In this document: positions 1 to 33,619 of the stretch, in pieces
Layout: the number at the start of each line of letters is the position of its first letter
How positions within the stretch are numbered: position 1 is the first letter of the stretch
NCBI RefSeq assembly: GCF_001418575.1
Contig: NZ_LIQR01000155.1
Location: 1-33,619, forward strand
DNA length: 33,619 bases
Reading direction: 5' to 3'
From: Peterkaempfera griseoplana
GTDB lineage: Bacteria; Actinomycetota; Actinomycetes; Streptomycetales; Streptomycetaceae
Notes under the pieces: model-generated
The model's input: the letters and a program-made list of their open reading frames with translations, nothing else
The model's database searches: none
Told to the model about the DNA's origin: nothing
Program-made: the position numbers and the translations under genes

Positions 1-565
1 GGGTGCGGGGGCGGGTGGTGTCGGGCCGGTCCCGCATCTGTCCGCCCGCCTGTTCCACCAGGTGGAGCAGTGCCTGGGTCTCCACGTCGGTGTCCGTCCC
101 CGGGGTGATCTCCCCGGTGACGCGGTCGACGTCGGAGAAGAAGAACTCGCGGAGCTGGTCCAGGACCCCCTCGTCGGTGGCGAGCATCTCGTACAGCTGC
201 TCGTCGGCCCCGTACGGGCGGGACTTGCGCTTGTTGCGGAACCGGTAGGTGAGACCGTGCAGCGGTCTGGGGCCAGCCACCGCCTCGGTGGCCCTGCCCC
301 GGTTGACCATGTCGAGGAGATGGGTGGAGGCCCACCGGGTGGTGGTCTCCCGGTCGAAGCCGTCGAAGACCTCCGGATGGTCCAGGAACAGCTTGACGAA
401 GACGTCGGCCTTGAGCTCGTTGGAGCGGTTGATCTTGCTGGGCATGCCCTGGTGCCACAGGCGCGCGAGCAGCCCGGTCAGGACACGGTCCATGTCCAGT
501 GTCTTGTAGTCGAGCCGGCTGATGCCGGGGTGGTGGAACGTCCCCAGGGAACCGCTCAGCGCCAT
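1..565 (-). CDS. Defence-operon protein downstream of the kinase, partial (MAD7-like position)
   Basis: The reading frame opens with ATG at 565-563 and stays open for 188 codons to the left edge, so the C-terminus is missing. A good ribosome binding site (GGAGGA) lies about 6 bases before the ATG, inside the end of the kinase gene; the two genes overlap by 10 bases, so translation is probably coupled. The visible protein starts MALSGSLGTFHHPGISRLDY and contains a conserved-looking stretch of 'SKINRSNELKADVFVKLFLD' type, with no membrane segment or catalytic motif I recognise. I do not know its function. Its place directly after a kinase in a methyltransferase/specificity/kinase operon matches the position of mad7 in the methylation-associated defence system, which is an inference from gene order only. 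Confidence 0.75.
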   Translation of the reverse strand, partial: MALSGSLGTFHHPGISRLDYKTLDMDRVLTGLLARLWHQGMPSKINRSNELKADVFVKLFLDHPEVFDGFDRETTTRWASTHLLDMVNRGRATEAVAGPRPLHGLTYRFRNKRKSRPYGADEQLYEMLATDEGVLDQLREFFFSDVDRVTGEITPGTDTDVETQALLHLVEQAGGQMRDRPDTTRPRT

Positions 566-3500
566 GTCGTCTCCTCCGCCCTCGCGGCGTCCCCTGCGAT
601 GCCGGCCACGGTGTCGGTCGCGGTGCCCGCGTCGACCGGATCGTCGCCGTCCGCACCGCCGTTGTCGTCGCCGGACCGTGCCGTCAGTTCTTCCATGTGC
701 AGGACGGAGTCTTCGGTGCGGTGGATCCGTCGCAGGTCGTGCCCGTGCGTGGTGAGGAGGATCTCCTGGTACGGCACGGCCCCCAGACGGTTCTTGAACA
801 CGGCGAGGGCGAGCTGCTGCCCTTGCAGGTCGGTCACGGACGGCCGGTAGCCACGCTCGAACCGCTGGAGGAGCTCGAACAGGTCGAGCCGGATGTCGAG
901 TTCGGCCGTGCCGCCCTGGCTGCCGGCCGGATCCCGGTAGCTCAGCCGCAGCGAGGTGCGCCCCGACTCGATGTACGGCGAGGCCGCCGCGTTACCCGGT
1001 TCGAGCCGGAACCCTTCTGCGGGGAAGCGGCGGAAGGTACGGATGGTACCGCCGGACACGTCGCGCACCTTCAGCGCGAGAGCATCGCCGATCCGCTCGG
1101 GTGCTACGAGTCCCTCACCACGGTTGAGCGCCCGCAGAATCCGGTCCCGCTCCTCGGTACCCGTTTGCGTTACGCGAGACAACAACGCCATGAAGTGCAG
1201 CACCGACGGGTACGGCAGCATCCGCTCCGCACGGTCCTCGTCGTGGAGTTCGAAGTAGAGCAGGCGGCGGGCCGCGTCCACGTAGTGGCGGTGGGCAGCG
1301 ACCTGGGAGACGCGTTCGGTGCCCGACCGGCCGAGCTGCTCGAACGCGCCGCGCAGCAGTACGCGATCGCGGTCGCCGCGCCCGTCGACCGCGACCAGCG
1401 CCCGGTCCTCCACGAGCCCGGCGTAGTCCAGACGACGGTCGAGCTGCGGCCGCGGAACCGCCGCCACATCGGCCTCGCGTAGCAGGGTAAGCAATCGGTC
1501 CCGCTCGCGCGGACTGCCGTCGGCGGTGGCCGGGGCGCCGAGATGGGCGGAGAAGTAGAAGCTGTCCAGGATCTCCTGACCGGAACCGGCCGCGTACAGC
1601 TGGTGGATCTCGGCGCAGTCACGGCCCGAGGTCAGGGTGTAGGCGAGCGCGGAGCGCAGGTCACGCAGGGTGATGTGGAGCCTTCCGCGCAGCTGGGTCA
1701 CCTCGTAAAGGCGGCGCAGACGACGCGCAACCTGCGGGCCGGCGGCGGGGTGCTGGAAAGTCTGGGCGTTGTGCCGGGCATAACAGGTGGCGGCCAGGTC
1801 ACAGCGCTCGCAGTCCTCCCAGAACCGGTCGTGTGTCATCCGATCGAGCATGCGCTCCAGGAGCGATTCGCCGTCCCGCGGTTCGCCGCCGGCGTCGAGG
1901 GAACGAGCCGCGACATCACGTGCGTTGAGGTTGACGACGGCGACGGCCTGCCCGGTGTCCCGGCCCGCCAGGCCGAGGTTGGCCACCTTGGCGAGGTGCG
2001 GGAAGCGGTCGTGGTGGTGGCTGAGGAAGTCGACCAGACGCCCCTCGTTGATGGCGATCAACCGGGTCTCCCCCGCGACCTGCCACGCCGATGCGTCAGC
2101 CCCGGCGAAGGGTGCGAAGAACTCGGCCAGTACGTCGTCGCCGCTGACCCCACCCTCGTCCTGGCTGCCGTCGTGATTGGTGCGGAACCGGTGCCCGGCC
2201 AGGGTGAAGTCACTGCCGTTGGCCCGGCGAGGCCCGAACTCGGCGCCGAGCTCGCGCGCCTGGCGTTCGAACCGCTCCAGGAAGGCCGTCTTGCCGTCGC
2301 CCGCGTTACCGGTCACCACGACCAGCGCGTGCCGGCCTTCCCGCAGCGCGGGCACGAGCTCCCGGTCCAGGGCCGTCTCGACGTACACGGACATCGTGTG
2401 CGGGTCGAGCCCGCGGGTGCCGCGGTTGCTGTGGCGGCTCTGGCTGTACAGCGTCTGCAGGTGGGCCACGAACGGGTTGGTATTCGGCTCGGGCTCCTGC
2501 GGCTCCTGACGACCGGTGCCGGGTTCCGACGGTGGCGCCGGGGGCTGCGCGGCCCGGTCGGACGAGGACGACGGGGCCACAGCCGGTGGTGGCGATGCGG
2601 GGGCGACGCGCGCGGATTCCAGCGCCTCCAGCGCGCGCAGCAGTTCCTCGGCCGTGGAGAAGCGCTCCGCCCGGTACGGGGAGATCGTGCGCAGCATGAT
2701 CTCGGCGAAGCCGGGCGCCAGGTCACCGAACCCGCTGTACGCGGTGCGCGGGTCCACGGGCGGCACACCGGGCGAGGGCCGCCCAACGCCCTCCCACGGG
2801 TACTGTCCGCCGGTCAGCGCCTCATACAGGGTGACACCGAGGCCGAACAGGTCGCGATCGGTGTAGCCGGAGGCATCGGCGGGCACCTGGTCCAGGTCCG
2901 GCGGGGAGTATCGAGGGCTTGTGTAGCTGTGCCCCTCGGAGGAGTCGGAGGTCTTGGAGATCCCGAAATCGATCAGCTTGACGCCGTCGTCGGTCCACAG
3001 CAGATTGCTCGGCTTGATGTCGCAGTGCCACACCCCGCGCTCGTGGATGTGACGCAGCCCGCGCGCAGTGTCGATCGCGAGCCGCAGCACGTCCGCCGCA
3101 CCCATCCGACCGCCACGGATCACCTCGGCGACGTCCTTGCCGTCGACGAACTCGAAGACCAGGTACGGGTACTCGTCCGGCGGCATCAGCCGATCCGCGT
3201 CCACCATCGACACCACATTGGGGTGCGGGGCGTTCTGCAGCCGGTCCAGGACGCCCGCCTCGCGGCGCAGCCGCTCCAGGACGGAGTCCCGGTCCCGCAG
3301 GACCAGCTTCACCGCCCGGTCGACACTCCGTATCGTGTCGTACACCCGGTAGGCCACACCGAACGAGCCGGGCCGGCCGAGACGGTGGCGCACCAAGTAC
3401 TTCGTACCGAGCTGGTGGTCGGCCGGCAGGTCGCGGTAGAACTCCGGGCCCCGCGGACCGTCCTGCACGGGCTGCCCGGCGGAGGCCGCAGGAGGAACCG

Positions 3501-4965
3501 GGGGAACTGCGGCCGAGGAGCCGATACGCCGGGCCGGAACCCGCCGCGCTCCTATCACCAGGTCCAGGCGGCGCAGCGCCTCCACGGCGGTCGGCCGGTC
3601 GTCTGGAGCCGTCGCGCACAAATTCTGCAACCAGTGAGCCAGTTCGACGCGGACCTCGGCGGCTTCGAGGACCTGCGCAGGGAGCCTCCCTGCCGCGTCG
3701 GCCTGCTCGGTGGCGGAGGTGAACGGCAGCTCGCCGGTGAGGAGCCGGAACCCGATGACACCGACCGCGTAGATGTCCGACTTCATGCCCATCGCCGCCG
3801 GGTCGGCATGGCACTCGGGCGCCAGATACGCGCGATCGGCGACCTGGTACGCCTCCCGCATGACCGTGTGGGCACGGCGCTGCGCGGTCTTCGCGTACTC
3901 GAAACCGGTCAGCATCGCCCGGCCGTCCTGCGCGATCAGCACGGTGGACGGGTTCAGCTCGCGGTGCGCGATCAGGCGGCTGTGCGCGTGGGCCAGGCCC
4001 ATCAGCACGTGACGGATCGTCCGCAGCTTCGCGTCGGCGGTCAGCGGGTCCGCGGCCCCGTTCAGGTGCAGGGCGAGGGCGTGCCCCGGAACGTCGTCGT
4101 AAACGGTGACGAAGGAGTCCCTGTCCTCGTCGGCGAAGAAGTCCCGCACCCCGACCACGTTCGGGTGCGAGGGCAGCTTGCCGAGCGCCTCGTACGCGAT
4201 GCCGATCCGCTTCTGCTGCTGGAGCCGCTCGGCCTCCGGCGCGTACGGATCCGCCCTGCGGACGGAGAGCCGGACCGTGCCCGACCCCTGCACCGCGAGG
4301 GCGTTCTTCGCCCGGTACTCGCGATGGACGCCGTCGCCCTCCTCCGGGCCCGTCTCGCTCAGTCGCTCGATCACTTCCCAGCTACCGAACCGCAGGGGGC
4401 CCGACGGCGGCCGGGACGAGCCCTGCACCCCACGCACGATCAGCTCGTGGTGTGCGGAGACGTCCGTGTCGAAGCGGTTGGTCGAGGTGGGTACGCGGCT
4501 CGCGTCCGCGAGCCGGCCGATCAGGTCCGGGAGGGTGACGGTGTCACGGGCGTCGTGCTGGTGGGGCGTCCGGTCGACGAGCAGGGCGTCGGGTGCGGAC
4601 AGGACGACGAGGGCGTCCGTGTAGAGCCGGGACAGCGGACGGTGGGCCGTCTCCAGGAGCGTCTTCAGCTGCTTGGCGTGTCCGCGCAGTTTCGGCAGCG
4701 GGGAGCGGAACGGCGCCCGGCGAGAGGGCTGCCAACGGCCGCCGTCGACCTCGATGCGGCCCCGGGTGCCCTTGACGTCGATGACGTACACGGCGTGCCC
4801 GGTGACCACGACGAGGTCGACCTCGAACAGCTCGCTCCGGTTGTACGGAATCTCGACGGAGTGCAGGACCGTCCAGTCGTCGGGGGCGTGATCACGTAGG
4901 TGCGCGATCACCCTCCGTTCGGCATCGTTGACGGCCTTCCCAACGGCAACGATCCTGACACCCAT
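556..4965 (-). CDS. NERD / pseudokinase / Ser-Thr kinase / P-loop ATPase defence protein (PglW or MAD6-like)
   Basis: A 1469-residue multidomain protein. Residues about 8-105 form a NERD nuclease-related domain (EVDLVVV ... VIDVKG). Residues about 190-470 are kinase-shaped but carry HRELNPSTV instead of HRD and GFE instead of DFG, so this copy is probably a pseudokinase. Residues about 515-800 are a second kinase with a glycine-rich loop, AVKLVL lysine (about 551), HCDIKPSNLL (about 643) and DFG, and look active. After a Pro-rich linker comes a C-terminal ATPase-like half with Walker A GNAGDGKT (about 885) and a Cys cluster CERCDLAATC (about 1055). The ATG at 4965 is preferred because it overlaps the stop of the specificity gene (TGATG); the 26 codons upstream lie inside that gene. 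The architecture matches PglW of Pgl/BREX and the MADS kinase; a role in controlling methylation or restriction by phosphorylation is inferred. Confidence 0.88.
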   Translation of the reverse strand: MGVRIVAVGKAVNDAERRVIAHLRDHAPDDWTVLHSVEIPYNRSELFEVDLVVVTGHAVYVIDVKGTRGRIEVDGGRWQPSRRAPFRSPLPKLRGHAKQLKTLLETAHRPLSRLYTDALVVLSAPDALLVDRTPHQHDARDTVTLPDLIGRLADASRVPTSTNRFDTDVSAHHELIVRGVQGSSRPPSGPLRFGSWEVIERLSETGPEEGDGVHREYRAKNALAVQGSGTVRLSVRRADPYAPEAERLQQQKRIGIAYEALGKLPSHPNVVGVRDFFADEDRDSFVTVYDDVPGHALALHLNGAADPLTADAKLRTIRHVLMGLAHAHSRLIAHRELNPSTVLIAQDGRAMLTGFEYAKTAQRRAHTVMREAYQVADRAYLAPECHADPAAMGMKSDIYAVGVIGFRLLTGELPFTSATEQADAAGRLPAQVLEAAEVRVELAHWLQNLCATAPDDRPTAVEALRRLDLVIGARRVPARRIGSSAAVPPVPPAASAGQPVQDGPRGPEFYRDLPADHQLGTKYLVRHRLGRPGSFGVAYRVYDTIRSVDRAVKLVLRDRDSVLERLRREAGVLDRLQNAPHPNVVSMVDADRLMPPDEYPYLVFEFVDGKDVAEVIRGGRMGAADVLRLAIDTARGLRHIHERGVWHCDIKPSNLLWTDDGVKLIDFGISKTSDSSEGHSYTSPRYSPPDLDQVPADASGYTDRDLFGLGVTLYEALTGGQYPWEGVGRPSPGVPPVDPRTAYSGFGDLAPGFAEIMLRTISPYRAERFSTAEELLRALEALESARVAPASPPPAVAPSSSSDRAAQPPAPPSEPGTGRQEPQEPEPNTNPFVAHLQTLYSQSRHSNRGTRGLDPHTMSVYVETALDRELVPALREGRHALVVVTGNAGDGKTAFLERFERQARELGAEFGPRRANGSDFTLAGHRFRTNHDGSQDEGGVSGDDVLAEFFAPFAGADASAWQVAGETRLIAINEGRLVDFLSHHHDRFPHLAKVANLGLAGRDTGQAVAVVNLNARDVAARSLDAGGEPRDGESLLERMLDRMTHDRFWEDCERCDLAATCYARHNAQTFQHPAAGPQVARRLRRLYEVTQLRGRLHITLRDLRSALAYTLTSGRDCAEIHQLYAAGSGQEILDSFYFSAHLGAPATADGSPRERDRLLTLLREADVAAVPRPQLDRRLDYAGLVEDRALVAVDGRGDRDRVLLRGAFEQLGRSGTERVSQVAAHRHYVDAARRLLYFELHDEDRAERMLPYPSVLHFMALLSRVTQTGTEERDRILRALNRGEGLVAPERIGDALALKVRDVSGGTIRTFRRFPAEGFRLEPGNAAASPYIESGRTSLRLSYRDPAGSQGGTAELDIRLDLFELLQRFERGYRPSVTDLQGQQLALAVFKNRLGAVPYQEILLTTHGHDLRRIHRTEDSVLHMEELTARSGDDNGGADGDDPVDAGTATDTVAGIAGDAARAEETTWR

Positions 4966-6389
4966 CAGTCGGCGGCCTCCTCGATGGCGGTGGTGAGCAG
5001 CGAGAGGGCCTGATCCTCCAGGGCGTCGGCTTCGTCGCGGCATTTGTAGGCGTGGCGGACGGTGGCGGCGATGCGGGCGCGGGCGGCGGGGGGTGCGAGG
5101 GGGACCGGCAATTCACGCAGGAACCTCGGGTGGTATTCCTGCTGCTTGCCCCCAACGCTGAAGGACCGAAGGGCACGGAATGCTGCCTCGGACCTGAAGA
5201 AGGCGAACAGGTAGGCACCAGGTACGTCAGAGTCCCCGCTGACGACACGAACGTAGTCCTGGCTGTACGCGTGCTTGAGCCATGACCCAGTCACGAGAAT
5301 GGAGCGGCTGTACACCTCGTTCTCGCCGAGGGTGCCGCGGGCGGCAATCAGAATGGTCTCGTCCTGGAGCCGAATGTCATCAGGAGCGTGCGCTTCACTG
5401 ATCCAGCGCCCCTCAGGGCGGAGCCAGAACGACTGGCGTTGGCCGATGAGGCGGATGCCATGCTCTGAGTCGCTGTCGATTCGCTTGAACCGCGCGCCCG
5501 TACGCAGGCTGCCGCCCTCGCAGATGGAGCCGAGCGATCGGCCACTCACGGAGCCTAGCTTCTCGATCAGCTGTTGTGCTCTTGGCGCGAAATTCAAAGC
5601 TCGCAGCGAGGCAGAGCCCACGCTCGGAACCTCGAATCCGAGGTCACGCTCCTGCTGTTGCCAGCCGATATCGATCAGCTCAGGTAGCCCCGCGCTCGTG
5701 AAGAGGTCCTTCGTCGCACTGACCGAGGACGACTGGAACTCGGCGCGCAGCCGCGCGCACTCCTCCACCAGGTCGTGGATCCGGCCTTCGAGCTCTGCCC
5801 CCAACCGCGGCACCGGCAGCCCCGCGATGTGATGCGGCTCGATGTGCTTCACGGCCGAGCCGTACACCGACCCCCGCACGAGCGACTCACCGAACTTGCT
5901 GAGTAGGAAGGCGTAAAGATACCCGGACTTGATCTTCTCCGGATCGGGCTCGACCTTGAGCGTGTCCTGCGAAGACCAGCAGTCACCCATGTCGGGCCGA
6001 ACATATGCCCGCCGACCGGCGTTGAATCCCGAGCACGAGATCAGCGTCATCCCGGGCTTGAGCTGGAGATACGACAAAGCCGACGACTCCGCGTCCGACT
6101 TTCGTAGCCGGGGCAACCCGGTCAGGTCGGCCGCCATCATGTCCTTCGTCCCGAGGAACGGCACGCTGTGCTCTGGATCGGTGAGATAGACCCGACGGAA
6201 CATGGGCCCGTTGAAGATCCCCCCGTTGTGCCCCGCCGTCAGACTCGCCAGCGGCTGCGTCCGCGGCAGCTGCTCCAGCAGCTTCTTCGTCTTCATGGAC
6301 CCCGCCACATACGGCGAGGCATCGAGCCGAAGCCCCTGATCCGCGAACCAGTCCGACTTCACCGGGTTGGACAGCTCGGCGACCTTCAC
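4965..6389 (-). CDS. Type I restriction-modification specificity subunit (HsdS / MAD5-like)
   Basis: 474 residues, the usual size for a two-domain specificity subunit. It contains two target-recognition halves of Methylase_S type. The first runs to about residue 225 and ends in the typical 'HHIAGLPVPRL' motif followed by a helix; the second runs to about 450 and ends with 'FLRELPVPLAPP' and a helix. These subunits dimerise with the methyltransferase and choose the target sequence. The start is GTG at 6389, overlapping the methyltransferase stop in a GTGA arrangement, so the two are translationally coupled. The stop overlaps the kinase start by one base. No HsdR gene accompanies it. The best match in position and type is the S subunit of a methylation-associated defence operon; a plain type I S subunit is the alternative. 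Confidence 0.9.
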   Translation of the reverse strand: MKVAELSNPVKSDWFADQGLRLDASPYVAGSMKTKKLLEQLPRTQPLASLTAGHNGGIFNGPMFRRVYLTDPEHSVPFLGTKDMMAADLTGLPRLRKSDAESSALSYLQLKPGMTLISCSGFNAGRRAYVRPDMGDCWSSQDTLKVEPDPEKIKSGYLYAFLLSKFGESLVRGSVYGSAVKHIEPHHIAGLPVPRLGAELEGRIHDLVEECARLRAEFQSSSVSATKDLFTSAGLPELIDIGWQQQERDLGFEVPSVGSASLRALNFAPRAQQLIEKLGSVSGRSLGSICEGGSLRTGARFKRIDSDSEHGIRLIGQRQSFWLRPEGRWISEAHAPDDIRLQDETILIAARGTLGENEVYSRSILVTGSWLKHAYSQDYVRVVSGDSDVPGAYLFAFFRSEAAFRALRSFSVGGKQQEYHPRFLRELPVPLAPPAARARIAATVRHAYKCRDEADALEDQALSLLTTAIEEAAD

Positions 6390-8542
6390 GCCCCGGCCCC
6401 CGTTCCCGCCAGCCGTGCCGTACGCGGGTCCACGCCCGGAACCGGGTACTTGGACCGGAACTCCCGGTACTTCTCCGCGATCACCGGCAGGTCGTTGTCG
6501 ATGACCTTCTTGCTGCGGGTCAGCGGTCGGGTCACCTCCTTGCCCCGGATGCGTAGCCGCTCCATGACGACCTCCGTCTCCACCACGATCTCCCCGTTGG
6601 GCTCACGCTTGTAGAGCTCGTTGCCGCGTCGGTCGAAGCCGACCTTCTCCGCGACGGCCATGAAGACGGGGTACGCCTTCTCCGTCCCGAGGTCGTGGTT
6701 TTGGATCTCCTGCCGGGTCTTGCGCTTCAGGAAGAGGAGCGAGGTGAGGATGTTGACGTTGGCGTCGACAACGAACGTCTCCACCGGCAGCTCGACGCTT
6801 GCGAGAACCCAGCAGTTCCGCAGGATGTACCGGCGGATCGCCTCGTCCGTCGGCCCCGGGTTCGACAGGATGCCGTTCGGCAGGACGATTCCGATCCGCC
6901 CGCCCGGCTTGACCCACTCGATGGCTCGCTGGATGAACAGCTGCTCCGGTGCCATGCTCGACGGCACGCTGGTCGTGCTCGCCTCGACCTCGCCGGTCTC
7001 CTTGTTGCGGCCCCACGACCGAGCGATCCCGTCACGGAACGAGCCGAGCACCGACTCATCGCTCACCGGGATGTCCGCGCCGAACGGCGGGTTGGTCAGG
7101 AGTACGTCCACGGTGGGCTTGTCGAGCGGGATCTTCTTCTTCGCCGCCTCCACACCCGAGAGGTGTCCCCGCGGGAAGGCGAGCGAGTCCATGTGGAAGA
7201 CGTTCCCCGTGGTCTGCGCGAGCGTCATGATCGCCATGGTTGTCGCCCGCACCAGGAACGGGTCGAAGTCGGCGCCGAACAGGTGCTCGTCCGCGAACTC
7301 CTTGAGCTTGTCGCCGTACCGCTCCCGCTCCTCCTGCGTGTCCGGGAAACCGAGCGTGCCGGCCTCCTTCTTCCAGGTGCGGTGCAGGTGCTTGAGGGTG
7401 GCCTGGAGGAAGCCACCAGTGCCGCAGGTCGGGTCGAGGACGGTCTCGTCCTCCTTCGGGTCGAGCATCTCGACCATCAGGTTGACCGCGCCGCGCGGGG
7501 TGAAGTATTGGCCTCGGTCGCCGCGCAGGTTAGTGCCGACGAGCTCCTGATAGGCGAGGCCTTTGGCATCGACGTCCGTACCGATCAGGTCGTACGGGGC
7601 GAGCTCGCTGACGATGAAGGCGAGCGCCCGGTCGGAGAGAGTGATCTCGTCCGTGGGTTTGAATACGTCCTTGTACTCGGTCTTGACGTCTTCGAAGAGC
7701 AGCTTGACGCGCTGGCTGATGGCCGCCCGGCCGTTCGCGTCGAACATCTCCTTCAGACCGGTGCGGAACCGGCCGTGCACGGAGCCGTGGCTGATCCGCT
7801 CGTCGTACATCTTGGCGAAGAGCAGGTAGAGGAACTGCCAGAAAGCGGCGTCCTTCGGCATGCCCTCGTTGCCGTGGATGTAGTTGTGGCAGCGCCGGAA
7901 GGCGATCTTGAGCATCTCAGGGTCGGCCTGACGCAGCCGCTGGTGCGAGGCGACGGTACGACTGCCGAGGGTGCCGTCGGCGACCTCCCAGTCGCTGCGG
8001 TCCTCGAAGTCGGCACCGAAGTCGCCGACCACCTTCTTGAGGAAGAAGAAGTCGACACCGTCGGTCCACATGCCGTCCGCGCACTGCGGGCGGTCCTCGT
8101 TGCCCATCAGTTCCTGGAGCTCCTCCAGGTCCTTCCGGGCCTGGTCGGGCTCGCGGAGCTTGACGACGTTCTTCCCGCGCTTGGGCTCCGGCTTGCAGAT
8201 CACGACCCGCCGCAGGTTCGCCACGGTGTGCGGGGCGCCGGACTCGAAGATCGCGATGTCGGCCTTCTTGCTCCGCTTCCGCTTGGCACCCTCCTCACTG
8301 ACCGTGATGGAGAAGTCGCGCTGCATGTCACCGGGGTCGATGCCGTGCTCGTGCACCAGGGCTCGGGCGATCCGCTGCCGGACCTTCTCCTTCGCCGTCT
8401 CCGGGATCGCATCACCGGAGATGTAGTCGACGACCTGGCCCTCCTTGAGGGCCGTGACCTTGGGCTCGGAGCCCTCCGCGACAGGCTCCGCGTCCTCCTC
8501 GGGCCGCTGCGGGATGTCCAGGTCCAAGGTCAGTTCCTCCAT
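6386..8542 (-). CDS. N6-adenine DNA methyltransferase with HSDR_N-like N-terminal domain (HsdM / MAD2-like)
   Basis: 718 residues from the ATG at 8542. Motif I DPTCGTGGF (about 370) binds S-adenosylmethionine and motif IV NPPFG (about 483) is the adenine-N6 catalytic loop, so this is an HsdM-type enzyme. Residues about 40-170 resemble the HSDR_N domain: KKADIAIF, then RRVVICKPEP, then WTDGVDFFFLKK. In active members the second motif is usually E-x-K; here an Ile stands where the Glu is expected, so cleavage activity is doubtful. I reject the upstream start at 8629 because the extra 29 residues are low-complexity and not protein-like. It is the first gene of the overlapping operon MTase-S-kinase-unknown. 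With the specificity subunit it would methylate host DNA to mark self. Confidence 0.9.
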   Translation of the reverse strand: MEELTLDLDIPQRPEEDAEPVAEGSEPKVTALKEGQVVDYISGDAIPETAKEKVRQRIARALVHEHGIDPGDMQRDFSITVSEEGAKRKRSKKADIAIFESGAPHTVANLRRVVICKPEPKRGKNVVKLREPDQARKDLEELQELMGNEDRPQCADGMWTDGVDFFFLKKVVGDFGADFEDRSDWEVADGTLGSRTVASHQRLRQADPEMLKIAFRRCHNYIHGNEGMPKDAAFWQFLYLLFAKMYDERISHGSVHGRFRTGLKEMFDANGRAAISQRVKLLFEDVKTEYKDVFKPTDEITLSDRALAFIVSELAPYDLIGTDVDAKGLAYQELVGTNLRGDRGQYFTPRGAVNLMVEMLDPKEDETVLDPTCGTGGFLQATLKHLHRTWKKEAGTLGFPDTQEERERYGDKLKEFADEHLFGADFDPFLVRATTMAIMTLAQTTGNVFHMDSLAFPRGHLSGVEAAKKKIPLDKPTVDVLLTNPPFGADIPVSDESVLGSFRDGIARSWGRNKETGEVEASTTSVPSSMAPEQLFIQRAIEWVKPGGRIGIVLPNGILSNPGPTDEAIRRYILRNCWVLASVELPVETFVVDANVNILTSLLFLKRKTRQEIQNHDLGTEKAYPVFMAVAEKVGFDRRGNELYKREPNGEIVVETEVVMERLRIRGKEVTRPLTRSKKVIDNDLPVIAEKYREFRSKYPVPGVDPRTARLAGTGAGA

Positions 8543-8798
8543 CGGCGTGCTGCTGCTTTCCTGTGCTCGGTGGTGCGGCTGGGGGCCTGCGCCCCGGGCG
8601 GTCCGTGCGTGCGCCGTCACAGCCGCCACCTGTGATCCTACGGCCCGAGGGCGCCACCGAAGGCGCGTTTCGCCAGGCCCGGAGGATGCGCGGTCTGGTG
8701 TCTCCGGACCCTACAAGGGAGCACTGACAACGCTCGGGCGGAAGCGGACGCTGAGGCCGGGCCAACGGCGCCCCCAGCCCTTTTCCCCCTGGCCGCGG
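8543..8798. other. 256-bp intergenic region between the AIPR gene and the methyltransferase operon
   Basis: No convincing reading frame lies here. It separates two leftward genes and could hold the promoter of the methyltransferase operon, but I see no clear -35/-10 pair. A weak AGGAAAG about 15 bases before the methyltransferase ATG is the only ribosome-binding-like motif. Confidence 0.5.
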
Positions 8799-10910
8799 TC
8801 ACCTCTCCGTCGGCTCGTTGCCCTCCCGCAATCGCACTGCCAGAGCCAGCTCGTCCAGCGACCCCTTACCCGGCACGAACCACCGGATCGTGCCCTGCGT
8901 CGAGCCGTCCACCCCGGACGCCTCGAAGCGCATTTTCCGCGCGAGGCCACTGGGCGAGTACCACGCGTCGTCGGCGTGCCACTGCAAGGGGTTACGCCCC
9001 GCCTCGTTGCTCCACGTCGCCTGGGCCCGCCGCGGATCCGCCGCCAGCCACTCAGTCATCTCACGGCGCTCGGGCTTGCTGTACGGGCGGAACTCCAGGA
9101 CCGTGCCCCCCTCGATCTCGCCGGCGGCGACCAGGGTTGTCACGGCGTTCACCTTCCGCCCCCGGGCCTCGGCCGCAGCTACCTGATAGTCCTCGTTGAG
9201 CGCCGGTGCCTTCTCCTCGGAGTCGAGCTTGCGCAGGGCCGCACGTACCACTCGTTCGATACGTTCGGTGTTCCGGACGGCGGCGATGATGTGGCTGGAC
9301 GTGCCGTACTCGTTGTCGATCGCGTCGAGCACCCAGGACAGGGTGTCACGGACCAGGCCGGGTACCTTGGCGAGCTCCGTCGCCCAGTCGCCCCCCGGGT
9401 CCTCGATGGCCCTGGTGTCCAGGCGGCGGTAAACGATGTGGGTGACCAGGAGGTCGCCGTAGAAGGCCGCCGCGTCGGCGCGCCAGACCAGCCCCTCGCG
9501 CAGGAGCTGCAACTGCGCCCGGACCTCACGGAGAAGTTCGACACTGCGCCAAACCTTGAAGACGTTCGGTTCAGGACCGAAGGTCTCCTGGTAGTTGCGG
9601 TCCTCCCACAGCCCGGCGAGGTTGTCGTCACGCTTGGCCACGGCTGCGAGCCGGGCGTTCGGGCTGACGGCCGCGAGGGCCTCGGCGGCCTCGGTGATGG
9701 AGCAGCCGTGCGCCGGATCAGGCAGCGTCTCACCGCGCTTGATGACGTAACTTCGCTTGAGGAGCATGGCGAAGTCATCGCGAAGCCTGACCTGGCCGGG
9801 GTCAAGTGACTTGAAGTCGCGCTCCTCGATCGGGTTCTGCGTGTTCGTGGTGGTGGTCACCTGGTCGCCGAAGCCGGGCGGGCAGTCCTCCAGGGAGATC
9901 AGGCGCACAAGGACCCGCCCGTCCTGCGCCGCGCCGGTGTCCTCGGTGAAGGCTCGGTAGATGGCACTCACCGTCTGCGCACCGTTGACCACGCTGACGC
10001 CGGACAGCTGGAAGTTGCCCACTTTGCCGGGCAGCGCCCGGCCGATCGGCTGGATCGACTCGCACAGCATGGTGATGCCGTTGCTGAAGTACCAGAAGTG
10101 CTCGGGCGCTTCCCGCAGGGTCTCCCTGATCTTGGAGTTGACGTCGCTCTCGTCGAGTGAGTCGCGGATGTTCCGGGCGAAGAGGCCGCGCCGGTGCTCC
10201 TCATAGAGATCTGCGAGGTCGGGGACGGTCATGGTGCCGTACAGCGCCCTGTACGGCGTCGACTCCTGGCCGAAGCACTCCAGCTGCACCTTGGTGTCGA
10301 TCTTTGGTGCGGCGGAGTCGCCGAAAATCGCGCGGTGGAAGTCGCGCAGGTCGAGAACCTTGACTTCAACCATGTCGCGGACGACCTGGTTCTGCTCGTC
10401 CTGCTTCATCTTGATCAGCTCGCGTACGCCGTCGCTGAGCGGCGCCTCGCGCATCAGGGCGAGCACCAGAGTGATCTTCGGGGTGCCGGATTCGTAAGCC
10501 CGTTCGACGTCGGGGACGAACGGCTGGAAGCGGCGGTTGAACCGGCCGAAGTTCCGGTCGAGCATCAACTCCAGACCGTGGAACATCTTGTGCACCTCGG
10601 CCTCGCCGAAGCCGCCCCTGTTCTGGTCGCTCCACTTCGCCTGCACCAGGCAGATCCGGGAACGTGTGGCGCTGAAGTCCACCGCGATCGAGTCAAGGCC
10701 CTGATCGTCCTGCCCGTCGAAGACCCTCGCGGCGGCGACCCGGTCACTGCACGGGTGCTCGATCTGCGCGGCGAGCGCGGCCAGACCACGGCTCAGGAAC
10801 GCCTGATGGCGATTGGCCTCCGACAGGCGCTCCTGGTCCGACATGTCGATGAGGCCGGTGAAACGGTCCTCGATCGCCTTGCGGACGTACCCCACGTGCA
10901 GTCTGCTCAC
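8799..10910 (-). CDS. AIPR-family abortive phage infection protein with nuclease-like N-terminus and RAMA-like C-terminus
   Basis: 703 residues starting at GTG 10910, with GGGGTGG as possible ribosome binding site. The core matches the AIPR family: ARNIRDSL, FWYFSNGITMLCE (about 273), VSVVNGAQTV (about 306) and TQNPIEERDF (about 358). N-terminally, GLDSIAVDF followed by LVQAKW (about 70-95) fits a PD-(D/E/Q)xK nuclease core with Gln in the third catalytic position. The last 120 residues (LVAAGEIEGGTVLEF ... AWYSPSGLARKM ... RWFVPG) look like a RAMA/DUF4357 module, a domain found attached to restriction and adenine-methylation proteins. It lies 256 bases upstream of the methyltransferase on the same strand, which suggests it is the damaging arm of that system. 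AIPR members are known from abortive phage resistance; the partnership here is inferred. Confidence 0.88.
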   Translation of the reverse strand: MSRLHVGYVRKAIEDRFTGLIDMSDQERLSEANRHQAFLSRGLAALAAQIEHPCSDRVAAARVFDGQDDQGLDSIAVDFSATRSRICLVQAKWSDQNRGGFGEAEVHKMFHGLELMLDRNFGRFNRRFQPFVPDVERAYESGTPKITLVLALMREAPLSDGVRELIKMKQDEQNQVVRDMVEVKVLDLRDFHRAIFGDSAAPKIDTKVQLECFGQESTPYRALYGTMTVPDLADLYEEHRRGLFARNIRDSLDESDVNSKIRETLREAPEHFWYFSNGITMLCESIQPIGRALPGKVGNFQLSGVSVVNGAQTVSAIYRAFTEDTGAAQDGRVLVRLISLEDCPPGFGDQVTTTTNTQNPIEERDFKSLDPGQVRLRDDFAMLLKRSYVIKRGETLPDPAHGCSITEAAEALAAVSPNARLAAVAKRDDNLAGLWEDRNYQETFGPEPNVFKVWRSVELLREVRAQLQLLREGLVWRADAAAFYGDLLVTHIVYRRLDTRAIEDPGGDWATELAKVPGLVRDTLSWVLDAIDNEYGTSSHIIAAVRNTERIERVVRAALRKLDSEEKAPALNEDYQVAAAEARGRKVNAVTTLVAAGEIEGGTVLEFRPYSKPERREMTEWLAADPRRAQATWSNEAGRNPLQWHADDAWYSPSGLARKMRFEASGVDGSTQGTIRWFVPGKGSLDELALAVRLREGNEPTER

Positions 10911-10922
10911 GATCCACCCCTG

Positions 10923-11100
10923 TCAATTGATTCTGGCTGCGGTGTGGCGCAGGTCGTGCAGACCGATTTTCGGCAGGTCGAGTACGGTGCTGCGCTTGCG
11001 GAGTTGGTCGAGGACCCACTGGGGGCGCTGCGGCGCGCCGTCGGGACGAGCGAAGACGAGGCCTTCCAGTCGCCCGTCGGGTGGGCCGCCATCTGGAGGT
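10923..11100 (-). pseudogene. Tyrosine recombinase (phage integrase) fragment
   Basis: On the minus strand the frame reads LVFARPDGAPQRPQ and then LPKIGLHDLRHTAARI before a TGA at 10923-10925. The HxLRHT motif with the preceding 'LVFAR-DG' block is the catalytic box of actinobacterial tyrosine integrases. Both the N-terminal part and the final Tyr motif are gone, so it is a remnant. It ends only 12 bases from the AIPR start codon. Confidence 0.7.
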
Positions 11101-11118
11101 CGGCGGTGGGTGCAGACG

Positions 11119-11355
11119 TGCCGGCGTGAGCTGCTGGACCGCACGTTGATCTGGAATCAGCGCCACCTCTGCCACGCTCTGCGGGACTTTGAGCGGTTCT
11201 ACAACTGTCATAGGCCCCATCAGGGCATCGCAAACGCCTGTCCGTTGCACTCCTTGCCCCGGGCGATCACCGATCCAGGGCAGATCGCCCGCCTCGACAT
11301 ACGTAGGCGGGAACGCCTGGGAGGCATCCTTCATGAGTACGAACATGCCGCGTGA
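11119..11355 (+). pseudogene. Transposase C-terminal fragment (rve / IS3-type integrase core)
   Basis: The frame reads CRRELLDRTLIWNQRHL, then FERFYNCHRPHQGIAN and ends LGGILHEYEHAA with TGA at 11353-11355. The 'YN-HRPHQ' block is typical of the C-terminal end of DDE integrase-core transposases. No DD(35)E core precedes it and no terminal inverted repeat is visible, so this is a dead piece of an insertion sequence. It abuts the integrase fragment head to head. Confidence 0.75.
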
Positions 11356-11379
11356 CCTGGACGGACGAGGTTTCCGGCA

Positions 11380-11511
11380 AGGGCAGGATCGGTGGCAGTC
11401 GTCGGCGATGACGAGGTCGAAGGACTCAGTGGGCAGATCGGGCCGGTAGCGGACTCCCGACGTCGGGTTGCCCCCGGACAGCACGCGAAGGACTTCACCC
11501 TCCAGCGCTGA
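11380..11511 (-). pseudogene. HsdR-type helicase fragment (type I restriction subunit remnant)
   Basis: A minus-strand frame reads VRYRPDLPTESFDLVIADDCHRS. This matches the motif II region of type I restriction R subunits, where 'P-ETFD-IV-DECHRSIY' is usual. The similarity breaks right after CHRS, and only about 40 residues remain. The fragment slightly overlaps the 3' end of the PLD nuclease gene in another frame. It implies that a restriction subunit once stood here and was lost. Confidence 0.6.
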
Positions 11512-12868
11512 CGCGGTGCTTGTCGATTTCAGCGAGAAAGTAGGCGTGCTGGGCGTCCGCGAAGTCACGGCCGCGGATGAGGTTACCTTCCTCCATCCGG
11601 TACGTGCGCTCTTTGGAGCCCTGGAAGGAAAGCCAGTTGAAGGACGTGGTGACGCAGGTGTGGTCAAAGATGAGGATCTTGGCGTGGGTGCCGCTCAGCC
11701 GGTTGAAGGTGAACGTCTTCGGGTAGGCCTTGGCCAGATCTTCCAGATTCTGAACAGCCTCGGGGTCACACTTGCGGTCGTGGAGGGAGAAGCCGTAGGC
11801 GATATCGACGCGGATTCCACGGCGTACCCGGCTTTCGAGTTTGTTCATGAAATCTTCGGTGACGACGGACTTCTTGATCCAGGGAGACATGATCAGGACT
11901 CGCTGTGTGGCCTGTGTCAGAGCTTCCTGAAGGAGATCGGGGTGTTCGAAGACGCTGACCCCGCGGACCTGGATCTGCTCTTCAGCTTCCAGGGCAGGCT
12001 GGACTACGTCGGCCACACGGTGAGCGTGCGAGCGGGTGCTGTCGACAGGGACCCGAATACTCTCGAGGCCCTCATCCAGCATCGGGCGTTCGGCGGGTGG
12101 ATCGACGCGAATGTCCAGGGTGTCCGCTCCGCCGAGGCTGATCAGCGCGATGTCGTGTGCGCCGGAGAGCTTGCCGTCGAGCACGACGGCAAGCTGGATC
12201 TCCGCGCGGTCCGGATCCGTGTAGACAAGTAGGTCCACTGGTAGGTAGCGGGGGGTGCGCGGCTGCTTAATGCGGCGGACCGCCAAAACCGTGAGGGAGC
12301 TGTCAGGGATCGTGCGGAGGAGATTGTTGATCTTCTCCGGGGTGAGGTCGTCCATATGAACGGGGGCTGTGGAGGCAGCCGGGAGCAGCAGCAGATCCTC
12401 GTCTGCAGCCTGACTGGCACGGATCAGCAGAGCGGGGTCGTAGGGTTGGACTTCTCTGAGGGTCTGGTCGAAGTAGAACCTCATCGTCTTGCGGGTCGGC
12501 TGGATGGCGGCGTGTTCGTTGGCGACCTGATCGCCCAAGGGTGTGAGTCGGACGCGCTCGTCGGCTCGTCCGGCAGTGGGGTCGAGGCGCAGATGCCCCC
12601 GGTACAGGCTGTCAGCGAGGGTCCGGTTGACGGGATCGCTGGGGAAGCCGAGAAGTCCGCTGATGTCCGCTGGGGCGGTGACGCCTGCCTGGACCAGGCG
12701 CAGGGTAGTCTCGGTCAGGAGCGGGAGATCTTTGCGCTCCTGGGCGTCGACCTCGACGCTGAGCGTGGTGACGGGCAGCCCTGCGGGAACGATCGCTACC
12801 AGGTTCAGCCCGTCGCGGGCGTTGCCGAACAGGTCGGCGAGCAACGTGTACCGGCTAGCGGTGGGCAT
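11495..12868 (-). CDS. mkoB: PLD-family nuclease (Mokosh type I MkoB-like)
   Basis: 457 residues from ATG 12868, which overlaps the stop of the helicase-kinase gene by 14 bases and indicates a coupled two-gene operon. The C-terminal part holds one phospholipase-D motif, HAKILIFD (HxKx4D, about residue 393), followed by TSFNW, the usual Ser/Asn-containing strand after the motif. A second, weaker region begins at 'RVLIMSPWI' (about 320). Single-HKD proteins normally act as dimers, as in Nuc and BfiI. The N-terminal 130 residues contain a winged-helix-like stretch (TLADSLYRGHLRLD ... VRLTPLG). Paired with a kinase-helicase, this matches the MkoB nuclease of Mokosh, which acts against phage nucleic acid. 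The family link is from memory of domain architecture. Confidence 0.8.
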   Translation of the reverse strand: MPTASRYTLLADLFGNARDGLNLVAIVPAGLPVTTLSVEVDAQERKDLPLLTETTLRLVQAGVTAPADISGLLGFPSDPVNRTLADSLYRGHLRLDPTAGRADERVRLTPLGDQVANEHAAIQPTRKTMRFYFDQTLREVQPYDPALLIRASQAADEDLLLLPAASTAPVHMDDLTPEKINNLLRTIPDSSLTVLAVRRIKQPRTPRYLPVDLLVYTDPDRAEIQLAVVLDGKLSGAHDIALISLGGADTLDIRVDPPAERPMLDEGLESIRVPVDSTRSHAHRVADVVQPALEAEEQIQVRGVSVFEHPDLLQEALTQATQRVLIMSPWIKKSVVTEDFMNKLESRVRRGIRVDIAYGFSLHDRKCDPEAVQNLEDLAKAYPKTFTFNRLSGTHAKILIFDHTCVTTSFNWLSFQGSKERTYRMEEGNLIRGRDFADAQHAYFLAEIDKHRVSAGG

Positions 12869-15800
12869 CGCGGACCTCGCAGTCGTCTCGGTGGGTTTCC
12901 ATGTAGTCGAGGACCTCGCGCAGTGGGCCGGGCTTGCTCTTGCAGAACGCAGCGTCACCGATGATCGTCAGCCCGAATCGGGCCCGTGAGAGGGCTACGT
13001 TGATTCGCCGCCGATAGGGCGCACCGATGAACCCGAATCGTCCTTGGTCGTTGCTGCGAGTGACGCTGACAACGGCGAGGTCGCACTCGCGTCCCTGCAC
13101 GGCATCGACGGACAGAACCTCCACGTCCAGGTGCGGAAGCTGAACAGCTGCCAGCTGCCGACGTAGTTCGTCGACCTGTCGGCTGTAGGGCGCGATCGCT
13201 AGGACCTCCAGGCGGTCGCCCTTCGGCGGCTCGATGATGCGGTGCCCGATGGCACTGTCGATGCTCCGCAGCCTCTGCACGACCTGCTGCGCTTCGGCGC
13301 GGTTGACCACACTGGTCTCCCCGCCGGCGCGGCTGGCCTCCCGGCGGGCCGCTCCCAGGGATCTGGTGTCGATCCACAGCACCGGCTTCCCGAGCGCCGC
13401 ATATTTGTGGAGCTGGTGAGTGCCGGGGGACTTCAGCTGGCGGCGGTAGAAGCAGTTGCTGATGAGGTTCCCGATTGCCGGGGTCATGCGGTACTGCTCG
13501 GTGAGCATGTGCCGTACTGGGAAGGTGGTCTGTCGGACCAGATGGTCGAACAAGGTGGTGGTTACCAGCTCGGGGGTGAGCCGGTGCTCCTGCATGATGG
13601 CCCTATCCCTGAGCAGGTCTTCGTCCAGCGGTGGGAGCTGTTCGGTATCGCCGACCAGGATCCAGCGCTTGGACCGCACGAGCGGCACAAGGGCTTCCGT
13701 TGCCGTCGCCTTCGACGCCTCATCGAAGATGCACAGGTCGAACTCCAGAGCCCGGGCGGCTGGGTGCCCCAGAAACCCGATGGCGGTTCCGCCGACGACG
13801 TTCCTGGTCCGCAGGTACTCCGCGACGATCTCCCGGTCGCTGCCCATCCGCTGCAGCCAGTCGCCTTGGACGGCGATGACCTTCATCAGGTCCCGAGCTT
13901 CACGGCTGTCTCCGAGTAGCGCGGCAACCGTGTCCCGGGCCTCCAGCGAGGTCCGCTCTTCGCTGAGCGTCAGGTCGCCGCCGATTTCTCTTTGGACATC
14001 GGTGAACACCTCGGCGCGGCGTTCCAGCAGGGCGTCGCGGCGCTGGCGTGCCGAGACGATCGCCTCGCCGAGTGCCTGCTCTGAGGTGGCGTGTTCGCCG
14101 TCACCGTGTTCCAGCTTTGTCAGGTGAGCCTCGACGTGGGCGAGGTCGGCGGCTACGGATGCGAGCTCCTCCAAGTGCAGGGCGCCTCGCAGGTGACGGG
14201 GCTCTTGACCGTGTCGGAGGGCCATCTCTTCCAGGTAATCCTGGGCTCGGTGGCGGGCTCGCTGTACCCACTTCTTCAGTTGGGGGTCGAGCAGAAGATG
14301 CCGAGCGCCCGGCGCCACGCCGGGGTCGTCGGGGCGGCCCAGCCGGACGATGCCAGCGACGCCGGCCTTCTCGAGCCGGTTCAGCGCGTTGTCGATGGCG
14401 ATGTGGGTCTGGCTGACGATGAGGATCTTCATGCTGGGGTCGCGTCTGAGGTTTTGCTCGACGATCTCGGCGATCACCGTGGTCTTTCCCGTCCCTGGAG
14501 GACCCTCGACCACCAGGAGCGGCTGCGTGCCCAGGGCGTGGCGCACCACGTCGCGCTTGCTGTCGTCCAGGTCCTGCCGGACCCACGCGGTGACCTCAAC
14601 TGGCGTGCCGACGCCAGAGTGTCCGGGGTCGAGCACGATCGACGGCAGGTCCGGATTGGCGATCGCCCCTTCGCTGACCAGGGCCGCCAGAGCATCCCGC
14701 TGGCGATTCAGAGAGACCCGGGTGGGGCCGAGATAGGGCACGAGGACTCCGCGTGCGGGCAGCTTCGCCCCAGGGCGGCACCGCAGAGTGACGATGTCCT
14801 CCTCGCGGTCGACGGCGACAACGTCGCCCCGTTCGATCGGGCGGCCGCGCTCGTGCTCGGCGACCGACCACTCCTCCCCAACCTCAGCCGTGGCGGTCTG
14901 GGACAGATGAACCCGCCACAGCCGGCCGTCACTGCCTGGGGATGCCAACGTGTACGTCAACGGCTTGCGGCCCCCAGCAGCGAGGTCGTCGCGCGCATCC
15001 AGCAGACGCGACCACCCCTCAAACAGGTCCGCTGGCGCGGCGGAGAGGCGTTCCTGCTCTGCTTGCGCGCGTTCGTCGACCTGCCGGTCCAGCCGGTCCA
15101 GCATCCCGTCGAAGCCGTTGCGCGCCGCCTTTGCGCTCGGCTCGGTGAACGTGAACGTCAACGACGAGCCGATATCGACCCGGGACTCGCACCACCTGGC
15201 CTGCTGCTCCGGTGGCACCTGCTTCACGTGGATGACGAGCACCCGGTTCAGTTCGGGAACCGTGTCATCGTGGACGATCTTTGCCAGCAGGCTGCGGCCC
15301 GCAAGCTGCACGACGGACTCGTCGATGGATCCAGTGACTTGATCCTTCCGGAAGTCCGCATGCACCGGACCGCTGAAGTCCTCCAGGAGAATCGACTGCG
15401 CCCGCTGCCACTCATCGGGGCCAGCGCCGTTCATCTCTCCTTTCGGTAGTCCCAAAATGTTCTCCGCGGCACTCTTGGTCAGCTTCAGCCATAGGTGGTT
15501 GCCGCGCCGCGCGGCACTGTCGTCCAGCTGCTGCTCCGCGCGAGTCAGCTGCTGCTCCAACACGCACGCGTTCGCTGGTCGCCCTCCAGGCTGCAGATCC
15601 ACACAGGCCCGCAGGATGTCGCGGAGTTCTTCCTCCAGGTCCAGGTTGTCGAGGACGGGCAGCAGGTCCGGATAGTCCTTCGCGCCGCCGCCTGACAGCG
15701 CCTGCACAGCCAACACTCCCCAGCTGAAGACGTCCCGGACGAACGGGATAGTGTTTTGGCGTTCCGGCGGCGAGTACAGGGCCGACCGGTAGCCAGCGAC

Positions 15801-16316
15801 CGTCTCCCCGGCCGAGAGGTTGTCCCGGATCTTCGCGATGCCGAAGTCGGCGAGCTTGACCACACCGTCAACGGTGACCAACACGTTCCCCGGCTTGACA
15901 TCTCGGTGCTCGATTTCCTGTAGGTGCGCGCACGCCAGAGCCGACAGCAGCGGTGCTCCGACCTCCCTGTAGAAACGCCCCCAACCCATCGGCTTGCCGC
16001 GCTCGAGCTCCTCCCGCAGGTTGTGCTCGACCCACTCCAGTACCAGATAGGACTGTCGCAACTCTGGAGACCATCCGGCGTCTAGCATCCGCACGATGTT
16101 CGGATGCTCCGCCTTCCCCAGCCGCTTCAGCGACTCCTGCTCCCGTTGCAGGAACTCCGTCGACAGTCGACCGCGACCCTCGTCGAGGAGCTTCACTGCC
16201 ACGGTCTCGCCGGTTGGGCTCTGCAAGTCGATCGCCCGGTGGACCACCGACATGCCGCCCTCACGCGCCCCGTCCCCCAACAGCAGAAACCGGTTGTTGA
16301 TGCGCTGCTCCGGCAT
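12855..16316 (-). CDS. mkoA: Ser/Thr kinase - SF1 helicase fusion (Mokosh type I MkoA-like)
   Basis: 1153 residues from ATG 16316, chosen because the kinase glycine loop starts right after it (LLGDGAREGGMSVVHRA) and a GAGGGGG ribosome site lies about 10 bases upstream. Residues 1-270 are an intact kinase: AVKLLDEG, HRDVKPGNVL (about 140), ADFG (about 158) and SPPE. The middle (about 290-590) is a linker with possible nucleic-acid-binding folds. Residues about 595-1140 are a superfamily 1 helicase of the Upf1/DNA2 (COG1112) type: GPPGTGKTT (about 608), FDEASKAT (about 867), GDTEQLPP (about 892), DAVQGRECD (about 1075) and INVALSRAR (about 1108). The next gene is a PLD nuclease, so the pair fits Mokosh type I. 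The frame upstream of 16316 is open but carries a different dead gene. Confidence 0.85.
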   Translation of the reverse strand: MPEQRINNRFLLLGDGAREGGMSVVHRAIDLQSPTGETVAVKLLDEGRGRLSTEFLQREQESLKRLGKAEHPNIVRMLDAGWSPELRQSYLVLEWVEHNLREELERGKPMGWGRFYREVGAPLLSALACAHLQEIEHRDVKPGNVLVTVDGVVKLADFGIAKIRDNLSAGETVAGYRSALYSPPERQNTIPFVRDVFSWGVLAVQALSGGGAKDYPDLLPVLDNLDLEEELRDILRACVDLQPGGRPANACVLEQQLTRAEQQLDDSAARRGNHLWLKLTKSAAENILGLPKGEMNGAGPDEWQRAQSILLEDFSGPVHADFRKDQVTGSIDESVVQLAGRSLLAKIVHDDTVPELNRVLVIHVKQVPPEQQARWCESRVDIGSSLTFTFTEPSAKAARNGFDGMLDRLDRQVDERAQAEQERLSAAPADLFEGWSRLLDARDDLAAGGRKPLTYTLASPGSDGRLWRVHLSQTATAEVGEEWSVAEHERGRPIERGDVVAVDREEDIVTLRCRPGAKLPARGVLVPYLGPTRVSLNRQRDALAALVSEGAIANPDLPSIVLDPGHSGVGTPVEVTAWVRQDLDDSKRDVVRHALGTQPLLVVEGPPGTGKTTVIAEIVEQNLRRDPSMKILIVSQTHIAIDNALNRLEKAGVAGIVRLGRPDDPGVAPGARHLLLDPQLKKWVQRARHRAQDYLEEMALRHGQEPRHLRGALHLEELASVAADLAHVEAHLTKLEHGDGEHATSEQALGEAIVSARQRRDALLERRAEVFTDVQREIGGDLTLSEERTSLEARDTVAALLGDSREARDLMKVIAVQGDWLQRMGSDREIVAEYLRTRNVVGGTAIGFLGHPAARALEFDLCIFDEASKATATEALVPLVRSKRWILVGDTEQLPPLDEDLLRDRAIMQEHRLTPELVTTTLFDHLVRQTTFPVRHMLTEQYRMTPAIGNLISNCFYRRQLKSPGTHQLHKYAALGKPVLWIDTRSLGAARREASRAGGETSVVNRAEAQQVVQRLRSIDSAIGHRIIEPPKGDRLEVLAIAPYSRQVDELRRQLAAVQLPHLDVEVLSVDAVQGRECDLAVVSVTRSNDQGRFGFIGAPYRRRINVALSRARFGLTIIGDAAFCKSKPGPLREVLDYMETHRDDCEVRDAHR

Positions 16317-16479
16317 GCTGTCCGTGCCCCCTCGTCCCGCCCTGTCCCCAGACGCCTCATTCTGGCAGCCCTGTCGGGCCCGACGGGCAAATCTTCGGGA
16401 TCTCCCATCTCGCCAGAGGCCAAGACGGCCTGCTCTGCGGTTCGGTGTCGAGTTCGCCGAAGCCGGGTGCCGAACCGCG

Positions 16480-16610
16480 ACACCATTCAGGCGCCCCCGC
16501 CAGGCCACGCCCAGGGCCTCCAGCTTTTCGACCCGCCCGCTGGTCAGCTTGGCCTTCCGGGCTCTGGTGTTGTTCAGCCGGGCGCTCAGCGCCGCGATCG
16601 CCGCGCCGCC
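16480..16610 (-). pseudogene. Helicase-associated (HA) domain fragment
   Basis: In the minus-strand frame upstream of the kinase-helicase ATG, the sequence reads SARLNNTRARKAKLTSGRVE and then LEALGVAWRG. This matches the repeat unit of helicase-associated domains ('W-N-R---G-L---R---LE-LGV-W') common at the C-terminus of Streptomyces DEAD/DEAH helicases. No helicase core is present. It is probably a remnant of a lost accessory helicase gene. Confidence 0.45.
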
Positions 16611-16749
16611 ACCAGAACCTTGTGGTCGCCGGTGACAGCGACGGCCGACCGTCGGGAAGCACCGCCGTTGTCGCCGAAAGGGAGTTGGATCTTTCTCCGG
16701 CCCTGAAATACGTGCCGCTGAACACTCTGGCCGCGGAGATCGACCGCGA

Positions 16750-17430
16750 ACTCGCGCGTGGGGTCCGCTCGTCCGGCAGCCTCCCCCAGAGCGTGATGAG
16801 CACCATGCACGAAAAGGCGCGCGCTCTGGCGCATCCACAGCGCTGCAGGACATCGGGTTGCTCGAACAGGTCGATGACGCGCTGCGGGACAAGCGCAGCG
16901 TCTTCAAGGTGGCGGAACCGGTGATACAACTGCACCAGCTGCTGATCCAGCGGCACGAGCCCGAGCTGGTCGTGGGACGCGCCGACCGGGTCTGGACGGA
17001 GAACGCCGACACGGTCGCCGGGAAGATCTACGGCCCCCACTTCGAGGAGCTGGCCCGGCAGTGGTGCTTCGAGCACGCATCCGACGAGACGCTGGGCGGC
17101 AGGGCAAGCTGGGTACGCCCGACGGAGATCCCATGCCGGGAACACCGGCGAGGACATGAGCTGGACCTGGTGGTCGGGGAGTCCCCGGCCTTCTGCTCGG
17201 AGCGGATCACCGCGATCGGGGAGGCCAAGGGCACGGTCAAGCCTGTGGATGTGGCGGAACTCGAGCGACTGGAGCACCTGCGGGGCCTGCTGCCAGGCCA
17301 CCGCGTCGGGACGTCGCCCAAGCTGCTGCTGTTCGCCCGCTCCGGATTCACCGTCGAACTAGGCCGTGTGGCCAGCGGCCGTGGTGATGTCGAGCTTGTC
17401 GACCTCGAGCGGCTGTACCAGGGGGCATGA
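16750..17430 (+). pseudogene. Frameshifted, N-terminally truncated ATP-binding protein with DUF234-like nuclease end
   Basis: The intact part (from about 16840) reads LQDIGLLEQVDDALRDKR, then AEPVIQLHQLLI, IYGPHFEELARQW and GHELDLVV ... AIGEAKGT, ending at TGA 17428-17430. This is the C-terminal half of a family of P-loop ATPases with a winged helix and a PD-ExK-like end (D, then ExK). Just upstream the expected 'ALAHP' sits in another frame (about 16821-16836), so one base seems to have been lost near 16836. No Walker motifs are found upstream, so the ATPase domain is gone. An active short protein starting at TTG 16858 is possible but unlikely. Confidence 0.6.
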
Positions 17431-17789
17431 CCTCGATCGACTGTCGGATCCGCACAAGGGGCGGGGTGTGGTCGTGCGGCGGAGCGGCTCGCTCTGCCAC
17501 AGGCCTTCCACCTGGTGACGGCCGAATCAGCAGTGCAAACAAGAATTTCGCCGCTGCCGACATACTGTCCATGTGATTTTCTGCGCCGCCCACATACGAC
17601 AGATGGCAATACTTGGGAAAATCGGCTGGCCCATTTTCTGAGAACGACTGAAAGTGACGGGTGTGGAATCCTGCCCCAGTTGCCTCCTCGCGGGTTGTCT
17701 GACTTTTCTGTTAGGGGTTCCCATTGAATCGCTCCAGACGTACGCTGACGGTATGAAGGGCATGCGAACCCGCTGCTCACGCTCCCGGG

Positions 17790-17811
17790 CTGGGGACCAG
17801 CTGGGGACCAG
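17790..17811. repeat. 11-bp direct tandem repeat
   Basis: Two exact, adjacent copies of CTGGGGACCAG lie within the gene-poor stretch. The unit is short; it could be part of an attachment or protein-binding site, or chance slippage. Confidence 0.6.
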
Positions 17812-17909
17812 GCGTCGTGCGCGACCCTTCACGAGCTGCGCTTTCGTGAACGTATTGCGCGTGTGGTAAGGCGCTTGACGTGGAGAAATGCAAATTCATG
17901 CCTGACTGG

Positions 17910-17929
17910 GGGTCAAGTGCGCTTGACCC
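17910..17929. promoter_or_regulatory. Inverted repeat of MerR-family operator type
   Basis: GGGTCAAG and CTTGACCC flank a 4-base centre (TGCG). The inner TCAAG-N4-CTTGA core and spacing are those of SoxR/MerR-type operators. The nonamer GCGCTTGAC of its right arm occurs again at 17871-17879. No gene with a fitting promoter starts nearby, so its user is unknown. Confidence 0.4.
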
Positions 17930-18818
17930 TGTGCCCCGATGCGAGTCGGGAGCCCTCTCGGTTGGGGAATGCCCAGCTCAGTGGCCTTCTTGGTCTTGAC
18001 TTGTCGGCGGTGCTCGCGGCTAGGGGAGTGCGCTCCGTGTTGATCTACCTGGGAGTCGATCAGGGGTGGTCGCTCTGTGTCTTCGGAGGCGAGTGACGGC
18101 CGGAGGCGGTGACGTCTCTCCTGGCGAGCGCAGTTTAGGGTATCTGAGTCTCCGAATTTGCGCACATTCTCAGCGGGTCAGCCGATAAGGCGATGGTGAC
18201 GGGGCGTGTGAGTTATGACCTGTCCTGGCTGCGGCCGCCCGGGTTTTTCGCTGATTTGCGCCGGGTCTGCAAGATCGTGCGGTGGGACGTGCTGAAGTAC
18301 TCGCCCGCTGGTGATCGGGTTTGCTGGCAGGCTGCTCCGGCGCCGGCGCTGTTTGGTCGATGCCTCGCCTGGCGGGCGTTGCCGGCATTGATTGGCGCAC
18401 GGGGGGTGCCCGTGGATTGTCGGGTCCTCAGTCCGAGTGAGACGTGCTTCTCCAAGTGGGGCGGCAGGGCCGCCGCTGCCGTCCACGAGGTGTCGCCGGC
18501 CAGGGCTTGTCGAACGTGAACTGTGGGGGACTGCCCTCTACCACACGAATGCCTGTTTCCGGGGCGCCCGCGTTCGCCGGATCCTGGGGCCCATGGTGAC
18601 GTGACCTGGGGAAGGGGAACGGGTGCGGCTGGAAGGGCCTGTGGTTGCCAACGTGGAGGAGGGCAGGGCTTGTTGCTCCGATGGGGACGTGGACGTCGGC
18701 GCCGGTGGTGCCGCGGTAGGCGGTGCGGACTGGCGTCGGCGGTTTCTGCGGGGAGCGCCTGGGGCTGATGGGGTGGAGGCGGATCGGTTGCGGGGGTTGT
18801 TGCGGTTGATGGGGCGGT

Positions 18819-18855
18819 GGTGAGGTCCCGGCCACCGGTGGGCCGGGACCTCACC
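18819..18855 (-). terminator. Strong hairpin after the serine recombinase gene
   Basis: A perfect 15-bp stem, GGTGAGGTCCCGGCC paired with its complement, with a 7-base loop, 10 bases past the recombinase stop codon. There is no clear T-run, as is common for high-GC actinomycete terminators. Confidence 0.75.
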
Positions 18856-18865
18856 GGGGATGTGG

Positions 18866-20545
18866 TCAGGTGTCGATCTCGTCCAGGGTCTTCCAGCGGG
18901 GGTGGAGGCGCTCGCGTAGGCGGGAGGTGGGGTCGGCGCCGTTGGCAGGTGCGGGGGGCAGGACGTCGATGCCGTGCAGGTAGCGCTTGAGGATGGCTCG
19001 CCGTTGGCGGAGGGTGCCGGTGCGCCAGCCGTTCAGGAGATCCTGTGCGGGAGTGGCGCGGGAGGGCGAGCGGTCGGTGGCGGTGACGGCCTCACGCAGG
19101 CGTGCGATCTTGCGGGTGAGGCCGGCGAGGAGGGTGAAGTAGTCCTCGTCGCCGACGCCGATGTCCTGGAGGGTGCCGGCGGTCCAGCGGTTCAGGAGGT
19201 CCTGCTTGCGGGTGAGTTCCTTCTCCAGGCGGGCCTGCAGGGATCGGCGCTGCTCTTCGCTTTCCTCGGACTGGGGGGAGGTGGCGGCGGTGAGCATGCG
19301 GGTGAGGAAGGCCTCCATGCCCTCGGTGATGGCTTGTTCGGCGGGTGCGGTCGCGATGAAGGTCCGGCCGCAGCCGCCGAAGGCGTTGGGCGGACAGCGG
19401 TAGCTGTGGTAGATCGTGCCGGTCTGCTGGCGGTGGGCGTTGCCGACCATGCCGCGGCCGCACCGGCCGCAGTGCAGGATGCCGGAGAGCAGGTAGCGGT
19501 TGGTGACCGGGGCGCGTTGGGTGCCGGCGGGTATGCCGCGCCGCTGGCGGCGCAGTTGCAGGTCGAACTGGACCTGCGACCAGATGCTGGGGTCGATGAT
19601 GGGTTGCCAGTTGCCGCGGAGGGGTCGTCCGGTGTCGTCGAACAGGACGAGGGACCAGCCGTCCCAGGGGGTGGAGGGGTCGAGGCGGTGGCGGCCTGAG
19701 TAGGAGACCATGCCGGCGTATCGGGGGTTGCGGAGCATCTTGTTGACCATGGTGGAGGACCACAGTTTGGCCTCCGGTGGGCGGATGCCTTCGCGGTTGA
19801 GGCGGGTGGCGATGCTGTAGGCGGTCTCGCCGGTGAGGCAGGAGGTGAAGATGTTCTGCACCACGGCGGCTTCGGTGGGGATGGTGGTGCCTTTGGCGGG
19901 GCCCTTGCGGACCCAGCCGTAGGCGATGCGGCCCTGGATCCGGCCTTCCTGGGCGAGGGAGAGGTGCATGCGGGCGACGCGGCGGGCGGTGTCCTCGGAG
20001 GACTTCAGCGCCATCACGCACATCATGCGGGCCATGTGGCGATCGCTGTCGTTGATCAGGTTCATTCGGCCGCCGGTGGCGCCGATGACGGGGCGCTTGA
20101 CGTACTCGACGACGTCGATGAGGTCTTCCAGGTCGCGCGGCTGACGCACCAGGCGGTCAAGGTCGTAGAAGACCACACCGTCGATGACCCCGCTGGCCAG
20201 GTCGGCCAGCAGCTGACGGAACTTCGGCCGCACCACCACCCAGTCGATCGACCCGTCCGGACGAATGATCTTCTTCTTCTTGAACGCCGAGGTGTCGTTC
20301 TCCTTGTAGACCTTCGCGAACGCATCCCAGCCCAGCCGGGTGCGGGTGTCTTGGGAGTCCTCCAACTGCCGCTCCACACCAGCCTCCAGACCGAACCGGT
20401 CCGAGGAGATCCGCAGATACGCCCCCGGCTGCTGCGGCACGAACGCAGACAACTGGTCATGGATGTTCAAGGTGACCCCGCGTCCGCGCACATGCGCAGG
20501 CACCTCGAAGTCGTCCCAGACGGACAGGGCGGACGAATGCGTCAT
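18866..20545 (-). CDS. Large serine recombinase / integrase
   Basis: 559 residues from ATG 20545 (GGAG 11 bases upstream). The N-terminal resolvase domain has AYLRISSDR with the likely nucleophile Ser47, and DLDRLVRQPRDLEDLI. A recombinase domain follows (RIAYGWVRKG, then MVNKMLRNPRYAGM). A zinc ribbon comes next (LHCGRCGRGM ... CPPNAFGGCGRTF), then a coiled-coil-rich C-terminus (about 410-500). This is the layout of phage and element integrases such as those of phiC31/Bxb1 type. Such enzymes integrate and excise DNA at short attP/attB sites usually close to the gene. Everything to its left is accessory defence or decayed mobile DNA, and everything to its right looks like core metabolism, so it marks the edge of an integrated element. 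I see no catalytic residue missing. Confidence 0.92.
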   Translation of the reverse strand: MTHSSALSVWDDFEVPAHVRGRGVTLNIHDQLSAFVPQQPGAYLRISSDRFGLEAGVERQLEDSQDTRTRLGWDAFAKVYKENDTSAFKKKKIIRPDGSIDWVVVRPKFRQLLADLASGVIDGVVFYDLDRLVRQPRDLEDLIDVVEYVKRPVIGATGGRMNLINDSDRHMARMMCVMALKSSEDTARRVARMHLSLAQEGRIQGRIAYGWVRKGPAKGTTIPTEAAVVQNIFTSCLTGETAYSIATRLNREGIRPPEAKLWSSTMVNKMLRNPRYAGMVSYSGRHRLDPSTPWDGWSLVLFDDTGRPLRGNWQPIIDPSIWSQVQFDLQLRRQRRGIPAGTQRAPVTNRYLLSGILHCGRCGRGMVGNAHRQQTGTIYHSYRCPPNAFGGCGRTFIATAPAEQAITEGMEAFLTRMLTAATSPQSEESEEQRRSLQARLEKELTRKQDLLNRWTAGTLQDIGVGDEDYFTLLAGLTRKIARLREAVTATDRSPSRATPAQDLLNGWRTGTLRQRRAILKRYLHGIDVLPPAPANGADPTSRLRERLHPRWKTLDEIDT

Positions 20546-20668
20546 GAAAGGCTCAGCTCCGGTTGCTCGCGGCGGACCGACACCGGACACCTTCCATCGC
20601 ACCAGACGGACGCCCATGCGCCCGTGTGGCTGTTACGCTGCAGGTTTCCCTGCCGCGATACTGGCCCC
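20546..20668. other. Probable element/chromosome junction next to the recombinase
   Basis: These 123 bases separate the start of the serine recombinase from a core flavin reductase gene transcribed the other way. In elements of this kind the attachment site often lies just upstream of the integrase gene, so one hybrid att site is expected here. I could not identify the crossover core, because the other end of the element is not in the window. Confidence 0.35.
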
Positions 20669-21280
20669 ATGCGCATCGACTACGACCCCGACGCGATGGA
20701 CCCAGGCGCCTTCTACAAGCTGCTCACGGCCGTGGTGGTGCCACGGCCGATCGCCTGGGTGTCCACCCTTTCGGCAGACAGCTTTCTTGCGAACCTCGCA
20801 CCGCACTCCTTCTTCACGGTGGCCTGCACCGACCCGCCGATCGTGCAGTTCACCTCGGTGGGGCGCAAGGACTCGCTGCGCAACGCGGAGGCCACCGGCG
20901 AGTTCGTGGTCAACTTCGCGCCCGAGTCGCTGTTCGAGCAGATCAATGCGACCGGCACCGACTTCCCCGGCGATGTGGGGGAGTTCGACGCGGTGGGGAT
21001 CGCACGCGAGCCCAGTCTGCGGGTCGGGCCGCCGCGGGTGGCGGGTTCGCCGGTGGCCCTGGAGTGCGTGCTGCACAGCACCGTGCGGCTGGGCGGCTCC
21101 ACCGTCGTCTTCGGCCGGGTGGTGCATGCGGCGGTGAGCGAGGACGTGGTGGTGGCGGGCCATCCGGAGATCGGGCGGCTGAAGCCACTGTCCCGGCTGG
21201 GGAAGAACGAGTGGGGCCTGACCTCGGGGGTGCGGGAGCTGGCGCGGATCCCGTACGCGGACTGGGAGGGCCGGGGCTGA
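20669..21280 (+). CDS. Flavin reductase family protein (FMN-binding split barrel)
   Basis: 203 residues starting at ATG 20669. The N-terminal 'LLTAVVVPRPIAWVSTLSAD' and 'NLAPHSFFTVACTDPPIVQF' blocks, followed by 'NAEATGEFVVNF', are characteristic of the flavin reductase-like / FMN-binding split-barrel family (COG1853), which binds FMN and reduces flavins or related substrates in the cytosol. Near the end, 'LKPLSRLGKNEW' is the usual C-terminal signature. The length is normal. It is divergent from the recombinase and is the first core-looking gene right of the island. No ribosome site is obvious, so a leaderless or weakly translated mRNA is possible. The substrate cannot be told from sequence. 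Confidence 0.88.
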   Translation: MRIDYDPDAMDPGAFYKLLTAVVVPRPIAWVSTLSADSFLANLAPHSFFTVACTDPPIVQFTSVGRKDSLRNAEATGEFVVNFAPESLFEQINATGTDFPGDVGEFDAVGIAREPSLRVGPPRVAGSPVALECVLHSTVRLGGSTVVFGRVVHAAVSEDVVVAGHPEIGRLKPLSRLGKNEWGLTSGVRELARIPYADWEGRG

Positions 21281-21315
21281 CCTGCAGGGCCGGCTCACGC
21301 GCGAGCGAAGGGGCA

Positions 21316-21351
21316 GGCGAACGGGCCGGCGAACGGGCCGGCGGACAGGCC
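21316..21351. repeat. 12-bp tandem repeat, three copies
   Basis: Two exact copies of GGCGAACGGGCC (21316-21327 and 21328-21339) are followed by a degenerate third (GGCGGACAGGCC) between the flavin reductase gene and tdh. Probably slippage in non-coding DNA. Confidence 0.6.
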
Positions 21352-21422
21352 CGCGAAGGTCCTGCGCGTCCGTGAAGCTCAGCTGTGGTTCCGCTTTAGA
21401 AAACCTCGATGGACTGAACGCC

Positions 21423-21457
21423 CGTGACCGGGCAGATTGCTGTTCTGCCCGGTCACG
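21423..21457 (+). terminator. Perfect 14-bp hairpin in front of tdh
   Basis: CGTGACCGGGCAGA and its exact complement TCTGCCCGGTCACG enclose a 7-base loop, 47 bases before the tdh start codon and 142 bases after the flavin reductase stop. It may end upstream transcription, or act as an attenuator in the tdh leader; a short A/T-rich patch (TTTAGAAAA) about 20 bases before it could belong to a promoter. Confidence 0.6.
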
Positions 21458-21504
21458 CACCGGGCGTCCCCCGTTCGTCGTGCGTCGCAACAGGAGCCGC
21501 AGCC

Positions 21505-22533
21505 GTGAAGGCACTGGTGAAGGAGAAGGCCGAGCCCGGGCTGTGGCTGATGGATGTGCCGGAGCCGTCCATCGGTTCGGGGGAGGTGCTGATCAAGGTG
21601 CTGCGCACCGGGATCTGCGGTACCGACCTGCACATCCGCGCCTATGACGGCTGGGCTCAGCAGGCCGTGCGGACCCCGTTGGTGCTCGGTCACGAGTTCG
21701 TGGGCGAGGTCGCGGAGATCGGCGCGGACGTCGCCGACATCAAGGTCGGCGACCTGGTGAGCGGCGAGGGCCACCTGGTCTGCGGGAAGTGCCGCAACTG
21801 CCTCGCGGGCCGCCGCCACCTGTGCCGTTCCACCGTCGGCCTGGGGGTCGGCCGCGACGGGGCGTTCGCGGAGTATGTGGCGCTGCCCGCCTCCAACGTC
21901 TGGGTGCACCGAGTCCCGGTGGACCTCGACATCGCGGCGATCTTCGACCCGTTCGGCAACGCGGTGCACACCGCACTGTCGTTCCCCCTGGTCGGTGAGG
22001 ACGTGCTGATCACCGGTGCGGGGCCGATCGGCATCATGGCCGCCGCGGTGGCCAGGCACGCGGGCGCCCGCAAGGTGATGATCACCGATGTCAGCGAGTA
22101 CCGGCTGGAGCTGGCCCGCAAGGTGGGCGTCAGCCTGGCCCTGAACGTCGCCGAGCACTCCATCGAGGAGGGGCAACGGAGCCTGGGTCTGCGGGAGGGG
22201 TTCGACATCGGGCTGGAGATGTCCGGTCGCCCCGAGGCCATGCAGGACATGATCGCCAACATGACGCACGGCGGCCGGATCGCCATGCTCGGCCTGCCGT
22301 CGCAGGAGTTCCCTGTCGACTTCGCCAGGATCGTCACCTCCATGATCACCATCAAGGGGATCTACGGCCGGGAGATGTTCGAGACCTGGTACGCCATGTC
22401 GGTGCTGCTGGAAGGCGGTCTGGACCTCAGCCCGGTGATCACCGGCCGGTACGCGTACACCGACTTCGACGCAGCCTTCGACGACGCCGCGAGCGGACGC
22501 TGCGGCAAGGTCATCCTCGACTGGACCGTCTGA
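21505..22533 (+). CDS. tdh: L-threonine 3-dehydrogenase
   Basis: 342 residues, one more than the E. coli enzyme, from GTG 21505 with AGGAG 8 bases upstream. It oxidises L-threonine to 2-amino-3-oxobutyrate with NAD+. Catalytic zinc ligands Cys38, His63 and Glu64 (GICGTD, LGHEFVG) and structural zinc cysteines 93, 96, 99 and 107 (CGKCRNC ... C) fall at the same numbers as in the known enzyme. The NAD-binding Rossmann loop is GAGPIGIMA, and [11 protein letters not shown] is a typical tdh block. kbl follows after 39 bases, so the two form the threonine-to-glycine pathway operon. The longer frame beginning at 21424 runs through the upstream hairpin and is rejected. Confidence 0.97.
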
Positions 22534-22572
22534 GACCCGGACCGCCTGAGCACCCCCTAGGAGCCCTCCGCC

Positions 22573-23778
22573 ATGTTCGACTCGGTACGCGACGACCTGC
22601 GCACCACCCTGGACGAGATCCGCGCCGCGGGCCTGCACAAGCCCGAGCGGGTGATCGGCACCCCGCAGAGCGCCTCCGTCGCCGTCACGGCCGGCGGCCG
22701 CCCCGGCCCGGTGCTGAACTTCTGCGCCAACAACTACCTCGGTCTCGCCGACCACCCCGAGATCGTCTCCGCCGCCCGCGAGGCGCTGGACCGCTGGGGC
22801 TACGGCATGGCCTCGGTCCGCTTCATCTGTGGCACCCAGGAGGTCCACAAGGAGCTGGAGGAGCGGCTCTCCCGCTTCCTCGGCACCGAGGACACCATCC
22901 TCTACTCCTCCTGCTTCGACGCCAACGGCGGTGTCTTCGAGACCCTCCTGGACGAGCGCGACGCCGTCATCTCCGACGCGCTCAACCACGCCTCCATCAT
23001 CGACGGCATCCGCCTCTCCAAGGCTCGCCGCCACCGCTACGCCAACCGCGACATGGCCGACCTGGAGCAGCAGCTCAAGGAGACCGCCGACGCGCGCCGC
23101 CGTCTGATCGTCACCGACGGCGTCTTCTCCATGGACGGCTATGTCGCCCCGCTGCGGGAGATCTGCGACCTGGCCGACCGCTACGACGCCATGGTGATGG
23201 TGGACGACTCCCACGCCGTCGGCTTCGTCGGCCCCGGCGGCCGCGGCACCCATGAGCTGCACGGCGTCATGGACCGGGTGGACATCCTCACCGGCACCCT
23301 CGGCAAGGCCCTCGGCGGTGCCTCCGGCGGCTATGTCGCCGCCCGCGCCGAGATCGTCGCCCTGCTGCGCCAGCGCTCCCGCCCGTACCTCTTCTCCAAC
23401 TCCCTGGCCCCGGTGATCGCCGCCGCCTCCCTCAAGGTCCTCGACCTGCTGGAGGACTCGGCCGGGCTGCGGCAGCGGCTGCGCGACAACACGGCGCTGT
23501 TCCGCTCCCGGATGACCGAGGCCGGCTTTGAGATCCTGCCGGGCGACCACCCCATCGCCCCGGTGATGATCGGTGACGCCGCGGTCGCCGGGCGGATGGC
23601 GGAGCTGCTGCTGGAGCAGGGCGTCTACGCCATCGGCTTCTCCTACCCGGTGGTTCCGCACGGCAAGGCGAGGATCCGGGTGCAGCTCTCCGCCGCCCAC
23701 TCCACCGCGGACGTCGAGCACGCCGTCGCCGCCTTCGTCGCCGCTCGGGCGGCCCTCGCGGACTCCGCCGAGGGATGA
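22573..23778 (+). CDS. kbl: Glycine C-acetyltransferase (2-amino-3-ketobutyrate CoA ligase)
   Basis: 401 residues from ATG 22573 with GGAG upstream. A PLP-dependent class II enzyme of the alpha-oxoamine synthase family that splits 2-amino-3-oxobutyrate with CoA into glycine and acetyl-CoA. Visible marks are [38 protein letters not shown] and [14 protein letters not shown], with the PLP lysine at about 245. The length agrees with the E. coli protein. It works directly on the product of tdh in front of it and is very probably co-transcribed with it. A strong GC hairpin follows the stop codon. Confidence 0.97.
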
Positions 23779-23787
23779 CCCGGGCGG

Positions 23788-23812
23788 GGGCCGGGGCCCC
23801 GGGCCCCGGCCC
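23788..23812 (+). terminator. GC-rich hairpin after kbl
   Basis: Stem GGGCCGGGGC / GCCCCGGCCC (10 bp) with a 5-base loop begins 10 bases after the kbl stop. There is no T-run. Confidence 0.6.
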
Positions 23813-23876
23813 GGGGCGGCCGGCAGCGCCGGCGGTCCGGCCCTGACCGCGGTCCGGTGGGAGCCCGCCGTCGAAC

Positions 23877-23882
23877 TACGAT
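23877..23882 (+). promoter_or_regulatory. -10 element for a leaderless LysR gene
   Basis: TACGAT lies 6 bases before the GTG start of the LysR gene, the spacing expected when transcription starts at the start codon. No ribosome site precedes the GTG and no good -35 is visible. Confidence 0.45.
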
Positions 23883-23888
23883 GACCAG

Positions 23889-24821
23889 GTGATCGATGCC
23901 CGGCGGCTGCGGACCCTGAGGGCCGTGGCGGACCACCGTACGGTGACCGCCGCGGCGGCCTCGCTGTACCTCACCCCCTCGGCGGTGTCCCAGCAGCTCG
24001 CCGCGCTGGAGAGCGAGACCGGCCACCGGCTGCTGGAGCGGCACGGCCGCGGCATCCGGCTGACCGCCGCCGGGGAGATCCTGCTCAGCCACGCCAATGC
24101 GGTGCTGGCGCAGCTGGAGCGGGCCGAGGCCGAGCTGGCCGCGTACACCTCGGGGGCGGCGGGTGAGCTCACGGTGGCATCCTTCGCCACCGGCATCGGG
24201 CTGGTCCTCGCCCCCGCGATCGCCGGGCTCGCCCTCAGCTCGCCGGGCATCAGGGTGCGGGTGCTGGACGCGGAGGGCGACGAGAGTCTGCCCATGGTGC
24301 TGGACGGACGGGCGGACCTGGCCGTCGCCGTGGAGTACCGGGGCGCACCCCGCGAGGACGATCAGCGTCTCGCCCGCGTCCCGCTGTACGCCGAGCCCTT
24401 CGACGCGGTGCTCCCCGTGGCGCACCGCCTGGCGGGGGCCGGCCGGATACCCGTGGCGGATCTGGCGGACGAGCCGTGGATCGGCCCCTACCCGGGCAAC
24501 CCCTGTCATGACGTGGTGGTGCTGGCCTGCGAGTACGCCGGCTTCCAGCCCCGGCTGGTGCACTCGTCCGACGACTTCCGGGCCGTGGTGGCGCTGGCCG
24601 GTGCCGGTGCCGGGGTGGCGCTGGTGCCCCGTTCCGCGCTGCGGGGCATGGATCTGGGCGATGTGGTGGTCCGGCCGGTGGACGGGGTCCCCGCCACCCG
24701 CAGGGTCTTCGCCGCCGTACGCCGCGGCGCGGAGGAGCACCCGCTGATCCGCCCGGTGCTGGACGCCCTGCGGGCCGCCGCGGAGCAGATCCTCCCCGGT
24801 GCCGCCACCTCGGACGGCTGA
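23889..24821 (+). CDS. LysR-family transcriptional regulator
   Basis: 310 residues from GTG 23889. The N-terminus is a LysR winged helix-turn-helix: LRTLRAVADHRTVTAAAASL, then TPSAVSQQLAALE and GHRLLERHGRGIRLT. Residues about 90-300 are the periplasmic-binding-like effector domain (GELTVASFATGIG ... GVALVPRSAL). It lies 110 bases after kbl on the same strand, beyond a hairpin, and may control the threonine genes or itself; the sequence does not show the target or ligand. The start lacks a ribosome site but has a -10 element placed for leaderless expression. Confidence 0.92.
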   Translation: MIDARRLRTLRAVADHRTVTAAAASLYLTPSAVSQQLAALESETGHRLLERHGRGIRLTAAGEILLSHANAVLAQLERAEAELAAYTSGAAGELTVASFATGIGLVLAPAIAGLALSSPGIRVRVLDAEGDESLPMVLDGRADLAVAVEYRGAPREDDQRLARVPLYAEPFDAVLPVAHRLAGAGRIPVADLADEPWIGPYPGNPCHDVVVLACEYAGFQPRLVHSSDDFRAVVALAGAGAGVALVPRSALRGMDLGDVVVRPVDGVPATRRVFAAVRRGAEEHPLIRPVLDALRAAAEQILPGAATSDG

Positions 24822-24879
24822 ACGGGGGCGACCGTCCGCCGGGCGAATGCGGCTGCGGCGGCCGGGCACGGATCAGCGT

Positions 24880-25812
24880 ATGACGATGCGCTTGGGGCTC
24901 GGGTTGCCCCAGATGAAGCAGTACACCCTCGCGAAGGATGTGGCGGGGGTGGCCCGGCGGGCGGAGGAGATCGGCTACGACAGCCTCTGGGTGTTCGAGC
25001 GGGTGCTCGTCCCGGAGAACCCCACCCAGGGCCTGTACGGGATCCCGGGACTGCCGTGGCCGGACAACTACCGGTCGGTGGCCGACCCGCTGGTGGTGCT
25101 GGCCCTCGCCGCCGCCGCCACCGAGCGCTGCCGGCTGGGCAGCAGTGTGCTGGTGGCGCCGCTGCACGGGCCGTTCCAGCTGGCCAGGAACCTGGCGACG
25201 CTGGACGTGGCGAGCAACGGCCGGGTGGTGGCCGGATTCGGCACCGGCTGGTCGCTGGACGAGTACGCGGCGGCGGCCGTCGCCCCCTTCGAGGAGCGCG
25301 GCGCCGCCCTGGACGCCCTCCTCGACATCTGCGCCGCCGTGTGGGGTCCCGACCCGGTCTCCTACCAGGTGCGCAACAGCGTGGTCCGGGAGGCCGCGGT
25401 GGGACCCAAGCCCGCCGCCCCGATCCCGGTCTACCTCGCCGCGGGCAGCGTCCGGGCGCTGGAGCGGGTGGCACGCCGCGCCGACGGCTGGCTGCCGACC
25501 GGGGCGCCACCGTCGGTGCTGGGGGCCCGCTGGCGGCAGCTGACCGAGCGCGCCGCCGCCCTCGGCCGTGACCCGGGGGCGCTGGGCTTCTGCGTACGGG
25601 CGAACGTGGAGCTCACCCGGGCCGCGCTGCCCGACGCCGACCGCAGCCCCTTCACCGGCTCGGTGGAGCAGATCGTGGCGGATGTCGCCGCCCATGCCGA
25701 GGTCGGCGCCGGAGAGGTGCTGCTGGACATCCAGGGCAGTGCCCGCGACGGGGCGGAGCTCGCCGATCTGGCGGCGGAACTGCACAGCGCGGTCCGCGGG
25801 GCGGGGGTCTGA
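24880..25812 (+). CDS. LLM-class F420-dependent oxidoreductase
   Basis: 310 residues starting MTMRLGLGLPQMKQYT; the ATG at 24886 is an alternative. The bacterial luciferase-like fold is recognisable from 'ARRAEEIGYDSLWVFERVLV', 'VVLALAAAATERCRLGSSVL', 'QLARNLATLDVASNGRVVAG' and 'GTGWSLDEY'. In actinomycetes proteins of this type usually use the deazaflavin F420, though FMN cannot be excluded. The substrate is unknown. No ribosome site is visible. It follows the LysR gene by 58 bases and precedes an oxidoreductase of another family by 122 bases. Confidence 0.88.
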   Translation: MTMRLGLGLPQMKQYTLAKDVAGVARRAEEIGYDSLWVFERVLVPENPTQGLYGIPGLPWPDNYRSVADPLVVLALAAAATERCRLGSSVLVAPLHGPFQLARNLATLDVASNGRVVAGFGTGWSLDEYAAAAVAPFEERGAALDALLDICAAVWGPDPVSYQVRNSVVREAAVGPKPAAPIPVYLAAGSVRALERVARRADGWLPTGAPPSVLGARWRQLTERAAALGRDPGALGFCVRANVELTRAALPDADRSPFTGSVEQIVADVAAHAEVGAGEVLLDIQGSARDGAELADLAAELHSAVRGAGV

Positions 25813-25934
25813 ACGCGTCCGGCGTGCACCGTCCCCCTATGCTGCTGCGGCACACGGCAGTGACAACGGCAGCCCCGGCCGCAGTCGCAGTGGCGACGGC
25901 AACGGCAGACGGGGAGTGAAGGGAAGCGGCGCGG

Positions 25935-26864
25935 ATGGTGGACGGGCAGGCGGAACCGGTCGCAGTGATCGGCCTGGGGGACATCGCACAGAAGGCCTAT
26001 CTGCCGGTGCTCACCGCCCAGCCGGGCCTGGAGCTGCACCTGATGACCCGTGACCGGGCGAAGCTCGACCGGATCGGGGACTCCTACCGCGTCCCTCACC
26101 GCCACACGGATCTGGGCGCCGTGGTCGACGCGGGCGTCCGGGCGGCCTTCGTGCATGCGGCCACCGACCAGCACGTCGCGATCGTGGAGCGGCTGCTCGG
26201 CGCCGGAGTCGCCGTCTATGTGGACAAGCCCCTGGACTACGGCCTGCCGGGCGCCCGCCGGCTGGTGGACCTGGCCGAGTCCTCGGGGTGCTCGCTGATG
26301 GTCGGCTTCAACCGGCGCCACGCCCCGGGGTACTCCCAGGCGCTGGAACGGCCCCGCGAGCTGATCGTCATGCAGAAGAACCGCGAGGGTCTGCCCGAGG
26401 ACCCCCGCACCGCCGTCTTCGACGACTTCATCCATGTCGTCGACACCCTGCGCTTCCTGGTCCCCGGGGCGGTGCAGCACACCGACGTCCGGGCCCGCGT
26501 CAGGGACGGGCTGCTGCACCATGTGGTGCTGACCCTCGCCGGGGACGGCTTCACCGCCCTCGGGATCATGAACCGGGTCAGCGGCTCCAACGAGGAGATC
26601 CTGGAGGTCTCCGGGGCCGACAGCAAACGCGAGGTCCACAACCTGGCCGAGGTGGTGGACCACCGCGGCCAGCCCACCCTGCGCCGCAGGGGCGACTGGG
26701 TGTCGGTCGCCCGTCAGCGCGGCATCGAGCAGGCCTGCACGGTCTTCCTCGACGCGGTGCGGGCGGGCCGGGTGCTCTCCGCCCAGGACGCGCTGCGCAC
26801 CCATGAACTGTGCGAGTACGTGGTGGAGCGGATCGGCGGCGCACCGTCCGGTCAGCTGCCGTAG
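25935..26864 (+). CDS. Gfo/Idh/MocA-family oxidoreductase
   Basis: 309 residues from ATG 25935. An NAD(P)-binding Rossmann start (VAVIGLGDIAQKAYLPVL) and the family motif VDKPLDY (about 96, in place of the common EKP) are present, followed by GFNRRHAPGY and the alpha/beta C-terminal domain with DFIHVVDTLRFLV. Members act on sugars, inositols or related alcohols; the substrate here is not clear. The stop codon lies 13 bases inside the 3' end of the opposite PPOX gene, a convergent overlap. Upstream (25855-25910) are short imperfect repeats of a CGGCAG-type unit in non-coding DNA. Confidence 0.9.
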   Translation: MVDGQAEPVAVIGLGDIAQKAYLPVLTAQPGLELHLMTRDRAKLDRIGDSYRVPHRHTDLGAVVDAGVRAAFVHAATDQHVAIVERLLGAGVAVYVDKPLDYGLPGARRLVDLAESSGCSLMVGFNRRHAPGYSQALERPRELIVMQKNREGLPEDPRTAVFDDFIHVVDTLRFLVPGAVQHTDVRARVRDGLLHHVVLTLAGDGFTALGIMNRVSGSNEEILEVSGADSKREVHNLAEVVDHRGQPTLRRRGDWVSVARQRGIEQACTVFLDAVRAGRVLSAQDALRTHELCEYVVERIGGAPSGQLP

Positions 26865-27292
26865 ATCCGCTCCGGCCTGACCAGCACCGCGGTGCGGCGC
26901 TGTTCGGCCATCACCCGGTCGTACTCGGCCCAGTCCTCGTGCTCGCCGCCGGCGGCGCTGAACACGGCCCGCAGCAGCAGCCGCAGCTGCTCCCCGGAGG
27001 CAAGCCAGGGCTGCGGGTCGTCCGGTCCGGCGAGCTCCGCCCGGCCCTCCACCGTCGCCCACCGCCAGCCGCTGCGGAAGGTCGCGGTGAGCTGGGGCCG
27101 GAGGCGCAGATGGGCGAGCTTCACCGGACCGTAGGTGACGAAGGCCAGCACCGGCTCGCCCGTGTGCGGATGGTTCAGCACTCCGGCGTTGACCACGCTG
27201 GACTGCACGGTCAGATCGCCGCGCACGGTCGACACCACGGCGAGACGGTGCTCGCCGCGCCCGACGTCTGCGGCCTCCTGCAAGGTGGTCAT
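26852..27292 (-). CDS. PPOX-class (pyridoxamine 5'-phosphate oxidase fold) F420- or FMN-binding protein
   Basis: 146 residues from ATG 27292, with AGGAG placed 6 bases before it. The sequence reads as a small split-barrel protein: EHRLAVVSTVRGDLTVQSSVV, then GEPVLAFVTYGPVKLAHLRL and 'ATFRSGWRWATVEGRAELAG'. Such proteins bind F420 or FMN and reduce diverse small molecules. C-terminal 'RTAVLVRPERIYG' is the usual end. It is convergent with the Gfo/Idh/MocA gene and divergent from the PIG-L gene (151 bases between the starts). The substrate is unknown. Confidence 0.88.
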   Translation of the reverse strand: MTTLQEAADVGRGEHRLAVVSTVRGDLTVQSSVVNAGVLNHPHTGEPVLAFVTYGPVKLAHLRLRPQLTATFRSGWRWATVEGRAELAGPDDPQPWLASGEQLRLLLRAVFSAAGGEHEDWAEYDRVMAEQRRTAVLVRPERIYGS

Positions 27293-27443
27293 GACGACTC
27301 CTCGGCGGTGGGAACGGGTGGTGGAACGGGCTGCGCCCACGCCACAGGTACCACAGATCGACCGCTCGCCTGGGCGGCACAGCGGCCGCCGCTCGATACT
27401 CTGGAGGCCCACACGGGACACGGCAGCCGGACGGGAGAGCGGG

Positions 27444-28262
27444 ATGGGACTGCAGCGGGTCCAGCGGGGACTGCTCGCGGTGCACGCGCATCCTGACGAC
27501 GAGTCGCTGTTCACCGGCGGGGTACTGGCCCAGCACGCCGCCGAGGGCGTTCCCACGGCCGTGGTCACCTGTACCGACGGCGAGATCGCCGAGGGCACCC
27601 CGTACGCCCCCAGGGGTACCAGGGCCAAGGAGCTGGCCCAGGCGCTCACCGTACTGCGGGCGGGTGAACCCGACATCCTGCGTTTTCGCGACTCCGGGCC
27701 CGCGGGGCGCGGACCGGGCTCGCTCTGCGAGGCGCCGTTCGACACGCTGGTGGCCCAACTGGTCGACCGGATCAGGCGGTTGAGACCCACGGCGGTGACC
27801 GCCTATGACGCCTTCGGTGTCTACGGCCACCCCGACCACATCCGGGTCCATCGCGCCGTACTCGCCGCGGTCGAGGCCGCCGCCCGCAATGAGCTGTACC
27901 CGGAGGCCGGCCGGGCGTGGGAGGTGCACTCGGTGTGGCTGGCGACCGTACCCGACTCCCTGGTACGGCAGTTGACCGCGATGGGCCTGGACGCGCCGCT
28001 GCCCTCCACCCCCGACGACCGGATCGCCGCGGCGGTCGACGTACGTCCCTGGCTGGACGTCAAATGGGAGGCGATCCAGGCCCACGGCTCGGAGTTCGCC
28101 CGCGGGGCGCGGATCTCCGCCTTCGCCGAGCCGAGGGTGCGCCGGCTCTGCCTGGGCACCGAGTGGTTCATGCACCGGCCGGGCCCCGCGGCCCGTCCCG
28201 CCTCCTCCGCCCCCCGGCTGCAGGCCCGCGGCCACACACGCCTGCTCGCCGACCCCTGCTGA
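27444..28262 (+). CDS. PIG-L family deacetylase
   Basis: 272 residues from ATG 27444 (GGGAGAG upstream). Zinc-binding motif AHPDDE at 15-20 and HPDH at 129-132 are those of LmbE/PIG-L N-acetyl-hydrolases. This family includes MshB and Mca of mycothiol metabolism as well as deacetylases of antibiotics. The block 'TDGEIAEGTPYAPRGTRAKE' resembles the MshB/Mca branch ('GE-G---...RA-EL'), but I cannot separate these from sequence alone. The protein is cytosolic with no signal peptide. It is convergent with the methionyl-tRNA synthetase gene. Confidence 0.9.
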   Translation: MGLQRVQRGLLAVHAHPDDESLFTGGVLAQHAAEGVPTAVVTCTDGEIAEGTPYAPRGTRAKELAQALTVLRAGEPDILRFRDSGPAGRGPGSLCEAPFDTLVAQLVDRIRRLRPTAVTAYDAFGVYGHPDHIRVHRAVLAAVEAAARNELYPEAGRAWEVHSVWLATVPDSLVRQLTAMGLDAPLPSTPDDRIAAAVDVRPWLDVKWEAIQAHGSEFARGARISAFAEPRVRRLCLGTEWFMHRPGPAARPASSAPRLQARGHTRLLADPC

Positions 28263-28270
28263 CGCGCCCC

Positions 28271-28311
28271 GGGCGGCGACGGACCGTACGGGGAGCCGCG
28301 TCCCGCCGCCC
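28271..28311. terminator. Hairpin between convergent PIG-L and methionyl-tRNA synthetase genes
   Basis: GGGCGGCG (28271-28278) pairs with CGCCGCCC (28304-28311) across a 25-base loop that holds a further palindrome (CCGTACGG). It sits between two convergent stop codons and may serve both strands. Confidence 0.4.
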
Positions 28312-28319
28312 CCGTGGGA

Positions 28320-29819
28320 TCACGCCCCTGCCAGCCGGGGGAAGAGCGGCTCCGGCGCGGGCAGCGGACTGCCCGCGCACTGGGCCGTGATCCGCGCCGC
28401 GCCGTCGGGCAGGAACGGGGCGAGTTCACGGCCCAGGGCACGGCAGGCGTGCACCAGTACGGCGAGCGCGGTGTCCAGCCGGGCCCCCGCGGCGGGGTCG
28501 CCCGACCGTTCGGCGCGTGCCAGCTCCCAGGGCCGGGTCGCCTCGATGTGCCGGTTGGCCTCCTCCACCAGGCCGAACACCACGGCCGTGGCGCGCCGCA
28601 GGTCGAAGGCGTCCAGCGCCACCGACACCCGCTCGGTCGCGGTATGGCAGACGGCCACCGCCGGGCAGTCGGGCAGCGGCACCTCGGGGACCGCCCCGCC
28701 CCGGTAGCGATGGACCATGGACACGGTCCGGTTGACCAGGTTCCCCACCCCGTTGGCGAGCTCGGCGTCGAAACGGGCGACCAGCCGCTGCTCGGTGAAG
28801 TCCGTGTCGCCGACCCGGGGTACCTCGCGCAGCAGCCACCAGCGCACCGCGTCGGACCCGTAGGCCGCCACCAGGTCGACGGGGTCGGCCGCGGCGGTCG
28901 CCGCCGACTTGCTGATCTTCCGGCCGCCGGCCGTCAGATAGTCGTGCACCCGCACCTCGGTGGGCAGCGGCAGTCCGGCGGAGAGCAGGATCGCGGGCCA
29001 GTACACCGCGTGGAAGCGCACCACACCCTTGCCCACATGGTGCACCCGCTCCCCGTCGCCCGCCCACCACTCGCGGAAGGCCGGGCCGTCGCCGGCGTAG
29101 TCCAGCGCGGTGATGTAGTTGCCCAGGGCGTCCCACCAGACGTAGACCACCTGGTCGGGGTCGTCCGGCACCGGGATGCCCCAGCCGCGTGCCCGCTCGC
29201 GGGAGCGGGAGACGGAGAAGTCCCGCAGCCCCGAGGCGATGAAGGCCACCACCTCGTTGCGCCGGGCCTGCGGTTCGATCCGCAGTCGGCCGCTGCTCAC
29301 CAGGGCGTGCAGCCGCTCGGTGTAGCGGGACAGCCGGAAGAACCAGTTCTCCTCCACCACCAGCTGCGGTTCGGTGCCGTGCTCGGGACAGCAGCCGTCG
29401 TCCAGCTCCTCCTCCTGGTAGAACTGCTCGCAGTCCACGCAGTACAGACCCGCGTAGTGCTTGCGGTAGAGGTCGCCGCGGGCCGCGCAGGCCCGCCACA
29501 GCCGCTCCACCCCGGGCCGGTGCCGGGGGTCGCTGCTGGTGCGGATGAAGTCGTCGGTGGAGAGCGACAGCGGGCCGCGCAGCGCCTCGAAGGCGTCGGC
29601 GTTGCGGTCCACCAGCTCCTGCACCGGCAGGCCCAGCGTCTCGGCGGCGAGGACGTTCTTCAGCGAGTTGTCGTCCGTGCCGGTGAGCAGCCGTACGGGG
29701 TGGTCCAGGCGCCGGTGGTGCCGGGCCAGCACGTCGGCCTGCACCAGTTCCAGGGCGAAGCCCAGATGGGGCCGGGAGTTCACATAGGGGATGGTGGTGG
29801 TGAGGTAGTGGTGCACCAC
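28320..29819 (-). CDS. Methionyl-tRNA synthetase (short, stand-alone form)
   Basis: 499 residues, a class I aminoacyl-tRNA synthetase. The HIGH-type motif is PHLG (about 17-20, after TTTIPYVNSR), zinc cluster CVDC ... CCPEH (about 126-147), WWDALGNYITAL in the middle, and KMSKS-type motif RKISKS (about 303). It ends after the anticodon-binding helices, with no EMAP/tRBD extension. Two adjacent GTG codons are possible starts (29819 and 29816); the ribosome site GAGGAG is 5 or 8 bases upstream. It charges methionine onto tRNA. Its neighbours are not translation genes, which suggests it may be an extra copy, as seen where a cell protects itself from an inhibitor; this is inference. It has its own promoter and leader. 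Confidence 0.88.
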   Translation of the reverse strand: MVHHYLTTTIPYVNSRPHLGFALELVQADVLARHHRRLDHPVRLLTGTDDNSLKNVLAAETLGLPVQELVDRNADAFEALRGPLSLSTDDFIRTSSDPRHRPGVERLWRACAARGDLYRKHYAGLYCVDCEQFYQEEELDDGCCPEHGTEPQLVVEENWFFRLSRYTERLHALVSSGRLRIEPQARRNEVVAFIASGLRDFSVSRSRERARGWGIPVPDDPDQVVYVWWDALGNYITALDYAGDGPAFREWWAGDGERVHHVGKGVVRFHAVYWPAILLSAGLPLPTEVRVHDYLTAGGRKISKSAATAAADPVDLVAAYGSDAVRWWLLREVPRVGDTDFTEQRLVARFDAELANGVGNLVNRTVSMVHRYRGGAVPEVPLPDCPAVAVCHTATERVSVALDAFDLRRATAVVFGLVEEANRHIEATRPWELARAERSGDPAAGARLDTALAVLVHACRALGRELAPFLPDGAARITAQCAGSPLPAPEPLFPRLAGA

Positions 29820-29867
29820 GGGAGCTCCTCGTCGTCGGGCGGCGGGGCTCCGGCTGCGCGTCGCGAG

Positions 29868-29884
29868 GGCCCCGGTGCGGGGCC
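29868..29884 (-). promoter_or_regulatory. Second leader hairpin before the methionyl-tRNA synthetase
   Basis: GGCCCCG / CGGGGCC with a 3-base loop, extended by two further pairs after a bulged G, lies between the leader peptide stop and the ribosome site of the synthetase gene. It could be a terminator or an alternative fold in attenuation. Confidence 0.4.
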
Positions 29885-29908
29885 TCGGATGGCGGATGCC
29901 GTCCGGCG

Positions 29909-29962
29909 TCAGCAGCCCCTTGAGCGGGGCATCATCTGCTGGTGCGCGGGCGGTGTGATCAT
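29909..29962 (-). CDS. Possible 17-residue leader peptide with tandem Met codons
   Basis: ATG 29962 opens a short frame, MITPPAHQQMMPRSRGC, ended by TGA at 29911-29909. It lies in the leader of the methionyl-tRNA synthetase gene and has two adjacent Met codons. These two codons are bulged from a hairpin (29910-29941): CAGCAG and CCCC on one side, GGGG and CTGCTG on the other, with a 6-base loop. A -10 element ends 7 bases before the ATG, so translation would be leaderless. Leaderless leader peptides with attenuation are known in actinobacteria (cysteine attenuators of mycobacteria). Expression is unproven. Confidence 0.35.
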   Translation of the reverse strand: MITPPAHQQMMPRSRGC

Positions 29963-29969
29963 GTCGCCG

Positions 29970-29975
29970 ACGGTA
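29970..29975 (-). promoter_or_regulatory. -10 element for the methionyl-tRNA synthetase leader
   Basis: TACCGT, preceded by TGC (extended -10-like), with a weak TGCGGA 17 bases further upstream. Its distance from ATG 29962 fits transcription starting at that codon. Confidence 0.35.
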
Positions 29976-30048
29976 GCAGACCGGGCGGGGCGTCCGCACC
30001 GCGGTTCGGCCCGCCACGCCGCCTGCGCGTCGCCTGCGCGCCGCGGCC

Positions 30049-30531
30049 TCAGCCGGCGGCCGGGGCCGAGGGCTCCTCGCCCAGCAGGTACCGGGCACCC
30101 GAGCCGGTGCCTGCCGCGGAGTCGTCAGGGTTGTACAGCCGGCACTTGCGCAGCGACAGGCATCCGCAGCCGATGCAGCCGCCCAGCTTGGCGCGCAGCG
30201 CCTGGAGTTCCGCGATCTGCGCGTCGATCCGGCGCTGCCAGGACGCGGCGACCCTAGCCCACTGCGCGGCGCTCGGCGGACGCTCCTCGGGCAGGGCGTC
30301 CAGGGCCGTGCGGGCCTCCTCCAGTGACAGTCCGACCTGCTGTGCCGCCCGCACGAACGCCACCCGCCGCAGGGTCGCCCTGGAGTACCGGCGCTGACCG
30401 CCCGCGGTCCGCTCGGAGTGGATCAGCCCCAGGTCCTCGTAGTAGCGCAGGGCGGACGCGGCCAGGCCGCTGCGGGCGGCGAGTTCACCGATGGTGAGGC
30501 GGTCGGGGAGTGCGGTCACGGTGGTGATCAT
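30049..30531 (-). CDS. soxR: Redox-sensing activator SoxR (MerR family, [2Fe-2S])
   Basis: 160 residues from ATG 30531. The N-terminal winged helix (LTIGELAARSGLAASALRYY, then EDLGLI and RRYSRATLRRV) and dimer helix are typical for the MerR family. Near residue 118 is CIGCGC-x5-C, the exact Cys spacing (Cx2CxCx5C) that holds the SoxR [2Fe-2S] cluster. Oxidation of the cluster by redox-cycling compounds switches on target promoters. In Streptomyces SoxR answers to the cell's own redox-active metabolites. Divergently placed is a transketolase gene with a SoxR operator in its promoter. The C-terminus is a little longer than in E. coli SoxR and ends in a Ser/Ala/Gly-rich tail. Confidence 0.95.
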   Translation of the reverse strand: MITTVTALPDRLTIGELAARSGLAASALRYYEDLGLIHSERTAGGQRRYSRATLRRVAFVRAAQQVGLSLEEARTALDALPEERPPSAAQWARVAASWQRRIDAQIAELQALRAKLGGCIGCGCLSLRKCRLYNPDDSAAGTGSGARYLLGEEPSAPAAG

Positions 30532-30537
30532 ACGGCC

Positions 30538-30568
30538 TTGACTTCAAGTCCGCTTGAGGTTGCAGCAT
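30538..30568 (+). promoter_or_regulatory. SoxR-controlled promoter of the transketolase pair
   Basis: -35 TTGACT (30538-30543), 19-base spacer, -10 CAGCAT (30563-30568). The operator CTTCAAGTCCGCTTGAGG (30542-30559) is an 18-bp dyad matching the SoxR box CCTCAAG-N4-CTTGAGG with one mismatch between arms. It overlaps the last two bases of the -35 and ends 3 bases before the -10, as in the E. coli soxS promoter. The over-long 19-base spacer is typical of promoters twisted open by MerR-family activators. Confidence 0.82.
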
Positions 30569-30574
30569 CATTCC

Positions 30575-31288
30575 ATGACGCTCACCAGCGACAGCCGCAG
30601 CCCGGACTGCGGCCTCGGATACCAGGACCTGCCGCACCTGATGGGCCTGATGACCGGCGACGAGAAGCACGGTCCCGCCGCCACCTCCACCCTGGACGCC
30701 CTCTGGGTGCTCTACGACCGGGTGCTGCGGGTGACCCCGCAGACCGCCGAGGACCCCGAGCGGGACCGCTTTCTGCTCTCCAAGGGCCACGGACCCATGG
30801 CCTACTACGCGGTCCTCACCGCCAAGGGGTTCCTCGACCCGGCGCTGCTGCCGGGATTCGGCGCCTTCGACTCCCCGCTGGGGCACCACCCCGACCGGGT
30901 GCTGCTGCCCGGAGTGGAGATCGGCAGCGGCTCCCTCGGCCACGGCCTGCCGCTGGCCGTGGGCACCACCCTCGGACTGCGGGCCCAGGGCCTGACGGAT
31001 TCCCGGGTCTGGGTGCTCACCGGCGACGCGGAACTGGACGAGGGCAGCAACCACGAGGCCATCGCCTACGCCGGCGCGGTCGGCCTGGACGCCCTGCACA
31101 CCGTCGTCATCGACAACTCCTCCGCCACTCACGGCTGGACCGGCGGCATCGCCGCCCGGTTCGCCGGCGAGGGCTGGTCGGCCGTGACCGTCGACGGCCG
31201 CGACCACGAGGCGCTGTACGAGGCCTTCACCACCCCGCACCCCGGCCGGCCCCATGCGGTCGTCGCCGTCGTCGAACCCAAGCGCTGA
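30575..31288 (+). CDS. Transketolase, N-terminal (TPP-binding) subunit
   Basis: 237 residues from ATG 30575; this ATG lies 7 bases past the -10 element, so the mRNA is probably leaderless. The thiamine diphosphate motif is GDAELDEG (150-157) with N-HEAIAYAG after it, and SKGHGPMAYYAVL and GSGSLGHGLPLAVG are transketolase N-terminal signatures. The protein is one half of a split transketolase; the second half is encoded 16 bases downstream. Together they would move two-carbon ketol units between sugar phosphates or related substrates. Control by SoxR from the shared intergenic region is strongly suggested by the operator. Canonical transketolases have GDGEL; the Ala in place of Gly is a mild change seen here. 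Confidence 0.9.
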   Translation: MTLTSDSRSPDCGLGYQDLPHLMGLMTGDEKHGPAATSTLDALWVLYDRVLRVTPQTAEDPERDRFLLSKGHGPMAYYAVLTAKGFLDPALLPGFGAFDSPLGHHPDRVLLPGVEIGSGSLGHGLPLAVGTTLGLRAQGLTDSRVWVLTGDAELDEGSNHEAIAYAGAVGLDALHTVVIDNSSATHGWTGGIAARFAGEGWSAVTVDGRDHEALYEAFTTPHPGRPHAVVAVVEPKR

Positions 31289-31304
31289 CCGGAGGACCAC
31301 CGCC

Positions 31305-32231
31305 ATGACCACCATGCGTGACCGCTTCGCCGACGTCACCGGCCGCCTGCTCGACGACGACCCCCGGGTGGCCCTGGTGCTCGCCGACATCTCCGCCGAC
31401 CGCTTCCGGGAGGCCGCCGCAGCCCACCCCGACCGGGTGCTCAACGTCGGCATCCGCGAGCAGCTGATGGTCTCCGTCGCGGGCGGCCTGGCCCTCACCG
31501 GGCTGCGCCCGGTCGTCCACACCTTCGCCAGCTTCCTGGTGGAGCGGGCCTTCGAGCAGATCAAGCTGGACCTCAACCACCAGGACGCCGCCGCGGTGCT
31601 GGTCAGCGCCAACGGCTCCTACGACTGGCCGGAGGGCGGCCGCACCCACCAGGCGCCGGGGGACGTGGCCCTGCTGGACACGCTGCCCGACTGGACGGTC
31701 CACGTCCCCGGGCACCCCGACGAGGCGGAGACCCTGCTGCGTCACGCGGTGGCCGGCGACGGCCGGGCGTATGTGCGGCTCTCCGAGCAGCGCAACACCG
31801 CGGCCCGGCCGATCACCCCAGGCCGTTTTCTGACGCTGCGTCAGGGCAGCGCGGGCGCGGCCGTGGTGGTCGCCGTCGGCCCGATGCTGGACCTGGTGCT
31901 GGCCGCCGTCGAGGGCCTCGACATCACCGTGCTCTACGCGGCCACGGTGCGGCCCTTCGACGGGGCGGCGCTGCGGGCCGCGCTGGGGGACCGGGCCGAC
32001 GTGGTGCTGGTGGAGCCGTATCTGGCGGGTACCTCGGCGCACCAGGTCGACGAGGCGCTGGCGCACCTGCCGCACCGGGTGCTGGGACTCGGCGTCGCCC
32101 GTCCCGAGCTGCGCCGCTACGGCACCATGGCGGACCATCTGGCCGCCCACGGCCTCGACCCGCGCTCCCTGCGCGCCCGTCTCGCGGCCTTCCTGGACAC
32201 CTCCGCTGGGGTCCCCTCCCTCGCCGGGTGA
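31305..32231 (+). CDS. Transketolase, C-terminal (pyrimidine-binding) subunit
   Basis: 308 residues from ATG 31305 with GGAGG 9 bases upstream. The Glu that activates thiamine diphosphate is in GIREQ (Glu52), followed by VSVAGGLALTGLRPVVHTFA and the transketolase C-terminal domain (VVVAVGPMLDLVLAA ... VRPFDG). It lies 16 bases after the N-terminal subunit, so both are made from one mRNA and form the active heteromer. The closest general relatives are split transketolases and DXS-like C-terminal subunits found in secondary pathways. Its product role in this locus is not known. It is convergent with the exporter gene. Confidence 0.9.
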   Translation: MTTMRDRFADVTGRLLDDDPRVALVLADISADRFREAAAAHPDRVLNVGIREQLMVSVAGGLALTGLRPVVHTFASFLVERAFEQIKLDLNHQDAAAVLVSANGSYDWPEGGRTHQAPGDVALLDTLPDWTVHVPGHPDEAETLLRHAVAGDGRAYVRLSEQRNTAARPITPGRFLTLRQGSAGAAVVVAVGPMLDLVLAAVEGLDITVLYAATVRPFDGAALRAALGDRADVVLVEPYLAGTSAHQVDEALAHLPHRVLGLGVARPELRRYGTMADHLAAHGLDPRSLRARLAAFLDTSAGVPSLAG

Positions 32232-32307
32232 GCGGCCCGCCGCGACAGCGCCCACCCGGATCCACTCCGGTCCGCGATCGCCCGCCGAAGCCCCGTGGCT
32301 GGGCCCG

Positions 32308-33618
32308 CTACCGCCGCAGCGCGCTGAGCGGGCGGCCCTCCGCGTCCCCGGCCGCCGTGCGGCCGGGCGCCCTCTCCGGTGCGTTGCCGGGTTCCCGGCG
32401 CGGCGGTTCCGGTACGGACACCCGGACCGGTCCTGCGGCCGCGACGGGCCGCCGTCGCCCCTGGACGCTGCCCGGACGGCGCAGCAGCAGCCAGGCCCCG
32501 GCCGCGGCGGCCAGCAGCAGCCCCGAGGCCAGCAGCGAGGCCGTGCCGATCCCGTCCACAAAGGCCTGGCGGGCGCTGTCCAGCAGTTCCGCGGCGGCCG
32601 GCCGCGGCAGCGTCGCGGCCACCTCGGCAGCGCCTCCCAGGGAGTCCCCGGCCTGGGCGGCCGCGGCGGGGGAGAGCCCATGGGGGAGGGCCAGCCCACC
32701 GCGGTAGAGGCCGGTCAGCACCGAGCCGATCAGGGCGATGCCCAGCGCCGCGCCCAGCTCGTACGCCGTCTCGGAGACCGCCGAGGCAGCGCCGGCCTTG
32801 CGGGCCGGGGCCGCGCTCAGCACCAGGTCGGTGGCCAGGGTGTAGACCAGCCCCTCGGCGGCGCCGACGGCGAGGAAGGCCGTGCCCAGCAGCAGGAAGC
32901 CGGTGTCGGCGCGGAGCTGTCCCAGCGCGCCCAGGCCCAGCCCCATCAGCAGCAGGCCGCCGGTCAGGGCGCCGCGGGCGCCGGTGCGCCGGGTCAGCCG
33001 TCCGGCGGCCAGTCCGGCGGCCACCGCGCCGGCGAAGGCGGGCAGTTCCGCGAGTCCCGCCCGCAGCGGTGACCAGCCGCGGACCAGCTGGAGGTACTGC
33101 GAGACGAAGAAGACCACGCCGGAGAGCCCGACCAGTGCCACCAGGGCGCCGCTGACGGCCGCGGTGAAGCGGCGGTCGGCGAAGAGCCGGATGTCCAGCA
33201 GCGGCACCGCCAGCCGCAGCTGCCGCCGGGCGAAGACGGTGAGCGCGGCGGCTCCGGCCAGTGCGGCGGCCGCGACGTCGGCCCCGGCCGGGCCGTGGAC
33301 CGCGGCCTCCTTCACCGCGTACACCAGGCCGAGCACCCCGGCCAGGGACAGGGCCACGCTGGGCAGGTCCCAGGCGCCCGGCCGGGGGTCGCGGGACTCG
33401 GGGAGCAGCCGGGCGCCGAGGCCGATCAGCAGCGCCATCACCGGCAGATTGATCAGGAAGACCGAGCCCCACCAGAAGTGCTCCAGCAGGAACCCGCCGA
33501 GCAGCGGACCCGCCGCGGCGCCTGCCGTGGCGGCGGCGCCCCAGATGCCGATGGCGGTGGCACGCTCCCGGTCGTCCGGGTAGAGCGCACGGATCAGCGA
33601 GAGGGTGGACGGCATGAT
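32308..33618 (-). CDS. MFS drug exporter, DHA2 (EmrB/QacA) family, N-terminus missing
   Basis: 436 codons are visible and the frame continues past the right edge, so the first membrane segments are absent. The visible part starts in the MPSTLSLIRALYPDDRERA motif that follows segment 4 in 14-segment exporters, then shows AIGIWGAAATAGAAAGPLLG (motif C) and 'WWGSVFLINLPVM', and many further hydrophobic segments. A soluble C-terminal tail rich in Arg and Pro follows the last segment. These proteins export drugs in exchange for protons. The ATG at 33615 is internal and not the start. It may protect the cell from a redox-active compound, given soxR nearby, but that is a guess. Confidence 0.9.
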   Translation of the reverse strand: MMPSTLSLIRALYPDDRERATAIGIWGAAATAGAAAGPLLGGFLLEHFWWGSVFLINLPVMALLIGLGARLLPESRDPRPGAWDLPSVALSLAGVLGLVYAVKEAAVHGPAGADVAAAALAGAAALTVFARRQLRLAVPLLDIRLFADRRFTAAVSGALVALVGLSGVVFFVSQYLQLVRGWSPLRAGLAELPAFAGAVAAGLAAGRLTRRTGARGALTGGLLLMGLGLGALGQLRADTGFLLLGTAFLAVGAAEGLVYTLATDLVLSAAPARKAGAASAVSETAYELGAALGIALIGSVLTGLYRGGLALPHGLSPAAAAQAGDSLGGAAEVAATLPRPAAAELLDSARQAFVDGIGTASLLASGLLLAAAAGAWLLLRRPGSVQGRRRPVAAAGPVRVSVPEPPRREPGNAPERAPGRTAAGDAEGRPLSALRR

Positions 33619-33619
33619 G

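Follow-up and report, generated by a model that had tools for sequence, protein, structure and literature searches.

An actinobacterial MADS variant with a dedicated AIPR protein and a putative Ssp/Dnd-like restriction half

The methylation-associated defense system (MADS), reportedly described by Maestri et al. in 2024, is said to comprise mad1-mad8. MAD1 is a small DNA-binding protein encoded before MAD2, and in another defense system, MZA, the MzaE component is an AIPR protein. According to a 2026 review, how MADS restricts DNA is unknown, as it is for other systems listed there (PMC12904381), and MADS has been grouped with systems that combine an ABC ATPase with a Toprim protein, which would fit MAD3/MAD4 (PMC12409363). 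The SspFGH module damages DNA lacking the host mark and is toxic to cells without the modification (PMC8092258). Coupling of immunity and suicide of the PrrC type is established for restriction-modification (R-M) systems, and AIPR proteins have been described with a HEPN domain (PMC3506569).

Here, we describe a MADS-type locus in Peterkaempfera griseoplana, propose which of its proteins restrict unmarked DNA, and relate it to a linked AIPR protein. The window is the whole of a 33,619-nucleotide contig (C63 of genome G000), and the finding covers positions 1-10910. A sequence-only reading had placed five leftward genes in this stretch, the last four overlapping; all five are present, and the MAD7, MAD6, MAD5 and MAD2 genes overlap or abut one another. 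The gene product it could not name proves to be MAD7 (NF047733), represented here by its N-terminal third. Since relatives retain homologues of the leftward genes at 44-96% identity, these are not chance open reading frames. The order is AIPR-MAD2-MAD5-MAD6-MAD7-MAD8, without MAD3 or MAD4:

8799..10910, minus strand: AIPR protein, 703 aa (PF10592)
6386..8542 (ORF to 8629), minus strand: MAD2, N6-adenine DNA methyltransferase (NF047738, PF02384)
4965..6389, minus strand: MAD5, specificity (S) subunit (NF047740)
556..4965, minus strand: MAD6 (NF047741); ORF to 5043, with the ATG at 4965 the most likely start
2..565, minus strand: MAD7, N-terminal 188 aa (NF047733), truncated at the contig end
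L004:3-1085, first ORF of contig C493: MAD7, C-terminal 360 aa (NF047733)
L004:1085-6772, contig C493: MAD8, 1895 aa (NF047742)

A gap of about 256 bp, identical in close relatives, separates the AIPR stop from the MAD2 ATG; AIPR is separate from MAD2 rather than operonic with it. At the other end of the locus, a MAD7 search of the same genome located the remainder of the truncated gene on contig C493. The window fragment scores 212 bits over profile positions 2-192, and the C493 part scores 412 bits over 194-529 (NF047733, cut-off 410). Because the ends of C63 and C493 abut on the relative L036 (positions 16386/16384) and the two pieces sum to 548 aa (188+360), the length of the L036 ortholog, we read the break as an assembly gap and the MADS genes as uninterrupted. 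Right behind MAD8, C493 carries a fragment of a SAM-dependent methyltransferase gene (L004:6997-7575).

The assignment of the core to MADS, as an actinobacterial variant, is strongly supported by profile scores. MAD2 (1009 bits against a cut-off of 720, NF047738), MAD5 (588 against 400, NF047740), MAD6 (774 against 460, NF047741) and MAD8 (213 against 175, NF047742) exceed their NCBIfam equivalog cut-offs, as does MAD7 from its two contig parts. The earlier proposal of a MADS-type system in MADS gene order, with profiles of MADS, Pgl and BREX as the yardstick, is thus borne out by MAD2, MAD5, MAD6 and MAD7 and by MAD8 on C493. For the locus genes, the NCBIfam models of PglW (196 bits against 990) and PglX (14 against 400) stay far under their cut-offs, ruling out BREX/Pgl as the family.

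The genome-wide best score for MAD3 (NF047739) was 20.8 bits against 420, at background level, and tblastn found neither MAD3 nor MAD4 at the locus. Because the MAD2 and MAD5 genes overlap by 4 bp, no MAD3/MAD4 lies between methyltransferase and S subunit, just as had been read from the letters, and left of the window the locus continues with nothing more than the remainder of MAD7 and then MAD8, with no MAD3/4 and no HsdR. Upstream of MAD2 at the locus we saw no HTH gene (the probable MAD1); AIPR stands there. We call the locus a variant rather than a typical MADS because MAD3 is missing. Of the earlier description as reduced or variant, the second word stands and the first does not, given that Bacteroidota MADS also lack MAD3/4 and that five loci combine AIPR with them. 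MAD3 lies outside the minimal MADS core, Bacteroidota MADS being likewise without it.

To place the restriction activity, we turned to MAD6, MAD7 and MAD8. No HsdR was found among the locus genes, including the part on C493, nor any Ssp/Dnd modification genes, MAD2/MAD5 being present instead. MAD6 combines four parts:

4600..4929, minus strand: NERD domain (ORF residues 39-148; PF08378)
3544..4170, minus strand: pseudokinase domain (HRE/GFE motifs)
2794..3390, minus strand: active-looking kinase domain (PF00069; HCDIKPSN, DFG)
832..2388, minus strand: SspF-like P-loop ATPase part (ORF residues 886-1404), hereafter MAD6C

The NERD domain shows an E-x-D...(D/E)-x-K pattern, of which the K and the E-x-D are retained in 41 loci. 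HRE and GFE replace HRD and DFG in the first kinase domain, marking it as a pseudokinase; the second retains H-x-D-x-K-P-x-N and DFG (PF00069 gives 186 bits for the whole protein, with the best stretch at 552-750). In Bacteroides finegoldii MAD8 is followed by a PP2C-type protein phosphatase (L119:23118-23783, plus strand), which may be the counterpart to the MAD6 kinase. MAD6C contains a Walker A motif, GNAGDGKT, that is invariant across 41 loci, and matches the PADLOC SspF profile at 98.5 bits over positions 36-526 of 560, which is nearly all of SspF.

The two remaining proteins point the same way. Several different MAD7s match SspG (PADLOC, E 2e-7 to 9e-12), and the mid-region of MAD8 matches SspH (4e-5) or DndH (1e-6; both PADLOC), the SspG and SspH family matches being individually weak. 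A genome-wide SspH query is uninformative, as the motor hits housekeeping proteins of the FtsK type in nearly every genome, and we used the mid-region match alone. A profile built from 12 MAD8s aligned by hhalign with two DndH-like proteins from other actinobacteria, L144 (prob 99.4, E 1e-21, 610 columns) and L143 (prob 98.6, E 5e-16), and the L144 gene has DndF- and DndG-like neighbors. These alignments cover the D...E-x-K region of MAD8, where R1169-x-D1171...E1190-x-K1192 is the same in all 29 sequences compared, which span Actinomycetota, Bacteroidota and Pseudomonadota; we take it as a conserved PD-(D/E)XK-like motif and a predicted nuclease center. The C-terminus of MAD8 matches TdpA and HerA motors. 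By these comparisons MAD6C-MAD7-MAD8 correspond in order to SspF-SspG-SspH/DndH, and because of the Ssp/Dnd-like order and the MAD8 motif we place restriction, most likely, in these three proteins.

MAD6- and MAD7-like genes also occur without MAD2/MAD5 (L103, L099, L105 and L107, in genomes G559, G632, G492 and G604). In L103 a pPIWI-RE cluster and also a UvrD-like helicase are found close to them; in L099 the nearby genes encode a type IIG enzyme together with a DrmD-like helicase. The kinase/restriction half of MADS seems to recombine with other defense cores.

We then asked how AIPR (PF10592, 116.5 bits against a gathering cut-off of 25) relates to this core. Reading the gene neighborhoods of 31 retrieved MAD5 loci, we found AIPR directly upstream of MAD2 in most of the actinobacterial ones. 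MAD7 occurs in 14 of 395 Streptomycetaceae genomes, and all 14, which are not phylogenetically independent of one another, encode on that contig, no more than about 13 kb away, an AIPR scoring >1000 bits; the co-occurrence in relatives on which the earlier reading depended is therefore seen in every MADS genome of this set. Neither of the outcomes that the earlier reading had set out as refuting it was observed. A fifteenth AIPR above 1000 bits sits at a contig edge (L081), and weaker AIPRs without MAD7 are found in about 47 other genomes of the 395. In a maximum-likelihood tree a 100/100 branch sets apart all MADS-type AIPRs, with that of L081 included by its score. Across 24 loci, pairwise AIPR distances track those of MAD2, MAD6, MAD7 and MAD8 (Mantel r 0.95-0.96) and of MAD5 (r 0.82). 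In one sub-lineage (L050, L097, L108-L110) AIPR sits on the opposite strand, between the MAD5 and MAD6 genes, and the linkage is kept despite this relocation. Between the same two genes, also on the opposite strand, an XRE-type regulator was seen in one Streptomyces sub-lineage (L049, L050, L051, L108-L112), with DUF5753 in L051 and homologues in the other loci. The MADS of Streptomonospora, Nocardia and Haloactinopolyspora show no AIPR, MAD3/4, AbiE- or DUF6577-type genes in the stretch seen, so AIPR is not required in every MADS.

The boundary of the conserved DNA bears on the same question. By blastn against six relatives (91-94% DNA identity), the common block has its edge just upstream of AIPR:

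10926..10927, no strand: edge of the DNA block common to relatives, 16-17 bp upstream of the AIPR start

Because identity begins there, the shared unit opens with AIPR. An independent abortive-infection gene merely travelling with MADS in a defense island would fit the frequent occurrence of AIPR genes near R-M systems (PMC3506569, PMC2292703) and the presence of a Mokosh-like pair next door. This passenger role is nonetheless unlikely, and we give it very little weight, because of the 14/14 co-occurrence, the single clade, divergence that stays correlated down to 44% identity, a linkage that survives rearrangement, and a shared block that stops at AIPR and excludes the adjacent Mokosh genes. 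AIPR is a dedicated MADS part; its role we infer below.

The Mokosh type I-like pair occupies 11495-16310 (minus strand) and comprises a PLD-like MkoB (258 bits) and a kinase-SF1 helicase MkoA (749 bits, full profile). Since the shared block ends at 10926/10927, Mokosh is ruled out as part of the system, and judged by this boundary the pair is an independent neighbor of the MADS unit. A tyrosine integrase remnant (10927-11240, minus strand), ending in ..GLHDLRHTAARIN and a stop, terminates at the breakpoint before AIPR. At that breakpoint relatives carry a conserved CGATAGGGT-type sequence; because the window is without it, AIPR may use another promoter here than in relatives. No sigma-70 promoter above chance was found near AIPR, and scans of the window for tRNA genes and Rfam families were negative. 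A large serine recombinase with Resolvase, Recombinase and Zn-ribbon domains (18866-20617, minus strand) is possibly a mobility gene of the defense island.

Intact MAD3 and MAD4 stand alongside AIPR in five actinobacterial loci (L050, L097, L108, L109 and L110; in L055 MAD3 is broken), so AIPR adds to MAD3/MAD4, and the idea that it replaces them is ruled out. Bacteroidota MADS have neither AIPR nor MAD3/4; in several (L059-L064, L118) AbiEi/AbiEii or DUF6577 genes lie directly before MAD2, and in one locus an HTH gene alone does. Outside MADS, a related AIPR adjoins an intact HsdR-HsdS-HsdM set in L113, showing that a full R-M system can have an AIPR at its side, and further relatives in L114 and L116 have paired type I methyltransferases as neighbors.

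Within the N-terminal 240 residues of AIPR we found a candidate active site:

10635..10718, minus strand: predicted PD-(D/E)XK motif of the Mrr/Shedu type, N-terminal in AIPR

Its residues D65, D69, G71, D73 and Q90-A91-K92 do not vary among 30 sequences, the most distant of them at 29% identity. The AlphaFold2 model of the N-domain is confident (pTM 0.78; the full-length model reaches 0.40) and places the motif at strands 74-78 and 85-92, with D73 and Q90-K92 on adjacent strands and helices flanking. Foldseek returned no significant match for the full-length model (FokI at prob 0.96, E 0.085) or for the N-domain (Shedu at prob 0.51, E 0.05), and a PDB sequence search with AIPR found no relatives. 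From motif and topology, we predict AIPR to be a nuclease of the Mrr/Shedu type.

This D...Q-x-K motif, together with the lack of an HsdR at the locus, could mean that restriction is chiefly the work of AIPR, which would replace HsdR and cut the DNA that MAD2/MAD5 have not marked as self. The sequence-only reading had cast AIPR in HsdR's place, with phosphorylation perhaps setting its state. That substitution is not supported, and we consider AIPR as main nuclease quite improbable: the locus has its own restriction-type half in MAD6C-MAD7-MAD8, MADS loci without AIPR retain exactly this module, and the L113 relative adjoins an intact HsdR.

The main rival to a suicide nuclease held in reserve is a DndB-like regulator that tunes expression or modification and does not cut nucleic acid. 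The N-terminal part of DndB has been assigned to AbiU1/AIPR (PMC3506569), the restriction half here is Dnd/Ssp-like, and AIPR is monocistronic and position-independent. Against this, no DndB model in PADLOC or NCBIfam hits AIPR at E <= 0.01, and the invariant D...Q-x-K suggests catalysis; we judge such a regulator rather unlikely. We prefer to see AIPR as a suicide nuclease that the complex keeps as a back-up, a reading on which we are about evenly balanced.

These observations lead us to a four-step model of methylation-gated restriction by an SspFGH/DndFGH-like module with AIPR as back-up effector, which as a whole we hold to be somewhat probable. Going by their families, MAD2 and the specificity subunit MAD5 would methylate a motif in the host genome. 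MAD6C, MAD7 and MAD8 would form an SspFGH/DndFGH-like complex that attacks unmarked DNA, to which MAD8, by homology, would bring a PD-(D/E)XK-like center and an FtsK/HerA-type motor. The NERD-pseudokinase-kinase part of MAD6 may sense invasion or a failure of protection and switch the complex through phosphorylation. Finally, AIPR would be a dedicated back-up effector kept silent by the complex and released when restriction fails, a role suggested by its linkage to MADS and by analogy with PrrC held by EcoprrI.

More tentatively, MADS may be a chassis in which a MAD2/MAD5 methylation core and a kinase-controlled restriction module carry lineage-specific suicide modules, silenced until restriction is defeated; we regard this as possible. 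The attached parts would be the AIPR nuclease in actinobacteria, AbiEi/AbiEii or DUF6577 in Bacteroidota, and the MAD3/MAD4 ATPase pair in pseudomonadota as well as in part of the actinobacteria, and the kinase or the methylation complex would silence the attached module and release it upon defeat. The homology of MAD6C-MAD7-MAD8 and the MAD8 D...E-x-K offer a concrete, mutable candidate for the active site of MADS restriction, and the Ssp/Dnd-like half points to a way in which MADS could break down DNA that lacks the mark. AIPR and the AbiE-type toxin genes that Bacteroidota often carry in that position suggest abortive modules coupled to a methylation-based system, a coupling that would test the immunity-suicide idea of PMC3506569. 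Annotating MADS as mad1-8 would miss AIPR.

Compared with described systems, the locus is closest to MADS. The order of MAD2 and MAD5-MAD8 is that of a Piscinibacter plasmid locus (L117), but MAD3/MAD4 are missing, no HTH gene is seen before MAD2, and AIPR is added upstream. The NERD-kinase architecture of MAD6 resembles the PglW kinase of Pgl/BREX type 2, although the locus genes fall well short of the cut-offs for PglW and PglX. MZA provides a precedent for an AIPR protein inside a multi-gene defense system, but our AIPR lies far under the MzaE cut-off (NF041935, 45 bits against 1050) and further MZA genes were not found here. With the AIPR/AbiU1 proteins of type I R-M loci it shares PF10592 and relatives beside HsdR-HsdS-HsdM or methyltransferase pairs, whereas the MADS AIPRs form their separate 100/100 group and the model shows an alpha/beta N-domain, not HEPN. 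PrrC-EcoprrI and PARIS/OLD-type guards likewise couple a suicide effector to an immunity complex; AIPR, however, is no PrrC, OLD or Toprim protein by the models run, and no substitute for MAD3/4. SspFGH/DndFGH offer the nearest counterpart of the restriction half, with an ATPase, a middle protein and a large nuclease/translocase-type protein that are homologous and stand in the same order. In contrast to those modules, the self mark here would be N6-methylation, at a locus without Ssp/Dnd modification genes, and in MADS the F component is fused behind a NERD-pseudokinase-kinase.
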